Shown: positions 1 through 64,000 of the stretch, piece after piece
Numbering within the stretch: the stretch's first letter is position 1
How the letters are laid out: each line of letters begins with the position of its first letter
NCBI RefSeq assembly: GCF_009689005.1
Contig: NZ_AP021879.1
Location: forward strand, 744,001-808,000
DNA length: 64,000 bases
Direction of reading: 5' to 3'
Source: Desulfosarcina ovata subsp. ovata
GTDB taxonomy: Bacteria > Desulfobacterota > Desulfobacteria > Desulfobacterales > Desulfosarcinaceae
The notes under the pieces: generated by a model
The model's input: the letters and a program-made list of their open reading frames with translations, nothing else
Told to the model about the DNA's origin: nothing
Database searches by the model: none
Made by a program: the position numbers and the translations under genes

Positions 1-425
1 CCGCCACCCACCGGATTGACAACCGGTATTTCCAGCAGGTTCAACAGCATGATTTGGACTGCCGGGTGGGCTGTCGCGACCTCATCAAGAAATAGGGTGC
101 CGTTGTCAGACTCCAGAACAATGCCATCGTTATTCTTGGTTGCTCCGGTGAACGCATGCGCCACATGACCGTAAAGCTGACTTTGGGCAAGAGTCGGCAC
201 AAGGGCGCCGATGTTGGTTCTTCGAAAGTGATGTTTTTTACGCTGAGGGTGAAGGTCGTGGATGATATTGGCGACCATCGTTTTTCCGGTGCCGGTCTCG
301 CCGGTGATCATGACCCTGGCATCGGTGGGTGCCACTAGCTGGACCATCTCTTTTACGTCCTTGATCACCCGGCTTGCGCCGATCAACTGTTTTAAGGGAT
401 CTTTTGAAGCTGCGTCGTATTGCAA
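1..425 (-). CDS. Sigma-54-dependent transcriptional activator, PspF-like, partial (3' end outside window)
   Basis: About 141 N-terminal residues are visible; the rest runs off the left edge. It starts directly with the AAA+ domain of sigma-54 enhancer-binding proteins and has no receiver or sensor domain, as in PspF. Visible motifs are Walker A GETGTGKT (about residues 42-49), the sigma-54-contacting L1 loop as HAFTGA (about 90-95; the usual first Gly of GAFTGA is His), and Walker B GTLFLDEV (about 109-116). The start is a TTG preceded by a strong AAGGAGG; no ATG fits. It lies 21 bp downstream of the 447-1301 gene, so it is probably the last visible gene of a minus-strand operon. The missing C-terminal half should hold the rest of the AAA+ domain and a helix-turn-helix. 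The family is clear; the target genes are unknown. Confidence 0.88.
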   Translation of the reverse strand, partial: MQYDAASKDPLKQLIGASRVIKDVKEMVQLVAPTDARVMITGETGTGKTMVANIIHDLHPQRKKHHFRRTNIGALVPTLAQSQLYGHVAHAFTGATKNNDGIVLESDNGTLFLDEVATAHPAVQIMLLNLLEIPVVNPVGG

Positions 426-446
426 GGTACCGCCTCCTTTCCTTAA

Positions 447-1301
447 TCAAGCTACAGTGGCACAGTCTTCGACCAAAATGTCATAAGCACGCATGGCCGT
501 TTCGAAAGATTGGATGCATTTATTCTTGTATTCATCCATTTCCCACCAACTGCAGTCCAGTTCGCATTGTCTTTCGCGCCACATGTATTTCAGCCACACC
601 TCCATTCTTTCCACCTGTTGGATCACGTTGGGCTGATTCCTGGCTTCACCGTCATCTTCGATTTTGGGAAGAAGAATGGGTTCGACCTCAAAATCCCCGT
701 CATTCCAAAGACATTGAAAAATTAGATGGATGGTCTGTTCGGTGGGGAACCAGCGCTTGCGAAGGGAATATTCGAGAAACGGAACCGAAAACCGCAACAA
801 CTCGGACCGTGGTTTTGAAAAGCCTTTTGATTGAATGATCTCAAACTCTTCCGGAAACCAGATTTCAATGAATGGATGGGTTGCGCACCTGTCGATATCC
901 TCTTTTTTACCGCCCGCTTCAATGGTTCCAACGACAAGATCTTCTTTACCGGAGTAATCGAGCATTTTTTCCGCAGCCCTTTTGGCCTCATCCGAATAAA
1001 AGAAGTCGGCTGCCCACAAAAACACATGGCTGCGTGGTTGATAAAGCGTGAGCGCCTCAGAAAGACCGGCTTGCCATCTGCTGCAGGTGTCAAAACTTAA
1101 CACCGGCAACAACGCATACAATTCCTTATCATATTCAAGGTGAACCAAATCCTGCCAGCGTTCGGAGGATGGCGTGGCAACCACATGAATCCTTTCCTCA
1201 TTGACGAAAAAATCGAGCCAGCACTCGATATTCTCTATGTGACGGTGTTGATATGCACCCATGGTGGACGGACAATTCAAGACCAGTGCACTATCAATCA
1301 T
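447..1301 (-). CDS. Protein of unknown function (284 aa)
   Basis: I do not recognise the family. The chain is soluble-looking, with no signal peptide or membrane segment, and is rich in Trp and acidic residues, including a WAADFF stretch in the middle. An alternating strand/helix pattern and the opening SALVLNCPSTMG could fit a nucleotide-sugar-transferase-like fold, but I would not name it on that. The start was placed at the ATG at 1301 because AAAGGAGA lies just upstream; a longer upstream reading frame to 1436 has no ribosome site and would overlap the 2H-phosphoesterase gene. It lies between the 2H-phosphoesterase-like gene and the sigma-54 activator on the same strand with short gaps, so the three are probably co-transcribed. 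Confidence 0.6.
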   Translation of the reverse strand: MIDSALVLNCPSTMGAYQHRHIENIECWLDFFVNEERIHVVATPSSERWQDLVHLEYDKELYALLPVLSFDTCSRWQAGLSEALTLYQPRSHVFLWAADFFYSDEAKRAAEKMLDYSGKEDLVVGTIEAGGKKEDIDRCATHPFIEIWFPEEFEIIQSKGFSKPRSELLRFSVPFLEYSLRKRWFPTEQTIHLIFQCLWNDGDFEVEPILLPKIEDDGEARNQPNVIQQVERMEVWLKYMWRERQCELDCSWWEMDEYKNKCIQSFETAMRAYDILVEDCATVA

Positions 1302-1377
1302 CTTCTTTGTCTCCTTTCCCCGAGCATTGCTGTCGCGCAATGATTGCGCAAGCCGGCCTGACAACGTGCAGGTGCCG

Positions 1378-2142
1378 TCATTTGAAAAAGGTCGCCATGT
1401 CCGTAAACCCGTAAAGTGCAACCGAATGGAAGGCAATGGACTGGCCGGTGGTTTTTTTTGTGAAAATTTCCTCTAGCCCACCAAGATCCTTTCTGCACAC
1501 GTCTGCAAGATCGGGGTCTGCAAAATATCCCAAAGAAACATGGGGATTGAATGCCCTATGCAGATTCATATCCAGTAAAACCCCGACCTTGTCGTTTAAT
1601 TTTTTTCTCTCATCGAGCATCCGATCCAACACGGCCGCCGAGGCGTTGTCGGCGGGCGATAAGCGGGCTACCAGCGCCCTGTTGGACCAGATGGCCAGTT
1701 TTTCAAATCGAAAACCGATATTCCAATCGTTCTTGGCGGCAAGCTTGGATGCATTGACCGTTTCCGTCACCTTGGCAGCCGTTGCAAACGATTCCGGGAA
1801 CCCTTGCAGGTAGGTTTCCAACTCCTTGCGGTGCGAGGCGGTGACGCCGATGATATTGCCATCGTTTATCCCGTCCCAAATGGTGACGTGATAGGATTCA
1901 TAGGGAAGCGTGCAGAACAAGCAGGTGTTCATCAGCACTGCCGGCCTCATCGTTTCCATGGCTTCCGCCAGGGCCCTGTAAAGGGACAGGTCGGGGTCAC
2001 CATAGACATCACAGGCTACCTTTTTCAGATTTCCCATGGGTTCCAAAGCGTTTCCCGGACTGTCGAACAACAGGGAAAATCCGTGATACGGTGCCCAAAC
2101 GGGTTCAAAGCTTGCGATTTTTTCATTGGAAATCAAAGTCAT
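1378..2142 (-). CDS. 2H phosphoesterase-like protein (DUF1868-type)
   Basis: The 254-residue protein has the two H-x-(T/S) motifs of the 2H phosphoesterase superfamily: YHVTIWDG (His about 85) and PHVSLGYF (His about 201), separated by the usual distance. Members hydrolyse 2',3'-cyclic or 2',5'-linked nucleotides, or act in RNA repair. The sequence between the motifs looks most like the DUF1868 branch. No signal peptide is seen. The ATG is preceded by AAAGGAGGGGGG with good spacing. It is the first gene of a minus-strand group that continues with an unknown protein and a sigma-54 activator. The combination recalls RtcR-controlled RNA-repair operons (sigma-54 activator plus 2H/RtcA-type enzymes), but no RtcB or RtcA is seen here. 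The substrate is unknown. Confidence 0.72.
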   Translation of the reverse strand: MTLISNEKIASFEPVWAPYHGFSLLFDSPGNALEPMGNLKKVACDVYGDPDLSLYRALAEAMETMRPAVLMNTCLFCTLPYESYHVTIWDGINDGNIIGVTASHRKELETYLQGFPESFATAAKVTETVNASKLAAKNDWNIGFRFEKLAIWSNRALVARLSPADNASAAVLDRMLDERKKLNDKVGVLLDMNLHRAFNPHVSLGYFADPDLADVCRKDLGGLEEIFTKKTTGQSIAFHSVALYGFTDMATFFK

Positions 2143-2356
2143 CGCCCCCCTCCTTTCTTTTGCTTAGCAGGTTGAATGAAGAAAAAATGCCGGCAATTAT
2201 TTCCGGTGTATGGCAATGATATGGTTCATATTGTGTGCCAAGCGGATAAGTTGCCGCCATCACGAAATAAAGGAGTTTGGGGCATGGGTAATTGATACCA
2301 ATTTGACGAAAAAATAGGTGGATTTGTATGAAAAAATCAGAAATCAGCCTAAATTT

Positions 2357-2386
2357 TTTATAGCGGTGGTTTTTCAGAGTTGTCAA
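2357..2386 (-). promoter_or_regulatory. Predicted sigma-70-type promoter for the minus-strand operon
   Basis: On the minus strand there is a perfect -35 box TTGACA (2381-2386), an 18-bp spacer and a -10 box TATAAA (2357-2362). It points at the 2H-phosphoesterase gene starting at 2142, leaving a leader of about 205 bases. The match is good for a sequence-only call, but no transcript evidence exists. Confidence 0.5.
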
Positions 2387-2417
2387 ACCAAAATCGGGGG
2401 AATGTTGAAAAAGGAGT

Positions 2418-3179
2418 TCAGGGGAAGGATCTCATCTCCAAAATTTCACCGTTTAATTCCAGTCGCACCTTCTCTCTGATCCTGACAATATCCCTGTCCC
2501 TGCAAGGTGCATCGGTGTAAATGGTGCTCTTTTGTCCGATGAACCGCCGGGAACAGACAAAACGGTGCATGGGCAGATGAGATTTGAGCAGCAGGGCCGG
2601 CAGTTTCTTTGACGATCTGGACAGGGCTATCGTAATCCCGGAAAGATGGTGTTTGACGGATGAAATATAAAAATGCATCACCCGTCCCGTCCGATAGATT
2701 GATTCTTCGGAAAAAACCCAGGCGCATCTTTTCAAGGTTCCCGTTGCGCCGTTAAGATCCACCTGAACACAATCGGCATAGCGTTTTCGAATCACGCCTT
2801 CGATGACCTGCCCGACCTGGTTTTTCCAGATCGAATACTCATCTTCGGCTTTCATCCTTTCCAATATACGAATGAAAAGCGGACGGACTGTCTTTTGCAC
2901 AGGTTCGGGCAACGACGCCAATGAAAAGGTGACCGGCAGGATGTCATGTTCGAGGACCTCGGATTCAAGGCCCATTTTCTCGATAACCCTTTTATGTTGA
3001 GGCATGCGAAAAACGATATTGGCTGTCATTGAATCCAGATCCACAAGACAATCGGAGGCCTTATAGAAATTGCGCATCGCGGTTTCCATGGACAATGCCA
3101 GCGCTCTTTTGGCCGTCTCCGGCAGCACGCCCAGCGCATCCACAAGCTCTTCATAGCCATCAATGGCTTCGATATTCAT
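2418..3179 (-). CDS. NusA-like S1 RNA-binding protein
   Basis: The middle of this 253-residue protein (about 110-180) reads as an S1 domain: VGQVIEGVIRK, a VQVDL strand, an acidic loop with SEESIYRTGR, then GITIALSR. The following KLPALLLKSHLP parallels the NusA linker from S1 to the first KH domain. The N-terminal 110 residues resemble the NusA N-terminal dimensions, but no complete KH domains follow and the protein ends after about 70 more residues, much shorter than NusA (about 400-500). It would bind nascent RNA or the polymerase and might act as an element-encoded antiterminator. Start: ATG at 3179 is preferred because GAGAGGA precedes it; an ATG at 3191 is also in frame. It is divergent from the transfer genes at 3317. 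Fold moderately sure, function inferred. Confidence 0.5.
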   Translation of the reverse strand: MNIEAIDGYEELVDALGVLPETAKRALALSMETAMRNFYKASDCLVDLDSMTANIVFRMPQHKRVIEKMGLESEVLEHDILPVTFSLASLPEPVQKTVRPLFIRILERMKAEDEYSIWKNQVGQVIEGVIRKRYADCVQVDLNGATGTLKRCAWVFSEESIYRTGRVMHFYISSVKHHLSGITIALSRSSKKLPALLLKSHLPMHRFVCSRRFIGQKSTIYTDAPCRDRDIVRIREKVRLELNGEILEMRSFP

Positions 3180-3316
3180 CATTCCTCTCATTATCGTTTT
3201 ATTCCAAGGCTGATTTTACCGCCCCTTCAATATAAAGCCACAGCTAACCAAGCGATCGCCTTTAAACAGAACATAGGCCCACAGTAAAACCGGCACGCAT
3301 TGACAGGAGAGAAACA

Positions 3317-3757
3317 ATGACAAAACAGGAGACCCCACCCGATACCCAGGGAGAAAAAGAAGCAAAACCGGCCGCAAATGAAAAACGGCCCACCAGACAG
3401 CGAACCAAAACAGACTATGTGGAGCTTGCCAAAGAGAGAAACGCCCGGGTGATTTTGCACAACACCCCGGACACCTACCCGCTCACGGACATGGCCCGTT
3501 ATGCGGACCAGGGCATCCGGCGGTTGAGAAACCGCATCATGATATCCCTGGCGCCCAAAGAGGCCCTGCCGCTTCTGGACGAATACAACGATGCGCTCGT
3601 CCAACTCCACACGGTCGTATCGAAAATCTGTGCGGTTACCAACGTAAGGTACCGGACTCCCCGGGCATTAGCACAGATCCTTGGCGAACAGACACCCGAG
3701 GCGGCGGACAAGGCAAAAGCGGCAGCGAACCATCCAACCGGCCCGATGGAAAAATGA
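3317..3757 (+). CDS. Small charged protein of unknown function, first gene of the transfer operon
   Basis: This 146-residue protein is strongly charged: a Lys/Glu/Pro-rich N-terminus (first 40 residues, probably disordered), a helical middle with paired basic residues (GIRRLRNRI), and an Ala/Lys-rich tail. No signal peptide or membrane helix. AGGAGAG stands just before the ATG. Eighteen bases separate its stop from the HD-OmpA gene, so the two are very likely co-transcribed and head the tra operon. I recognise no family; a DNA-binding or assembly-accessory role is possible but nothing in the sequence proves it. Confidence 0.65.
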   Translation: MTKQETPPDTQGEKEAKPAANEKRPTRQRTKTDYVELAKERNARVILHNTPDTYPLTDMARYADQGIRRLRNRIMISLAPKEALPLLDEYNDALVQLHTVVSKICAVTNVRYRTPRALAQILGEQTPEAADKAKAAANHPTGPMEK

Positions 3758-3774
3758 CAAATTGACGGTGTCCC

Positions 3775-5520
3775 ATGAAATTCCATCTGTTTAAAAGAAA
3801 GCAAATTCCCCGAAAAATCGAGCTTGACGATCTGGCGCGCGCCTTCTGGCAGGATTCACCCATCGATAAAGCCTTCTTTGAAGAACCCGATCATGGCCAT
3901 CCATCAACGGCACCGGACTGGAAAACCGATGCGGTCCGGGATTTCTGGCTCCAATACATCCGGCCCTTCAAAAAAACCATAACAGCACCGGTATTGAAGA
4001 CCATCCAGAACCTGTTGATGGAACTGGAAACCATGGCGCCCTGTCCGTCGGTATCGCAAGCAGACGATGAGATCCCCCGACAATACCTGGCATTGTCGGG
4101 CATCGCTTTGATGGACCACGCCTTGAATGTCAGCCGGGAGGCGGTCGATCTGTTGAAGGCCAAGGAAAACGATTTTCAGATGCGTGTGGGCAAACTCCTG
4201 ATCGCGGCTCTGACCCACGATGTGGGCAAACACCCGTCCGCACGGATTGCCCATATGCCCCATTCCTATAACAGCGCCATGTGGCTTCAGCAACGCATCG
4301 GGCATTTAAAAGACAGAGAACAGATCATCGAAGCGGTTCGACTTCACCATGCCGGCGGCGGTTCATGCAAAACCGCACCTGCCAATCCCATCCTGTCCAT
4401 CCTGATGCAGGCCGACCGGATTGCCCGGCAAAAAGAGCTGGCCAATCTGGCTTTCGAAAAGCAAAGGCAACATTCCGGCAATCAGGAGCGGCAGCATTTA
4501 CCGGAGAACAGGATGAGAAGCGATTCGGACCATGGTGAGGAAAAAGAGGCGCATTGGTTCTCCAAAGAGATGTTCCTGGAGGATCTGCACTCACAGATCA
4601 GCGTCATGGGGTTTGACGCATTCCGCCATAAAGGTCGTGCCTACTTCTCGCCATCTATCATAAAAGGCGCGCTCAATCGCCTCAGGCGGCAGCGCGGCCT
4701 TTCCGATATCCGTTCGGGAGCCCAGATCCGGAAGATCCTATCAATGCATGTGCCGGAGGTCGCCAATGAAAAATGCCGGCTGCGGTTCAAGCAGAATTTC
4801 AAACCCATGAAAAGGTGGTTCTATATTTTCCCGGCATCATTGTTAGGCGCATCGGAGAAGACCGACCCGGACATCCCCAGGGACCGGAAAGGCCGATGGT
4901 TAAAGGGCATCGACCGGATTCAGGCACAACCCAACCAATGTCCCGAAACGAAATCCCTGCGGTTCCGGGACAAACAAGGTGAGAAAATGAAAACCGTCCT
5001 GTCGATCGTTCTGTTTTTGTCGACCGCCGTTTCTTATTCGCATGCGCTTGCCAGGGACACGGCTGCGGCCACGCACATCATCGGGCAGAAGAACCGTCAG
5101 CATGAATACGGGCCAGCAAGGGGGATGGAAAGGCCTGCCTATGTGATTACACCAACGGCTGCTGCCGCCAAGGCCGCCACGTCCCGCATACGGCAAAACA
5201 GGCCTGATCGTCCCGTCAAGAAGACTTTTGTCATCTATTTCGATTTCGGTTCCAGCGAACTTGAGCGATCCCAGAAGCAAAAGCTTTACCGGCTTGCCAC
5301 TATTATCGGTAACCGGCCGGCAGTCAGCGTAACCGGATATACCTGCCCGACGGGGCCGTTTGAAGCCAACCGACGATTGGCCCGGGAACGGGCGCAAACG
5401 GTCGCAACCTGGCTCAAAGAGCACGGCATCGAGGTGCGGCAGGCCGCGGGCAGACCCGAATGCTGCTATGTCTCCGATACCCGGCCGGCCGAAAACCGAA
5501 GAGTGGAAATCGTCTTTTAA
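3775..5520 (+). CDS. HD-domain protein fused in frame to signal-anchor and OmpA-like domain
   Basis: The 581-residue reading frame joins two unlike halves. Residues about 100-195 carry an HD-type metal-dependent phosphohydrolase signature: MDHALNVS (His115), LTHDVGKHP (His148-Asp149) and VRLHH (191-192). At residue 405 there is a Met preceded by AAGGTGAG, followed by a typical signal peptide (MKTVLSIVLFLSTAV to the ALA cleavage-like site). Residues about 485-581 form an OmpA-like peptidoglycan-binding domain (FDFGSS, the TGYTCPTG turn, NRRLARERA, ENRRVEIVF). It may be a single membrane-spanning protein with HD domain inside and OmpA domain in the periplasm, or a frame that also makes a separate exported OmpA protein from the internal start at 4987. 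The HD half is a paralog of the protein at 55271-56623. A relaxase-like (MobH) role is possible but unproven. Confidence 0.72.
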   Translation: MKFHLFKRKQIPRKIELDDLARAFWQDSPIDKAFFEEPDHGHPSTAPDWKTDAVRDFWLQYIRPFKKTITAPVLKTIQNLLMELETMAPCPSVSQADDEIPRQYLALSGIALMDHALNVSREAVDLLKAKENDFQMRVGKLLIAALTHDVGKHPSARIAHMPHSYNSAMWLQQRIGHLKDREQIIEAVRLHHAGGGSCKTAPANPILSILMQADRIARQKELANLAFEKQRQHSGNQERQHLPENRMRSDSDHGEEKEAHWFSKEMFLEDLHSQISVMGFDAFRHKGRAYFSPSIIKGALNRLRRQRGLSDIRSGAQIRKILSMHVPEVANEKCRLRFKQNFKPMKRWFYIFPASLLGASEKTDPDIPRDRKGRWLKGIDRIQAQPNQCPETKSLRFRDKQGEKMKTVLSIVLFLSTAVSYSHALARDTAAATHIIGQKNRQHEYGPARGMERPAYVITPTAAAAKAATSRIRQNRPDRPVKKTFVIYFDFGSSELERSQKQKLYRLATIIGNRPAVSVTGYTCPTGPFEANRRLARERAQTVATWLKEHGIEVRQAAGRPECCYVSDTRPAENRRVEIVF

Positions 5521-5556
5521 CTACAATCAACCAACCCGAAAAGGAGGTCCCCATTC

Positions 5557-5883
5557 ATGTCCCGATTCACAGAAACGATGAAAAAGGCCAGCGCAAAAAA
5601 GAATCTGATCATCACGGCGGGCATTGTCCTGGGCAGCGCCGCATCGGCGGCGGCCATCACCGCGCCGACCGGTCCCACGGACTTTGCCTGGGATGTGTAT
5701 GACATCGGCGTCAACAGAATCCTGAACGGTCCCATCGGTTTTGTCGCCGGCGCCGGCGCCATGGTGGCCGGGGCCGTGGCCGCCATTCAGCAGAAGATCG
5801 CCATGGCTGCACTCGCGATTCTCGGCGGGGCGGTGCTGCTCAATGCCGATTCGATGATCACCAGTCTCGGAATGGTTTTTTAA
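5557..5883 (+). CDS. traA: TraA/VirB2-like conjugative pilin precursor
   Basis: The 108-residue protein has a basic N-terminus, a hydrophobic leader ending in an Ala-rich ASAAA site, and two further hydrophobic segments in the mature part (GFVAGAGAMVAGAVAA and AMAALAILGGAVLL) with a short polar loop (QQK). That is the layout of F-type and VirB2 pilins: cleaved, inserted in the inner membrane with two helices, then polymerised into the pilus. A strong AAAAGGAGG precedes the ATG, as expected for a highly made subunit. It stands directly before traL-traE-traK-traB, the normal MPF-F order. No residues diagnostic for N-acetylation or cyclisation can be judged. Confidence 0.85.
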   Translation: MSRFTETMKKASAKKNLIITAGIVLGSAASAAAITAPTGPTDFAWDVYDIGVNRILNGPIGFVAGAGAMVAGAVAAIQQKIAMAALAILGGAVLLNADSMITSLGMVF

Positions 5884-5894
5884 AGGAGCGCGAA

Positions 5895-6161
5895 ATGGCA
5901 GAAAGGTTCCCGCAATACTTGTCCGCACCCGTGCAGGTGCTCTGGTTCGAAACCGACGAGCTGGCCATCATCATCCTGTTTTTCCTGCTGGCCTCCATCT
6001 TTCACGGTGTTTTGTGGATATTGTGCATTGCGGGACCCTTTGCCTATTCAAGCCTCAAGAACAGGTATCCGTCCAGCTTTCTTATGCACATGCTCTATTT
6101 TTCTGGAATCAAGCGCTTGAAAAATTATCCCACTTCCTTTGCCAACACTTTTTCCGAATGA
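5895..6161 (+). CDS. traL: Conjugal transfer protein TraL
   Basis: The 88-residue protein matches TraL in size and pattern: a short amphipathic N-terminus (FPQYLSAPVQVLWFETDE), a hydrophobic hairpin (AIIILFFLLASIF...VLWILCIAGPFAY) and a basic C-terminal tail with NRYPSSF. TraL is a small inner-membrane protein of the pilus-assembly complex, the MPF-F counterpart of VirB3. The start ATG has TAAAGGAG at good spacing. Its stop overlaps the traE start (ATGA), so translation is coupled. Position between traA and traE supports the call. Confidence 0.88.
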   Translation: MAERFPQYLSAPVQVLWFETDELAIIILFFLLASIFHGVLWILCIAGPFAYSSLKNRYPSSFLMHMLYFSGIKRLKNYPTSFANTFSE

Positions 6162-6727
6162 CGGCCATGCACATTAAAAAATTCATAAACAAATTCGACA
6201 ACCTGAAGGCAGAAAACAGACTGCTCAAATTCGTGATCATCGTCATCGGCATCGGATGCGTCGTCTCCTCGATCCTGTCGCTGCAGGCCGTAAAGTACCA
6301 GAAGGTGATCATCCTGCCGCCGGCGGTGGACAAACGCATTGTTATCCGGGGCAGCAGCGTGAACGCGGAATATATCGAGCTGTTCTCAAAATATGCCATG
6401 GGGCTGCTGCTGAACTACACCCCCAGGATTTACGACGACCAGATCAATGACCTGCTCAAACTCACCTCGCCCGGGTACTATCCGGCCCTGAACCGCAAAC
6501 TGATCGAGATGAAGGAGAATGTGAAACGGCTTGCCATCACCAGCATGTTCTATCCGCACATCCTTCGCATCAATCAGGAAAAACAGGAGATCAAAATCCT
6601 GGGGCTGCGGATTCAGACCGCCCGAAGCCAGGAGATCGAGCGCGAGGAAAAAATCTACATGCTCAACTATCAAATGATCAACGGGAGATTCTATGTCGAT
6701 GGCATCCAGGAGATCGAAAAAAAGTAA
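6158..6727 (+). CDS. traE: Conjugal transfer protein TraE (VirB5/VirB8-like inner-membrane component)
   Basis: 189 residues, the usual TraE length. A charged cytoplasmic N-terminus (residues 1-25) is followed by one transmembrane helix (FVIIVIGIGCVVSSILSL), then a periplasmic domain with the family's VIILPP, YIELFSKYAMGLLLNYTP and YPALNRKL segments. TraE is a bitopic protein of the mating-pair-formation complex. The start is the ATG that overlaps the traL stop; a longer in-frame reading back to 6014 lies inside traL and is ignored. Its 3' end overlaps the traK start by 35 bases, so the operon is tightly coupled. Confidence 0.88.
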   Translation: MTAMHIKKFINKFDNLKAENRLLKFVIIVIGIGCVVSSILSLQAVKYQKVIILPPAVDKRIVIRGSSVNAEYIELFSKYAMGLLLNYTPRIYDDQINDLLKLTSPGYYPALNRKLIEMKENVKRLAITSMFYPHILRINQEKQEIKILGLRIQTARSQEIEREEKIYMLNYQMINGRFYVDGIQEIEKK

Positions 6728-7973
6728 ACCCCGGCTTATCTGGTTTCTGCTGGCGCTGTTGGCACCGGTTTATGCGGTTGCCAGTCCGCAGAGCGGGCAG
6801 ACCCGGTATTGGATCCGGATTGCCGACAAACAGGACAACCTGGCCGCTGTCCATGATCTTATGGCCGGCCTGTCCGATGAAATCGAAAAAGACGAACTTC
6901 GCATCTGTATGGACAACAGTGAATATGTGCTGGTTCATACCGGCGCCGCGGATCCGGATGCGGCCTTTTTGATCAGGGAGAAAGTTTCCCAGCATCTGGG
7001 CGCCAAGGTTCATACGGCCATCGTCCATTATGATCCGGCCCAGTGCTTTGCCACCGCCCACTTTTTGAAAAAGGCGGCCGGGAAAACACCCCCGCCCATG
7101 CCGACGACGGCCGCAAAACAGCAAAAGGCCCCCAAATCCCGTCCATCGGTTCATATCTATCCGGACATCGCCGGACACACCCGAAAAAAGGGCGGCAGAC
7201 TCGAGACCACCGACCATGCGACGGTGCTGTCCAAATCCATGGTCCAGGTCCTGCCCGAACTTTCCACCCAGGTTTATCTGAGCAATCTGGATATCAACAG
7301 GGTCACCTGCATGGGCAACCGGCCGGTCAAGGATGTGGTCTTCTCCGCTGAAAAGGGCGTCACCGCAAAAATCAACGGCAGCAACGCGTTTATCAAGCTT
7401 CAGATGCACCGGGACAATCCGTCCGTAAAACCCCAAGCCGTCGAGGATCCGGTGGAGCTGTACGTGGTGTGCGGAAGCGCCGGCGATGTGTACACCGTTA
7501 TCGGAGTCCCCAAAAAGATACCGGCCCAATGGATCCAGCTGGTTTCGAAAACCGGGGATGTCAAAAGGAACCTGTCTCTGTTCGAGGGCAAAGACTTTGA
7601 AAAAAAGGTCGTTACCCTCGTCAAGCAGGCCTGGACGGGAGAATATCCCGATTCATACGCCATCGAAGATATTGACCGCCGCCTGACGATAGAGGGCCTG
7701 GCGTGGCTCGACATCACCCTACGCCGGACGGTGGATGTCGATGGCGAGGGGTTTCGCATCAAGGAGTATGCGCTGCTTGTAAGCGATAACGCGGCTGAAG
7801 CGCATTACGGCATCCGTGAAAAGCAGTTTGTGCTGCCCCGGTTGTCCGAACATCCTTTGGCCATCACCCTCGACGGCCTGATTGTCCGGAAAGAAACGCC
7901 AACCCGCCTGTTTATCGTTGAACGATCGGAACAAGAGCCGCGCATCGGCATCGGCAGGCCGACCACCAAGTAG
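6693..7973 (+). CDS. traK: Conjugal transfer secretin-like protein TraK, with N-terminal extension
   Basis: TraK is the VirB9-like outer-membrane-associated ring protein of the F-type core complex. A signal peptide is visible (basic SRRSKKSK, hydrophobic LIWFLLALLAPVYA). The C-terminal 230 residues show the TraK pattern: VYLSNLDINRVTCMGNRPV, KLYV-like PVELYVVCG, then VPKKIPAQWIQL and an IPxRL-like tail. At 426 residues it is far longer than F TraK (about 240). The extra part (about 35-150) contains YWIRIADKQDN and IREKVSQHLG, which looks like a SPOR-type peptidoglycan-binding fold, followed by a Pro/Lys linker. That extra domain is an inference. The ATG follows GGGAG and lies inside the end of traE. 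Confidence 0.84.
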   Translation: MSMASRRSKKSKPRLIWFLLALLAPVYAVASPQSGQTRYWIRIADKQDNLAAVHDLMAGLSDEIEKDELRICMDNSEYVLVHTGAADPDAAFLIREKVSQHLGAKVHTAIVHYDPAQCFATAHFLKKAAGKTPPPMPTTAAKQQKAPKSRPSVHIYPDIAGHTRKKGGRLETTDHATVLSKSMVQVLPELSTQVYLSNLDINRVTCMGNRPVKDVVFSAEKGVTAKINGSNAFIKLQMHRDNPSVKPQAVEDPVELYVVCGSAGDVYTVIGVPKKIPAQWIQLVSKTGDVKRNLSLFEGKDFEKKVVTLVKQAWTGEYPDSYAIEDIDRRLTIEGLAWLDITLRRTVDVDGEGFRIKEYALLVSDNAAEAHYGIREKQFVLPRLSEHPLAITLDGLIVRKETPTRLFIVERSEQEPRIGIGRPTTK

Positions 7974-7985
7974 AGGCAATTTCTC

Positions 7986-9320
7986 ATGAAAGAATTCAAC
8001 AATGCAGACCAGATCAAAGATCCCGGCAGAGCAGGCACCCTGAAAGCCAGATTTGCCGCCTTGCATCCGGACACCAAAAGAAAGGCCGCCACCGGCGTCA
8101 TCATTGCCGGACTGATGAGCCTGTTTGTCGTCGGCTACTACCTTAAGCGGCAGGAACCGGTTGAGGAAAGCGCCGAAGCGCCCGTCGAAGAGGTCCGCAT
8201 GGATCAAAACGTGCTCGAAAAGTCCCTTTATGCCAAGACCGAAAAGCTTCTGGTGGCCCAGAAGAAAGAGACCGAAGCGCTGAAAAAGGCCATCAAGGCC
8301 ATCCGGTATACCCTTGAGCAAAACCCCCAGATTGTCCAGGTACCGGTCCCGGAAAAAGAGGTCCCCAAAGAGCCGACGCCCAAAGAAAACGACATTGCCA
8401 TACCCGAACCGCCGCCCATGGAAAACAAGGCCGCCGGCGATGGGGTCCCGAAAAATCTTTTTAACACCATTGCCCCGCCTGTGCCCCGGGATGCCGGTGC
8501 GGCCCGGTTTGTCGGGGGCATCGAGATGATTCAGGTCGATCTGGCCCGGCCGGATGAGAAGACGACGGCTGGCAATAAAAAAAAACAGATCTATTTGCCC
8601 CCTTCTTTCATGGCGGCGACGCTGCTTTCGGGAGTGGCCGCGCCCACGACCAACGCCGCCAAGGCCAATCCCCTGCCGCTTCTATTCCGGGTAAAGGACC
8701 TGGCCGTGCTTCCCAATAAGGTCAAGGCCAACCTGAAAGGGTGTTTCGTCATCGGATCGGGCATCGGCAACCTGGCCGACGAGCGGGTCCACATCCGACT
8801 GACCACCTTGTCGTGCGTGGCCAAAAACGGCGACGCGGTCATCGATCAGGAGGTCAAAGGCTTTGTGGTGGACGAGGACGGCAAAGTGGGGCTCAAGGGC
8901 CGGGTGGTGGCCAAGATGGGGGTCCATATCGCCCGCACGGCCCTGGCCGGGTTTATCGGCGGCATGGGAGAGGCCCTGGGCGATTCGACTCGGACAAACA
9001 CCCTCAGCGCCCTGGGACAAACCCAGTCCACGTTTACCAGCACGGATGCGGAAAACATCGCCAAAGCCGGCCTCGGAGAAGGCATATCGTCGGCCACCAA
9101 AGAACTGCAGAAATTTTACCTGCAACTGGCCGAACAGACCCTGCCGGTCATCGAGATCGGCTCCACCAAGGATGTGACCCTAGTCGTCAGCGAAGGCGCC
9201 GGCCTTAACATCATGGAAAAAGGACAAAACGATGCTGCCAAAAATGACGATGCCCCTGTGCATCCTTTTGCTGGGCTGCCTTTTATGCGCATGCCAATCG
9301 GTGTTCAACCCGTACGATGA
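7986..9320 (+). CDS. traB: Conjugal transfer protein TraB (VirB10-like)
   Basis: 444 residues with the VirB10/TraB plan: cytoplasmic N-terminus, one transmembrane helix (about 36-51, ATGVIIAGLMSLFVVGYYL), a coiled-coil segment (about 75-105, KTEKLLVAQKKETEALKKAIKAI), a Pro-rich periplasmic spacer, and the TraB beta-barrel domain with LPPSFMAATLLSGVAAPT, LKGCFVIGSGIGNLADERV and the Gly-rich GFIGGMGEALGDS antenna region. TraB spans from the inner membrane to the outer-membrane channel and senses TraD/TraC activity. GAGGCAATT precedes the ATG. The last 89 bases are shared with traV in another frame, a longer overlap than usual. Confidence 0.9.
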   Translation: MKEFNNADQIKDPGRAGTLKARFAALHPDTKRKAATGVIIAGLMSLFVVGYYLKRQEPVEESAEAPVEEVRMDQNVLEKSLYAKTEKLLVAQKKETEALKKAIKAIRYTLEQNPQIVQVPVPEKEVPKEPTPKENDIAIPEPPPMENKAAGDGVPKNLFNTIAPPVPRDAGAARFVGGIEMIQVDLARPDEKTTAGNKKKQIYLPPSFMAATLLSGVAAPTTNAAKANPLPLLFRVKDLAVLPNKVKANLKGCFVIGSGIGNLADERVHIRLTTLSCVAKNGDAVIDQEVKGFVVDEDGKVGLKGRVVAKMGVHIARTALAGFIGGMGEALGDSTRTNTLSALGQTQSTFTSTDAENIAKAGLGEGISSATKELQKFYLQLAEQTLPVIEIGSTKDVTLVVSEGAGLNIMEKGQNDAAKNDDAPVHPFAGLPFMRMPIGVQPVR

Positions 9321-9708
9321 CGCGTTTCAATGCCCTGACGTGGATGAAGGCACCTGCACCGGCATACCCGATGCCTATCGCCGGAGTCTCGATGAAAACC
9401 CGCCGGCGGATCTCCCATGCGATGACTGCACGGCTGCCGTGGAAAATGACATGCCGGACGAATCCGGGCAGGCAACGCCCGCCGATGCCAGGCGCATCTA
9501 TCTGCAAAAACGATTCGAAAAGCTCCGCGCCCTGATCGCAGACGACCACCCGCCCATTGTGGTGCCTCCGGAAGTGGTCAGGGTCCTGGTGCTGTCCTAT
9601 ACGGGCAACGAAAACGAGATGTTCGGATTCCGGTACATCTACTTTTTCGCAACCGAGCCTGCCTGGCTGTTGTCCACCACCATTGAAGAGAATCCGGGAG
9701 ACGATTGA
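9232..9708 (+). CDS. traV: Conjugal transfer lipoprotein TraV
   Basis: 158 residues with a lipoprotein signal peptide (PLCILLLGCLLCAC; lipobox L-L-C-A-C, lipidation at the Cys near residue 19-21), followed by a Cys-rich mature part (CPDVDEGTC, CDDC) and a C-terminal segment PPEVVRVLVLSYTGNEN, which is typical of TraV. TraV is the VirB7-like outer-membrane lipoprotein that anchors the TraB/TraK ring. The start ATG has AAAAGGAC upstream and lies 89 bases inside traB. The stop overlaps the traC start (ATTGATG). Cysteine richness suggests disulfide bonds with TraK or TraN. Confidence 0.85.
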   Translation: MLPKMTMPLCILLLGCLLCACQSVFNPYDDAFQCPDVDEGTCTGIPDAYRRSLDENPPADLPCDDCTAAVENDMPDESGQATPADARRIYLQKRFEKLRALIADDHPPIVVPPEVVRVLVLSYTGNENEMFGFRYIYFFATEPAWLLSTTIEENPGDD

Positions 9709-12227
9709 TGGGATTGAGAAAAATGATATTCGGCACCCACGGCATGACCCATGACGATATTTCCAAGATGACCTTCAGGACGCAGTTTTCCGAGTTTTTG
9801 CCCTACAGGGCCTATGATCCTGAAAGCCGGTGCTACCATAACATGGACGAATCCATCGGTTTCCTATGGGAATGCGTGCCCCTGGTGCACGCCGATGACC
9901 AGATCTTCGATATCCTTAGCGGCCTGCTGAACTCGGTGTTTCCCGAAGGCACGGTCCTGCAGTTCATCCTGTACGCCGACCCACATATCAAGCCGGCCAT
10001 GGATGAATACCGGCGCATCAAGATCAGGAGCAACGAATTGTCGGAAAAGACCACCGGCAACACCGCGGACTTTTTCATATCCGGATCCAAGGGGGTCGAT
10101 AAGCTGCGGGGAACTCCGGTAAGAAACTTCAGGCTGTTCGTGGCGCTGAAGCTTCCCAAAGATAAAAAGGACAGGATTAACTACCTGGACATCAGAGACA
10201 GCGTCCATGAAACCTTGAAGGGCATCTACCTGTCCCCCCGGCTGATCGCACCGGACGTGCTCATATCCATGCTTTCCAAGGTGTTCAACGGCACCGCACA
10301 CGAAACCCGCGGCTATGACACCAACCGCGAGATCAACAGGCAGATCATCCTGAGCGAAACGCCGGTCAGGTCCAAATGGGACCGGATTCTTCTGGGCGAC
10401 AAACACCTGCGCTGCATGACCGTAAAAAAGATGGTGGACCAGGTGGACGATCTGACCTTCAATTATCTGACCGGAGATATCTGGGGCGTTCAAGGGGACA
10501 ACAACCAGATCAACGTGCCGTACCTGTTCACCGTCAATGTCATCTTCTCCCCCCTGGCCGCCAAGCTGCACGCCAAGTGCAATTTCGTGCTCCAGCAGCA
10601 GGGCGTGGGCAGTTTCGCGCCCTCCCTGCAGCGCAAAAAGGACGAATACATGTGGGCCACGGGCCAGATCGAGCAGGGGGTCAGCTTCGTTCGCATCATG
10701 CCCATGCTCTGGCATTTTGCCGATTCGGAGCAGCAATCCCGGGAGGCGGCCGCCCGGGTCAAACGCATCTGGCAGTCCCGGGGGTTCGTGATCCAGGAAG
10801 ACCGCGGAATTTTGAAAATCATGTGGCTGGCCGCCTTGCCCTTTGGCCTGTACACCCATGACCGGGCGGTGGACTATATCGACCGGGATTTTATCTGCCA
10901 GCCCAAGGTGGCCGCCCGGTGCCTGCCCATCCAGGCGGACTTCAGCGGGGGCTGTGCGCCGTACAATCTGTTTGTGGGCCGCAAGGGCCAGTTGATCAGT
11001 TTTGACCTGTTCGCGCCGGTTTCCGAGAATTTCAACGCCCTGATTACCGCCACCAGCGGTTCCGGAAAAAGCTTTCTGACCAATTCGATCTGTTACAACT
11101 ACTACACGGCCGGTTCGCTGATCCGGATCGTCGATATCGGCGGCAGCTATAAAAAGCTGTGCAACATCGTCGGCGGCAAGTTCGTCAACTTTTCCAAGCA
11201 GTCCGACATCCGGCTCAACCCCTTTACCAACATCATCGATATCGACGAGAGCATCCAGGCGGTCAGCGCCATCATCGCCCAGATGATCTATTCCACCAGC
11301 CGGCAGGTGCCCACCGAGACCGAGATCACCCTGATTAAAAACGCCGCCTTGAATTCTTTCCACGAACACGGCAACGACGCCGATATCGACCGGGTATACG
11401 AGTACCTGAAAGAGCCCTCCAAAACATCCGAAGAGCTGCTGGATCTCGAGTGCGGCGAGGACAACTCCTGCATCAAGGATATCAAGACCCTGTCGGCCCA
11501 GCTGGCCTTTAACCTGAGAAATTTTACCTCCCTGGGCAATCTGGGGGTATGGTTCAACGGACCGGCCAACCTGGATATCGCCCATGACGATTTCGTGGTG
11601 CTGGAACTCGAGGAGCTCAAATCCCAGACGGAGCTGTTCAACGTGGTGACCCTCCAGCTCCTGAACTATGTCACCGAAAACCTCTACCTTTCCGACCGGT
11701 CCCAGCGGCGGCTGGTGATATTCGACGAGGCCTGGCAGTTTTTCTCCGGAAACGGCAGCAATACCGGCGAGACCAGCCTTCTGGCCCGGATCATCGTGGA
11801 AGGCTACCGGCGCGCCAGAAAATATGGCGGCAGTTTCATCACCATCACCCAGTCGCTGCTGGACCTTGCCATGTTCGGCGACGTGGGCCAGGTGATCCTG
11901 TCCAACTCGGCCTATAAATTCCTGCTGCAGTCGGCGGATTTTGAAAAGGCGCGGTCGAAAAAGCTCATCGACTATTCCGACTTCGTCATGAAACTGCTCA
12001 AAAGCATCCGCAGTCCCAAACCCAGGTACTCGGAGATCTTTATCGACAGCCCGGTGGGCATGGGCATTGCCCGGCTGCTGGTGGACCCGTTCTCCTATTA
12101 TCTGTACACCTCAGCGGCGGAAGAAAACGCGATGATTGAAAAGCTGGTCCAAAAGGGGCTTTCCTATCCGGAGGCATTCGGGAAAATGATGGCCCTGGAA
12201 AAGGATGCCGACACAAGCGGGTTTTGA
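9708..12227 (+). CDS. traC: Type IV secretion ATPase TraC (VirB4 family)
   Basis: 839 residues, near the usual TraC length (about 875). The N-terminal TraC/VirB4 domain (about 1-400) begins with SKMTFRTQFSEFLPYRAYD. The ATPase part has Walker A TATSGSGKSF (about 447-456) and Walker B RLVIFDEAWQF (about 667-677), then SNSAYKFLLQS and the conserved C-terminal motif region. It hydrolyses ATP to energise pilus assembly at the inner-membrane base. The ATG at 9708 overlaps the traV stop; a TTG one codon earlier is not needed. A long open frame on the opposite strand (9864-11585) is only a GC-driven shadow. Confidence 0.93.
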   Translation: MGLRKMIFGTHGMTHDDISKMTFRTQFSEFLPYRAYDPESRCYHNMDESIGFLWECVPLVHADDQIFDILSGLLNSVFPEGTVLQFILYADPHIKPAMDEYRRIKIRSNELSEKTTGNTADFFISGSKGVDKLRGTPVRNFRLFVALKLPKDKKDRINYLDIRDSVHETLKGIYLSPRLIAPDVLISMLSKVFNGTAHETRGYDTNREINRQIILSETPVRSKWDRILLGDKHLRCMTVKKMVDQVDDLTFNYLTGDIWGVQGDNNQINVPYLFTVNVIFSPLAAKLHAKCNFVLQQQGVGSFAPSLQRKKDEYMWATGQIEQGVSFVRIMPMLWHFADSEQQSREAAARVKRIWQSRGFVIQEDRGILKIMWLAALPFGLYTHDRAVDYIDRDFICQPKVAARCLPIQADFSGGCAPYNLFVGRKGQLISFDLFAPVSENFNALITATSGSGKSFLTNSICYNYYTAGSLIRIVDIGGSYKKLCNIVGGKFVNFSKQSDIRLNPFTNIIDIDESIQAVSAIIAQMIYSTSRQVPTETEITLIKNAALNSFHEHGNDADIDRVYEYLKEPSKTSEELLDLECGEDNSCIKDIKTLSAQLAFNLRNFTSLGNLGVWFNGPANLDIAHDDFVVLELEELKSQTELFNVVTLQLLNYVTENLYLSDRSQRRLVIFDEAWQFFSGNGSNTGETSLLARIIVEGYRRARKYGGSFITITQSLLDLAMFGDVGQVILSNSAYKFLLQSADFEKARSKKLIDYSDFVMKLLKSIRSPKPRYSEIFIDSPVGMGIARLLVDPFSYYLYTSAAEENAMIEKLVQKGLSYPEAFGKMMALEKDADTSGF

Positions 12228-12273
12228 CTTTTGCGCAAAACAGTCCGGAGCAAAACAACGAAAGGCTTTGAAC

Positions 12274-13749
12274 ATGAAACCCATTATACTTCGCATGGCG
12301 GCCTGCATGTCGCTCCTGCTGACAGCGCCCCCGTCCTTTGCCGGATGGATCGATGACTGGATGCAGCAAAAATCGGTATCCGGCCCCAACCACTTCGAGA
12401 CCCAGAAACGCGGGTTTACCTCCTTCGGCAACTTTTCGGCCCGCTGGCAGACCGGAAACGATTATCTGGTCACCGTCAACAAGCCGCAGTTCAAGGCCGG
12501 ATGCGGCGGGATCGACTTGTTTCTGGGCGGCATGGACCTGATGCAGTTCGATTACCTGGTGGATAAACTCCAGCGCACCATGGGATCGGCGTCCGCGGCA
12601 TTCGCTTTTGACATCGCCATGAGCGTATTGTCCGAAAAAGTGGCCACCAGCATGAAATCCATCATGGCCATCGTGGATCGGCTCAACCAGCTTCAGTTCG
12701 ATGACTGCAAGGCCGGCCAGGCCATTGCCGCAACCCTGGTGGATGCCGCCAACCCGAAGATCGAGGCCAAGGACAAAACGCAGGCCATGACCGAGTTCGC
12801 CCAGCAGTCCGGGGTATCCAGCCTCTGGCAGGAGCTGAAAAACTTCGGCCGGGAAAGCTCGGTGCAAGACACCGCCATCGCTTCCGGTGTGGGAGACATA
12901 TCCCAGCTTGTCACGGGCTGTCCCCTGGCATTGAGACAGATCTTTTTCACCCAGGGATATGTCCTGTCCCATCTGGGGGCACGGCGGGGGTATGTTGCCG
13001 CCTATATCGACCTGGTGCGCGGCCTGATCGGAGATGTCAAGATCAGCGCCGATGGCATGAGCAGCACCCGGATCGACCGGTGTCCGCAAAACGCACCGGC
13101 CACCATCCTGGACGCCATCGCCGACGGGACCGTCTATCTGCGCGATGAACTGACCGATACCTGCAATCCGGCGGGAGATATCGTTATCGACGGCACCACC
13201 TATCCGAACCTGAAGAACTGGGTGTTCACCACCCTCAGCGCCATCGGCGGCAAGGTGATGGCCAAGCAGCCCTTGACCGCCGATGAGGAGAATTTCCTCA
13301 ACGTTATTCCCTCATCGATCTACAAGGCCATGATCACCGAGATATCCATCGACGGCACCGTCGGCGCGCCGGCGCTGATTGCCTCCAAGTACACCGATTA
13401 CGTGGCCATTCTCTACGCCTATTACATGCTGGGAGATCTGTACAACCTGATGGACAATACCATCATGGTGGCCGATACGGTGAGCCGGGCCAAAAGAGGG
13501 ACCGATTCCGGCGGCGGCCAACGAAATTGCAAGATTGAACTGGCCGAGCCCGTCATGGCGGACCTGAAAGAGATGAAAAAGGACCTGGTGCCCTTCATGC
13601 ACGGCGTCTACAACGTGTACCAGACCAAGCTGGAAGAGTTGAACAACACCATCAATTTCGCCCAGGCCATCCGGGACCGGGACGAAACCTTCAAGCAGAT
13701 GCTGTCGCAGCGGGTGGGCCAGGCGGCCATGCTGCATATGCTCGATTAG
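12274..13749 (+). CDS. traH: Conjugal transfer pilus assembly protein TraH
   Basis: 491 residues with a clear signal peptide (MKPIILRMAACMSLLLTAP to SFAG). The mature part matches TraH: a Gly-rich GCGGIDLFLGGMDLMQFDYL, the QRTMGSASAAFAFDIAMSVLS segment, ALRQ, and a C-terminal coiled region (DLKEMKKDLVPFMHGVYNVYQTK split by charged residues). TraH is a periplasmic/outer-membrane protein required for pilus assembly, working with TraF, TraU, TraW and TrbC. The start was set at the ATG preceding the signal peptide (12274), not at the longer frame inside the end of traC. In F it follows traF; here it stands between traC and traG. Confidence 0.9.
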   Translation: MKPIILRMAACMSLLLTAPPSFAGWIDDWMQQKSVSGPNHFETQKRGFTSFGNFSARWQTGNDYLVTVNKPQFKAGCGGIDLFLGGMDLMQFDYLVDKLQRTMGSASAAFAFDIAMSVLSEKVATSMKSIMAIVDRLNQLQFDDCKAGQAIAATLVDAANPKIEAKDKTQAMTEFAQQSGVSSLWQELKNFGRESSVQDTAIASGVGDISQLVTGCPLALRQIFFTQGYVLSHLGARRGYVAAYIDLVRGLIGDVKISADGMSSTRIDRCPQNAPATILDAIADGTVYLRDELTDTCNPAGDIVIDGTTYPNLKNWVFTTLSAIGGKVMAKQPLTADEENFLNVIPSSIYKAMITEISIDGTVGAPALIASKYTDYVAILYAYYMLGDLYNLMDNTIMVADTVSRAKRGTDSGGGQRNCKIELAEPVMADLKEMKKDLVPFMHGVYNVYQTKLEELNNTINFAQAIRDRDETFKQMLSQRVGQAAMLHMLD

Positions 13750-13762
13750 GAACCATGCGTCG

Positions 13763-16700
13763 ATGAGAAGAATAGTCTATATCATCCTGTTTGCCGTAAT
13801 CCCTTCCGGCGCCTTTGCCGCGGTGCCGGCCAGCCTGCAGGTCATCACCGTCCAGGGCGGATTCGATGTCTATGCCCATACCTTCAGGCGGCTGGCCCTG
13901 ATCATGAGCGATGCCGGCTACAACAATCTGTTTTTCACCTTTATCGTGATCGGCATCTTCATCGCCGGCTGTATTGTCATCAGCCGGTCGGTGTTTGAGG
14001 GCCGCGCCCGGGCGACCTCCTGGGTGTCGTGGATCGGCACCATCATATTCGGACTGATCATCTTCAAGACCTTTATCGAGCCAAGATCCGATTTGGTCAT
14101 CTTCGATGAAACCAACAATCAGTCCATTACCATCGGCGGCGTGCCCGACGGGGTCATCTTTATCGCCGGCCTTGCCAAAAAGATCGAAAACGGCCTGATC
14201 CACATCATCGAAACCAGCGGCAGTCCCGATTCGTTCATCGACAACCCCGGCGGCGTCACTTTCAACATCTTTGCCAAGGCATTTGCCCAAGGGGTGGACA
14301 TGTCCGGCACCGGCACCACCGGAAGCTACCTGAACACCAATTTGAGAAATTATGTAAACGACTGTCTTTTTTTCGAGATATCCCGGCCTGGCACCACCCT
14401 CACCCTGGATCAGATTAACGTGAACACCGATTTCATCCCCATCTTCTCCCAGGCCTCCAACCCGGCCGTGTTTACGATTTACAGGGACAATGCCAACCCC
14501 ACCGGGGCAACCAGCTCCTGTTTTTCCGCCTGGTCGCAGATCCAGGCGGAACTGGCCGCCATGACCGATGTTAGCACCGCCAACCAGAAGTACTGGACCG
14601 AGCGGTGTCTTCGGGCCGGCTATAATCACAATGTTACCGGTGCCGCGGGTCCGGACATGGTGACCCTGTGCCGGACCAAAGCGGCCGACCTGCTATCCAA
14701 CGCCAGGATGTTGGGCGTGGTCGTCACCTCATCCCAATTGATGCGACAGCATTTAATGGCCAGCGAACTGTACGGTGCCCTTCAGGAGGCCAACCCGGAC
14801 AACGCCATCAAGGTCACCAGTTCCATGAATATGGGCAACCGCCTGGTGGGCGCCGGCATCGCCGCCGGAGATTGGATGCCCCACATGCAGGCCATGTTGT
14901 TTGCCATCTTTGTGGGGATCATGCCCTTTTTCCTGATCCTTGCGGCAACACCGTTTTATGCCCGGATGCTTTCCTTTATCATGGGGGCCTTTGTCTTTTT
15001 CATCGCCTGGGGGGTTTGCGATGCCCTGTTGCATGAATTTGCCATGGACAAGGCCATTGATATCATGACCGAGATCAAGGACGGCCAGCTGGGGCTGAAA
15101 TCTTTTTTGCTGTTCCAGTCCGACGCCATGAAGGCCTATGCCTGTTTTGCCCAGTACAAGGTCATGAGCATCATGTTCGCCAGCATATTTGCCGGCGTGT
15201 TGACCCGCATCGGCGGCAGCATGTGGGCACGAACCCTGACATCACCGGGCGGCCAGATGGCAAGTGCCGGCGCCGGTGCCGCCATGGAGGCCATCGATCC
15301 GTCCAAAAGCGCGGGAAGAAAAAGCAACCTTACCGAATCGGTTCCCACCCAGGTGCTGCACAACAGCTATGGGATGGCCAACCAGGCAAGGGCGGCCCTA
15401 TACGGCAAGCAGACCGAATACCGGACAAAGGATGCCGCGGTAAAAGCCTTCGGCGGCCAGATGGCCAATGCCGGCGCTGCCGCCACCCGGATGTCGGCGG
15501 CCAACCTGACCCATCTCAAGGAAAAGGTGTCCCACTCCGACGCCGTCTTGAAATGGGGCAACGCCCACGGCCTCAGCAATGACGACACCATCCAGATGAC
15601 CCAGGACTATATGCAGCATTCGACGGCATCGTCCGCCCTTGCCATGAACAAGATCGCCCAGGGGTACAATATCTCTGCCATGGAAGCGCTCGATTTCGGC
15701 AAGCATGTTCAGGCGGAAACCGGATACGGCAATGCCCTGGGGGTGGAAAAAGCCTTCCGGTCGGCACAGACGGACGGATTTGACGGCACCATGGCCGATT
15801 ATCAGTCCATGCGGGCCGATATCGACAGCCGCAAGGGGTTTTTAACCGCCGAGACCGTTGAAAAAATGGCCGGCAGCTACTTTGGCGGCAACACCAACCG
15901 GCTCCTGCGCCATGAAGCCCAGTACAGCCAGAGCCAGACCGCCGGCATGCTGCACAGCCTGAGACAGCACCGGGTCACACCCCAGGAAGTGGGGGAGGCC
16001 CTGGGAAGGGCCCGTTCCTTTGAAGCCATTGCCAAGCAGGACCATCTGTTTGCCGCGGGCGACAACACCTATTTTCGAACCCAGTCGGCCCAGCTGTACG
16101 ATGCGGCGGCAAAGCATCTCAAACGCACCGCCATGGAGGAGATCGCTTCCGACGGGTATCTTTCCAAGCAAACCCGATCCAATATCAAAGCCATGCTGGC
16201 CACCGACATGGGCAGCGCCCAGCTTCGCGCCCAAGGGGGCCTGGAAACCACCATCCGGGGCGAAAAAGAGGCCAGTCATTTTGGACAGTTTCTGAAAAGT
16301 CAGGGCGTGGATGTGCAAGGCAGGGATATCATCGGCGCCAAGGCCCGGATGAATATGTATCTGGACAACGACGGCAATCTTAAGACCGGCTTTGTGGCCG
16401 TTAACAAAGGAACGGTGATTACCAGCCAGGATTATCGGGAGCACAAAGGCGCCCTGACCAGGGATCAGGCCCGCGACCTGGGGCTTTCCCGGGAAGGGTT
16501 TTATTCCATCAAAAGCTCGGCCAACGGCGAAACCGCTCTGTTCGTTCATGGCGAATCGGGCCGGGCCTTTACTCAATCCAATATGCATGTGGAAAAAGAC
16601 TCCGCCGATGGATACCAGGTGGTCTATAAGGACCCGGACACGGGAAAGACCGGATACGTTCTACTCAGCAAGGGGTCGGAAACCAGAGACGTGGCTTCCC

Positions 16701-17431
16701 ATGTCCGCCATTTGAAAAACGGCGAGACGATGGCCTTTCAAGATGCAAACGGAACCCTGAACCTGGTATCCGGTGAGATCCGGTCCAAAGGGGTCATGCA
16801 GGATATCTCCGGCACACTGGACAATGGCCGTGCCGTGAGCTTTCGGTACAATACGGTCACCGGTGAGATCACCGACAGAGACATCAGCCAGAATGTGAAC
16901 TTCAAGCCCGATGAAGCCTACCGGAATTTGTACGATAAATCCCATGGCAACATGCTTAAATTCTATGACCTGAACGATGAGGCCACCCGGCTGGCATTTG
17001 TCAACAACATGGCCCGAACGGTAGGCAATATTATCGGCGTTGATGAAATAAAAGCTATTGGTGGTAGAGGAGGCCTCGGGGCCTCTATCGGTAAACCCGG
17101 AGGCAAAAAGGGGTTTGGCCTATCCGGCGGAATGGAGCTGTCGCACTCCAACCGCCAGCAAATCAATCAGATCGGCGCATCGTTGCTCCATGCAATCGAG
17201 GAGTCCGAGGATCAATCCGGGTATGTGGATTATGAAAAAGCCGATGCATTGTTGAGAAACGAATGCGATGGCCTTACAAAACGGGGGTATAAGTCCGGCC
17301 GAATCGGTTTGACAAAAAATGCTCACGACGGGCAAGCGGCAAGGGAGCACCATCAGGAAAAATTTGATCAATTAATGGAGCAGATTTTGCCGCAGTCAAC
17401 GAGAAAAAGCGGAAAGCCTGCCGATGCATGA
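13763..17431 (+). CDS. traG: Conjugal transfer protein TraG (mating-pair stabilisation)
   Basis: 1222 residues, longer than F TraG (938). It starts with a signal-like hydrophobic segment and has several transmembrane helices in the N-terminal half (about 45-70, 90-105, 370-395, 405-425, 470-490), typical of TraG. The C-terminal 700 residues are periplasmic or cytoplasmic helical sequence with repeated Ala/Gln/Ser-rich segments and a late beta-rich part (VRHLKNGETMAFQ, DGYQVVYKDPDTGK). TraG is needed for pilus assembly and mating-pair stabilisation and can carry the exclusion-specificity determinant in F and SXT. Its start is 13 bp after traH. It is the last gene of the left transfer block; the small minus-strand gene after it is convergent. 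The long C-terminal expansion has no assigned function. Confidence 0.88.
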   Translation: MRRIVYIILFAVIPSGAFAAVPASLQVITVQGGFDVYAHTFRRLALIMSDAGYNNLFFTFIVIGIFIAGCIVISRSVFEGRARATSWVSWIGTIIFGLIIFKTFIEPRSDLVIFDETNNQSITIGGVPDGVIFIAGLAKKIENGLIHIIETSGSPDSFIDNPGGVTFNIFAKAFAQGVDMSGTGTTGSYLNTNLRNYVNDCLFFEISRPGTTLTLDQINVNTDFIPIFSQASNPAVFTIYRDNANPTGATSSCFSAWSQIQAELAAMTDVSTANQKYWTERCLRAGYNHNVTGAAGPDMVTLCRTKAADLLSNARMLGVVVTSSQLMRQHLMASELYGALQEANPDNAIKVTSSMNMGNRLVGAGIAAGDWMPHMQAMLFAIFVGIMPFFLILAATPFYARMLSFIMGAFVFFIAWGVCDALLHEFAMDKAIDIMTEIKDGQLGLKSFLLFQSDAMKAYACFAQYKVMSIMFASIFAGVLTRIGGSMWARTLTSPGGQMASAGAGAAMEAIDPSKSAGRKSNLTESVPTQVLHNSYGMANQARAALYGKQTEYRTKDAAVKAFGGQMANAGAAATRMSAANLTHLKEKVSHSDAVLKWGNAHGLSNDDTIQMTQDYMQHSTASSALAMNKIAQGYNISAMEALDFGKHVQAETGYGNALGVEKAFRSAQTDGFDGTMADYQSMRADIDSRKGFLTAETVEKMAGSYFGGNTNRLLRHEAQYSQSQTAGMLHSLRQHRVTPQEVGEALGRARSFEAIAKQDHLFAAGDNTYFRTQSAQLYDAAAKHLKRTAMEEIASDGYLSKQTRSNIKAMLATDMGSAQLRAQGGLETTIRGEKEASHFGQFLKSQGVDVQGRDIIGAKARMNMYLDNDGNLKTGFVAVNKGTVITSQDYREHKGALTRDQARDLGLSREGFYSIKSSANGETALFVHGESGRAFTQSNMHVEKDSADGYQVVYKDPDTGKTGYVLLSKGSETRDVASHVRHLKNGETMAFQDANGTLNLVSGEIRSKGVMQDISGTLDNGRAVSFRYNTVTGEITDRDISQNVNFKPDEAYRNLYDKSHGNMLKFYDLNDEATRLAFVNNMARTVGNIIGVDEIKAIGGRGGLGASIGKPGGKKGFGLSGGMELSHSNRQQINQIGASLLHAIEESEDQSGYVDYEKADALLRNECDGLTKRGYKSGRIGLTKNAHDGQAAREHHQEKFDQLMEQILPQSTRKSGKPADA

Positions 17432-17459
17432 ATTGCGTGCTTTAGATGAACCATGCGGG

Positions 17460-17687
17460 TTATTTGTCCAGAGGGCGGCATGGAATTTCTGACGATGGGG
17501 TATCCGATAATCCGGATGCGAAATTCAGCCATTTATGCCCATCTTCGTATGAATCGATCCACGTATTGTCATCCTGATCCGGCCCTTTCTTCTCGGAGGC
17601 CGGTTCGGCATGGCTTTTCTTCTCAATCATAATGAAAACCGCCACGATACAGTAGATGACGATCAAAGTGGTCAGTATCGTTCCCAT
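17460..17687 (-). CDS. Small single-pass membrane protein, unknown function
   Basis: 75 residues with one N-terminal transmembrane helix (about 3-20, TILTTLIVIYCIVAVFIMI) and a polar acidic cytoplasmic or periplasmic tail (SEKKGPDQDDN, YEDGHKW). The ATG has GAGGAT eight bases upstream, and a plausible minus-strand promoter lies just beyond at 17740-17768. It converges with traG, the stops being 28 bp apart. I recognise no family; a surface- or entry-exclusion-type role next to traG would fit the position, but this is only suggested by location. Confidence 0.55.
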   Translation of the reverse strand: MGTILTTLIVIYCIVAVFIMIEKKSHAEPASEKKGPDQDDNTWIDSYEDGHKWLNFASGLSDTPSSEIPCRPLDK

Positions 17688-17739
17688 GTCTTTATATCCT
17701 CTAAACGCCTATCCAGGCTAAGCGCATTAATTTTTTTAA

Positions 17740-17768
17740 AGCATAGCATCATCACTTCGAGTGTTCAA
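17740..17768 (-). promoter_or_regulatory. Possible promoter for the small membrane-protein gene
   Basis: On the minus strand: -35 TTGAAC (17763-17768), 17-bp spacer, -10 TATGCT (17740-17745) with an upstream TG extension. It would start transcription about 40 bases before the gene ending at 17460. Both hexamers match consensus at 4 of 6 positions, so this is tentative. Confidence 0.35.
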
Positions 17769-17800
17769 GACTAACCCATATCATCCACAACCTCCATGAA

Positions 17801-17810
17801 TTGCTATAAT
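17801..17810 (+). promoter_or_regulatory. Possible extended -10 promoter for the BREX operon
   Basis: The 433-bp gap between the small membrane gene and the BREX regulator (17688-18120) is AT-rich and non-coding. It holds an extended -10 element TTGCTATAAT with a perfect TATAAT (17805-17810) but no good -35 box. A second candidate further down has a perfect TTGACA (about 17963-17968) without a convincing -10. Either could start the BREX transcript, leaving a 150-300 base leader. I saw no clear operator palindrome. Confidence 0.35.
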
Positions 17811-18120
17811 TTATTGTTCTGCCTCATTAATATTATGTAAATAGTGGGGAAAACGTTAATATAAATGAAGGGGGCCTGTGATAACACAAAAGAATTTCGA
17901 TGCATTGCCCTGCTAACAACTTTAAATCTCAATATCATCCCAAGAAATCGTCCATAATAGTTTGACATTTAAATCATGTTAAGTCTATTCATTGCCAGTT
18001 TCTACTGGTTACTCTGGCTATGGTTTGTACGCCAGATGTCCCTGACTTTCCAACAATCCGTTGTTATTCGCTATAGGTGTCGCTATCGCTTGAAAGCGTC
18101 CCTTTGCACTTGGAGTGGCT

Positions 18121-18327
18121 ATGGAAGATCGATGGTTGTCAGTTGAAGAAATTGGAACATACCTCGGCATCAAACGGGACACCGTTTATCGTTGGATCAC
18201 CGATAAACAGATGCCCGCGCACCGGATGGGGCGCCTATGGAAATTTAAGAGAGATGAAGTTGATGAATGGGTCCGGAAAGGCGGGGCGAGTGAGGACAGG
18301 AGCGGAGGTGCGCCAGTTGAGGAATGA
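18121..18327 (+). CDS. Excisionase-family helix-turn-helix protein, likely BREX regulator
   Basis: 68 residues forming one MerR/Xis-like DNA-binding domain: WLSVEEIGTYLGIKRDTVYRWI followed by the wing-like MPAHRMGRLWKFKRDEVDEWV. Such proteins bind DNA as small winged helices and are used as recombination directionality factors or as regulators. The ATG follows TTGGAG; a GTG two codons earlier is also in frame. Its 3' end overlaps the preferred brxA start by 20 bases, so it is translated with the BREX genes. That linkage, and the absence of an integrase next to it, suggest it regulates BREX rather than excising an element. It would replace the BrxR (WYL) regulator seen in other BREX loci. Confidence 0.75.
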   Translation: MEDRWLSVEEIGTYLGIKRDTVYRWITDKQMPAHRMGRLWKFKRDEVDEWVRKGGASEDRSGGAPVEE

Positions 18328-19102
18328 ATCGATTAATCGTTTTGGCTTTCGCCAAGACCGAGGAGGCCCCCATCTGGCCAGAACAATTATGCTGAAGGAA
18401 CTAACGCTGCTGTTGTCAGCAGTGGATGCTCCCGATGTTGATAAAAGACTGTATATGAAGGCAATTACTGAAGATAACTGCCTTAATAAACGCTCAGACA
18501 GAACTCGGAAAATATCGGCACGCCATCTTGCGCATCTCTATGGATTAGATCCTGAAATCACTTTATTTAGATGTTTCAGTTATTTTTGGAGCCGTGACAA
18601 TGACGGACAGCCTCTTTTGGCGCTGCTTTTCGCCACTGCAAGAGACTCAATATTAAAATCAACTGGGCCATTCATTCAAAGTTACGCAACCGGCCAAAGT
18701 GTGACTCGGGAAGCCCTTGAGGATTTTATCGATAATCTGGAGACGGGCCGCTTCAGCCCCGCTACCCTGAAATCAACCGCCCAAAATATCAGGTCGAGTT
18801 GGACACAATCCGGGCACCTCCAAGGGAAAGTGAAAAAAATCCGCAAAGCAGCCAAAGCGACGCCAGGCTCAGTCTCTTTTGCAGTATTGTTGGGTTATCT
18901 ATTGGGATTCAGGGGTGAATCACTCTATAAAACAGAATACGCAAAACTGTTGGACTGCTCGTTGGAGGAATCGATTGAATTATCCGTTGAAGCGTCCAGA
19001 AAAGGTTGGATCGTGTTGAAGCGTCTGGGATCGGTAATCGAGGTTATGTTTCCAAATCTGCTGTCTAAACAGGAAATGGAGTGGGTCCGTGAGCAAAGTT
19101 AA
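18308..19102 (+). CDS. brxA: BREX protein BrxA (DUF1819)
   Basis: 264 residues from the preferred GTG start. The sequence is typical of DUF1819/BrxA: HLARTIMLKELTLLLSAV, RTRKISARHLAHLYGLDP, LFRCFSYFW, then a C-terminal winged-helix part ending LGSVIEVMFPNLLSKQEM. BrxA is a small DNA-binding accessory protein of type I BREX. Start choice: the open frame extends to 18077, but the region before 18308 overlaps the HTH gene and reads as non-family sequence; GTG at 18308 has AGGAGCGGAG before it, and TTG at 18317 is an alternative. It overlaps brxB by 14 bases. Confidence 0.86.
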   Translation: MRQLRNESINRFGFRQDRGGPHLARTIMLKELTLLLSAVDAPDVDKRLYMKAITEDNCLNKRSDRTRKISARHLAHLYGLDPEITLFRCFSYFWSRDNDGQPLLALLFATARDSILKSTGPFIQSYATGQSVTREALEDFIDNLETGRFSPATLKSTAQNIRSSWTQSGHLQGKVKKIRKAAKATPGSVSFAVLLGYLLGFRGESLYKTEYAKLLDCSLEESIELSVEASRKGWIVLKRLGSVIEVMFPNLLSKQEMEWVREQS

Positions 19103-19640
19103 GCGTTTGGTCGCTTCCTATGGAACATATATCGCCATCCCATGGCGGTCTGATGCCGCTGCCGCCCAGAGGGTCATATTTTGCGTTTATAATGAGTCCG
19201 ATGAGCTCCGTCTTCGGGCCAGAATAGATGAGTTTGAAATTGTCACCAAGCAGTGTGGCCACAATTGGGCGCTTTTTGATTTAACCAATACCTTTGCACA
19301 ATGGCTATGCAGTCAAAAATATGCTGAGAGCTATTTCAAAAAACCGAACCTGCTTGCCACTGTATATCATAAGTATCTTGATTATATCCTCGCAGAATTT
19401 GCCCGGTTTTTAGGTGATAACCATGTGGACGATTCCTATGTGGTTGCAATAAAAGGTGTGGGGGCGCTGTTCGGATTCTTAAAAGTGAAAGAGGTGGTGG
19501 AAAAACTAGCACCAACGATATCGGGAAGATTGCTGGTATTCTTTCCGGGAAGCTATGAAGATAACAACTATCGCTTGTTGGATAGTTATGATGGCTGGGG
19601 GTATCTGGCCGTCCCCATTACAGCGGACAAAGTTTTTTAA
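19089..19640 (+). CDS. brxB: BREX protein BrxB (DUF1788)
   Basis: 183 residues, the usual size, from a GTG start inside the end of brxA. DUF1788 hallmarks are visible, especially the C-terminal block IKGVGALFGFLKV ... GRLLVFFPGSYEDNNYRLLD and GWGYLAVPI. BrxB is an essential small component of type I BREX of unknown biochemical role, thought to contact PglZ or BrxC. Position between brxA and brxC is canonical. Confidence 0.92.
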   Translation: MSKVKRLVASYGTYIAIPWRSDAAAAQRVIFCVYNESDELRLRARIDEFEIVTKQCGHNWALFDLTNTFAQWLCSQKYAESYFKKPNLLATVYHKYLDYILAEFARFLGDNHVDDSYVVAIKGVGALFGFLKVKEVVEKLAPTISGRLLVFFPGSYEDNNYRLLDSYDGWGYLAVPITADKVF

Positions 19641-19654
19641 TCAAGGGGATGCAA

Positions 19655-22600
19655 ATGAAAAACAGGGACATCTATCTCAAAGATCCATCCATTCAAAAAC
19701 TGGTCAATGAAGGCGTAGCAAATGTTAATGACGATATGACCAGTGAGGCCCTGGAAGTGTTGCGCTACGAACTCGAAACCTTCGTATGCGATGGTCAATA
19801 TGAAAAAGGTATGGAGCATATTCTTGAAACGTATCTGAAAAACATCGAGCAAGCCCAGCAACCGGCGGTCTGGATCAGTGGTTTCTACGGATCAGGAAAA
19901 TCCCACTTGGTGAAAATGCTCAGGGCGCTTTGGGTCGATACGACCTTTGACGATGGCGCAACCGCTCGTGGTATCGCCTCCCTTCCGCAGAATATCGGTG
20001 ATTTACTCAAAGAGCTTAACAGCAGTGGAAAACGCTATGGAGGGCTGCATGCCGCTTCAGGCACCTTGGGTTCGGGTGCAAGTGGCAGTGTCCGGTTGGC
20101 CTTGCTACGAATTATTTTCAAGTCCATTGGCCTTCCCGAGCAATACCCTGTTGCCCGGTTTGTGATGTGGCTGAAAAACGAAGGTATTTATGATGATGTA
20201 AAAACGCATGTCGAGCAAAAGGGGGATGATTGGGAAGAAGAGCTGGATAATTTTTATGTGGCCGAAGGGCTTCACGATGCGCTGGTAAATGCCAAACCCA
20301 AGCTTTTTTCATCGCCATCCGTCTGCACGGAGACGCTTAACAACCTATATCCTTACGTCCAGGATATCAGTAGTGATGAAATGCTGAAGACTATCAAGCA
20401 GGCACTCGTACAGAATGGGAAATTTCCTTTGACGGTTATCGTGCTTGATGAGGTCCAGCAATATATCGGAATGGATAGCCAGCGCTCAATGGATGTCCAG
20501 GAAGCCGTTGAGGCATGCTGCAAGAATTTCGGTGGCAAATTGTTATTCATTGGCACAGGGCAGACGGCGGTCACGGGAACTTCGAACCTAAAAAAACTTG
20601 AGGGAAGATTTACGATTCGCGTCGAGCTCTCCGATGCTGATGTTGACGCCGTTATTCGGAAAGTCATCCTTGCAAAGAACTCGGAAGCCATCAAACCGCT
20701 TGAACAAGACATGCAGGTAAATATCGGAGAGATCTCCAGGCATCTTTCCGGCACTACCATTGGACATAGCCAAGACGATGTTCAGCATTTCGCTCAAGAC
20801 TATCCGATCCTTCCCGTCCGGCGCCGTTTCTGGGAAAACACTTTGCGGGTCTTGGACCCTACCGGCACAGACAGCCAACTTCGCAACCAGCTCAGTATGA
20901 TCCATAAAGCCATCCAAACCAATTTGGATGAGGATTTGGGAACTGTGATCGAAGGCGACTACATCTATTTCGATTCCGCAGACAAATTGCTCCAAACACG
21001 CATCCTTCCACGTAAAGTTCATGAAAAAACAATGAGTTGGATGAATGGATCTGAAGATCAGTGTTTGACTGCAAGAGCGTGCGGTTTGGTGTTCTTGATC
21101 AACAAACTGGCCGGCAGCAATGAGGAGATCGGTATCAAAGCGACCATCGATACTGTGGCGGATCTGATGGTACAGAACCTTCCAGACGGCAGTAGTACCT
21201 TACGGGGAAAGCTTCCTGCCCTAATGGATAAATGCGAACTGTTGATGAAGGTCGGGGATGAGTACCGCATCCAGACCGAAGAGAGCGCTGCATGGAATGA
21301 TGAATTTTTAAGCCAAAGAAGCCAACTGGCCAATGAGGCTCATCGTGTCGAAGCGGAACGCGATGACCGGATACGCCATAAGTTCGGCAGCATTGTTAAA
21401 AAGCTCACACTGACACAAGGAAACGCCAAGGTGGTACGCGATTTCAATCCTATTTTCAATTCCCAACTCCCTGCCGATGCCGATAAGAAAGTCTGTATTT
21501 GGATACGCGATGGCTGGAGCATCGATGAAAATTCGGTACGCGCAGATGCGCTTCAAGCTGGAAATCAATCTCCGACCGTCTATGCCTTTATCCCAAAACG
21601 CTCTGCTGATGATCTTCGCCACTACCTTATGGATTACAAAGCTGCCAGCGCTACCTTGGATAAACGAGGTGTACCGAACACCCCTGAAGGTACGGAAGCC
21701 CGTGCGGCCATGGAAACTACCAGGCAAACCGCAGAGGGAAAAATCAATGAATTGCTGGATGAGGCTTTCTCAGGTGCCCGTGTATACCAGGGGGGTGGCA
21801 ATGAGATTGCCGGAAACGATTTGCAGGAAATTGTGTTAGATGCAGCTGACAACGCGTTGAAACGGTTGTACCCGCAATTCCCTGTTGCCGACCACGCCGG
21901 TTGGTCGAAAGCATACGACAAAGCCTGTAAGGGAGCCCCGGATGCCCTCAAAGCCGTGGGAGACGATGGGGAGCCTGGAAAGAATCCTGTCTGCAAGGCA
22001 GTTCTCGGCTTTATTGCAGGAGGCAAGAAGGGCACGGATATCCGCAATCATTTCGAATCATCCCCTTTTGGTTGGTCAAGAGACGCCGTTGATGGTGCTC
22101 TGCAGGTGCTTTTGGTGGCCGGTTTGATCAGAGCCCAGGATGACCATGGGAAAACCATCGATTTTAAATCATTAGAACGCAAAGCCATCGGCAAAACAAT
22201 GTTCAAGGTGGAATCCACCACCGTGACTACTGCCCAACGTATTCAGGTCCGGAAATTGCTTCAAAAGGCAGGGTTGTCCTCCAAACAGGGGGAAGAATTA
22301 TCCTACATTCCCCAATTTCTCCAGAAACTTATAGAGTTTGCGGAACGGGCAGGTGGGGAGGCGCCTAAACCTGAATTACCTGACACATCCGGACTTGAAG
22401 AAATCCGTCTCACGGCTGGAAACGAACAATTGCTTGCACTCTATAACAAACGTGATGAACTCACTAATTCGATTGATGCATGGACGGATCTTGCGGACCG
22501 AATAGAAAAGAGATGGCCGAAATGGACCACTTTGAAGCGCCTGATTGGTCATGCCAAAGGCATTCAGGATGCGGAAGTATTCCTTTCACAGGCTGGATCA

Positions 22601-23092
22601 ATTGAGAAACAGCGTCAGTTATTGGAGGAGCCGAACCTTGTATCTCCCCTGGTAACCAATCTGACTCAGCTTCTCCGCGACAATTTGAACAGCCTCAATG
22701 CTGAATACCAGGCAAAGCATACAGAAGGCATGGAGCGGCTGAAAAATGATGCCAACTGGCAACAGCTATCCCCGGAGCAAAAGAACAGCCTGCTATCCAA
22801 TCAGAAACTCACATTGGCAGATGCTCCTGAAGTACAGTTGGCCAGCACCGAAGAGGTCGTTTCTACGCTACAAAGGATATCGCTTTCAGCATTTAGTGAT
22901 CGTGTAGCGGCCATGTCTTCAAGGTTCGATGCGGTTTTGGTCGCCGCAGCGGAGTTGATGGAGCCGAAGGTTCAATTTATCAAATTGCCAGGACGAATGC
23001 TTAAGACAGAGGATGAAATTGAAGCCTGGATTCATGAGATACAGAACAAACTAAAATCAGCCTTATCAAAGGGGCCAATCGTGGTTCAATAG
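19655..23092 (+). CDS. brxC: BREX P-loop ATPase BrxC (PglY-like)
   Basis: About 1145 residues. It begins RDIYLKDPSIQK, as BrxC proteins do. Walker A GFYGSGKSH lies at about 76-84 and Walker B VIVLDEVQQYIG at about 260-270, followed by FIGTGQTAVTG (sensor-like). The remainder is long and helical with a PVRRRFWENTLRVLD segment and C-terminal coiled coil. BrxC is a large AAA+ ATPase needed for both methylation and phage restriction. The start was set at ATG 19655 because AAGGGG precedes it at good spacing; ATG 19649 is two codons upstream and overlaps that site. Ten bases separate it from the nested ATPase gene. Confidence 0.92.
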   Translation: MKNRDIYLKDPSIQKLVNEGVANVNDDMTSEALEVLRYELETFVCDGQYEKGMEHILETYLKNIEQAQQPAVWISGFYGSGKSHLVKMLRALWVDTTFDDGATARGIASLPQNIGDLLKELNSSGKRYGGLHAASGTLGSGASGSVRLALLRIIFKSIGLPEQYPVARFVMWLKNEGIYDDVKTHVEQKGDDWEEELDNFYVAEGLHDALVNAKPKLFSSPSVCTETLNNLYPYVQDISSDEMLKTIKQALVQNGKFPLTVIVLDEVQQYIGMDSQRSMDVQEAVEACCKNFGGKLLFIGTGQTAVTGTSNLKKLEGRFTIRVELSDADVDAVIRKVILAKNSEAIKPLEQDMQVNIGEISRHLSGTTIGHSQDDVQHFAQDYPILPVRRRFWENTLRVLDPTGTDSQLRNQLSMIHKAIQTNLDEDLGTVIEGDYIYFDSADKLLQTRILPRKVHEKTMSWMNGSEDQCLTARACGLVFLINKLAGSNEEIGIKATIDTVADLMVQNLPDGSSTLRGKLPALMDKCELLMKVGDEYRIQTEESAAWNDEFLSQRSQLANEAHRVEAERDDRIRHKFGSIVKKLTLTQGNAKVVRDFNPIFNSQLPADADKKVCIWIRDGWSIDENSVRADALQAGNQSPTVYAFIPKRSADDLRHYLMDYKAASATLDKRGVPNTPEGTEARAAMETTRQTAEGKINELLDEAFSGARVYQGGGNEIAGNDLQEIVLDAADNALKRLYPQFPVADHAGWSKAYDKACKGAPDALKAVGDDGEPGKNPVCKAVLGFIAGGKKGTDIRNHFESSPFGWSRDAVDGALQVLLVAGLIRAQDDHGKTIDFKSLERKAIGKTMFKVESTTVTTAQRIQVRKLLQKAGLSSKQGEELSYIPQFLQKLIEFAERAGGEAPKPELPDTSGLEEIRLTAGNEQLLALYNKRDELTNSIDAWTDLADRIEKRWPKWTTLKRLIGHAKGIQDAEVFLSQAGSIEKQRQLLEEPNLVSPLVTNLTQLLRDNLNSLNAEYQAKHTEGMERLKNDANWQQLSPEQKNSLLSNQKLTLADAPEVQLASTEEVVSTLQRISLSAFSDRVAAMSSRFDAVLVAAAELMEPKVQFIKLPGRMLKTEDEIEAWIHEIQNKLKSALSKGPIVVQ

Positions 23093-23102
23093 GAGGATCG
23101 AG

Positions 23103-24437
23103 ATGAAAATATCCAATGTCGTTCTCCGCAATTTTCGAAAATACGATCATGAACGATTCAATTTCAATAGCCGTTTTACAGTATTGATTGGAGACAATGG
23201 TACTGGAAAGACAACGATTCTCGATGCGTTGTCCACGATGATCAGCACCTATTTTCAAGGGTCTAAAATCCAAATTGGACGCAGTGGTATAAAAAAGGAT
23301 GATGCGCGGCTTGTTGTCATAAAAAAAGCCGAGCAGGTATTTCTTGAACCCCAAAAGGAAGTCTATTTAACTGCGGAAGGATTGCTCAATGGCCGCCCTA
23401 TTACCTGGCGAAGGGATATGGGGGACCGTGGCGGCAAAGCAAAGGAACTCGTCAGAGAAGGCGCTGATCAAAGAAAACGTATCAGCGAGGGAGAAAGTCC
23501 CAATCTTCCGGTACTTCTGTATTATGGCGCAGGAAGATTATGGGATGTCCACCGTGCCGTCAAAACGGGTAAACCCGGTTCTCAATTGGATGCCTACCGA
23601 TTCTGTCTTGATCCAAAATCCGATCAGAAAGCTTTTGAGAAATGGCTGAAAAAGCTGTCCTATACCGAATTACAGAAAAAAAAGACCATACCGGCACTGC
23701 AAACGGTGAAAGAGGCGGTGCTCGGCATTGTTCCGAATGCGAGAGACTTTTACCATGATACCGATGAAGATCAGATCATGATTGACCTGGAACGTGAGGG
23801 GTTGATGCCTTTTAACTGCCTAAGTGATGGATTTCGTAATATGGTGGCCATGGCGGCAGATATCGCCTATAGGGCGTCATTGCTTAATCCGCATTATGGG
23901 CTGAACGTTGCCCGGGAAACTACCGGAATTGTGCTGATTGATGAGATTGATCTTCACTTGCACCCCAAATGGCAACGCAGAGTTGTTCATGACTTGAAGG
24001 CCACCTTTCCCGCGATGCAATTTGTTTCTACAACCCACTCACCCTTCATCCTGCAATCGCTTGAGGCCGGCGAGGTGATCGACCTCAACCAATCGCACGA
24101 TATTGAGACGGTAGCCGGTTCTCCAGACGGCATCGCCGCTCCCGGCCCTGCCAATCCGTTCAGCGACCGGTCCATTGAGGACATCGTCGAAGACGTAATG
24201 GGGCTGCCGATACCTCAAAGAAGCCAACGTTATCAGGATATGTATGAGGCCGCGAAACAATATTACAGTCTGCTACAAGAGGCAGTGGATGCCGATGCCG
24301 ACCGGAAACAGGAATTGAAGGGCCGGCTGGATGCACTCTCCGCGCCTTTCAGCGACAATGTGGCCTACCATGCCTTTCTGGAAATGAAGAAAATTGCCGC
24401 CGGTTTAGGGGATGCTCCGGCTGAGGGGGATGAATAA
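23103..24437 (+). CDS. ptuA: Septu-like ATPase (PtuA-type) nested in BREX
   Basis: 444 residues of the SMC/ABC-type AAA_21 family: KISNVVLRNFRKYD, Walker A GDNGTGKTT (30-38), signature region FNCLSDGFRNMVAMAADIA, Walker B GIVLIDEIDLHLHP (about 277-290) and H-loop VSTTHSPFIL. It is followed with a TAATG overlap by an HNH endonuclease gene, the same pair as Septu PtuA-PtuB, also used as effector in some type I-A retrons. ATP hydrolysis would control the nuclease. No reverse transcriptase or retron RNA is visible, so it is not a retron. It has GGAGGATCG before the ATG and only 10 bp after brxC, so it is read with BREX. Its specific trigger is unknown. Confidence 0.83.
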   Translation: MKISNVVLRNFRKYDHERFNFNSRFTVLIGDNGTGKTTILDALSTMISTYFQGSKIQIGRSGIKKDDARLVVIKKAEQVFLEPQKEVYLTAEGLLNGRPITWRRDMGDRGGKAKELVREGADQRKRISEGESPNLPVLLYYGAGRLWDVHRAVKTGKPGSQLDAYRFCLDPKSDQKAFEKWLKKLSYTELQKKKTIPALQTVKEAVLGIVPNARDFYHDTDEDQIMIDLEREGLMPFNCLSDGFRNMVAMAADIAYRASLLNPHYGLNVARETTGIVLIDEIDLHLHPKWQRRVVHDLKATFPAMQFVSTTHSPFILQSLEAGEVIDLNQSHDIETVAGSPDGIAAPGPANPFSDRSIEDIVEDVMGLPIPQRSQRYQDMYEAAKQYYSLLQEAVDADADRKQELKGRLDALSAPFSDNVAYHAFLEMKKIAAGLGDAPAEGDE

Positions 24438-25144
24438 TGCGCCCGGTGATTCGCGGCAACCACCCCACAGACGGCCAGGGAAATGATATTGTTTTCAATC
24501 ATTATTCCAAATCCCGTGGCCCCCTCATCGGGCGTATTGGCGAGTATTGCTCCTATTGCGAGATGCATCTTGATTCGTCCCTGGCGGTAGAGCATGTAAA
24601 ACCGAAAAAGCACAATCCCGAAGAAGAATTGCATTGGGACAATTTCCTTCTTTCCTGTACCAACTGCAACTCTACCAAGGGCCAGGAAGACGTAGATTTA
24701 AATGAGTATCTATGGCCGGATACGGATAACACGTTCTACGCTCTGCAATACGAGGAGGGTGGGTTGGTTTCGCCATCGGACAGACTGAACGGCAACCCCG
24801 CACTGAAACAAAAAGCGCAAGATACAATCACGTTGACGGGATTGGACAAACAGCCCGTCAACGCCCCTGCAGCTTCAGACCGGCGATGGATCAACCGGCG
24901 GGAAGCATGGGATATCGCTGTGGAATCCAAGAGTGACCTTGTAAACAACGATACCCCGGAAATGAGAAGGCAAATCATTCGGTCCGCAACAGCGAGAGGG
25001 TACTGGAGCATCTGGATGACTGTTTTCGAAGATGATGCCGATATGCGGCGGCGGTTGATTGAAGGCTTTCCTGGGACCTGCAACGCTTGTTTTGACGCTA
25101 ACAACGGGTATGCTCCGGTTTCGCGTGAAGGAGGCCAATGCTGA
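24437..25144 (+). CDS. ptuB: HNH endonuclease, Septu PtuB-type
   Basis: 235 residues. The N-terminal 85 residues hold an HNH nuclease with zinc-binding cysteines: EYCSYCEMHL (Cys38, Cys41), VEHVKPK (His53), WDNFLLSCTNCNSTKG (Asn69, Cys74, Cys77). The rest is helical and could bind the ATPase. It would cut DNA (or tRNA, as some retron PtuB do) once released by the ATPase. The ATG overlaps the ATPase stop, and its own end overlaps the pglX start by 7 bases, so the pair has been built into the BREX operon without breaking coupling. Confidence 0.84.
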   Translation: MRPVIRGNHPTDGQGNDIVFNHYSKSRGPLIGRIGEYCSYCEMHLDSSLAVEHVKPKKHNPEEELHWDNFLLSCTNCNSTKGQEDVDLNEYLWPDTDNTFYALQYEEGGLVSPSDRLNGNPALKQKAQDTITLTGLDKQPVNAPAASDRRWINRREAWDIAVESKSDLVNNDTPEMRRQIIRSATARGYWSIWMTVFEDDADMRRRLIEGFPGTCNACFDANNGYAPVSREGGQC

Positions 25145-28100
25145 TGCAGCCCCTTGAAAAATCGCTTAGAAATAATCTGGAAAAAACGATCAGGGAGGCC
25201 CGCGACTTTGCCGAAGAAGCAGCACGTGTGGCGCTTGAGCAGCTTGGCGTGGGGGAATCGAAAGCCTATCCCCATCTATCGGATGATGACCGAAAGTTGC
25301 GTCGCAGGCTTCGCGCACATGGACGTCAGCTTGGAGATGGACGCAATGCCAAAGGTGAACAGGGCATCGATAGGCTCATTGAAGAGGTGGCCTATGAGCA
25401 TTGGCACCGTATGCTTTTTGCCCGTTTCTTGGCTGAAAACAACCTGCTCATGTATCCGGACCCGGATGATCCCGTGGCGATCACCCTCGAAGAGTGTGAA
25501 GACCTCGCCGCCGATGAAGACGCTGCTAACGGCTGGGAACTGGCCGCCCGTTTTGCCGCCCGAATGCTTCCGCAGATTTTCCGGCTGGACTCCCCGGTGT
25601 TCCAACTGGAGTTGCCGCCGGAGCATCAGCAAAAACTGGAGCGGTTGGTTGCCGATCTGGCTTTGGAGGTATTCATCGCATCAGACAGTCTCGGCTGGGT
25701 CTATCAGTTCTGGCAGGTCAAGAAAAAGGATGAGGTCAACGCCTCCGAGGTCAAGATTGGAGCACGGGAACTGCATGCAGTGACTCAACTTTTTACCGAG
25801 CCCTACATGGTCAGCTTCTTACTCGACAACTCATTAGGAGCATGGTGGGCGAAACACAAACTATCTGAAGAAGATCTTCGAAATGCCAAAACTGAAGAAG
25901 ATCTTCGAAGGAAAGTTGCCATCCAAGGTGTACCATTGGACTATCTGCGCTTTATTAGGCAAAAAGACAGTACTTGGTCGCCTGCAACAGATACCTTCGA
26001 ACGCTGGCCAGAGAATTTAAGTGAGCTAAAAATTATAGACCCCTGCTGTGGTTCAGGACATTTCCTCGTTGCAGCCTTCCATATGTTAGTACCGATGAGA
26101 ATGGAGTTGGAAAACCTTTCAGCACACGACGCAATCGATTCTGTCCTCAAGCATAATTTAATTGGTTTAGAAGTGGATAGCCGCTGCGTTGAACTGGCTG
26201 CATTCTCTTTGGCTCTTTCCGCCTGGACCTATTTAGGAGCATCTAACTTCAGACCTCTTCCAAAGCTGAATGTTGCCTGTTCTGGCTTGTCAATCAGTGC
26301 AAAAAGAGAGGAATGGCTTAATTTAGTAGGCGATAATACAAACATTCGATTAACAATGGAAAAAACCTATGAGCTGTTTAAAAATGCCCCAGTATTGGGT
26401 AGCCTTATAAATCCGAAGTCTGAAGTTTTAAATGAGTCGCTTTTTGATATGGATTGGGAACATTTAGAACCGTTATTGGCTCATACTTCCGCTGGGAACA
26501 AAGATGATGAAAAAAAGGAATTGAGTGTTGTAGCAAGAGGAATATCATCGGCTACACGACTTTTAAACGGACAATATCACTTGGTCATCACGAATGTTCC
26601 TTATCTATCAAGAAATAAACAAGATGAAACACTAAGAAAATATTGTGAAAGGAATTACAAAGACGCAAAAAATGATCTCTCAACTGTTTTTCTTGAGCGT
26701 TGCATAGAATACGCGAATGACAATGGCACTATTGCCATTGTCATTCCTCACAATTGGATGTTTCTTACAAGTTATAAGAATCTCAGAAAAAAATTACTTC
26801 GTCGTTGTACTTGGAATATCATTGGTAGACTCGGTTTCGCCGCATTTGAAATTATGGACTGGTGGGCCTTTGATACAAGTTTAATTATTAAAAGTAAGCG
26901 CAAGGCGAACAACGACTCAAAAATTATTGGGATCGATGCTTCAGAATCAAGGCAGTGTGAAACAAAGGCTCACTATTTACGAACTGAACCAATTAAATGC
27001 GTTGGTCAAGCCAATCAGCTAAATAATCCCGATGCCAGGGTCATGCTTGATATTGAAAATACTGGAAAACTTGTTGAGTATTATGCTTCGTCAAGAACGG
27101 GCCTTCAAACGGGAGATAATGATAGATTTTCCTTCCTTTTTTGGGAATTTATGAAGATTGATAATCCTTGGGTGTCGTTCCAACGAACTGCAGATGAAAC
27201 TGATTTCTTTAAAGGAATGTATCAAGTATTAAGATGGAACGGTGATGGGAAAGAATTGAGGGATCAAAAGGGCTCTGCACTAAGGGGTTTAGATTGCTGC
27301 GGGAGAAGTGGGGTTCTGGTTCATAGAATGAATAGATTACCAGTAACTCTATATTCTGGTGAAATTTTTGATCAGAACGGAGCGGTAATTATCCCCAAAA
27401 AAAAGGAATATTTTTTGCCTCTTTGGTGCTATCTTTCCTCTGATGACTATTATACTGAAGTAAGGAAGCTTGATAGTAAAGTTGGTGTCACGCCTGCAAC
27501 ACTTGCGAAAGTCCAATTCAATTATGATTATTGGGAAAAAATTTCGCAAGAGAAATTTCCGAATGGTCTCCCTGAACCCTATTCTGATGACCCAACTCAA
27601 TGGATTTTTCATGGCCATCCTGCTATAAGCGGTGAACCATTACATGTAGCAGTAGCTCGCCTGTTAGGTTATCGCTGGCCTGCGGAGTTTAACCCTAAGA
27701 TCAGACTTTCCGATAAAGCGAAGCTTTTAGTTGAAGAATCGAAACTACTAACTGCAAAGGCTGACGGTGACGGCATTGTCTGCATTCCACCAGTACGAGG
27801 TGAAATGAAAGTTGTAGATAGACTGGAAGAAATGTTAGCCGCTGCCTATGGAAGTAAATGGTCGGCAATTATGAGGGCTGAACTTCTTTCAAAAGCAGAG
27901 CACTCCGGCAAAAGTTTGGAAACATGGATTCGAGACAAATTTTTTATTCAACATTGCAGACTTTTTCACCAACGTCCTTTTATCTGGCACATATGGGATG
28001 GTCTAAGCGATGGTTTTGCTGCCTTGATAAATTATCATAAGCTTAATTTTAAGCTGCTGGAAACACTAATTTATACATATCTGGGAGATTGGATTAGTCG

Positions 28101-28491
28101 CCAAAAACGGGATATAGAAAACGGTGTGGACGGTGCCCACGAAAAACTTGCAGCTGCAGAATCTTTAAAAAAGAAACTGGAATTAATTTTAGATGGCGAA
28201 GCCCCTCATGATGTTTATGTCCGCTGGAAACCTCTTGAAAATCAGCCCATCGGTTGGAATCCAGACCTTAATGATGGGGTGCGCCGGAATATTCGACCGT
28301 TTATGACTGTTGGCGATGTTAAAAAGAAAGGGGCCGGCGTACTCAGGGATAAGCCAAACATCAAATGGGGGAAAGACCGGGGTAAGGACGCGAGCTCCGC
28401 GCCCTGGTATCACCTTTTCAAGGGAGATCGCATCAATGACCACCATTTAACCCTGAAGGAAAAGCAGGAAGCTCAGAAAAACAGGAAGTAA
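25138..28491 (+). CDS. pglX: BREX adenine-specific DNA methyltransferase PglX, full length
   Basis: 1117 residues, normal for type I PglX. SAM-binding motif I DPCCGSGHF lies at 301-309; the catalytic motif is NVPY (486-489) in place of the common NPPY. The C-terminal 450 residues should hold the target-recognition domain and the second specificity lobe. PglX methylates one strand of a 5-6 bp site to mark self DNA. The ATG follows AAGGAGG and overlaps ptuB. Base composition is uneven: roughly 25140-25850 is GC-rich like the neighbours, about 25860-28200 is clearly AT-richer, and the last 250 bases are GC-rich again. That suggests replacement of the central and C-terminal part by recombination. 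N-terminal 300 residues are very close to the second copy at 28499. Confidence 0.93.
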   Translation: MLMQPLEKSLRNNLEKTIREARDFAEEAARVALEQLGVGESKAYPHLSDDDRKLRRRLRAHGRQLGDGRNAKGEQGIDRLIEEVAYEHWHRMLFARFLAENNLLMYPDPDDPVAITLEECEDLAADEDAANGWELAARFAARMLPQIFRLDSPVFQLELPPEHQQKLERLVADLALEVFIASDSLGWVYQFWQVKKKDEVNASEVKIGARELHAVTQLFTEPYMVSFLLDNSLGAWWAKHKLSEEDLRNAKTEEDLRRKVAIQGVPLDYLRFIRQKDSTWSPATDTFERWPENLSELKIIDPCCGSGHFLVAAFHMLVPMRMELENLSAHDAIDSVLKHNLIGLEVDSRCVELAAFSLALSAWTYLGASNFRPLPKLNVACSGLSISAKREEWLNLVGDNTNIRLTMEKTYELFKNAPVLGSLINPKSEVLNESLFDMDWEHLEPLLAHTSAGNKDDEKKELSVVARGISSATRLLNGQYHLVITNVPYLSRNKQDETLRKYCERNYKDAKNDLSTVFLERCIEYANDNGTIAIVIPHNWMFLTSYKNLRKKLLRRCTWNIIGRLGFAAFEIMDWWAFDTSLIIKSKRKANNDSKIIGIDASESRQCETKAHYLRTEPIKCVGQANQLNNPDARVMLDIENTGKLVEYYASSRTGLQTGDNDRFSFLFWEFMKIDNPWVSFQRTADETDFFKGMYQVLRWNGDGKELRDQKGSALRGLDCCGRSGVLVHRMNRLPVTLYSGEIFDQNGAVIIPKKKEYFLPLWCYLSSDDYYTEVRKLDSKVGVTPATLAKVQFNYDYWEKISQEKFPNGLPEPYSDDPTQWIFHGHPAISGEPLHVAVARLLGYRWPAEFNPKIRLSDKAKLLVEESKLLTAKADGDGIVCIPPVRGEMKVVDRLEEMLAAAYGSKWSAIMRAELLSKAEHSGKSLETWIRDKFFIQHCRLFHQRPFIWHIWDGLSDGFAALINYHKLNFKLLETLIYTYLGDWISRQKRDIENGVDGAHEKLAAAESLKKKLELILDGEAPHDVYVRWKPLENQPIGWNPDLNDGVRRNIRPFMTVGDVKKKGAGVLRDKPNIKWGKDRGKDASSAPWYHLFKGDRINDHHLTLKEKQEAQKNRK
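25867..25909 (+). repeat. Exact 16-bp direct repeat inside pglX
   Basis: GAAGAAGATCTTCGAA occurs at 25867-25882 and again at 25894-25909, a period of 27 bases (nine codons), encoding EEDLRNAKT then EEDLRRK. Each copy contains the palindrome GAAGATCTTC. The repeat lies where pglX changes from GC-rich to AT-rich sequence. The second PglX has a similar but inexact protein repeat here, so the doubling is older than the exact nucleotide match. Confidence 0.85.
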
Positions 28492-28498
28492 ATATTCC

Positions 28499-30400
28499 AT
28501 GATTCTATATTTAAAAAGGTCGCTACGAACCACACTTGAGAAGACGGTACAGGATGCTCGCGATATCGCTGAAAATGCCGCCATGGTTGCACTTGAGCAA
28601 TTGGGTGTGGGAGAATCAGAGGCTTATCCCCACCTGACAGAAGCTGATTGCAAATTGCGACGCAAGCTTCGATCGCATGTCCATCAACTCGGTGATGGTT
28701 GCAACCCCGAGGGGCGGCTGGCACTTGATGGGTTGATAGAAGAAGTTGCCTATGAGCACTGGCACCGCATGCTTTTTTCCAGGTTTTTGGCCGAAAACAA
28801 CCTTCTCATGTATCCCGATCCTGATAATCCGGTGGCTGTAACACTGGAAGAGTGCGAAGACTTGGCAACCGCTGAAGGAACTGCCAACGGCTGGGAGCTT
28901 GCCGCCCGTTTTACCGCCCGCATGCTTCCGCAGATCTTCCGGCCGAATTCACCCGTTTTTCAGCTCGTGCTACCACCGGAGCAACAACAAAAGCTTGAGC
29001 ATTTAGTGGCCAATCTGCCGGTCGACGTTTTTGCTGCTTCGGATTCTCTCGGTTGGGTATATCAATTCTGGCAGGCTAAAAAGAAGGATGACGTCAATAT
29101 TTCTGAAGTGAAGATCAGCACCCGTGACCTGCCTGTAGTCACCCAGTTTTTCACTGAACCTTATATGGTCAGTTTCCTGCTTGACAATACCCTCGGGGCC
29201 TGGTTTGCCGCCAGACGCCTTAAGATTGCTGATCTTGAAAACGCGAGAACAGAAGATGAACTACGGTCCAAGGCAGCCATCCCTGGCGTATCATTGGATT
29301 ACCTGCGCTTTGTTAGGCAGAAAGACGGCCCTTGGAAACCTCTTGGCGGATCATTCGAAAGCTGGCCAGATAACCTGTCCGAGTTTAAAATGCTCGACCC
29401 ATGCTGTGGTTCGGGGCACTTTTTGGTTGCAGCCTTTTCGATGCTTGTTCCAATACGAATGGATTTGGAAGGCTTGTCGAATCAAGAAGCAGCGGATGCT
29501 GTGCTTCGCGACAACCTTCACGGGTTGGAGATCGACCGGCGTTGCACAGAAATAGCTGCCTTCAATCTTGCATTAACGTCCTGGCGGCTTGCTGGCTATC
29601 GCTCCATGCCAACGCCTCAAATCGCCTGTACTGGGCTTGCCACCGGCGGAACTCGTGAACAATGGATAAATATAATAGAGGGTCAGGGGTCAAACAGAAA
29701 CCTGGGATACTTTTTCGATCAGCTTTATGATCTTTTCGGCAAAGCTCCCTATTTGGGAAGCCTGATAAATCCCCATCGGTTTCTGGGAAGCGCTCTTCCG
29801 GATAAAAAGGGCATGGCACACCTGAAACGCACCCTTGCGTCCGCTATGGAGGAGGAATTTGAATCTGTAGCCGATCGTTACGAAACTGATAATATCGCAT
29901 TGGGCATAGCCAAAGCTGCTGATTTACTGGCAGACCGCTACACCCTTGTTGCGACAAATGTCCCCTATCTTGGACGGGATAAGCAGGACGAAGTTCTCAA
30001 GGATCACCTTGACACCTACTACCCTCTCGGAAGGGCTGACCTCTCGGCTGCCTGTGTTTTGAGATGTTTAGAGTTCTGTACAAAGGGCGGGACTACAGCT
30101 TTGGTTACACCTCAAAACTGGCTAAATCAAAAAGCTTATAAAAAAATGCGCCAGATGATTCTTGAAAACAGATCTTGGAATGTGATGGCGAGATTGGGTA
30201 CTGGCGGTTTCGAAACTATTTCTGGTCATATAGGAAGAGTGGCTTTATTGCTGCTCTCCGCAATCCCACCCATTGACGGACATGTAATGGCTAGAATTGA
30301 TCTATCGAAAGTAAAAAAAGCTGAAAAAATGGCTGCAATGTTGCGAGGGGATGAACCTGCAGAAATTGTGAAAACCCCTCAGAAGGAGATAACCGCATGA
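28499..30400 (+). CDS. Second PglX, lacking the C-terminal specificity half
   Basis: 633 residues, against about 1100 for the family. It is closely similar to the first PglX over residues 1-310 (shared blocks AYEHWHRMLF, NNLLMYPDPD, SDSLGWVYQFWQ) and keeps motif I DPCCGSGHF (about 300-308) and NVPY (about 487-490). It stops soon after the methyltransferase core, just where the first copy enters the QLNNPD segment and the target-recognition region. The end is not ragged: its TGA overlaps the ATG of the AIPR gene, so the shortened form seems stable. It may be a decoy, a regulator, a partner that borrows another TRD, or a donor of N-terminal sequence. Methylation by itself seems unlikely without a TRD. 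Confidence 0.85.
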   Translation: MILYLKRSLRTTLEKTVQDARDIAENAAMVALEQLGVGESEAYPHLTEADCKLRRKLRSHVHQLGDGCNPEGRLALDGLIEEVAYEHWHRMLFSRFLAENNLLMYPDPDNPVAVTLEECEDLATAEGTANGWELAARFTARMLPQIFRPNSPVFQLVLPPEQQQKLEHLVANLPVDVFAASDSLGWVYQFWQAKKKDDVNISEVKISTRDLPVVTQFFTEPYMVSFLLDNTLGAWFAARRLKIADLENARTEDELRSKAAIPGVSLDYLRFVRQKDGPWKPLGGSFESWPDNLSEFKMLDPCCGSGHFLVAAFSMLVPIRMDLEGLSNQEAADAVLRDNLHGLEIDRRCTEIAAFNLALTSWRLAGYRSMPTPQIACTGLATGGTREQWINIIEGQGSNRNLGYFFDQLYDLFGKAPYLGSLINPHRFLGSALPDKKGMAHLKRTLASAMEEEFESVADRYETDNIALGIAKAADLLADRYTLVATNVPYLGRDKQDEVLKDHLDTYYPLGRADLSAACVLRCLEFCTKGGTTALVTPQNWLNQKAYKKMRQMILENRSWNVMARLGTGGFETISGHIGRVALLLLSAIPPIDGHVMARIDLSKVKKAEKMAAMLRGDEPAEIVKTPQKEITA

Positions 30401-32088
30401 GTATCAATGTCAGCATTATCGATCAACGTGTTAGAAAGCTGGCTGAGGACCTCGCTGCCGAGTTCGAGGAAAGGCTGAACATCAAAGGTGATGAGGTCAG
30501 ACAGCGCTCTACGGCTTTTGTGTTTCTCTCGGTCAAGACCGTATTAGATCTTCCTGCCGAGGAAGCCTTGGATTGCATTACCGAAGGGGGAAATGATTTT
30601 GGTATCGATGCGCTACATGTGGGCGATGTCGAAGACGGCGAGTTTGTGGTGACATTGTTCCAGGGAAAATACAAGAAAAAGTTGACAGGTGATTCGAACT
30701 TCCCTCAGTCCGGTGTGGAAAAAGTCATCCAGGCAATAAAATTCCTGTTCGACCCTGATTCCGGTTTCACAACAAACCCCCAACTCACTTTGCTCATAGA
30801 AGAAATTCGTTCCCTGGTGAGGGATGGATATATACCCCGCGTGCGGGTTGTATTGTGTAACAATGGTCTGAAATGGTCTGATGCTGCACAACAACTCATT
30901 GAGGGCACCGGACTGCCTGACGACCAGATAGGGTGGGAACATGTAAATCACGATGAACTTGTTCGTTTACTGCAGGCGGCCAAACAAGTTGATGATACGC
31001 TTCGACTGGCTGGCAAAGCCATAATCGAGGATTTGGATTATTGTCGGGTCCTCATTGGTAAAATACCTGTACGAGAGATCGAAGTGCTTTTCAACCGGCA
31101 TGGCGATCTTTTATTGGAGCGAAATGTCCGCCGCTTCCTTGGGCTACAGGGTAACCGAGTGAACCAGGGAATCAATCATACTTTAAGAGCCGCAGCGGAG
31201 CGCGAAAACTTTTATTTTTACAACAACGGCATTACACTACTCTGCCGAAAGTTCACATACAATGCACTTCAAGGCGAAAATTACCAAGTGCGCGCCGAGG
31301 GGCTTCAGATCATTAATGGGGGACAAACCTGCAAGACCATCCAGAGAACACTCGCTGAACTCGCCGGTGCCGACGCCAACATGGAAAAAGCATTTGTGCT
31401 CATACGTCTATACCAGCTTCCAAGCGAATCGGCAGATCTTATTCGCAGTATAACTTTTGCTACCAACAGCCAGAACCCGATCGATCTGCGAGATTTGCGC
31501 TCAAACGACTACAAACAGAAAAATTTGGAGACGGCTATCGACGATCTAGGGTTTGTTTATCACCGGCACCGAAGCGAAGCCTCTCTGGGGACTCGTGATA
31601 TTAGTAGCGCCATAGCAGCCGTAGCGGTATTGTCTGTTTGGAGAGAACGCCCGCATCAGGCAAAATTCTATGGCCGTGAGCATTTTGGAAAACTCTACGA
31701 TACGATTTTCACAGACAATCTCAACGGAGCGCAGGCGATTATTGCAACTCTCCTGTTTCGCTTTGCTGAAAATAAACGGCGCCGCCCACCCGATGGAACA
31801 CCGGATTTTGTAGCCTATGCTTCTTGTTTTTTGGCAATGCTGATGGGACGATTTTTACTCAGCGACCTTGGAATCTCTCTTTATCAGCTGGACCACCGCA
31901 AGTTCAACAATGCCAAATCTATAGTCGATCAAAACAATGAGGTTTATTATCAAAGAGCTGTCCAAATGATTGGCGATGCGATCCCCCGCTTGTATGGTAA
32001 TCAGCATGTGTCTTTACAGCGTTTAGCAGCAACTTTCAGGCGAGGCGATCTTCTGGAGGCGCTGGCACAAGGTGAAGGTGGGGCATGA
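30397..32088 (+). CDS. AIPR (abortive phage infection) family protein with nuclease-like N-terminus
   Basis: 563 residues. The AIPR core is plain at about 240-310: ERNVRRFLG, VNQGINHTLRAAAERENFYFYNNGIT, then QIINGGQT. The N-terminal 100 residues have a possible PD-(D/E)XK-type site of the Mrr/QxK kind: GGNDFGIDAL (Asp71) and LFQGKYKK (Gln89, Lys91). AIPR proteins are linked to abortive infection and restriction-like loci; the mechanism is not settled. AAGGAG precedes the ATG, which overlaps the stop of the truncated PglX, and its own stop overlaps the small winged-helix ORF. It is therefore translated as part of the BREX operon and may act as effector of the truncated methyltransferase. Confidence 0.85.
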   Translation: MSINVSIIDQRVRKLAEDLAAEFEERLNIKGDEVRQRSTAFVFLSVKTVLDLPAEEALDCITEGGNDFGIDALHVGDVEDGEFVVTLFQGKYKKKLTGDSNFPQSGVEKVIQAIKFLFDPDSGFTTNPQLTLLIEEIRSLVRDGYIPRVRVVLCNNGLKWSDAAQQLIEGTGLPDDQIGWEHVNHDELVRLLQAAKQVDDTLRLAGKAIIEDLDYCRVLIGKIPVREIEVLFNRHGDLLLERNVRRFLGLQGNRVNQGINHTLRAAAERENFYFYNNGITLLCRKFTYNALQGENYQVRAEGLQIINGGQTCKTIQRTLAELAGADANMEKAFVLIRLYQLPSESADLIRSITFATNSQNPIDLRDLRSNDYKQKNLETAIDDLGFVYHRHRSEASLGTRDISSAIAAVAVLSVWRERPHQAKFYGREHFGKLYDTIFTDNLNGAQAIIATLLFRFAENKRRRPPDGTPDFVAYASCFLAMLMGRFLLSDLGISLYQLDHRKFNNAKSIVDQNNEVYYQRAVQMIGDAIPRLYGNQHVSLQRLAATFRRGDLLEALAQGEGGA

Positions 32089-32231
32089 TTGAATCGGTAC
32101 CTTTGGAATTGGTGAATCTGGTCGGTATTACCTCGAGAACTGTTGAACACTACTTGGAAAAGCTACAACATACTGGGCTGTTGAATCGCATCGGCCGCAG
32201 AAAACATGGATATTGGGAGGTTACTGGGTAA
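32085..32231 (+). CDS. Tiny winged-helix ORF (48 aa), probable remnant of a larger regulator
   Basis: Forty-eight codons starting at an ATG that overlaps the AIPR stop (ATGA) and ending in a TAA that overlaps the pglZ ATG (TAATG). The peptide reads LELVNLVGITSRTVEHYLEKL then LLNRIGRRKHGYWEV, a complete helix-turn-helix plus wing as found at the C-terminus of RecG-like/AlbA-type ATP-binding regulators. It has no other domain. It may be the leftover end of such a gene, kept because it couples AIPR to pglZ translation, or a real small DNA-binding regulator. Overlaps on both sides argue that it is translated. Confidence 0.6.
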   Translation: MIESVPLELVNLVGITSRTVEHYLEKLQHTGLLNRIGRRKHGYWEVTG

Positions 32232-34621
32232 TGAAAGTAGTTGAGCATCTCCTGAAATCGATCTGTTCTGCTGCCGTCTACAATCCGGACATCCAGGTTG
32301 CCCCTGCATGTACGCTCTGGACAGATCGTGACCGCCAATGGGAAGCCATCATTCCGAGACTTCAGGTTGAAATTCCGAATTTATACATACTTGGCGATTA
32401 CCATGTGAATGCCCGAACCGGGCCTGCCATTTGGCTTCGTTGTGTATTGGCAGGGGAGATTACACTTCAGGTGGATGGCGCATCGGATGAGGGTGTTAAA
32501 GAGAGACAGGTTCGCTATCAAACCGCCAAAGATGTTCCCATATTCTACCTTCCCGGTGTCAGTCGGCAGGACCTCAGGGCTGTTGAAAGCTGCCCTGACA
32601 ACTTGAAACCATTGGCGGAGCTGCAATACAGGGGAGTTATCTGGTCCCAAATCAACGGCAAGGATTGGACCATTCTCGCCTTTTTGAAATCAGATCAGGG
32701 CGGACTCGGGCTTGATGTGGCCAAGGACAACGACGCAAAAAATGCCATGCAACTGGCTCTTTCTCGCTTGATGGATGAGGATACCAGCCTTTTAGAGGGT
32801 AAGCGACTGGACAAAAACTATTTCAACACCCTTTTGACCGGTGGCGATCCGATACGGGATCTGCTCCAGTGGCTTGATAATGGAGATGCCTTCCGGGCGG
32901 GAAGAGATGAAAACGAGTGGGTTGCTTTTGTTGAGGTGTGTAAATCTCAGCTTGGATTTAATCCTCAGGAAGAAGGTGTCCTGTTTGGTGCAGAAAAGCT
33001 TGCCATCCATGAAGGACCTTGGAAAGCGGTCTGGGAACGGTTTTGTGAAGCCCCTGCCCGCTATTCGAATATCCCGAATCAGATTCGGAAATGCAAGATG
33101 CCATTGGAATTATTTTCCAATGCGCAGACACATGGTGGCTGGCCGCAGTGGAACGAAAATCAGGAAAAGGATCTTAGAAGAGCATTACAGGGCCTGAACG
33201 CCATCCCCCCCCACAAGGCGCGTGAGCTAATTGTTGAACTTGATAAATCTCATCGTGAGAGACGGAAGCTGGTATGGGTAGAGCTTGGTGAATCGCCTTT
33301 GGCCCTTGCCTTGAGGCACCTCTCGATTCTTTCAGACATTACGTCCAATCCTCTGACCGCAGGCACTTCCAAGGATCTGGCCTCCGCCTATGCCACCACT
33401 GGATGGAAGGCGGATGCCGCCGTACTGCATTCACTTTCATTCGTTGATTCCGAGGATGATTTTCAGGCTATAGCAACAGCAATTCAATCCGTATATTTAC
33501 CATGGATTGAAGACTCTTCGCGCTATTTACAAGAGGTGGTTGAAAAATCCGGGTACCCGGGTGCTTCTTTACCGAACCGCAAAAAGCGACCCATTGAAAA
33601 GGCTGAATGCATCCTGTTTGTTGATGGTTTGCGGTACGATTTGGCTCAACAACTTACCGAGATACTATCGAGAAAAGGCCTTACGGTATCGGGAGAGATT
33701 TCTTGGAGCGCCCTGCCCAGCGTTACCGCCACAGGTAAACCCGCTGTCTCACCAGTTTGGGAATTCATTGAAGGGGGCGAAGCCAATTCAGATTTCGAGC
33801 CGATGGTAAAGGAAACAAAGCAGTCACTCAAGGGCGGTTATCATTTAAAAAAACTTTTAGCCTTAAACGGCTGGTCGGTACTGGAGAAATCGGATTCCGG
33901 CGACGGTACTGGACTCGGTTGGTGCGAATTTGGCAATATTGATCATGAGGGACATGATAGGGGCTGGAAACTGTCCAGATTTATCGATGGATTGCTAACG
34001 GAAATAGCAGAGCGAGTGGCGCAGCTACTGAAAGCCGGGTGGAAAACTGTAAGGATTGTCACTGATCATGGCTGGCTGCTGCTACCAGGCGGTTTGCCCA
34101 AAATCGAATTGCCTGCTGCCCTCGTTGAAAACAAGTGGGGGCGTTGCGCGGTCATCAAGCCGGGAGCCGTTACGGAAGAAAGATTGTACCCTTGGTATTG
34201 GAATCAGAACCAGAGCATCGCGCTTGCCAATGGGATCAGTTGTTATAAAGCCGGTGAGGAATATGCCCATGGAGGGCTGAGCCTGCAGGAATGCCTCACA
34301 ATGGAATTAATGGTAACCGCCGGAGCATCTGTTTCTCAATCACCGTCAGTGGAAATCACCGATATTGTTTGGAAGGGACTCCGGTGCAAAATCGCCGTGG
34401 ACGGCAAATTTAGTGACCTGCTCTTTGATATCCGAATCAAGGCAGGCAGTCCTGAACATAGTGTGGTGATGACCGTGAAACCCATCAATGAAAAAGGGAT
34501 CGGTTCGGTTGTCGTTGAAAACGAAGAGCTTGAGGGAACCGAAGCATCAATTGTGCTCATCGATAAAGCAGGCGAACTGATCTCACAGGGAAAGACGATC
34601 ATTGGCGGAGGTACGGATTAA
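32231..34621 (+). CDS. pglZ: BREX protein PglZ (alkaline-phosphatase superfamily)
   Basis: 796 residues from the ATG overlapping the preceding small ORF. The PglZ domain has the metal-binding pattern of the alkaline-phosphatase fold: ECILFVDGLRYDLAQQL (about 458-474), SWSALPSVTATGKPA (about 493-507) and VTDHGWLLLPGG (about 607-618). The N-terminal half is a helical BREX-specific region. PglZ is essential for BREX and is proposed to be a nuclease or phosphatase of the complex. Its end overlaps brxL (TAATG). Confidence 0.93.
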   Translation: MKVVEHLLKSICSAAVYNPDIQVAPACTLWTDRDRQWEAIIPRLQVEIPNLYILGDYHVNARTGPAIWLRCVLAGEITLQVDGASDEGVKERQVRYQTAKDVPIFYLPGVSRQDLRAVESCPDNLKPLAELQYRGVIWSQINGKDWTILAFLKSDQGGLGLDVAKDNDAKNAMQLALSRLMDEDTSLLEGKRLDKNYFNTLLTGGDPIRDLLQWLDNGDAFRAGRDENEWVAFVEVCKSQLGFNPQEEGVLFGAEKLAIHEGPWKAVWERFCEAPARYSNIPNQIRKCKMPLELFSNAQTHGGWPQWNENQEKDLRRALQGLNAIPPHKARELIVELDKSHRERRKLVWVELGESPLALALRHLSILSDITSNPLTAGTSKDLASAYATTGWKADAAVLHSLSFVDSEDDFQAIATAIQSVYLPWIEDSSRYLQEVVEKSGYPGASLPNRKKRPIEKAECILFVDGLRYDLAQQLTEILSRKGLTVSGEISWSALPSVTATGKPAVSPVWEFIEGGEANSDFEPMVKETKQSLKGGYHLKKLLALNGWSVLEKSDSGDGTGLGWCEFGNIDHEGHDRGWKLSRFIDGLLTEIAERVAQLLKAGWKTVRIVTDHGWLLLPGGLPKIELPAALVENKWGRCAVIKPGAVTEERLYPWYWNQNQSIALANGISCYKAGEEYAHGGLSLQECLTMELMVTAGASVSQSPSVEITDIVWKGLRCKIAVDGKFSDLLFDIRIKAGSPEHSVVMTVKPINEKGIGSVVVENEELEGTEASIVLIDKAGELISQGKTIIGGGTD

Positions 34622-36666
34622 TGGAAATGGACCACCTGGATAATCTGGCCGCTTCGGTACTGGATGGATATCTGGTACGCAAGGACCTCGTTAGAACCTT
34701 TAGCCGACAGTTTCCGGTCCCGACGTATGTCGTCGAATTCCTTTTAGGAAGATATTGCGCAAGTATCGATCCTGAAGAAATCGAGGAAGGTCTTGAAATC
34801 GTACAACGCCAACTACGGGCTCGAACCGTAAAGGCCGGAGAGGAGGAGCTTTTTAAAGCCCGTGCAAGGGAAAAGGGTGCGGTTAAAATAATTGATCTGA
34901 TCAGCGCCAGGCTGGATGCCAAAACAGACTCCTATCTTGCAACATTGCCAAGCCTGCAGATTAAGGATGTTCGAATCAGCGGAGCATTGGTAAATACTCA
35001 TGAGCGGATGCTGACAGGCGGATTTTATGCCGAAATTACATTAGGCTATGACGCCGCTATTGCACAGGAAAAAAACGGCCGACCGTTTGGGATAGAGGGG
35101 TTGCGCGAGATACAGCTCTCAAAACACGATATTTTGGATATCCTCACGGAGGCTCGCCAGCAGTTTACAACGGCGGAGTGGAAACAGTTTCTTTTGCGCA
35201 GTATCGGCATTAATACTGAAAAGCTATCCGAGAGAACCCAAAACGCTTTTTTTCTGCGCATGGTGCCGTTTGTTGAACGCAACTACAATATGGTTGAACT
35301 TGGGCCAAGGGGTACCGGGAAAAGTCATTTGTTCCAGCAAGTTTCTCCCTACGCGCATCTGATATCCGGGGGCAAGGCAACAGTGGCGAAAATGTTCGTC
35401 AATAATGCCAATGGCCGACGGGGCCTTGTTTGCCAGTATGACGTGGTTTGTTTCGATGAGGTATCAGGTATCTCTTTCGATCAGAAAGACGGCGTCAACA
35501 TCATGAAGGGATACATGGAATCCGGGGAGTTTAGCCGGGGCAAAGAGTCAATCCGTGCAGATGGCTGTATAGTTCTTGTCGGCAATTTCGATGTTGACGT
35601 TGAACATCAACAGCGAATCGGGCACCTTTTTGGCCCGATGCCTCAAGAAATGCGTGATGACACGGCATTTATGGACCGCATCCACGCCTACCTGCCAGGC
35701 TGGGATGTGCCAAAGATTAATAAGGAGCTGCTGACGAATCATTTCGGGCTCGTATCAGACTTTCTGTCTGAATGTATGAGCCGCCTCCGGCGTGAAAGTC
35801 GTGTATCGGTCCTACACAACCGGGTTTTGTATGGTGGCGCCCTGAGTGGCCGGGACACCAACGCAGTCAATATGACCACAAGCGGGTTGATTAAGTTGCT
35901 GTACCCCGGCCAAACCGACGAAATCCCGGATGAAGATTTGGAATGGGCGGTGCGGATAGCGCTCGAAGCCCGAAGACGGGTCAAAGAACAACAAAAGCGG
36001 ATCGGGGCGGCCGAGTTTCGAAATACCCATTTTTCCTACGTTTTTAATGAAGAGGGAGTCGAAAAATTCGTTTCCACACCTGAATTGCAGAGTGAAAATA
36101 GCATTGGTGATGATCCATTGGAGCCTGGCCAGGTATGGACGATCAGCCCAGGCGGAATCGATGAGCATGCGGGGCTTTTCAGGATTGAGGCAAATGAAGG
36201 ACCCGGCTCAGGGGTTAAAGTTCTCAACAAACCGGTACCTGCCCCGTTCAAAGAGAGCATCAGTTACGCGGAACAAAACCTCTATTCACGGTCTGTGAAC
36301 CTCGTAGGGGACAAGAATCCGCGAAATCATGAATTCACCGTTCAGTTGCGGGCTTTTGACGCTGCCAAAACAGGGGCAAAAGTCGGAGTTGCCGCTTTGA
36401 TAGCGCTATGCACATCAATATTGAAAAAAAGCGTCCGTGGCGGGTTGATCATCGTGGGTGAAATCAACCTTGGCGGCTCCATTGAACCAGTCCACAATTC
36501 AGTAACCATTGCTGAGATAGCCATTGAAAAGGGTGCTACCGCCCTTTTGATGCCGGTTGCATGCCGACGGCAACTTTTCGATTTGTCCGATGATATGGCC
36601 ACCAAGGTCGATATCCAATTCTTCTCTGATGCACGGGATGCGCTTTTAAAGGCTATTTTAGACTGA
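34621..36666 (+). CDS. brxL: BREX Lon-like protein BrxL
   Basis: 681 residues. N-terminal BrxL domain (HLDNLAASVLDGYLVRKDL), AAA+ module with Walker A LGPRGTGKSH (about 227-236) and Walker B VVCFDEVSG (about 275-283), and a C-terminal Lon-type domain (GLIIVGEINLGGSIEPV, ALLMPVACRRQL). BrxL forms DNA-loaded hexameric rings and is required for restriction in type I BREX. It closes the operon. No strong terminator hairpin follows. Confidence 0.93.
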   Translation: MEMDHLDNLAASVLDGYLVRKDLVRTFSRQFPVPTYVVEFLLGRYCASIDPEEIEEGLEIVQRQLRARTVKAGEEELFKARAREKGAVKIIDLISARLDAKTDSYLATLPSLQIKDVRISGALVNTHERMLTGGFYAEITLGYDAAIAQEKNGRPFGIEGLREIQLSKHDILDILTEARQQFTTAEWKQFLLRSIGINTEKLSERTQNAFFLRMVPFVERNYNMVELGPRGTGKSHLFQQVSPYAHLISGGKATVAKMFVNNANGRRGLVCQYDVVCFDEVSGISFDQKDGVNIMKGYMESGEFSRGKESIRADGCIVLVGNFDVDVEHQQRIGHLFGPMPQEMRDDTAFMDRIHAYLPGWDVPKINKELLTNHFGLVSDFLSECMSRLRRESRVSVLHNRVLYGGALSGRDTNAVNMTTSGLIKLLYPGQTDEIPDEDLEWAVRIALEARRRVKEQQKRIGAAEFRNTHFSYVFNEEGVEKFVSTPELQSENSIGDDPLEPGQVWTISPGGIDEHAGLFRIEANEGPGSGVKVLNKPVPAPFKESISYAEQNLYSRSVNLVGDKNPRNHEFTVQLRAFDAAKTGAKVGVAALIALCTSILKKSVRGGLIIVGEINLGGSIEPVHNSVTIAEIAIEKGATALLMPVACRRQLFDLSDDMATKVDIQFFSDARDALLKAILD

Positions 36667-36682
36667 GAGGCAAACCGAGTGA

Positions 36683-36838
36683 CCATACATCCATTATATT
36701 CACAATCTGGAAAACGACTCCCCCGGCAAGCAGATCGCCACGATCAAGGGAAAGAAAAAATTCCGGGAATGGGTGATGAAACGTTACTCTGAGGATTCAG
36801 GCTCGGCAGTCTGCTTCCATCTTGTAGGGGAAAGTTAA
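36683..36838 (+). pseudogene. Open 51-codon gene remnant after brxL
   Basis: Between brxL and the convergent HEPN-type gene (36667-36925) there is a protein-like open stretch without a start codon: it begins right after a TGA and ends at the TAA at 36836-36838. It reads YIHNLENDSPGKQIA then KKKFREWVMKRYSEDSG and FHLVGES. This looks like the C-terminal end of a lost gene. I cannot name the family. The rest of the gap holds nothing recognisable. Confidence 0.4.
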
Positions 36839-36925
36839 TATTATGAGGCCTGACCATTTTAGGTGAAGCGATAGCAGAATCACTTTCGCACACATTGCAA
36901 TAGAAAAATCAGATTGAGTTGCCAG

Positions 36926-38268
36926 TCAGTTTGATTCGGCAGCTGCCTTTCTTGTACTTATCCTATCCAGCCTGTCACTCTGCTCCCGAACCTTTGATAG
37001 GGTCTGGTACCCCTTATCCAGCAGGGATGCCATTGTGATAATCACCCATGCGACAATATATGCTAGCTCAGAAAGCTGTATGCTCCCGATGTGGGTATAC
37101 TCTGCACGATGGACGATTTTTGATCTCAATCCATAATATTCCTTTATCTTTTTCTTGAGTCCGTTATAGTCGTCATACTGTTCATGCCTATATCCACCAA
37201 AAACCAATATTGCGGCAATCCCCCGCGCATTCCGTTCTGATATCTTTTTCCTTCCAATAGTAAAGAAACACTCCAAACAGGACCACAACTTGATCCAGGC
37301 GGAGGATCGTGATTTGTCCTTCTGTGCCTCACCGATCCAGTGTAGCGACTTGACCACCGCCTCTTCAAGCTCATTCCGGTCCTGTTTTCCTATCAGCGTA
37401 GATATCTTATTGAAGAATAGATCATTTTTAAGATGATTAAGTATATTCGGATCTATCTTGAAATTCTGGATGGAACCGAAATGCTTTGTGAAGCTCAGGC
37501 TCTTGCCAGGTTCTGTCCATCCGAAGGTAGTCACAGGTTTATAGGTTGTGAAGCAGTCGTCCAACAGCCGGATATTGACTCCTTGGATGGCTTGGCGATA
37601 GAGTGCGCAGGTATAAAGCCTTAATACAGAAAGCGATAGCTCTGCATTGTGATATAACCGCTCCTTTGCTGCGGCTCTGCTGCCCATTTCTGTTCCCATT
37701 ATAACCAGGCTGTTGGCATATTCCTTTTTTATTGTGTCGAGTAGGTCATTTACATCTGTGCATCCCGAAGTTATCGAGTCATCATACTTCTTGATCTCTA
37801 TGGTCCCAATGGAGTGGAGCATCTCAAAGAGAGGCAGTCTATGCCTTTAAGGGAAATCCCATCTACTCTGCACAGAAAGGTATGTTTTTTGATCTCATTT
37901 GAAAGCAATTCACCCAATGGTTCTATGAATTCCTTGTCATCAGGAACAAGATTGTCATTTATCCAGCGTTCAAACTCAGACAGAATCTTATGGAATATGT
38001 CGTTGTAGGTCAGCAGCCTCCTATATTTTTCAGTCTGGGTTATGAAATTACAGATCCGCCGTGCAGATTTTGCTCCATCATCAGTCAGGTAAACATCTCG
38101 GCCATTGATCTTGATTCTTGGTGAAAAAAATTTCTCTGGTGATGAGAACCTTACCCTCATCTCATCGATATCTTTTGGAAAGGTTAGCCCCTTCAATGAT
38201 ATTATTTGAGCAATATCATTCCTGATAGACCTTTTTTGTTTCGGTGAGAGTTGCCCGTATAAAGTCAT
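36926..38268 (-). pseudogene. HEPN-type (ApeA-like) defence gene, split by a frameshift
   Basis: Two overlapping minus-strand frames look like one gene: 37798-38268 (156 aa, N-terminal part, starts MTLYGQLSPKQ) and 36926-37822 (298 aa, C-terminal part). They meet at a CTCTCT run; removing one CT would join them as GIDCLFEMLHSIGTIEI. The C-terminal part has the Apea-like HEPN layout: SSAWIKLWSCLECFF, ERNARGIAAIL and the catalytic RSKIVH (R-x4-H RNase motif) with a following helix. HEPN RNases of this kind act in abortive infection. Either the gene is broken, the base string is a sequencing error, or it is restored by slippage. If the second frame is translated alone it would still carry the HEPN motif. 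Confidence 0.6.
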
Positions 38269-38336
38269 ATAGAATTCTTATCTACACAAAATTTATATTT
38301 GGTATATCCGGTCAGCCATTTGGACCAGATTGATAA

Positions 38337-40217
38337 TTATGCCGCATTACGTGAGATCACCACAACCTCATGCTCTTTGAACCATCCCTCATCGAGCACA
38401 TGCTTTTTCACAGCTTCAGGATCTTCGGTATATGCTACAAGTGCAAGGCTCTCTTCAGCACGGCTGCATGTGACATAGAACAGACGTCTTGTCCGGTCGA
38501 TTGATGTTTCCTTGCCTGGCTTCGGTTTTGTCTTGCTCTGTTTGGCACCGAACAGTTGTTCGTATGAAAACGTGAATCCGCCAGACTCTGAATCATCCAT
38601 CACGACGCAGACACGAGGGAATTCCAGCCCCTTGACGCCTTGATGGGTATCATACCGGGCCTCCCCCTGGACATATTGGCTGTACCTTTCGATCTGGTCG
38701 AACTGTGTCTCAAGGAATTTCCGCCATGCGACAAGGTTGTCTCGCTTATCTTCTTCCTGTGATTCCTCTGCGCCTTCTTCAGCAGGTTTTGCGAATGGAA
38801 TGAGCACTCCGGGTATCCTGAACAATCCGGTCTGGTACACTGAATCAAGGACCTGCATGAAAGTAGGGGATTTCCCATCTTTCCAGAGTTCGACCAGGGA
38901 ATCAACCGCTGCCTTTGCGCTTTCCACCTGGCATTTCTGCCCTGACTTGCATGATATGAGTGTGTCCTTTTCAAGCAGCGGCGAATTCTTCCGGACGATC
39001 GAGGTGAGCGCAAAACTGTCCTTCTTCTCATTGGCCTTTATCAATGGCAGGATGAGATGGGAGAAGAACCTCAGACCGGGCAGGCTTCCATCCCTTAGCC
39101 CTGTCTTAAGACGATTTACATCCTTCAGCGCATCCCACATATCAAGGAAACCGAGCCGTCTTGCCGCCATCCGATGTTCAAGGGTCAGTGTCTTGACATT
39201 TGTACCAGGATCGAGCCATCCATCATCACCTTCCACCTCTGCCATCAGTCTGCAACACTCATGCTCCTGCGCAGGTTTATCCTCTATATCAGCCGGAAGG
39301 ATGAAGAACCGTACATATCCTTCCCCTTTGTCAGACCGAGGCCTCTGCTCCTGCCCATCGACAGGCTTCCTTATCCGGTTGACTAATTTTATTATCCGAT
39401 GACAAGACCTGTGGTTCATCCTCTTGGCAGGTGTTTCCCAATCTTCCGGCAGGTTCGTACCGAGATCCATCTTTCCTGCCGTGTATATCCTCTGCATCAT
39501 GTCCCCGATGATACCAAGAACGAAGCGGTCCTTGAGCTTTGACTGTACAAGGAAGAACGCCTCGATAAGCTCCCTGCTCGTATCCTGGCTCTCGTCGATT
39601 AGCAGGATGGGGAACCGGTTGACGAGCAGGCTCTGCATCAGAGGTCTTTCTGTAAGGAAGCTTGCTGTTATCTTGATGACTTCCGCATGGTTCAGGGCAT
39701 TACGCTCTGGATTATCTCCATCAGGATTGTATATGAACTTCCTGACCTGGCCGAGATTGGCAATACGCTCTCTCTTTGATGTAATCGCATTGATTCTGTC
39801 TTTCGAGGCTTGTGTGCCGGCCCTGCCTTTCCGTTCCTTCTCCTCTAACTCAGCGATCTCTTTTTTCAGGTTCTCTTCCAGCCAGCCTTTTATATCATGG
39901 TTCAGGCTTTTGATTAGTGACCACGCAAAGCTATGTATCGTCGATACTTCGAAGAGCTCGTCATATTTCAGTCGGCTCCTTATCTCATCACATGCTTTGT
40001 TCGTGAATGTTATGACCCCGACCCTCCGGCCATTCAGGCTGAACTTCGGACCTGATTTATCTCTGATCACTTCCAGACATTCCACAAGTGACCGTGTCTT
40101 TCCAGACCCCGCCCCTGCGAACAGAAAGAAGCTTGTCGGTGGTACATCAGTTACACACTTGGCGATCACTTCATCGGCCTTGCTGTCAAACAGATCATCT
40201 TTCTTCGACATCTTCAT
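38337..40217 (-). CDS. UvrD/Rep-type helicase, Gabija GajB-like partner
   Basis: 626 residues of superfamily 1A: Walker A FAGAGSGKTRS (about 34-44), motif Ia ITFTNKACDEI, motif II ILLIDESQDTS (about 204-214), IIGDMMQRIY (motif III), and GLEFPRVCVV near the C-terminus (motif V) with VTCSRAEE (motif VI). A Lys/Glu-rich coiled segment interrupts domain 1B (about 115-150). The ATG overlaps the stop of the OLD-nuclease gene (ATGA), the arrangement of gajA-gajB and of class 2 OLD nucleases. In Gabija the helicase is thought to sense or process phage DNA ends for the nuclease. Confidence 0.86.
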   Translation of the reverse strand: MKMSKKDDLFDSKADEVIAKCVTDVPPTSFFLFAGAGSGKTRSLVECLEVIRDKSGPKFSLNGRRVGVITFTNKACDEIRSRLKYDELFEVSTIHSFAWSLIKSLNHDIKGWLEENLKKEIAELEEKERKGRAGTQASKDRINAITSKRERIANLGQVRKFIYNPDGDNPERNALNHAEVIKITASFLTERPLMQSLLVNRFPILLIDESQDTSRELIEAFFLVQSKLKDRFVLGIIGDMMQRIYTAGKMDLGTNLPEDWETPAKRMNHRSCHRIIKLVNRIRKPVDGQEQRPRSDKGEGYVRFFILPADIEDKPAQEHECCRLMAEVEGDDGWLDPGTNVKTLTLEHRMAARRLGFLDMWDALKDVNRLKTGLRDGSLPGLRFFSHLILPLIKANEKKDSFALTSIVRKNSPLLEKDTLISCKSGQKCQVESAKAAVDSLVELWKDGKSPTFMQVLDSVYQTGLFRIPGVLIPFAKPAEEGAEESQEEDKRDNLVAWRKFLETQFDQIERYSQYVQGEARYDTHQGVKGLEFPRVCVVMDDSESGGFTFSYEQLFGAKQSKTKPKPGKETSIDRTRRLFYVTCSRAEESLALVAYTEDPEAVKKHVLDEGWFKEHEVVVISRNAA

Positions 40218-42547
40218 TCACCTGCTGCTTCATCTGCCTGTTCTTTCTTCGGCAATGCGACCTCCTGCTGCCGCTTCAACAACCGCTCTTCTATCCATTT
40301 GAGGCCGTCATGTATATAAGTCGGCACATTGATCGAGGCCGGGTCTTGTGAAAAAAGCATATCCAGAGCGAATTGAGCTTTGCTGCCTTTTGAGAGTGCC
40401 GCCAGCAGGCTTTCCTGCAAGCTGTCGATATCATCGTTGTCCTCTATAGCTTTCTTGAATTTCTTTATAAGACCGCCCCCGGTAGCCTTTCTGAAATGGT
40501 CAATATTCTCGAAAACCAACGCATCCTCAAAAGTCGATGGGCAGGCGTCAACGTTTTTGCCGCCAATCTTGACCTTCAGTGGTGTCTGATAAGCGACCCG
40601 TATAGAGAAGAAATCATCATAGGAAAGCTCTTTGCCGTCTTCAGTTAGCGCCACCAGGCCATCAAATCCCTCTCTCTTGGGATGCCAGCTCTTCAGCACG
40701 TTGTTTGATGTAATCAGGTCGCTACCTATTTTCGGTGTAGCTTTCGAACGGGTCTCCTTTTCAACAGCATCGATGTCAGTGATGATGAGGGTGTTCAGTC
40801 CCAGGTGTTCAATGAATGGCTTGAGCCGATGTGCATGACTTCCGCCGACCTCAAGCAGGGTTATGTAACAGCTGTGCAGGGCCGGATAATGGTTCCGGAT
40901 GAAATGAGGGATGAGCATCCTTTCCGCAGCTCCCTCCACTATTATCGCCCCATCTGCGAAGAAAAGGTCGGCATGTGTGGCCTGTAGATAGCGGGAGACG
41001 AACCTTGCCGTATCGTCCGGTTCCCCGAATACCTCTGAAAGATTGACAACAGTCGAGCAGGGCGTCTGTCCCGATTTGCGTGCTGGATGCCTCCTGAAAT
41101 ATCGCATATTCGCAAAATCGACCTCATGTGCGATGTGACTGGAATGCGTGCTTACAACCAGCTGGGTTGACAGGACGGTATTATCCTTCAATGCCTTATG
41201 ATTGCGTAATACCTCATAGGCCTTCCTGATAAATACCTGCTGGACCTGCACATGCAGATGAGCTTCGGGCTCCTCCATAAGGACCAAGTGCAATGGCGGC
41301 GGAGATGCCTGATGGGTACCGTCCTCCTCTTCCCGTGCAGCCTTCCCGACCTTCATCCAACCATCACGATAGCTGATCAGCCTGAATACCATCGAGATGA
41401 GGTTCTGGTATCCTAATCCATTGCATTGTTCTGGAAGCCGATACTTCGCTGTATCCTGGTCTGGTGTCAGATCATATTGCACAGCAGATTGATGGTTCAG
41501 CCCTTCCACAGGCTTGATATTTGTTGAGATCGTCAAGCGAGGGTTTGCGACTCCTGGATATCCAAGCCCTTCCAGTTCGAAGAAAGGGTCTTTGAAGCAG
41601 GCCTTCAGTCGTTCATCGAAAGCTGTCTGCGCCTCATGCATCGCTTCAAGAGCCTTTATGTCGGAGGGTTCCGGTGCTTTCAAAGGATCAAGGTGCTTGC
41701 CATAGTATGTCCTCAGCTGGCTGGTCAGCAGCTGTTTCCGCCCTCTATCCCCTTGCTCCTGTAGTTCCTCATCCCCGCCACCAGAATAATCGCTCAAGCC
41801 CCTATGAGCCGGGACCTCATCGATCCTGATCAGGCCCTTGAATGGATTGTCATCAAGAGGCTCCGCTGTATCCGGCAATTTCTGTGGCTGTGCTACACCA
41901 TTCTTAGGTCCGGTCTTCTTGCTCGGATCAAGCAGGTACGCATTCACAGTGAGTGAGCCAGCTATGCGTTTCTTGAGATAATCCATCAGATTTTCCGGCC
42001 ATAGCGAGAATCCATTGCAGGTCTTATCGCTCTTATCCTTATCATCCGTCTCAGCCTTGCCGGATTTTCCATCGTCAGTACTGTCTGTTTTCGCACTCAG
42101 TGTGTCGCACACCGCTGTCTTTGTGATGAGGTATGACTGAAGCAGCTCGTCTGGGTCTTTCGGTTCCAGTTGCAGCCGGACACCTACCCCTTGATCAGGA
42201 GTCCAGTCCAAGGTCGGGATCAGATGTGCGACATGATGGATTTCATCCTCCGAGACAGTGAGCCAGACATCGAGTGATGGCAGGAGATCATGCCAGCTGT
42301 ATGGCAGTTCACCTTCCTGGTCCTCCTCGAATGCACGGCCCAACTCTTCAATGCGGAGCCACAGGTCGAGAGGGATATCATAGGCGGAAAAGGCTTTCTG
42401 ATGTGTCAGGAAATACCGCAGTACTGTAATGGCAGTGGTCTTCCCGCTGTTATTTGCGCCGACAAAAAGTGTCGTCTTATCTGAAAGATCAATCCTGATC
42501 TTAGCCAGTCTCCGAAAATTCCTGATTTCAACAAAATCTATTCGCAA
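40214..42547 (-). CDS. OLD-family ATP-dependent nuclease (class 2, GajA-like)
   Basis: 777 residues. ABC-type ATPase with Walker A VGANNSGKTT (29-38), an LVLMEEPEAHLH Walker B (about 438-450) and STHSSHI H-loop; then a TOPRIM nuclease domain with AIIVEGAAERML (about 534-545) and LIITDIDAVEKE (about 586-597). The ATPase lobe has an unusually acidic/lysine-rich insert around residues 150-180 (DSTDDGKSGKAETDDKD). Together with the UvrD-like helicase it makes a Gabija-type pair; GajA itself is about 580 residues, so this is a longer relative and could be another class 2 OLD defence. The start is a TTG preceded by GAAGGTGGG; the only nearby ATG frame meets an early stop. Confidence 0.84.
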   Translation of the reverse strand: MRIDFVEIRNFRRLAKIRIDLSDKTTLFVGANNSGKTTAITVLRYFLTHQKAFSAYDIPLDLWLRIEELGRAFEEDQEGELPYSWHDLLPSLDVWLTVSEDEIHHVAHLIPTLDWTPDQGVGVRLQLEPKDPDELLQSYLITKTAVCDTLSAKTDSTDDGKSGKAETDDKDKSDKTCNGFSLWPENLMDYLKKRIAGSLTVNAYLLDPSKKTGPKNGVAQPQKLPDTAEPLDDNPFKGLIRIDEVPAHRGLSDYSGGGDEELQEQGDRGRKQLLTSQLRTYYGKHLDPLKAPEPSDIKALEAMHEAQTAFDERLKACFKDPFFELEGLGYPGVANPRLTISTNIKPVEGLNHQSAVQYDLTPDQDTAKYRLPEQCNGLGYQNLISMVFRLISYRDGWMKVGKAAREEEDGTHQASPPPLHLVLMEEPEAHLHVQVQQVFIRKAYEVLRNHKALKDNTVLSTQLVVSTHSSHIAHEVDFANMRYFRRHPARKSGQTPCSTVVNLSEVFGEPDDTARFVSRYLQATHADLFFADGAIIVEGAAERMLIPHFIRNHYPALHSCYITLLEVGGSHAHRLKPFIEHLGLNTLIITDIDAVEKETRSKATPKIGSDLITSNNVLKSWHPKREGFDGLVALTEDGKELSYDDFFSIRVAYQTPLKVKIGGKNVDACPSTFEDALVFENIDHFRKATGGGLIKKFKKAIEDNDDIDSLQESLLAALSKGSKAQFALDMLFSQDPASINVPTYIHDGLKWIEERLLKRQQEVALPKKEQADEAAGE

Positions 42548-42659
42548 TTCGCACCCACCTTCATATTATGTCATCGAACATCAGGTCATGGTCCCCCGGA
42601 TTGTCCTATTGATAGCTCGATACGGTTTTCGGAATCAATTCATGTCTTATAAAGGTTAC

Positions 42660-44108
42660 CTACACCCATTCAGCTACCATCTCCTTGGCCAGAATCTTTG
42701 ATTGAATGGTAGCCATGAAGTTACGACACTGTTCTTTCATAAGCCGGTTAAAATCAGGTGATGCATTGTCAGGGATTTTCAGAAAAAGGACATGGAAAGG
42801 GATATCATTACCTTGCTGTCGGATTGCATCCGATATCAACCCTTTTGATCTATCAAGATTGAGTGAGCTCCACCTTTCCTCTGATATCGGGTAAATAAAG
42901 CCACACCCTTTTATCAAAGCCCCGTTGGCATACTGGCCTATGTAGGTATGCAGTTGAAAAAGATCTTCACGTTTAACCCCGAACCGAGGATCAAAGGCTT
43001 TATACTTCACATCAAAGACGTAAAGACCACCATCGCTCTCAAAAACAAGGTCTGGTTCCAGCTTACGCATGTAGCTCCCGAGAGCTCCGGCAGGTATTTC
43101 ATAGCGCTGCTCAAACTTACTGAGCAGACGTACTCCGTTCCTTTTTATAAGCTTACGGATGAAATATTCAAAAAGCATCGAGATATCGAAAAAGAATGCG
43201 CTGGATTCATGCTTGGAATCGAAATCAGAACCTTGTTGCCTGATGACATGCTTCGATAGATCTATCAGGACATTATAATCGTTGTAGAACGGATTGGTAA
43301 AATATGGGGTTTTCAGTATTTCCTGGCGTGACCTTTTAACACCATGATTCGCTGTTAGAAACGCATTGTAGACAGTCCTTGTCCGTTGGCAGAAAGAATA
43401 GCGCTCAACCGTCTCATAAGCATTGATGAAAAGCGATGTCGCAGGACTGTCGTAGCTGTGTTCACGGTAGGAGCATAAATATTTCCCAGACGTTGTATTC
43501 CGGAAGTAGGCGATTGCGTCAATCGTCCCACGAACACGAGAAATTCGATCATTCTTTGTTATGTAGGTCTTGGGCAACCCTAGCCGATAAGCTCGTTTGA
43601 ATTTGATATTCCAGAGATATGCAAGAAGCCATTCATAGCCATCGGTATGACTCTCGCCGCCAATATCTTCCAGTTCAAGGAATCCATCGGCATCTGCTAT
43701 GATGTACTGAAGGAAGGCATTTCCGAACCTCGAACTGATCTTCAGGGAATAATCACCACGTTTAACAAACCCGATCAGGTTTCCGGTGTTGAGGGTGAGA
43801 TTTCTGGCATCAGTACCGGCTAAATCTATGAACCCACCATCAGTATTGTGTTCGTAATCTTCATCATTGAAAAGGATGAGAGCATCGGCGATATTATCTT
43901 TAAGTATTTTTTCTACATCACGAGAAACCGAGTTCAGGAAATGCCATATGGCGGATTCATCATTATAAGGATATGTCCACTGGCCTTTTGATTTCGAGCT
44001 GAGATTGACCGGTTCACTCAAACGTCTATTGGTCAATACGCCTTCATTGACAAAATAAGACTGGTTATCGACCAGAGTCCCATCTTTTATGATGTCGAAC
44101 AGCCACAC
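42660..44108 (-). CDS. mcrC: McrC-like nuclease subunit of McrBC
   Basis: 482 residues from a GTG start 3 bp after mcrB. The C-terminal third has the PD-(D/E)XK nuclease core: KLEPDLVFES followed by LYVFDVKYK (about residues 347-370). The N-terminal part is the helical McrC domain that docks on the McrB ring. With McrB it would cut DNA containing modified cytosine. It is somewhat longer than E. coli McrC (348), as in the DUF2357-related branch. The gene ends 112 bp before the OLD-nuclease gene. Confidence 0.84.
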   Translation of the reverse strand: MWLFDIIKDGTLVDNQSYFVNEGVLTNRRLSEPVNLSSKSKGQWTYPYNDESAIWHFLNSVSRDVEKILKDNIADALILFNDEDYEHNTDGGFIDLAGTDARNLTLNTGNLIGFVKRGDYSLKISSRFGNAFLQYIIADADGFLELEDIGGESHTDGYEWLLAYLWNIKFKRAYRLGLPKTYITKNDRISRVRGTIDAIAYFRNTTSGKYLCSYREHSYDSPATSLFINAYETVERYSFCQRTRTVYNAFLTANHGVKRSRQEILKTPYFTNPFYNDYNVLIDLSKHVIRQQGSDFDSKHESSAFFFDISMLFEYFIRKLIKRNGVRLLSKFEQRYEIPAGALGSYMRKLEPDLVFESDGGLYVFDVKYKAFDPRFGVKREDLFQLHTYIGQYANGALIKGCGFIYPISEERWSSLNLDRSKGLISDAIRQQGNDIPFHVLFLKIPDNASPDFNRLMKEQCRNFMATIQSKILAKEMVAEWV

Positions 44109-44111
44109 GGC

Positions 44112-45755
44112 CTAAACCCCGAATGCCTTACCGAAGGAACCGATCAGCTCAGCCTCTTTACCGGTACCTCGTAGGTATTCCTGCAACAAAGGCAGGATGC
44201 AGTCATCCCAGACACGTTCTCTTACTTCCGTAACAGTGAGGTTGGTCGAATATTTCAGATTCATCAAATAAGCATGCCCGATCTGATAATCATGTCCCAG
44301 CAAGGGTTCATCGGCTATCTGGTTGTTCAGACGTTCGAGATTGTCCGCAAGAGGAGCCCATATTTTACAGAACGAATTCAGATGGTATCTCAGGAGCCCC
44401 ATATCTGGTGTCACTTCTTCCCAGCGGAATCTACGGCGCAGCGCAAAATCGAAACTTTCCACACTTCGGTCGATGGTGTTCATAGTCCCGATCAGATAGA
44501 TATTTGACGGAATGAAAAATTGATAACCTTGAGCGGTTTTAAACATACCAGTCTGCTCGTCGTTCAGATTGGCATACTGGGTTTTGACACTACCTTCGAC
44601 GCCACGATATTCCAGGCAATACATGAGTTCACCGAAAACCCGAGACAGTTCAGCTCTGTTTATTTCATCGATAATGAAGAAGAATGGTGGCACAGCATCC
44701 GATACCAGCTTGGACATATCAGTAATGTCTAAAATATATTGCCAGTGTTCGCCTTCTAATCTTTCCTTGTGCGGATGAAGATCCTTTATCGTGAGTGCCC
44801 CCCATTTCTTGTCGAGTCCAAGACCAGAAACATCAACTTCCCATTTCCCGGCATTTCTACAAAACTTCTTAAAAACACCGTTCTGCAGCGTCAGCTGGGC
44901 AGCTCCCTTTTTATCTAAAACGGGGCGTAAGCCCTCAATGAAATCTTCATAGCTGTAAGACGGATGAAATTGTACCAGTTCAATCTGGCTTCCATGGGTG
45001 AAGCTGCTTTTCGGAGCAAATTCCTCTTTCCAGATATCAAACAAGAGAGATGTCTGTTGTCGGGCTTGATAAGTTTTCCCGGTTCCGGGAGCTCCGTATT
45101 TAACGATCTGCTTCTTCAGGCTGAATGGATTGAACAGGTTTTCATACAGCAGCCAGACAAACTGGCTCAGGTAGAATTCATCTGTTTTCTTGTCCTTAAG
45201 CTCATCACCGAATTCATTTTTGATGATTTCCAATAAGAACAGGTTCTTTGAGAACCAGTCCTGTTCCTCTTTTTCGGGGTATGACGTGATGATCCCTTCT
45301 CGGGTTAACCAGCTGAAGACCTGATTGAATTTCCCGGAATCGACTGTCGTGGAAACTTCAAGAGTGCAGGCCGCAGCTACACGATTGACAAGAACGGGAT
45401 TGTTGGATTTGCCTTGGGCAGCCCATGCATCGTCAAACTTTTTGAAAGTCTCCCTCTTGGGAGTAAGTATGAACTGTTCAAGAGAGGATATGAATTCTTC
45501 GCTTTTGATGAATGATTGGAAGTTATCGTAACTCAGAACAGATTGGCCACGGGAAGCAATCCCATTGCTCTTATCATAGAGGAGCTGCCTCAAGAATTCC
45601 TCATCAGCTTGGGACAAGCCTTCACCGGATTTGATTCGTTCACGGATCTGCCCTACCTGATCGTAAAACTCACGATAAGCATCATGCCATTCTTTAACTT
45701 CGTGTATCCTGTTTTCAATCAAGTATTTGTAAAGATTTTTCAGTCTGCTTTTCAT
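44112..45755 (-). CDS. mcrB: McrB-like GTPase/AAA+ subunit of McrBC
   Basis: 547 residues. The AAA+ domain shows Walker A KYGAPGTGKTYQ (219-230), Walker B FFIIDEINRAEL (359-370) and the McrB signature GTMNTIDRS (423-431), the GTP-binding MNxxDR loop. The N-terminal 210 residues are the DNA-recognition part; I see no ASCH, YTH or EVE signature, so what modification it reads is open. It forms hexamers that translocate DNA to the McrC nuclease. AAGG precedes the ATG. It heads the mcrB-mcrC unit and diverges from the transposon. Confidence 0.87.
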   Translation of the reverse strand: MKSRLKNLYKYLIENRIHEVKEWHDAYREFYDQVGQIRERIKSGEGLSQADEEFLRQLLYDKSNGIASRGQSVLSYDNFQSFIKSEEFISSLEQFILTPKRETFKKFDDAWAAQGKSNNPVLVNRVAAACTLEVSTTVDSGKFNQVFSWLTREGIITSYPEKEEQDWFSKNLFLLEIIKNEFGDELKDKKTDEFYLSQFVWLLYENLFNPFSLKKQIVKYGAPGTGKTYQARQQTSLLFDIWKEEFAPKSSFTHGSQIELVQFHPSYSYEDFIEGLRPVLDKKGAAQLTLQNGVFKKFCRNAGKWEVDVSGLGLDKKWGALTIKDLHPHKERLEGEHWQYILDITDMSKLVSDAVPPFFFIIDEINRAELSRVFGELMYCLEYRGVEGSVKTQYANLNDEQTGMFKTAQGYQFFIPSNIYLIGTMNTIDRSVESFDFALRRRFRWEEVTPDMGLLRYHLNSFCKIWAPLADNLERLNNQIADEPLLGHDYQIGHAYLMNLKYSTNLTVTEVRERVWDDCILPLLQEYLRGTGKEAELIGSFGKAFGV

Positions 45756-46142
45756 TTTTTTGCCTTGTCCGATTTTTGATTCACCGCAATGTTCAATATA
45801 TTTTTAGCTCTCGAACTTTATAATATTTGAGTGGCGTAACCAGGTGCTGAATCCGGGCATTAAGGGTTGATTCTATAAACTGTCAGGTTCATGATGAGCA
45901 CCAGCTACAATACCAACGAATTGCTGCTAACTCTCTGAATAATTGGAGTAAAGAGTCTAAGAATGAGCGACCCCGCAACCCCGCCCCACAGCTATCCCGC
46001 AAGGTCTTGATACCCCGCCAGTTCAGTTCGGTTTTATGATCCAGGACGATAGTCCAGACTACCCCGCCAATTGAAATGGGGTATCCCCTTTGGTAAATGG
46101 GAAGGTCACCACAACCCCCAAACGCCAAAAAAGGATACCCCT
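45756..46142. other. Non-coding gap between mcrB and the transposon's first gene
   Basis: About 390 bp without a gene. The first 90 bases are AT-rich and probably hold the mcrB promoter (a TATTATAAAG-like -10 on the minus strand, no good -35). The remainder turns GC-rich and contains the repeat cluster at 45970-46075. No tRNA or other RNA was recognised. Confidence 0.5.
45970..46075 (+). repeat. Cluster of CCCCGC repeats, likely left-end transposase sites
   Basis: Five related short motifs lie in one orientation: ACCCCGCAA (45970), ACCCCGCCC (45978), ATCCCGCAA (45994), ACCCCGCCAGTT (46012) and ACCCCGCCAATT (46061). Repeated end motifs of this kind are what Mu/Tn7/TniA-type transposases bind. 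Imperfect inverted partners ACTGGCAGGG (49883) and ACTGGCGATT (49914) appear beyond the last transposon gene. Exact element ends and a target-site duplication could not be identified. Confidence 0.4.
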
Positions 46143-46811
46143 ATGCCGCCAACAGCGACACGTGAGGACATTACAGCATATCTGGAGCTCGTCGAAAAGA
46201 ACCAAATCAAACCCCATCGTTTGCCCGACTGTACACAATGCGGTCTTGCCGCCTGCTACTTTAAGCTCCACGCCTATCGGGAACGCCGTTTCCTGATCGT
46301 CGTCGACATGACCGTACAACCCGAATATGCACCTCTGGTGCGTTTTCGCTGCCCGGCCTGCGGGAAAACGGTATCCTTTTATCCAGATTTTGCCCTTCCG
46401 CATAAACACTATACCCGTCAATCGATCATGGGATTTACCGGGAACTATTTTGCATCCGATACCATCACCTATCAACAGGCGGTCATGGATATGGAGCAGT
46501 TCAGTGTCGCGGGATATCCCGGCGGAGAAAAAAGCCTTGCACCATCAACAGTGCACCGGTGGGTGACGACGCTGTCAAAAATGGTCCACACTACGCAGTC
46601 GGCATTGAACCTGATCGGCCAGGAAGACCCGGCCACAAGGGTATACCGCGATTTGGCCCAATTGAAGATTGCGGCCGGCAAATTCAAAAGTCTGTTCCGC
46701 AAAAAGCAACTGCTCGGCTGCCTGCGGTTGATCGTTGTCGAGGCTTTTTTCAATGCCACCTTCAAGCTGTCGGTTTTCACCAACCTGGCAATACGCTGCG
46801 CGTTCACCTGA
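46143..46811 (+). CDS. Zinc-ribbon protein of the transposon (DUF6431-like)
   Basis: 222 residues. Two Cys pairs make a likely zinc ribbon: CTQCGLAAC (about 34-42) and CPACGK (about 75-80), with FYPDFALPHKHYT after them and a helical C-terminus including PSTVHRWVTTLSKM, a helix-turn-helix-like stretch. I believe it belongs to the DUF6431-type proteins that precede Mu-type transposases, but that name is from memory of context. A role in binding element ends or target DNA is inferred. The start is the ATG at 46143; the frame before it lies in the repeat region. The C-terminal 30 residues are hydrophobic and may be an artefact of read-through past the original end. Confidence 0.6.
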   Translation: MPPTATREDITAYLELVEKNQIKPHRLPDCTQCGLAACYFKLHAYRERRFLIVVDMTVQPEYAPLVRFRCPACGKTVSFYPDFALPHKHYTRQSIMGFTGNYFASDTITYQQAVMDMEQFSVAGYPGGEKSLAPSTVHRWVTTLSKMVHTTQSALNLIGQEDPATRVYRDLAQLKIAAGKFKSLFRKKQLLGCLRLIVVEAFFNATFKLSVFTNLAIRCAFT

Positions 46812-46851
46812 GGTAGAGTCACCTCCAGGAACCATCGAAGGGGGTGATGCA

Positions 46852-48408
46852 ATGGACAAAGAACAAGAAAAATGGGCCATCTTCTGGTGCGATCTCCTGA
46901 AGCCGCTGATCTTCGGGGAGATCGACGAGCAAGCGACGAACCGGTTTCTCAAAACGCTGGCTCAAGAACCGATCCGTTTTCCTGACGGGCACATCAAGAA
47001 GCCATCGTTGTCCACGTTGCGGCGCAAGCTGAACCGTTACCGGAAAGACGGATTCGACGGTCTTGAACGACAAAAGCGCAGCGATCGGGGAAAACCCCGT
47101 GGTGTCGGTCCCGAGATCATCGCAACGGCCATCGAACTAAAAAAAGAGCAGCCCTACCGCAGTCACAAGGCCATCAACCGCTTTTTGCAAAGCACATATG
47201 CGACAAGTGTGCCCCGCGCTACGCTTTACCGTCACCTGAAAGCCGCCGGCGCCACCCGGATCAAACTGGGCGTTTCCAAGATGAAGGTCCGCAAACGATG
47301 GACCCGGGAGCACACCAACGATCTGTGGGTCGGCGACTTCGAGGAAGGGCCCTACGTCATCGAGAAAAACGATGTCGTGCCCACCTGCCTGTCCGCCTTC
47401 ATCGACTGCCACAGCCGCTTTGTTGTCGAGGCACGCTATTACTTCAGGCAAAACCTGGATGTGCTCATCGATTCGCTGATTCGTGCATGGTCCAACCATG
47501 GCGCATCGCTCGAACTGTATCTGGACAATGCCAAGGTGTATCATGCCAACGGTCTCAAGGCTGCCTGTTATCGTCTGAACACCCGACTGCTCCACCGACC
47601 GCCCCGCGACCCGGCACCCGGTGGCCTGATCGAACGCTTCTTTCAGACCGCCCAACATCAGTTCGAGGCCGAGGTCCGCGCCGGCGACTTGCTCAGCCTG
47701 GAGCAGCTCAATCGCGCGCTGTCCGCCTGGCTGGCTGTCGGTTATCACAAAGACATCCACAGCGAGACCGGACAGTCTCCTGAAGACCGCTATCGACAGG
47801 GGCTGACCATTATCCGTCAGGTCGATATGAGCCGCGCGATCGAATCGTTCATGCAAGCCGTCCCCCGTACCGTCAACCGTACTTTCTCCGACGTTCAAGT
47901 CAACAAACGCTTCTACCGGGTGGATCCCAAACTCCGCGGAGACAAGGTAGCGGTCCGCTTCGATCCTTTTTCCACCTGGGACAAGGTCCAGATCCATTCC
48001 CTGGGCGGGCAGTATCTGGGCGCCGGATTGCTGCATCAACGCCAAACCGGGTTGCCGGCTGTCCCTGATCCGCAACGCAAAAGGCCCGAACACAGCTACA
48101 CCAATTTGTTAATCCAGCAGCACAAACAGGAACTGGCGGAAAAAACCGGCGGTATCGACTATCGCAAAATCGTCGAACGCCGCCGGTGGCCTTTTCACCA
48201 GTTTGCCAGCACCGTAGCTCAACTTCTAGGGTTTAAAGCCGGGTTGACCGACCTTTGTTCCGGCGATCTGGAAGCGCTTAAAAAGGTCTACAATCAATGC
48301 GCCACCATCGACCGGCAAATGGTCAAGACGGCCTTCGAAAATGCTCGACAGCCAAGCGTTTTGTATATTGTCGCCGAACTCAAACAGCTCATCAAAGGAG
48401 ACCGATAA
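46852..48408 (+). CDS. tniA: Mu/TniA-type DDE transposase
   Basis: 518 residues. N-terminal helix-turn-helix part (TLRRKLNRYRKDGFDGLERQ), then the retroviral-integrase-like core with DDE triad: LWVGDFEEG (first Asp), LYLDNAKVYHAN (second Asp) and GGLIERFFQT (Glu), then the Mu C-terminal beta-barrel (FYRVDPKLRGDKVAVRFDPF). It would cut and join element ends. The ATG at 46852 follows GAAGGGGGTGATG; the open frame starts earlier but overlaps the zinc-ribbon gene. The stop overlaps the ATPase start (TAATG). Confidence 0.88.
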   Translation: MDKEQEKWAIFWCDLLKPLIFGEIDEQATNRFLKTLAQEPIRFPDGHIKKPSLSTLRRKLNRYRKDGFDGLERQKRSDRGKPRGVGPEIIATAIELKKEQPYRSHKAINRFLQSTYATSVPRATLYRHLKAAGATRIKLGVSKMKVRKRWTREHTNDLWVGDFEEGPYVIEKNDVVPTCLSAFIDCHSRFVVEARYYFRQNLDVLIDSLIRAWSNHGASLELYLDNAKVYHANGLKAACYRLNTRLLHRPPRDPAPGGLIERFFQTAQHQFEAEVRAGDLLSLEQLNRALSAWLAVGYHKDIHSETGQSPEDRYRQGLTIIRQVDMSRAIESFMQAVPRTVNRTFSDVQVNKRFYRVDPKLRGDKVAVRFDPFSTWDKVQIHSLGGQYLGAGLLHQRQTGLPAVPDPQRKRPEHSYTNLLIQQHKQELAEKTGGIDYRKIVERRRWPFHQFASTVAQLLGFKAGLTDLCSGDLEALKKVYNQCATIDRQMVKTAFENARQPSVLYIVAELKQLIKGDR

Positions 48409-49196
48409 TGTTTTTAGCCCATTTTGCTTTAAATGCCCACCCGTTTGCAGAAAAACCGCCCATCGAATGGCTGCAGCGAGATCCCCGGATCGAACAAGCC
48501 CTGGCACGGCTTAAATTCTTCGAACAACAAGGCGCCCTGGCCTTGATCCTCGGCCAGACCGGACTTGGCAAATCTTCACTGCTCAGGCTCTTCATCCATG
48601 AGTTGCCTCACAACCGATATCGTCCCCTTTACCTGCATCTCACGCCCCTGCGGGCCAACGCCTTTCTACGGCTCATGGTCACCAAACTCGGCGAAAAACC
48701 CAGGATGGGAAAAGACCGGTTGCTGCTGCAGATCCTCGAACGGGTCAAACAAAACGAAAAGTGCACCCTTTTAATTGTCGACGAGGCCCATCTGATCGAT
48801 CCCGACACCCTTACCGACCTGCGTCTGTTGATATCCTCCATCGACGAAGAGGTATCGTTGAAAATTGTCTTGTGCGGTCAGGATAATCTGAAAGAGGTCC
48901 TCAAGCGTGCCTCGCATGCCGATCTGGTTCAGCGAATCGCCCTGCGGTTTGCCTTGCATGCACTTTCGAAAGAGCAATCCGGCGCCTATATCGACAACCG
49001 CATGATCCAGGCCGGCGGAACAGCCAAAACCTTCGAAAGCGAGGCCAAAAACCTGATTCATGAATACACCGGCGGCGTCCCCCGCCAAATCAACAATGTC
49101 GCCATGGCCTGCCTGATAAATGCCGCGTCTCGCAGCCTGAAAAAAATCGATGACGCCTTGGTCAACGAAACCATGAGTGAATTTAATCTGCCATAG
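48408..49196 (+). CDS. tniB: TniB/ExeA-like AAA+ transposition ATPase
   Basis: 262 residues: FALNAHPFAEKPP opening typical of ExeA/TniB, Walker A LGQTGLGKSSLL (about 47-57), Walker B CTLLIVDEAHLID (about 120-132), arginine-finger region VQRIALRFALHAL and C-terminal YTGGVPRQINNVA helix bundle. Such ATPases form filaments on target DNA and activate the DDE transposase. The start ATG overlaps the transposase stop, after AAAGGAG. The gene order matches TniA-TniB and also the IstA-IstB logic, but the domain family is clearly TniB/ExeA. Confidence 0.86.
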   Translation: MFLAHFALNAHPFAEKPPIEWLQRDPRIEQALARLKFFEQQGALALILGQTGLGKSSLLRLFIHELPHNRYRPLYLHLTPLRANAFLRLMVTKLGEKPRMGKDRLLLQILERVKQNEKCTLLIVDEAHLIDPDTLTDLRLLISSIDEEVSLKIVLCGQDNLKEVLKRASHADLVQRIALRFALHALSKEQSGAYIDNRMIQAGGTAKTFESEAKNLIHEYTGGVPRQINNVAMACLINAASRSLKKIDDALVNETMSEFNLP

Positions 49197-49204
49197 GAGA
49201 AACC

Positions 49205-49498
49205 ATGCCTAACCATTACGCAGCAAGTCTCTTGCGGAACTTAAGAAATCGCATCCTCATCGATGCCGTGATTGTCGACATGTTACGGATGGATATCCGC
49301 CCTGATGAAACTCAACTGCGTTTTCGTTGCCCTTTATGCGGTCACTTTCACACAGCAACAAACTCCAAAACCAATCTGGCCCGGTGTTTTGATTGTGAGA
49401 AAAACTTCAATCCAATTGATCTGGTCATCGCCGTTACCCACTGCAGCTTCGTCGACGCGGTGGAACGGTTGAAAAAAAGATCCCATTGGATGGGTTGA
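49205..49498 (+). CDS. CHC2 zinc-finger (DnaG primase-type) accessory protein
   Basis: 97 residues with a single primase-type zinc finger: FRCPLCGHFH (Cys-x2-Cys), then CFDCEKNFNPIDLVI and FVDAVERLKKR, as in the N-terminal DNA-binding domain of DnaG. No TOPRIM or helicase domain follows. It starts 8 bp after the ATPase gene with AGGAGAAACC before the ATG, so it belongs to the transposon operon. A DNA- or RNA:DNA-binding target-choice role is possible; nothing proves it. Confidence 0.75.
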   Translation: MPNHYAASLLRNLRNRILIDAVIVDMLRMDIRPDETQLRFRCPLCGHFHTATNSKTNLARCFDCEKNFNPIDLVIAVTHCSFVDAVERLKKRSHWMG

Positions 49499-49655
49499 TT
49501 AACCGATTAATCTGCAGCAAGGTAATTGTAATGCGATTCAATTATTGTGGGAATGAAGAAGGGTCAGATAATTCGAGACAAATAGGGTCAACTAAACTTA
49601 GACGTAGCAAATTGCCATACAAATCAAGCATAAGCACATAATTAGAGTCGCAGTC

Positions 49656-49847
49656 TCACCTCTTTCTCCTTTCCAGATACCCGATCAGATAACCTTCGAA
49701 ATATCTGACCGTTCCGTAATAGACCTTCTTGAATGGCGTCCTGTATCTAGGCCATCCTGGTTTCCGGATCTCCTTTACATGCAAAACGATAATCTTTTCG
49801 TCCCAATTTCCATTAAACCATGTTCGGTATAGTCTGGTGACAAAGTA
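49656..49847 (-). pseudogene. Gene remnant on the minus strand, no start codon
   Basis: The 578-bp gap 49499-50076 has no complete gene. On the minus strand, an open 63-codon stretch between a TAA (49848-49850) and a TGA (49656-49658) reads protein-like: LYRTWFNGNWDEKI, VLHVKEIRKPGWPRYRTPF, VYYGTVRYFEGYLIGYLE. It has no convincing start. It may be the 3' end of a gene cut by the transposon. The family was not recognised. The rest of the gap is AT-rich, with no clear hairpin. Confidence 0.4.
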
Positions 49848-50076
49848 TTATAACCTACACATTAATAGAGTTGTCTTACCGGACTGGCAGGGATCTTAAA
49901 GCCGTTCAGCAGATACTGGCGATTCAATCAAACCATTCTTAAGAAGCACGATGGATTAAGTACGCCCGCCTGACTTTACCCTGTTCCCACTATAAGAATA
50001 CGGACAAACCACAGGGCTCGTCCTTAAAAGATCATGGTTTGAATTACCTGCACCAAGGCTGCAATGGGGTCGATGG

Positions 50077-51099
50077 ATGATGATAAATACACCAGTTGTC
50101 AGAATGGGCATCGATATCGGGTTCGGTGACGTGAAAGTCGTCTCGGCAAAGATCGGCGGCAATAAAAAAGCGGATATCGAAAAATTCAAGTTCCCGACCG
50201 CAGTTGCCCGGGTAAAAAACAAAGCGATTGCGGGACTGGACGATGCTCAGGTGGAGTATGTTTTTGGGAATTCGAAATACTTGTTGGGAAACGATGCCCT
50301 CGGCAGCATCAATATACTGCCCACACGGGATATCGATTTCATCATGGAATTCGGTCCGCTGTTGATTTTCAAGGCATTCGAGCATGCGGCCCGGCATTAT
50401 CATCTGCCGATAAAATCGGTTTGCACCTCCGCGGAAGTCTGTCTTGGGTTGCCGCTGGCTTACTACAAAGAGAAAAAAAATGAACTGGCCGGGCGGCTGG
50501 CCAGTTTCGAAGTGTCGGGCTGCAGGGTCGACATCAGCCGGCTGGTGATCCAGGCCCAGGGCCAGGGCATATTGCTGGATTTTCTATTCGACGACCATTG
50601 CAGGCCGGACAGAAAATGGCTGGGAAGCGATCTGCTCATCCTGGACATCGGTTTCAATACCATCGACATTCTCTGTGTCCAGAAGGGAAGATCCAGCTCC
50701 GAATGGTCCAATATGCTTGAGGGTGCCGGGATCTGCCGGATCTGTAGAGACCTTGATATTGAGCTGAAAAGGATGGGCCTGGAACTTGGCGAACAGACGA
50801 TAAAAAACGTATTGGTCGAGCGCCGGGCCACAAAGTATGGCAAGCCAATCGATCTTTCCGCAACCATTGCCCGGCTGACCTCCGATTACGCCGACTTTTT
50901 GCACCGGCAGATCCAGTCCAAGCTTTCCGATGTATTGAAAACCACCCGCAAACTCATCGTTGCCGGCGGCGGCGCCTATTATGTGGCCGATACATTCAAA
51001 CGAAAATACTCAGGGGGCTTTCTGCTGGTGCCGGTTGATGCGGAATACAGCAATGCCGGAGGGTTTTACAAATATTTGAAGGGCGTCAAAAATGGCTGA
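50077..51099 (+). CDS. parM: ParM/StbA-like actin-type segregation ATPase
   Basis: 340 residues of the actin/HSP70 fold: phosphate-1 motif MGIDIGFGDVKVV (about 10-22), phosphate-2 LILDIGFNTIDIL (about 187-199) and adenosine motif KLIVAGGGAYYV (about 299-310). ParM-type filaments push sister plasmid copies apart. Its presence suggests a plasmid, or an element with a replicating circular stage like SXT's srpMRC. The 3' end overlaps the ribbon-helix-helix gene by 8 bases, the normal place for the ParR-type adaptor. Starts ATG 50077 or 50080 are equivalent. Confidence 0.85.
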   Translation: MMINTPVVRMGIDIGFGDVKVVSAKIGGNKKADIEKFKFPTAVARVKNKAIAGLDDAQVEYVFGNSKYLLGNDALGSINILPTRDIDFIMEFGPLLIFKAFEHAARHYHLPIKSVCTSAEVCLGLPLAYYKEKKNELAGRLASFEVSGCRVDISRLVIQAQGQGILLDFLFDDHCRPDRKWLGSDLLILDIGFNTIDILCVQKGRSSSEWSNMLEGAGICRICRDLDIELKRMGLELGEQTIKNVLVERRATKYGKPIDLSATIARLTSDYADFLHRQIQSKLSDVLKTTRKLIVAGGGAYYVADTFKRKYSGGFLLVPVDAEYSNAGGFYKYLKGVKNG

Positions 51100-51586
51100 G
51101 CCGGTGCGGTTCCAATTCTCCCTTGCAGACGACGATACTGCCAAACAGCTCCGGGCGATCCCGGCCGGCCACCGGTCGCTTTTTGTCGAACTGGCCCTCG
51201 ATGCCTGGTTTGCCAATGAGCAGGCAAATGGCCGCAACCGATTTACCTCGGCCGTTTTTCCATCCAGCCAAAAGAAACCGTCCCGTCCGACCCGATTCCG
51301 GCTTTCCCTTGCAAATGAGGATATCGTGCGCCGGTTGCGGGCCATCGCTTCAAGACACCGCTCACTGGTTGTCCAGATGGCCATAATCAACTGGCTGGCG
51401 TCGAAAATCGGCAGAAAGATGCACGCACTATTTTCCGCCAAAGACATGCGGCAGGCACCGGTTGGCATTCAACCGACGCCCGGCTGCCTCAATTCTGCGG
51501 ACAACGGCCATGAGGCTTCTGATGCGGTAAACACGCAAGTCTCCGACACGGAAAAACTGATGAAAACCGCATTGGAATTTGACTGA
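51092..51586 (+). CDS. Tandem ribbon-helix-helix protein, ParR-like adaptor
   Basis: 164 residues with two copies of one motif: VRFQFSLADDDTAKQLRAIP...HRSLFVELALDAWFA (6-41) and TRFRLSLANEDIVRRLRAIA...HRSLVVQMAIINWLA (68-104). Each reads as strand-helix-helix, the ribbon-helix-helix DNA-binding fold that normally works as a dimer. Here two units are joined by a 26-residue linker, so a monomer could form the whole DNA-binding unit. The disordered acidic C-terminal tail (about 115-164) could contact the ParM filament, as ParR's C-terminus does. Overlap with parM supports a segregation pair. No centromere repeats were recognised upstream. Confidence 0.7.
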   Translation: MAEPVRFQFSLADDDTAKQLRAIPAGHRSLFVELALDAWFANEQANGRNRFTSAVFPSSQKKPSRPTRFRLSLANEDIVRRLRAIASRHRSLVVQMAIINWLASKIGRKMHALFSAKDMRQAPVGIQPTPGCLNSADNGHEASDAVNTQVSDTEKLMKTALEFD

Positions 51587-51619
51587 ATACCCATCCGTTA
51601 GAAAAGAAAGGACAATCAA

Positions 51620-52369
51620 ATGAAAATGAGAATGATGATAGTGGCCGTGGTGATTGCATTCATCCACGCCACCGGCTTTGCCCGGGAAAACGATCCCTGC
51701 CGAAATATCGATCTTGACTGGTTGCGGACGCATTCTCCCATACCCGCCGGGCAGATCGTATCAAAGCAGAATATGGATTCGCTGTGCGAGATTGTCCTGA
51801 AGATCGGCAACGAATATGTACCGCTGTTTGCGGGCAACGACTTCATTATCGCCGGCGAAATGCTCAAGCACAGAACCCAGGTGACCAGGAAAAGGATCGA
51901 TGCGCTGAAAGCCGACAACTTTGCGAAGCTGATTCCCCGGCTCGACGCGGTCGCTGCCATTGTTTATCTGCCCGCGGAAAACAACGGCCGGACGATCTAT
52001 TTGATCACCGATCCCTTGTGCGGTCATTGCAACACGGCCGCCGAGAAAATCATTCCATTGGCAGAAACCTACGGTGTTTCGGTGAAGGCGGTTTTGTATT
52101 CGGTTCACGGACAGGAAGGGGACCATAAATCAATCGAGGCGGTATGCCGGGATTTTTCCCTGGATCAGTATACGGAACATAAGTGGAAAAGCCGGCCCTT
52201 TGACGAAAGGCATCGATGCAAACGGGGAGAAGAACGGGTCAAGGCCGCCAAGAATGTGATCGGCAAAGCGGGTATCGGCGGTGTGCCGGTATTTATTTTC
52301 GATGACGGCCGGTTTGTAAACGGCGCCAATATGACGGCCGTTGAGAAGATTCTGCAGAGCATGGACTGA
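51620..52369 (+). CDS. DsbC/DsbG-like thiol:disulfide isomerase
   Basis: 249 residues with a signal peptide (first 20 residues, RMMIVAVVIAFIHATGFA). A DsbC-like N-terminal dimerisation part precedes a thioredoxin fold with the active site DPLCGHCNTA (Cys134, Cys137) and the cis-Pro loop GGVPVFIF (about 216-223). Two extra cysteines (about 178 and 202) may form a structural bond. It would isomerise disulfides in the periplasm, fitting the Cys-rich TraN, TraU, TraV and TraH proteins encoded here; SXT-type elements also carry a dsbC next to tra genes. AAAGGAC precedes the ATG. Confidence 0.85.
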   Translation: MKMRMMIVAVVIAFIHATGFARENDPCRNIDLDWLRTHSPIPAGQIVSKQNMDSLCEIVLKIGNEYVPLFAGNDFIIAGEMLKHRTQVTRKRIDALKADNFAKLIPRLDAVAAIVYLPAENNGRTIYLITDPLCGHCNTAAEKIIPLAETYGVSVKAVLYSVHGQEGDHKSIEAVCRDFSLDQYTEHKWKSRPFDERHRCKRGEERVKAAKNVIGKAGIGGVPVFIFDDGRFVNGANMTAVEKILQSMD

Positions 52370-52373
52370 AGAG

Positions 52374-52826
52374 ATGGGCCTTAGGGTTGCTGCCGCACTG
52401 ATCGTATTGACCGCTCTCGCCCCGAATGTGCACGGCTATTGTTTTAAAAAAGCCGGCGCTCGCTATGGCATATCGCCCCTTTTGCTGAAAGCGATCTCGG
52501 ACGTGGAAAGCAACGGCGACATTCATGCGGTAAATTATAATGCCGCCTCCGGCACGGTGGATATCGGCCACATGCAGATCAACAGCTTCTGGAAGAAACA
52601 CCTGGGCGCCCATTATGCGACGTTGTTCGACGCCTGCTACTGCACCATGGTCGGCGCCTGGATTTTAAAGCAATGCATCGCCCGATACGGCTACGATTGG
52701 GATGCCGTGGCCTGCTACCATACCGGTTGCGGGGTTGCGGATGCCAAGAGTCGCGCAAAACGCAAACGTGGATTGGCCTATATCCGGAAAGTGAAAAAGA
52801 GACTCGCCGCGGCAAAGCAGCCATAG
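52374..52826 (+). CDS. Lytic transglycosylase (VirB1-like)
   Basis: 150 residues with a signal peptide (RVAAALIVLTALAPNVHG). The SLT fold is visible: YGISPLLLKAISDVESNG (catalytic Glu in the VES), GTVDIGHMQIN and ACYHTGCG. It opens the peptidoglycan for the secretion channel. The stop of the DsbC-like gene is 4 bp upstream and GAAGAG serves as ribosome site. Small size is typical for conjugative SLT enzymes. Confidence 0.88.
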   Translation: MGLRVAAALIVLTALAPNVHGYCFKKAGARYGISPLLLKAISDVESNGDIHAVNYNAASGTVDIGHMQINSFWKKHLGAHYATLFDACYCTMVGAWILKQCIARYGYDWDAVACYHTGCGVADAKSRAKRKRGLAYIRKVKKRLAAAKQP

Positions 52827-52876
52827 GCCTTTCCCCGTTCACCGTCGTTCCAGGGGTCGATGCAGGGAGGCAAATC

Positions 52877-53149
52877 ATCAAAATCGCAGCGGCCTTTATT
52901 CTGATCACGGGCGTTATCGCCGGTCTGTATTATGAATCGGTTATCCGGACGTATTTTCCGGAATATTCGGCGGTCCTTTTCGCAAGCGCCGTCATCTGCT
53001 TCGCCGGACTGATCCATGCCCTGATCATGCGCAACCTGTTGATTGCGCTGTTGACCGTCTGCGGGGCGGCAGCCGTTCCCTGGCTGGTTGCCTGGTTCAC
53101 GAACTATTGGCCGTTTATCGCCCCAAAGCTCACCTTCCTTGGAAAATGA
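52877..53149 (+). CDS. Small multi-pass membrane protein, possible ATC start
   Basis: About 90 residues with three hydrophobic segments (IIKIAAAFILITGVIAGLY, AVLFASAVICFAGLIHAL, LLIALLTVCGAAAVPWLVAWF). No ATG, GTG or TTG is in frame at a sensible place. A strong GGGAGG lies at 52865-52870 with ATC codons at 52874 and 52877, so initiation at ATC is proposed. An ATG at 52673 is in frame but lies deep within the transglycosylase gene and codes for non-family basic sequence. It sits 12 bp before the next membrane-protein gene. Unknown family, probably an inner-membrane accessory of transfer. Confidence 0.5.
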   Translation: MKIAAAFILITGVIAGLYYESVIRTYFPEYSAVLFASAVICFAGLIHALIMRNLLIALLTVCGAAAVPWLVAWFTNYWPFIAPKLTFLGK

Positions 53150-53161
53150 GGATTCGGAATC

Positions 53162-53911
53162 ATGGCAAACAAAGAGACCACGGGAAATCCGGGGATCGGC
53201 GGCGACATCGTCCCGGTAGGCCAGAGCCGGTCCAGCACCCAGTCCATCTTCGGCAACATCATCGACGCCATATCCCAGATCCAGCAGTTCGCCGTGATCG
53301 AACGCTCCGGCCAGGACATACCGGACGATTTTCTCACCATCCGGGGGAAACTCAACTTTTTCAACATGGGCTTTGGAAACGGTTTCATCGAAGGGATCAT
53401 CTTTGCGCTGCTGACCGCATTCACCCTGCCGATCATGTCCGACGACGGCTTGAAAGATTGGGTGGAGCGCTATTTCCCGCTGGTACGATCGAAGCTGTTT
53501 TTGTGGTCTTTAACCTGTTCGCCGATCATTATCGCAGGCGGCCTGTGCTGCTTTTTAAGCAAATACCGGATCGGCATCCTGTCCAAAAACGCGGTGGATT
53601 CCCTGCTGATCGGCCGGCTGTTTTCCCTGGCCGTCAAAGGGATCCTTATTTTCGTCGCGCTGATCTTTGCCTCCAATCACCTGACGCCCGAGCTGGCCTG
53701 GAAGGCCGCATACTTCCTGGCGCTCCAAAAGGAGCCGCTTGCCGCAACCATTTATCGGATCATTTGGAATGTGCACCCCCATCTCGTTCCCACCGCCTAC
53801 CGGACGCTCCTGGTGTTTTTTATCGCCACCATGACGCCGTTTTTTTCCATATGGCTGGTATCCATTTATCGAAAAAGCAGACAGAAGAAAGCGGATCTGT
53901 TCTGGCATTGA
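53162..53911 (+). CDS. Inner-membrane protein upstream of the coupling ATPase (probable membrane partner)
   Basis: 249 residues with a polar 85-residue N-terminus and about five membrane segments (GFIEGIIFALLTAFTLPIM, LWSLTCSPIIIAGGLCCF, LAVKGILIFVALIFA, ATIYRIIW region, LLVFFIATMTPFFSIWLVSIY). It ends in a Lys-rich tail (RKSRQKKAD). It is immediately followed by the TraD-like ATPase, which has no membrane segment of its own. I infer that this protein anchors that ATPase; the family is not recognised. GAGGATTCGG precedes the ATG. Confidence 0.6.
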   Translation: MANKETTGNPGIGGDIVPVGQSRSSTQSIFGNIIDAISQIQQFAVIERSGQDIPDDFLTIRGKLNFFNMGFGNGFIEGIIFALLTAFTLPIMSDDGLKDWVERYFPLVRSKLFLWSLTCSPIIIAGGLCCFLSKYRIGILSKNAVDSLLIGRLFSLAVKGILIFVALIFASNHLTPELAWKAAYFLALQKEPLAATIYRIIWNVHPHLVPTAYRTLLVFFIATMTPFFSIWLVSIYRKSRQKKADLFWH

Positions 53912-53920
53912 AAGGCAGGT

Positions 53921-55261
53921 ATGGCATTGGGCAGAAAACGCAAGACGCACACCCTGATCGGCAAGGGCATTGTCCTGGGCGATCCCAGAAACCGCATCCG
54001 GAACATCTGGCTCAAGGACGCCGAGCGCAAAGGGCATCTGTTCTGCTTCGGGACCACGCGCATCGGAAAGACCAAACTGGCGGAATCCATGATCTGCCAG
54101 GACATTGAAAAAGGGTACAGCGTCATGTTGGTGGATCCGAAGGGCGATATCGCCCTGTTTTCCAAAATTGCGCAGGCCGCATTCGCCGCCGGCCGGCAGG
54201 AGGAGCTGTGCCTGATCACCCCCGTCTATCCGGACAGCTCGGCCAGCATCGATCCGCTGGCCTACTACTATATGCCCGAAGAGATCGTCTCCCATGTGGT
54301 ATCCGGGATCAAGGCCAAGGAGGAGTTCTTCGTCAACGTGGCCTACGAAACCACCCTGGTCATCGTGCTCTCTTTGATCATATTCCAGCGCATCGGCCGC
54401 TCCAATGCGGCCCGCATCAATTTTGACGAGATTAAAAAGCGATGCTCCTATTCCGGGCTTGAAAAACTCAAGGAAAGCCTCAGCGATGTGACCGGCAACG
54501 ACGCCGATGAGGTTCGGGCGGCCCTCTTACAGCTGCTCGAATCCCCGGCCGACTATTTTGCCAAGATATCCTCATCCCTCAGAACGGTGCTGACCTCCCT
54601 TTCCACGGGGAGCGTCGGCCGGATCATCGGCAAGGCCAACGCCAACCGGTTCATTAAACGACTTGAAGAGGGAAAAAGGGTCATACTGGTCATTCAGACG
54701 GGGAGTCTGCTCACCCGCCGGACCAGCCATATCGTGGCCCGGGTGATGATATCCATGCTGCAAAGTTTTGCGGGCCGCAGATTCGCATCGGGAAAAACCG
54801 TCGATCCGCTCCTGTCCCTCTATCTCGATGAATTCTCCAACATCGCCTATTTCGACATCGCCGACCTGTTTAACAAAGCCGGCGGCGCCGGCATCTGGAT
54901 CCACGCCTTTTCCCAATCCGTTGCCGACCTGGATGCCGAGATCGGCCGGGATCACGCCAGGAAAATCCTGGACAACACCAACACCAAAGTCTTCATGCGG
55001 GTCAACGACCCCCAGACGGCCCGTTATATCTCCGAGTACTCCGGCACGGTGAAAAGGTTCAGCCCGATTCTGCAGCTGGGCGGCGGCATCATGATCCGGG
55101 AAACCGAAGAGCAGGCCGTGCTGACCGAAGACGCCATGAACCTCGGACTGCAGGACTTTTTCATGTTCGGCCTTTCCGGCGCCTACAAAGGAAAAACCGT
55201 TGCCGTCAAACCGCCCGTGCTGGAGGTGATCTATCCGGATATCAAAACCGCCGCCAACTAG
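53921..55261 (+). CDS. traD: TraD/VirD4-type coupling protein without transmembrane domain
   Basis: 446 residues. Walker A CFGTTRIGKTKL (about 42-53) followed by VMLVDPKGD, and Walker B LSLYLDEFSN (about 298-307) with a Gln-finger-like HAFSQSVADL and the closing RYISEYSG region, all typical of type IV coupling proteins. It delivers the relaxosome to the channel. Unlike usual VirD4/TraD (550-730 residues) it starts right at the ATPase domain with no N-terminal membrane helices; the preceding gene probably supplies them. The gene ends 9 bp before the second HD-domain protein. Confidence 0.86.
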   Translation: MALGRKRKTHTLIGKGIVLGDPRNRIRNIWLKDAERKGHLFCFGTTRIGKTKLAESMICQDIEKGYSVMLVDPKGDIALFSKIAQAAFAAGRQEELCLITPVYPDSSASIDPLAYYYMPEEIVSHVVSGIKAKEEFFVNVAYETTLVIVLSLIIFQRIGRSNAARINFDEIKKRCSYSGLEKLKESLSDVTGNDADEVRAALLQLLESPADYFAKISSSLRTVLTSLSTGSVGRIIGKANANRFIKRLEEGKRVILVIQTGSLLTRRTSHIVARVMISMLQSFAGRRFASGKTVDPLLSLYLDEFSNIAYFDIADLFNKAGGAGIWIHAFSQSVADLDAEIGRDHARKILDNTNTKVFMRVNDPQTARYISEYSGTVKRFSPILQLGGGIMIRETEEQAVLTEDAMNLGLQDFFMFGLSGAYKGKTVAVKPPVLEVIYPDIKTAAN

Positions 55262-55270
55262 GACTCGGCC

Positions 55271-56623
55271 ATGGGCTTTTTGGCAACTCTTTCCTTTTGG
55301 GACAAAATATGGATGGCTCTGGGGCTGGCCGGTCTATTGCTGCTGTTGATCCGGTTTCATTTCAAACTTGCCAGAAAGGAGAAGGATGCACTCATACGCA
55401 TCGATCGGTTTATGGACACCCGCATGACGGGCCAATCGGACAACCATCCGTGCGCCATGGATCATGATTCCCAGTGCTTGAAATGGAAGCATCCCGACAT
55501 CGGGATGTTTTACAAGGGATATGTCGAGCCGTACACACAATTGCTCCGGCGGATCGATGCGCTTGATACGGTCGTCGACCTTCTCGCCTTGCTGGACGCT
55601 GAAGGCCATTGCCCTTCCATCGCCGGACGCGGCCATCAACACGGCCCGGCCGACAAACCAGCCGATCTGGAAGCGTCACGGTGGCAATCCGTCCGGCATA
55701 ATGCCTATGCCATCCTGCACGAAAATGTGTCCCTTCGCGAACACAGCCTCAATGTGGCCTCGATGGTCGTTGAACAGCGAAAAAAAGGGGGCAGGGATTT
55801 CCAGATGGAGCTGGGGCGTCTTCTCATCGTCTCGTTGGGGCATGATATCGGCAAGATTCCCGGAAAATCGAAAGGCCATGCGGCCAAGGACCACTGCATG
55901 GCTTCCCGGGATGTCCTCGACGGGATGTTGCCGGCCGACTACCCGTCCCGGGACGAAATTCTGGCAGCTGTGCGGGACCATCATTTTTCTTCCGCATCGG
56001 GCGGCGCTTTGCTGAACCATCTGAAAACGGCGGATCATAAAGCCAGACAAATGGAGCTGAAAAAATACGGCTGCGAGGCAACCATCGCTCCGTCGTTCTT
56101 TAAAACCGCAGCGAGTCATCCAACAAAACCCGATCGGGCCTCTCAAAAACCCCGCTACGCTTCCGTCGATCTTTCCTGGCTTGAGCTTTCGCAGCTACTG
56201 CAGCTTGTAGCCGCCAGAATCAATGTGGTGGAAAAGGGAAAATATGAGGCCTTCTCGCATGCCGGCATGGTTTATGTCTATCCGCGTCTACTGGCGCAGT
56301 GCGCCTGCCATCTGGCCATGCAGGCCGGCCGTATGGAGGTCGTCGCCCACATGGCCACGGAAGAGAAGATGGAAGCCTTGATGTACGCCATTCGAAAGGC
56401 CCTGGAGGAACACGTTCCGGACAAACTGATCGGAGCCGGGTACATCGGACGGAAATTTCAGATTGCATCCGGAAACGGCGACTGCATGAACCCCGGTTTT
56501 TACCTGCCGTTGAAAATTTCGGCATTTACACCGGCGAGTCCCTCGGAAATCGAAAAACGCAAACAAGGTGTTTCCCTGCTTCAATCCATCCAGAGTGTAT
56601 CCATTTATTATCCCGATTCCTGA
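55271..56623 (+). CDS. Membrane-anchored HD-domain protein, candidate MobH/TraI_2-like
   Basis: 450 residues. One transmembrane helix near the N-terminus (about 14-29, ALGLAGLLLLLIRFHF), then an HD domain with LREHSLNVASM (His158), VSLGHDIGKIPG (His191-Asp192) and AVRDHHF (His237-His238). The C-terminal 180 residues include a winged-like DLSWLELSQLLQLV and YEAFSHAGMVYVYPRLL. It is a paralog of the HD half of the 3775-5520 protein: same order of motifs and spacing, and the same FYKGYVEPY-type region before them. MobH relaxases (TraI of SXT/R27) have an HD fold and sit beside traD, as here, but the match is not strong enough to call it a relaxase. A cyclic-nucleotide phosphodiesterase is the alternative. 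Confidence 0.62.
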   Translation: MGFLATLSFWDKIWMALGLAGLLLLLIRFHFKLARKEKDALIRIDRFMDTRMTGQSDNHPCAMDHDSQCLKWKHPDIGMFYKGYVEPYTQLLRRIDALDTVVDLLALLDAEGHCPSIAGRGHQHGPADKPADLEASRWQSVRHNAYAILHENVSLREHSLNVASMVVEQRKKGGRDFQMELGRLLIVSLGHDIGKIPGKSKGHAAKDHCMASRDVLDGMLPADYPSRDEILAAVRDHHFSSASGGALLNHLKTADHKARQMELKKYGCEATIAPSFFKTAASHPTKPDRASQKPRYASVDLSWLELSQLLQLVAARINVVEKGKYEAFSHAGMVYVYPRLLAQCACHLAMQAGRMEVVAHMATEEKMEALMYAIRKALEEHVPDKLIGAGYIGRKFQIASGNGDCMNPGFYLPLKISAFTPASPSEIEKRKQGVSLLQSIQSVSIYYPDS

Positions 56624-56769
56624 GGTCCTAAACACCTACCTTCCTTCCTTTCCCCGTTGTCTGTAAACCGCTCCCGGCTTTACCGGCCCGCCATTATCAA
56701 AACAGGCAAACCAATTGAGCGCACCATTGCCACGGCATTCCAATCCAAGGGAAAACGAGAAGCTGCCCC

Positions 56770-57900
56770 ATGAATCGCAAACCCATCATGATTCTGCTGT
56801 CCATCGGAATTGCATCGGCCGTCCTGATATCCGCCGCGTTTGGTGACGGACTATTGCCCGTCTTGGGATGCTTTCATGACTACAACGGTAACGGCGCCCT
56901 CGATTCCGGAGAATTCGGGCAATGCGTGACAACCCCCCAGGGCGATCTTTGCATGCTGGACAACATCCCGTGCACGGAAACGGTGACCGCCGCGGTCTGC
57001 CCGGGGGAAAGTGTGCTGAACGCCGTGTCCGACCAATGCGAGCATCCGGTCCGGTATCGGTGCGCCGGGTCCGGCGCCATCTATCATACCCTTGCCGAAT
57101 GCAGCGGCGATTGTTCCTCAAACGCTAATTGCGCGGTCTATTGCCCCGGAAACCTGACCATCCGGAACAACGTCTGCAGCGCCGATCCGGCGTGCACGTA
57201 CGGCGCCTACAACCAAGACACCGATACCTGTATCGAAGAAACCTGCCCGTACGGCAACGCGTTTGCGTGTAAGCAGTTCAATGGAGAAACGTTCTGCAGT
57301 GAAATGTCATGCGCGATTTCATGGGATATCATCACCAATCTGGGTTCGGCCCAGGGTGAAGACGACATTCAGGACAACGGCCCCGTCAGCGACGAAAACA
57401 GTTGTATGGGGCAGATCTATATTTTCACCGGCAAGGATCGAAGATGCCGGACTTGGGGTGCCACCATCGCATTCGACGATTGCTGCCGGAGTGAGGATTA
57501 CCTGTTCGGCCTGGCGCAGTGCAAGGAAAAGGAAATAACCCTTGCCCGGCTGAAAGGCGATGGCCTGTGCCATTATGTGGGGCAATACTGCTCAAAAGAG
57601 ATCAGCCTGGGGTTTACCGACATTTGTGTGGAAGAATCCAAATCGTACTGCTGTTTCAACAGCAAGCTGGCCAGAATCGTCCAGGAGCAGGGGCGGGCGC
57701 AGCTGTCAACCTTTAATGGCTGGGGAAGAGCGTCCAGACCCGACTGCAGGGGGCTCACCCCCGAAGAGTTCCAGGTGCTGGATTTTTCTCAAATCGATCT
57801 GTCCGAATGGCACGGCGATATCGAAACCAAATCCCAGACAGAAATCCAAGAGAACCTGCAGCAGGGCGTTACGGATTTCTATGACAGGATCGGCAATTGA
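56770..57900 (+). CDS. traN: TraN, C-terminal half (mating-pair stabilisation)
   Basis: 376 residues with a signal peptide (MNRKPIMILLSIGIASAVL) and over 30 cysteines. The last 100 residues are the TraN signature: SKSYCCFNSKLARIVQEQ, WGRASRPDCRGL, TPEEFQVLDFSQIDLSEW. TraN is an outer-membrane adhesin that stabilises donor-recipient contact. It is much shorter than F TraN (602) or SXT TraN (about 900), and the other half appears to be encoded at 62076-63728. A short EF-hand-like DYNGNGALDSGE lies near the N-terminus. The 146-bp gap before it (56624-56769) is non-coding and C/T-rich. Confidence 0.84.
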   Translation: MNRKPIMILLSIGIASAVLISAAFGDGLLPVLGCFHDYNGNGALDSGEFGQCVTTPQGDLCMLDNIPCTETVTAAVCPGESVLNAVSDQCEHPVRYRCAGSGAIYHTLAECSGDCSSNANCAVYCPGNLTIRNNVCSADPACTYGAYNQDTDTCIEETCPYGNAFACKQFNGETFCSEMSCAISWDIITNLGSAQGEDDIQDNGPVSDENSCMGQIYIFTGKDRRCRTWGATIAFDDCCRSEDYLFGLAQCKEKEITLARLKGDGLCHYVGQYCSKEISLGFTDICVEESKSYCCFNSKLARIVQEQGRAQLSTFNGWGRASRPDCRGLTPEEFQVLDFSQIDLSEWHGDIETKSQTEIQENLQQGVTDFYDRIGN

Positions 57901-57935
57901 AGGCAGCCAAACCATTATCCTATCGAAGCGTCGCC

Positions 57936-58571
57936 ATGGGCATGCGTGCCAAAATCGCAATCGCCGCAGTCATCGTCGCATGCGCCGCTTCCCAGGCAAC
58001 CGCCGGAATCAGGAATCTTGGCATCATGGGAAAAACCTACCCCGTCGTGGAGTTGGACGCCCTTGTCGAAATCCGGAACAAAGCTGCCGGCATCGACTGG
58101 CAAGGCATCCTGCAGTCGCCGGAGAACCTGAGAAAATTGAGAAACTACAGACCCGAGGGGCTTCCCAGGCTTGCCAGAGCACGCGTTGACCGGACTTTCC
58201 TGGTCGATATGACCTACACCCTCGATTTCGATATCCCCAACGGCAGAGGCGGCATCCTGTATCCGGCAGGCTACACGTTCAATCCCCTGGATTACATCGA
58301 CTACCCCAGAACCATCGTCGTGGTGGACGCCAGTGATCCCGAGCAGGTCGACTGGCTGGAAAGCTCGGGCCATGCCGCCGATCCGAACACAAGACTGCTC
58401 ATCACCGACGGGATCTATCTCGATGTCAGCTCCCGGATCGACCGGCATGTGTTTTTTGTCATGCCCGCCATCGCGAAACGGTTGCAGCTTCAGGCCGTGC
58501 CTGCGGTGATCCGGCAAAAGGGCGGCAAGATGGAGGTGAGGGAAATTGCGATTGCACCAAAGAAGAAATAG
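57936..58571 (+). CDS. traW: Conjugal transfer protein TraW
   Basis: About 211 residues with a signal peptide (KIAIAAVIVACAASQATAG) followed by the TraW pattern: NLGIMGKTYPVVELDAL, then RTFLVDMTY, PAGYTFNPLDYI and DASDPEQVDWL, ending LQLQAVPAVIRQKG. TraW is a periplasmic partner of TrbC for pilus assembly. Two ATGs (57936, 57942) fit; a TTG at 57897 overlapping the traN stop would add 13 residues before the signal peptide. Its 3' end overlaps traU by 26 bases. Confidence 0.88.
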   Translation: MGMRAKIAIAAVIVACAASQATAGIRNLGIMGKTYPVVELDALVEIRNKAAGIDWQGILQSPENLRKLRNYRPEGLPRLARARVDRTFLVDMTYTLDFDIPNGRGGILYPAGYTFNPLDYIDYPRTIVVVDASDPEQVDWLESSGHAADPNTRLLITDGIYLDVSSRIDRHVFFVMPAIAKRLQLQAVPAVIRQKGGKMEVREIAIAPKKK

Positions 58572-59562
58572 ATGCATTGGCCTGCTTTTGATTGTTTTGA
58601 CCATGCCATGCACGGCCCACGCACTATGCGGCGGAAGCTTCATGAACCCGATCTCCGATGTGTGCTGGGAATGTATTTTCCCCATCAAGATTGCCGGGAT
58701 GTCCATTGGAACGGGGATGACCAGCGGATTGGCCGATCCGCCGGATGCGGCGTCGACGCCCATATGCGTCTGCCCCTTTCCGCCGCCGGTTTTCCAAAGG
58801 GTCGGGATCTCCCTTTCCTTCTGGGAACCGGCCCGGCTGATCGAGACGGTCAAGGACCCGTTCTGTTTCCCATCCATCGGCCAGAGCATCTACGGTGAGA
58901 CGGGCACTGCCGGCTTGCTCTCCGGGGCTAACGACGAAGAGGGCGGTAACCAGGAGTCGGCCAATACCTTTGCCCAGGCCCACTACATGATATTTCCCGC
59001 ATGGTCCATCATGGAGCTTCTCACCGATTTGACCTGCGTGGAAAAGGGCGGGTTCGACATCGCCTATATGACCGAGTTCGATCCGTTATGGAACGACGAT
59101 GAACTGGCGTTTTTCATCCAGCCCGAAGCCTTGCTGTTCGCCAATACCGTGGCCCAGTTCTCATGCGTGGCCGACAGTGTCAGCAGCAATATGGGATTGC
59201 CGCAACCGGCGCTGTTCTGGTGTATCGGATCCTATGGATCGGTTTATCCCCTGGCCGGCCTGATCAATCAATCCAACTATATTCAGTCCCAGGCCGCACT
59301 GGCCGCCCGGATGATCTACAAACTGGCCAGACAGGGGCTTATACTCGATCCCGGCGTCTACATTTGCGCGGCGGTCCCCACCCCGATCTGGGTAAAATGG
59401 AACTACCGCCTGCAATTGGCCAAGCCGGTCAGGGCTTCCGGATGCATGCCCATCGGCCGGACCGGGCTTTTGTGGAGCACCATGAAAAATCCGCCTTTTG
59501 TGCCCGGCGGCGATAATTTCTTGTTTGTCAACTTCAGAAAGCGGGTGTGTTGTGCATATTAA
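58546..59562 (+). CDS. traU: Conjugal transfer protein TraU
   Basis: 338 residues, close to F TraU (330). Signal peptide (GLLLIVLTMPCTAHA), then TraU hallmarks: NPISDVCWECIFPIKIAG, the Cys pair CVCPFPPPV, SFWEPARLIE, and a C-terminal PVRASGCMPIGRTGLLW. It is a periplasmic, Cys-rich protein needed for mating. The start is a TTG with GAGGTGAGGG upstream, inside the end of traW. Disulfide formation may need the DsbC-like protein encoded upstream. Confidence 0.9.
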   Translation: MRLHQRRNRCIGLLLIVLTMPCTAHALCGGSFMNPISDVCWECIFPIKIAGMSIGTGMTSGLADPPDAASTPICVCPFPPPVFQRVGISLSFWEPARLIETVKDPFCFPSIGQSIYGETGTAGLLSGANDEEGGNQESANTFAQAHYMIFPAWSIMELLTDLTCVEKGGFDIAYMTEFDPLWNDDELAFFIQPEALLFANTVAQFSCVADSVSSNMGLPQPALFWCIGSYGSVYPLAGLINQSNYIQSQAALAARMIYKLARQGLILDPGVYICAAVPTPIWVKWNYRLQLAKPVRASGCMPIGRTGLLWSTMKNPPFVPGGDNFLFVNFRKRVCCAY

Positions 59563-59566
59563 GGCC

Positions 59567-60388
59567 ATGAAACTGTCGAACGCACTGCTGAGCATGGTTT
59601 TTTGCGCGTTCATCTGTCTGCCGGAAACGACAGTCGCAACGGATAGCGCCGTGGATCTCGTGAACAGCGCCATCGACCGGGCGAAACAATACCAGGAACA
59701 GATAGCGTTGCCCGAACAAACCAACCGGGAGGGGGAAAGCGCCGCCGGAAAGGCTTTTGAGAAGTTTCAATCCCAGGCGTTTCAAGACAAGATCGCTGCT
59801 GAAAAAGAACGCATCGAGAATACGCTTTTCAGGCCGTTTTCTTCCCAGCCGTCGGCAGCGGCGACCGACGGGAAAATCTGTCCGGATGGATGGCCGGCCA
59901 CAGAAAGACTGATTCTTTTTATCTCCTCATCCATGCCGCTGTCTGTCCTGAGAACCTATGTGAAGAATATCGATACTTTGGACGATCCGAATGTGGTGAT
60001 GGTGTTAAAGGGATTTGTGAGCGGCATGCAAACTGTCCGCCCCACCCTTGATTTTCTGGAACAGCTGATGGTCAGGGAAAGGAACTGCCGCCTAAGCGAA
60101 GGCAAACCGTGCGATGTGTATGATGCCAACATCCAAATCGATCCGTTGCTCTTCAGCCAATTCGGCATCCAGCAGGTCCCGGCAGTTGCGTATGTCAGAA
60201 ACGTTAAAATGATCGATGCCCGGCAAAGCATGGCGCTGGAAGGCAATCTTTCTCAAGAAATCGATGCCGTTGTGGTCTATGGCGACGCCTCCCTGGAATA
60301 TTCCCTGGAACGGATATTCGACGAGACCGGAAGCCCTCGGATCAAAAAGGCCGTGCAGACACTTCGAGGGGATTTTTATGCGCAATAG
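59567..60388 (+). CDS. trbC: F-type pilus assembly protein TrbC
   Basis: 273 residues, somewhat longer than F TrbC. Signal peptide (ALLSMVFCAFICLP), a helical Gln/Glu-rich spacer, then a thioredoxin-like TrbC domain without a CxxC site: LILFISSSMPLSVLRTY, VVMVLKGFVSG, and the cis-Pro-like IQQVPAVAYV. It works with TraW. The ATG at 59567 is 4 bp after traU; AAGG is close to it, and a GTG at 59552 is an alternative. Confidence 0.87.
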   Translation: MKLSNALLSMVFCAFICLPETTVATDSAVDLVNSAIDRAKQYQEQIALPEQTNREGESAAGKAFEKFQSQAFQDKIAAEKERIENTLFRPFSSQPSAAATDGKICPDGWPATERLILFISSSMPLSVLRTYVKNIDTLDDPNVVMVLKGFVSGMQTVRPTLDFLEQLMVRERNCRLSEGKPCDVYDANIQIDPLLFSQFGIQQVPAVAYVRNVKMIDARQSMALEGNLSQEIDAVVVYGDASLEYSLERIFDETGSPRIKKAVQTLRGDFYAQ

Positions 60389-60668
60389 ATTGTTGTTGAT
60401 AGCTGTCTGCGCCATGGTTTCCATCTGCAGTTCCGCTGCCGCCGTGGCAATTTATCACCATTGGTTTGCCGTCAGGATTGTCGCCGCCGATACCGCCGGC
60501 TTCATGCGGCAGGCGCGTGCAGATTATCTGAACCGGAAAATCACCCCCAAGCAATTGGAGCAGCAGATCGAGCAGGCGATGGGGCTGATCCGGCAGCAGC
60601 CGGCCAACAGCGTTGTGTTGACTTCCGATGTGGTGCTTTCAAAAAATGTTACAATCATTGCGCCATAG
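60378..60668 (+). CDS. trbI: F-type conjugation protein TrbI
   Basis: 96 residues with one N-terminal membrane anchor (RLLLIAVCAMVSICSSAAAVAIY split by charge) and the TrbI F-type region VAADTAGFMRQARAD ... PKQLEQQIEQAM ... VVLTSDVVLSKN. TrbI affects pilus outgrowth and retraction. GAGGGGATTTTT precedes the ATG, which lies in the end of trbC. The 3' end overlaps the next gene by 23 bases. Confidence 0.78.
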   Translation: MRNRLLLIAVCAMVSICSSAAAVAIYHHWFAVRIVAADTAGFMRQARADYLNRKITPKQLEQQIEQAMGLIRQQPANSVVLTSDVVLSKNVTIIAP

Positions 60669-61185
60669 ACTGTTCGGGCAGGCGAAACCGCCACAGGGAT
60701 CGAAGCAGGTAACCGTATTTTTCATCTGTCTGTGGGTCGGAATTTTGGTGTTGACCTATGTGGGTATGGCCGTTCCCCGGCATATAGCATTTTCGAAGAC
60801 CCGTTCGCTGGCGCACCGTTTCTTTTTTTACAAGGATCGTTTCCGAATAAAGGACCTTACGACCGGGCGCCATGTCATCATTTCGATATACTCGACAATT
60901 GTGGACAATTGCAAACCCTGCACCGTGGTCAAGCAGATCGGATGCAACGAAGGAGAACATCTTTCAGTCACGGATCATGGATATTACTACTGCGGCGACA
61001 ATTACCTCGGCCATGCCAAAACCCACTCCAGAAAAGGAGAGCCCGTTAAGAATTTCCGGTATGACGGAATCGTTCCCCAGGGAAAGTTCTTTGCCATCGG
61101 TTCGTGTCCGGACAGTTTCGATTCGAGGTATATCGGATTTTTGGATAAGGCGGATGTCAAGGCAATTGCCATTCCCCTGTTTTAA
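60646..61185 (+). CDS. S26 (TraF/TrhF-like) signal peptidase family protein
   Basis: 179 residues. One membrane helix (about 23-43, TVFFICLWVGILVLTYVGM), then a type I signal-peptidase fold: catalytic Ser in KTRSLAHRFFF (Ser54), general-base Lys in CTVVKQIGC (Lys96) and the closing box IGSCPDSFDSRYIGF. This is the TraF-RP4/TrhF branch that trims or cyclises the pilin. The substrate is probably TraA. Two cysteines flank the Lys (90s) and two more are in the final domain. Start ATG 60646 is favoured; ATG 60628 is six codons upstream. Confidence 0.8.
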   Translation: MLQSLRHRLFGQAKPPQGSKQVTVFFICLWVGILVLTYVGMAVPRHIAFSKTRSLAHRFFFYKDRFRIKDLTTGRHVIISIYSTIVDNCKPCTVVKQIGCNEGEHLSVTDHGYYYCGDNYLGHAKTHSRKGEPVKNFRYDGIVPQGKFFAIGSCPDSFDSRYIGFLDKADVKAIAIPLF

Positions 61186-61212
61186 ACGCTCATGGTTCAA
61201 GAAGAGGTGAGA

Positions 61213-62064
61213 ATGATCCGGCCGGTTATCACTATCAAAATGGGCATATGGTTCGTCGCAATGGTGCTTTCAGTTGCCTGTGCGGTTGCGGCCGACCTAT
61301 CCTACAGGGATCAAAAACGCGGCTGGTATTGGTACGAAGCGTTTCCCGAAGAGAGGCAGCCGCCGGATGAGGAGACAACGCGCGGACCGACGATTCCCGA
61401 GTATTCGTATGATCGATTGTGGAACATGCACCCGGATGAATTTCAGAAGCATTTGAGCCGGGTCACCAAGGCCGCCGTTCAATTTCCGACGGAAAAAAAT
61501 GTTGGGCAATATTTGAAAATTCAGGATGTGGCCCGCAGGAAATCGGTGGCCTTTGCATCGGTGGTCAATTTTGTGGGACAGAAAAATCCGCAATTTTCCA
61601 CCGAAGATGTCTATCCGGTCACCGCTCCGGGACGTGTTGCCCTCACCGATATGCAGGAAAAGGAATACGACCAGGTCTTTCTTGAGGCGCAGAACGAGTT
61701 CGGCTTGATCATGTTCAGCCGGAAGGATTGCGGGTTTTGCGATGCCCAGCTTTCAATCCTCTCCTTTTTTGAAAATCAGTACCGTTGGCCGGTGCGATCG
61801 GTTGACGTGGCGGACCATCCGAATTTTGCGGCCCAATTCGGCATCGGGCAAACCCCATCGATTATCCTGGTAAACAAAAGGAGCCGGGATCATCTGCCCA
61901 TCTCCTCGGGGGTCATCTCCATGAGCGATCTGAAAAAACGACTGTACCGCTCCATCCGATACATGCAGGGCAAAACTTCTCCGGAGCAATGGGCATTGTA
62001 CGAGTTCGAAAGGCAGAGCGGCCATGATCCGCTGAGATTCATATCGTCTGAACAAACCAAATAG
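61213..62064 (+). CDS. traF: F-type conjugation protein TraF (thioredoxin-like)
   Basis: 283 residues. Signal peptide (FVAMVLSVACAVAA), then the typical TraF opening RGWYWYEAFPEE and a thioredoxin domain. Here it keeps a CxxC: SRKDCGFCDAQ (Cys173, Cys176), followed by FGIGQTPSIILV with the cis-Pro. F TraF has lost its CxxC, so this version may be redox-active. ATG 61213 is preferred since AAGAGGTGAG stands before it; ATG 61192 is an in-frame alternative. It follows the S26 peptidase gene and precedes the TraN-like gene by 11 bp. Confidence 0.87.
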   Translation: MIRPVITIKMGIWFVAMVLSVACAVAADLSYRDQKRGWYWYEAFPEERQPPDEETTRGPTIPEYSYDRLWNMHPDEFQKHLSRVTKAAVQFPTEKNVGQYLKIQDVARRKSVAFASVVNFVGQKNPQFSTEDVYPVTAPGRVALTDMQEKEYDQVFLEAQNEFGLIMFSRKDCGFCDAQLSILSFFENQYRWPVRSVDVADHPNFAAQFGIGQTPSIILVNKRSRDHLPISSGVISMSDLKKRLYRSIRYMQGKTSPEQWALYEFERQSGHDPLRFISSEQTK

Positions 62065-62075
62065 GAACTCTTGAT

Positions 62076-63728
62076 ATGCATCCAATCGTCATCACCATGC
62101 TGGCCTTGTTGATCGCCGTTTATGCATCGGCAGCCGAATACGATGAGGGCTATTCCGCCGGAACGTCTTCAGCCCGATCCATTTTGTCGGAAATCGGCGG
62201 TGCCGACCGGATCAACAGCCGCATTCAGGTTCCCATGACATCGGACACCGGCTCGTTGACCACCTTCCAATCCACATATGCGGACCCGGATGACCCGGGA
62301 CCGCGGGATTTTAAAGCGCAGCTGACAGAGACATCATCCGATGCGTTTCTCGAGGTCCTGATCCAGCCGGGACCGGCCGGCGATATCGGAACCTTGACCG
62401 TCAGACAGGATACGGATTTTGACGATGCCATGGATGCATCCTACACGTCCCCGGTTATTGCGTCCGGCGTTTGTGCCAACGGCATTATATCCTGCTCTCC
62501 CGGCACCTGGTACAACTGCCGATTTTATCGGTGGCAGGCCAACCCGGATTCATCCGTCTATTTGAGTGAAGTCGATGGCATCGCCGATCTGGCCGGCTGC
62601 TATTGTGTCAACGCCGGCTGCGGCGGTGATCTGGTGTGGGCCAATGCGGCCAATATGCTCAAAGACCTCGGCGGCGGCATTGTCGGCACCATCCAAAAAA
62701 GCAATCCGGACGTTGTGGTTACAAAGGTATCCTCCGATGCGGAATCGATCAGGTACTACGGCCAACGCGCATCCGACGCCGGCATCAATCAGGGCAGTGC
62801 ACAAATCTATTTTTCCGGCTCGCAACACCCCGAGCAATATTACGACCCGCAAGGCGGAGCGCTGCCCGTCACCGAACAGGTCCTGGCTCAACAGGCCGAT
62901 CCATCGAGCCCCTACAGCCAGCTCGGCAGGGCCTATGACGCACGGTTGAATCCCAGGCAGGAAAAAACCTGCAGTATCTTGCATGCGGTATCGATTGCAT
63001 CCCCCGAAACGTTGGTCCTTTCAACCCATGATACCTGCAGTGCGTTGGATCTGTCCGGTTGTGTCCTGGATCGGGAACAATTGTGCGACTACGAAAATAA
63101 AAATTGTGTGCTCACGGTAAAAGACGGCCATGCATCCGGGTTGTCCCCGATCTTCCCGCCGGTATATGTAACGGACAGCGATGCCGGGCTTTCCTTTGCT
63201 GCGACGGCAACCGGCAATGCCATCTCATACGAGACAGACGGCATGAACTTCCTGTTGGCCTCCGGCCCGGATCTGTGGTGGAGCATCCGGCGAGAATACC
63301 TTTGCGATACGGGTGTTGTATTTCCTACGGATGAGCCAATTGATGCCGCAAACGTTGTTTCCGGTTCGGTGGAAAAGACAGGCAACCTCATCTCCTATGA
63401 TGAGTATGATCCAGCAACCGGTGCGACAACGCCGCAAAGCGCCGGCCTGCCGGAAATCCCCTCCTATTCAGACTGTGAGATGGCCTGCAAGGTCCGAAAA
63501 CAATCCGCCAACACCCAGGCGGGTACCGATGCGAATACTTGGGACTATCAGAATTCGGTTGATAGCGTCCAGGTGGTTTATAAATCTTGCGGCGCAAACC
63601 AGGCATGCCCAATTGAATCAGGAGAAACCATTGTTCAGGATTGCACCTGCTTGAATGAGTTTCCAAATGCTGTATCTCATATGCAGGTGATGGAGGCTGC
63701 GGCAAATGATATGATTTGTGCGCCGTGA
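62076..63728 (+). CDS. SXT-type TraN N-terminal-half protein
   Basis: 550 residues with a signal peptide (VITMLALLIAVYASA). The middle matches the N-terminal part of long (SXT-like) TraN: LTVRQDTDFDDAM, ASGVCANGIISCSPGTW, CRFYRWQA, LAGCYCVNAGCG, LKDLGGGIVGTIQ, and IRYYGQRASDAG. About 22 cysteines. It lacks the CCFNSKLARI block, which is found in the 376-residue TraN at 56770. Together the two make about 926 residues, the size of an SXT-type TraN. It is probably an exported outer-membrane adhesin subunit. GGAACTCTTGAT precedes the ATG. Confidence 0.75.
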   Translation: MHPIVITMLALLIAVYASAAEYDEGYSAGTSSARSILSEIGGADRINSRIQVPMTSDTGSLTTFQSTYADPDDPGPRDFKAQLTETSSDAFLEVLIQPGPAGDIGTLTVRQDTDFDDAMDASYTSPVIASGVCANGIISCSPGTWYNCRFYRWQANPDSSVYLSEVDGIADLAGCYCVNAGCGGDLVWANAANMLKDLGGGIVGTIQKSNPDVVVTKVSSDAESIRYYGQRASDAGINQGSAQIYFSGSQHPEQYYDPQGGALPVTEQVLAQQADPSSPYSQLGRAYDARLNPRQEKTCSILHAVSIASPETLVLSTHDTCSALDLSGCVLDREQLCDYENKNCVLTVKDGHASGLSPIFPPVYVTDSDAGLSFAATATGNAISYETDGMNFLLASGPDLWWSIRREYLCDTGVVFPTDEPIDAANVVSGSVEKTGNLISYDEYDPATGATTPQSAGLPEIPSYSDCEMACKVRKQSANTQAGTDANTWDYQNSVDSVQVVYKSCGANQACPIESGETIVQDCTCLNEFPNAVSHMQVMEAAANDMICAP

Positions 63729-64000
63729 CATTTTTTGAATTCAATATTAGTCATTATAATCATAATGTTATAAGTCGAGTTATCGCGACAGAGATATAGC
63801 AGGTACATGAAAATCCAGAGGGAGCGAAAAATAGCAGCTTTCCAGATCTATTCTTTACAATTCCTGAAAATGGACTATGCACAATATGTAGTAGGTGCCT
63901 TCTGGTCCAAAATTTGGATGTAGCTGAAAAACCAGTGTCTCACGGTTTAATATCAATTAGCGTAAAGCTTATCGAAAAAAATAATTCCTTTATGGATAAT
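63729..64000. other. AT-rich non-coding end of window
   Basis: The last 272 bases are AT-rich and hold no convincing gene on either strand. A TATAAT (63755-63760) is present without a usable -35 box. No hairpin terminator was seen after the TraN-like gene. Confidence 0.4.

Follow-up and report, generated by a model that had tools for sequence, protein, structure and literature searches.

Relaxases of the MOBH type and OmpA-type components of type IV secretion are the described proteins with which the present locus can be compared. The MOBH relaxase TraI is described as having three parts, namely an HD domain, a disordered middle and a globular domain at the C-terminus (PMC12857230). In the Dot/Icm system, DotK and Lpg0657 are reported as OmpA-type folds of the type IV secretion outer-membrane complex that are without several key peptidoglycan-contact residues (PMC7511231). 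For one frame with two products, Cas11 is described as arising by internal initiation within cas8 or cas10 (PMC11899642); there Cas11 is part of the frame of the large subunit and without export signal, whereas the OmpA part of the frame analysed here is a separate gene in relatives and has its own signal peptide. DotK and Lpg0657 differ in belonging to another secretion system type and in being unlinked to an HD protein.

The locus lies in a 64,000-nt stretch of the Desulfosarcina ovata subsp. ovata genome (the window). A single open frame leads here from an HD-domain protein through 22 linker codons to Met405 with a signal peptide and on to an OmpA domain, upstream of F-type transfer genes. 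G154 in the list is the closest relative.

3775..5520, + strand: fused open frame, 581 codons, without internal stop
3775..4920, + strand: HD gene part, residues 1-382; the separate 382-aa genes of G154 (L061, L062) end at aligned codon 382
4114..4428, + strand: HD domain, Pfam PF01966, residues 114-218, H / HD / H / H / D motif intact
4543..4920, + strand: globular domain at the C-terminus of the HD half, closest in structure to 2ipq (DUF1528), suggestive only
4921..4986, + strand: linker of 22 codons where relatives have a stop and spacer; its first codon is sense, against TGA in G154
4976..4983, + strand: Shine-Dalgarno-like AAGGTGAG, 3 nt upstream of the ATG, -6.9 kcal/mol, weak evidence alone
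4987..5052, + strand: internal start codon (Met405) and predicted signal peptide MKTVLSIVLFLSTAVSYSHALA, from the equivalent starts of relatives; the peptide and its cleavage site were assigned by eye
4987..5520, + strand: OmpA-family gene part, 177 codons and stop, homologous to the separate OmpA genes of relatives
5236..5442, + strand: OmpA domain, Pfam PF00691, residues 488-556, GYTC against G-[YH]-T-D in solved relatives
5557..12227, + strand: downstream F-type genes TraA, TraL, TraE, TraK, TraB, TraV and TraC (NCBIfam; TraA by position)
55271..56623, + strand: HD2, a paralogous HD protein encoded directly after TraD, with a hydrophobic stretch at its N-terminus

The in-frame joining of HD domain, signal peptide and OmpA domain noticed in the initial annotation was confirmed, as the 581 codons are free of stops, Met405 (ATG at 4987) follows AAGGTGAG and both domains score above their curated Pfam cut-offs. 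PF01966 was matched with E 2e-6 (28.5 bits, cut-off 22), which places the frame in the HD superfamily, and PF00691 with E 2.1e-10 (41.2 bits, cut-off 27.2). Among the downstream genes, NCBIfam detected TraL above cut-off and TraE, TraK, TraB, TraV and TraC below it (E from 5e-5 to 3e-153); NCBIfam gave no match for TraA, which was named from its position and its hydrophobic, pilin-like look. TraH, TraG_N, TraN and TraU of the element lie above their Pfam cut-offs, identifying the operon as F-type. The order HD, OmpA, TraA, TraL, TraE, TraK, TraB, TraV, TraC recurs in related F-type operons, and by sequence comparison the fused frame represents a local variation on an otherwise ordinary operon of this type. 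The initial annotation knew of no such arrangement among tra proteins; HD and OmpA proteins proved to be recurring neighbours upstream of traA, a pair that was not found in the literature searched on HD domains and OmpA in F-type systems. A simpler arrangement is found on the Bermanella plasmid pBma45 (L027), where an OmpA-family gene lies upstream of traL and beside TraL, TraE, TraK, TraB, TraV and TraC as in the window, but with no HD gene before it.

Whole-ORF protein searches covered 60 relatives, 389 genomes of the class, 395 of the phylum, 30 of the family and 290 of the order around G154, and a further search used only the HD half against 389 genomes of the order; these sets overlap strongly, and the large searches scored a few candidates per genome. 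Among the candidates scored, the only whole-length match outside the own genome was obtained in G154, a Desulfosudis oleivorans MAG, and it runs through one TGA. Larger stretches were then taken around selected loci, and tra genes were mapped in 38 sources. Upstream-type HD genes were found at 11 mapped loci in 9 other genomes, none of them fused (0/11). The search for homologs with the two halves as separate genes, proposed in the initial annotation, returned 8 loci in 7 other genomes where HD and OmpA genes are directly adjacent (two in G154, one each in G092, G077, G159, G074, G075 and G110); the OmpA gene is followed by TraA, except in G075, which has no TraA match and TraL next. In G052, a short signal-peptide ORF without OmpA domain overlaps the HD gene in the OmpA position, and neither of two G144 loci with an HD gene has an OmpA match, a regulator-like gene being next in one of them. 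In G591, G666, G740, G613 and G563, an OmpA gene precedes TraA but has no HD gene immediately before it. Left out of the 11 loci were G250 (L077; an unfused 236-aa ORF whose stretch contains no further tra match), G077:C1:877151 (unmapped, its open frame being listed at 230 aa), L086, which is a remnant in the own genome, and the HD2-type genes beside TraD (G154 L063 and L064, G331, G077 L070, G100, G727, G738 and G740; G331:C296 is unmapped, with a listed open frame of 480 aa). Of the OmpA matches, G448 (L079) lies within a 999-aa frame in a stretch without tra match, and G611 and G612 on contigs of about 5 kb without tra match.

On the proteins of relatives, Pfam gave OmpA above cut-off in 5/6 tested and HD in 3/4, the OmpA set being without the G077 and G074 proteins but including the look-alike G159. 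The exception is the G110 pair (OmpA 24.8 bits vs 27.2, no HD match), which rests on phmmer matches. The HD motif residues are invariant in 10 aligned HD proteins, HD2 among them, and the HD proteins of G077, G159 and G074 have 214-218 aa, without the C-terminal part. Among plasmids, 169 records matched and none covered at least 80% of the fused protein; a plasmid DNA search gave no match, and three scans of viral contigs (whole protein, HD alignment, OmpA alignment) gave no relative. Genome contig scans yielded nothing with the HD half and two loci with an alignment, both of the Desulfosudis MAG.

G154 resembles the window in the position of its HD gene, in the next OmpA gene with its own signal peptide and in the downstream order TraA, TraL, TraE, TraK, TraB, TraV, TraC, TraH, TraG (L061, L062, L097, L098). 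It differs in having two genes, with a stop after residue 382 and a gap of 24-25 nt. The G154 HD proteins are 49-51% identical to that of the window, and their stop aligns with window codon 383, a sense codon from which 66 nt lead in frame to the OmpA start. At G154 locus 1 the HD gene ends with TGA, 24 nt before OmpA in the same frame, and at locus 2 with TGA, 25 nt before OmpA in another frame; spacers in same and other frame indicate that the two proteins are truly separate. In G092, the junction is TAG with a gap of 36 nt in the same frame; this locus had been listed in the genome search as a stop-free 591-aa frame, and translation revealed the one stop. The genes overlap by 41 nt in G077, G159 and G074, taking the first possible start, and by 1 nt and 17 nt in G075 and G110. 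A stop just before the OmpA start, which the initial annotation had named as counting against its reading if seen in homologous elements, is present at both G154 loci and in G092. At the other five loci with separate genes, the HD gene runs into the start region of OmpA and ends there in a different frame. The single stop in one frame between the genes at G154 locus 1 and in G092 suggested that read-through of a stop codon might be ancestral; this was rejected because the genes of G154 locus 2 are in different frames.

The fused frame most likely arose secondarily, through the joining of two ordinary neighbouring genes. We consider it probable that the stop between two adjacent F-type genes was lost in this lineage and that one mRNA gives two products, with the start at Met405 retained. 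Ancestrally, the HD and OmpA genes would have been separated by a stop and a short spacer, or would have shared a short overlap; with the stop absent in this lineage, the spacer is now read in frame. The OmpA gene has kept its start codon and signal peptide together with a ribosome-binding site of its own, and ribosomes initiating at Met405 would still produce the periplasmic OmpA protein of the ancestral gene, a probable structural component of the envelope-spanning transfer channel. Translation from codon 1 would no longer end after residue 382 but would continue into OmpA, adding a tail to the HD protein, which would be cytoplasmic and perhaps relaxase-like. The continuous frame, the separate genes of relatives, the recurring gene order, the intact HD motif and the retained signal peptide are observed, whereas we infer the direction of change, initiation at Met405, what becomes of the long product and what the two proteins do. 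An in-frame stop was absent in 45% of trials with random 66-nt stretches (first-order model of the window), so that the fusion would be cheap, given a lost stop and a fitting phase. A second fused lineage was not found; selection on the joined form is therefore not measurable, and drift, function and error are indistinguishable from sequence alone. With this reading, a puzzling domain fusion becomes a readable event, in which a neighbouring gene pair would have fused with both sets of signals surviving, and it warns that the domain architecture of one genome does not equal function.

To support the retained start at Met405, homology weighs more than the local sequence signals. When the ORF was scanned for hydrophobicity with three window lengths, the top three windows for each length fell inside residues 405-427, MKTVLSIVLFLSTAVSYSHALAR, and the predicted signal peptide between the HD and OmpA domains is of the cleavable type, with HALA before Arg (by eye). 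In line with two joined gene parts, the full-length model (mean pLDDT 60.6, built on only 6 sequences) has two better-folded halves, between which residues 381-486 are of low confidence. The Shine-Dalgarno energy at Met405 is the best among in-frame ATGs (-6.9 vs -5.6 at codon 1) and ranks second among 30 in-frame ATG/GTG/TTG codons, behind -10.9 for the TTG at 4153. Of 3000 random window positions, 4.6% reached -7 and 10.2% reached -6, and this match alone is within chance. The mRNA structure near Met405 is unremarkable, with 30% of 1000 random positions equally weak or weaker. The internal start is convincing because of its homology to the OmpA starts of relatives, not because of Shine-Dalgarno or RNA structure: the separate OmpA genes of G154 and G092 start at the equivalent Met, with the signal peptide directly after. 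Coupling of termination and reinitiation is reported to need very short distances (PMC10666635); as such coupling would be lost here, OmpA would need its own initiation. A stronger Shine-Dalgarno energy at Met405 than at the OmpA starts of G154 (-4.1, -4.1) and G092 (-3.2) fits own initiation, but the overlapping short ORF of G052 is nearly equal (-6.3), and the starts compared are too few for proof.

The initial annotation had left two options, internal initiation or one protein bridging a nucleotide hydrolase and peptidoglycan; the former appears the likelier of the two and the latter is doubtful. If the full-length fusion alone were made, the HD part would be cytoplasmic, the former signal peptide a membrane helix and the OmpA part periplasmic. 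This is unlikely: the frame is continuous and the HD motif kept, and the full-length model shows a low-confidence helix at residues 404-431, but the genes are separate in 8/8 HD-OmpA loci of other genomes, a ribosome-binding site is kept along with a signal peptide of the cleavable type, and the OmpA half makes a peptidoglycan tether doubtful. This half has the OmpA fold (model vs 3td5_A: Z 12.6, 103 aligned, rmsd 2.7), which supports its family membership. AbOmpA is described to bind diaminopimelate via Asp271 and Arg286 (PMC12108004), and in PapS a change of the equivalent Arg is reported to abolish binding (PMC11369160). With columns mapped by motif, the Arg column is retained in the window protein, while the Asp column, occupied by the motif Asp in YiaD, Pal, OprF and PA0833, is Cys. 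The Asp plus Arg pair of peptidoglycan-binding OmpA proteins is thus predicted to be incomplete, and the Cys makes binding less likely, leaving the fold unaffected. Counted by eye over 19 aligned OmpA proteins, 13 have Cys in this column, 3 have Ser and 3 have Asp; for the 16 that lie in stretches with a tra match, the numbers are 11 Cys, 3 Ser and 2 Asp. The recurring HD-OmpA pair of F-type operons comes with an OmpA subfamily that is mostly without the peptidoglycan-contacting Asp; pBma45 differs in retaining it. A CC pair is found near the C-terminus of many tra-linked OmpA proteins (window 4987-5520; L061-L094).

A sequencing or assembly error could mask a stop in the linker, the genes then being separate as in relatives; we regard this as improbable. 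Codon 383 and 9 of the 21 linker codons after it are each one substitution away from a stop, and no other fused lineage was found in the plasmids and genome sets searched. Against an error, the spacer of 66 nt compares with 27 nt in G154 locus 1, stop included, and is thus not a single base change of that layout; moreover, the genome is a single contig of 7.63 Mb in which both copies of the element agree, although homogenised copies could share a consensus error. The second copy, at C1:1523404-1525146, has an identical translation and is identical over 4743/4743 nt around the fused ORF. It belongs to a shared block of 19,369 nt (window -1714 to 17654 vs C1:1530635-1511267) with an identical interior; the 97 mismatches (14 at window -2000 to -1001, 83 at 17000 to 17999, none in the ORF) lie solely in the end kilobases, and the second copy is therefore no independent confirmation of the fusion. 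The other element arm (50101-63737) is 97.5% identical between copies. The interior identity would reflect either homogenisation in the recent past or a consensus common to both copies. About 32 kb of cargo (window 17655-50100) is missing from the second copy, where about 1 kb lies between the arms (C1:1510247-1511267). The cargo encodes Eco57I/N6-type methylases (25138-28491, 28499-30400), an AIPR protein (30397-32088) and BrxL (34621-36666), and is by gene content a BREX-like defence set.

Apart from the probable two-product reading with a retained start, we give little credence to a one-frame, two-compartment device, in which the long form, a cytoplasmic relaxase-like HD protein with a membrane/OmpA tail at its C-terminus, would dock this DNA-processing protein on the transfer channel, and internal initiation within the same coding sequence would supply free periplasmic OmpA as a channel component. 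The nature of the HD half bears on such docking. In the full-length model its HD core matches the HD chains 9h3f and 2pq7 (Z 13.5 and 12.6). A second model, of the HD half alone (mean pLDDT 52, about 70-87 across the C-terminal domain), matches 9h3f with only Z 3.7. Residues 257-382 were best matched by 2ipq (Z 7.3, 107 aligned, rmsd 3.7; next row Z 5.8), a value below the safe level. Foldseek with the HD-half model gave 2ipq at E 0.29 and no match at E <= 0.001, and because of this and the mean pLDDT of 52 the likeness to DUF1528 is only suggestive. DUF1528, named in the 2ipq title, is presumably what later became TraI_2_C, the C-terminal domain of MOBH TraI. With MOBH relaxases (TraI of the gonococcal genetic island, pCAR1 MobH), the window HD half has the HD motif in common and perhaps, by weak fold comparison, a DUF1528-like C-terminal domain. 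It differs in having no TraI_2 match and in being far shorter than pCAR1 MobH (850 aa). TraI_2 (PF07514) was matched by Pfam neither in the fused frame nor in HD2, the sole match in the own genome lying elsewhere (C1:2850083), and profile comparison of HD with pCAR1 MobH was weak (probability 6.8, E 0.0053); the HD proteins are therefore not filed as MOBH. In its model the HD half bears a weak likeness to relaxase-type (MOBH) proteins, whose mode of action the HD proteins may share. Given this likeness, and a Cys where peptidoglycan binders have Asp, there is poor support for a link between a nucleotide hydrolase and peptidoglycan, one of the two options of the initial annotation.

A polyprotein that enters the membrane through its internal signal peptide, and that signal peptidase then cleaves into a membrane-tailed HD protein and free OmpA at 1:1, would suit the cleavable-type signal peptide between the domains, but is very improbable given no hint of protein-level coupling in relatives, where 5/8 loci have overlapping other-frame starts and one has an other-frame spacer.

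HD2 adjoins TraD, as does mobH in pCAR1, and is by sequence a candidate divergent relaxase. An HD protein directly 3' of TraD is recurrent in F-type elements (window 55271-56623; L026; L101). On a Nitrosophilus plasmid the gene at the HD2 position is annotated as diguanylate cyclase, and 6/7 plasmids with an HD2 match were typed non-mobilizable by MOB-suite. A third, decayed element is present in the own genome (L086, C1:1328000-1347000), in which the HD gene is cut to 207 aa, without the HD core, and the TraD matches are divided between two ORFs, 2.8 kb apart.
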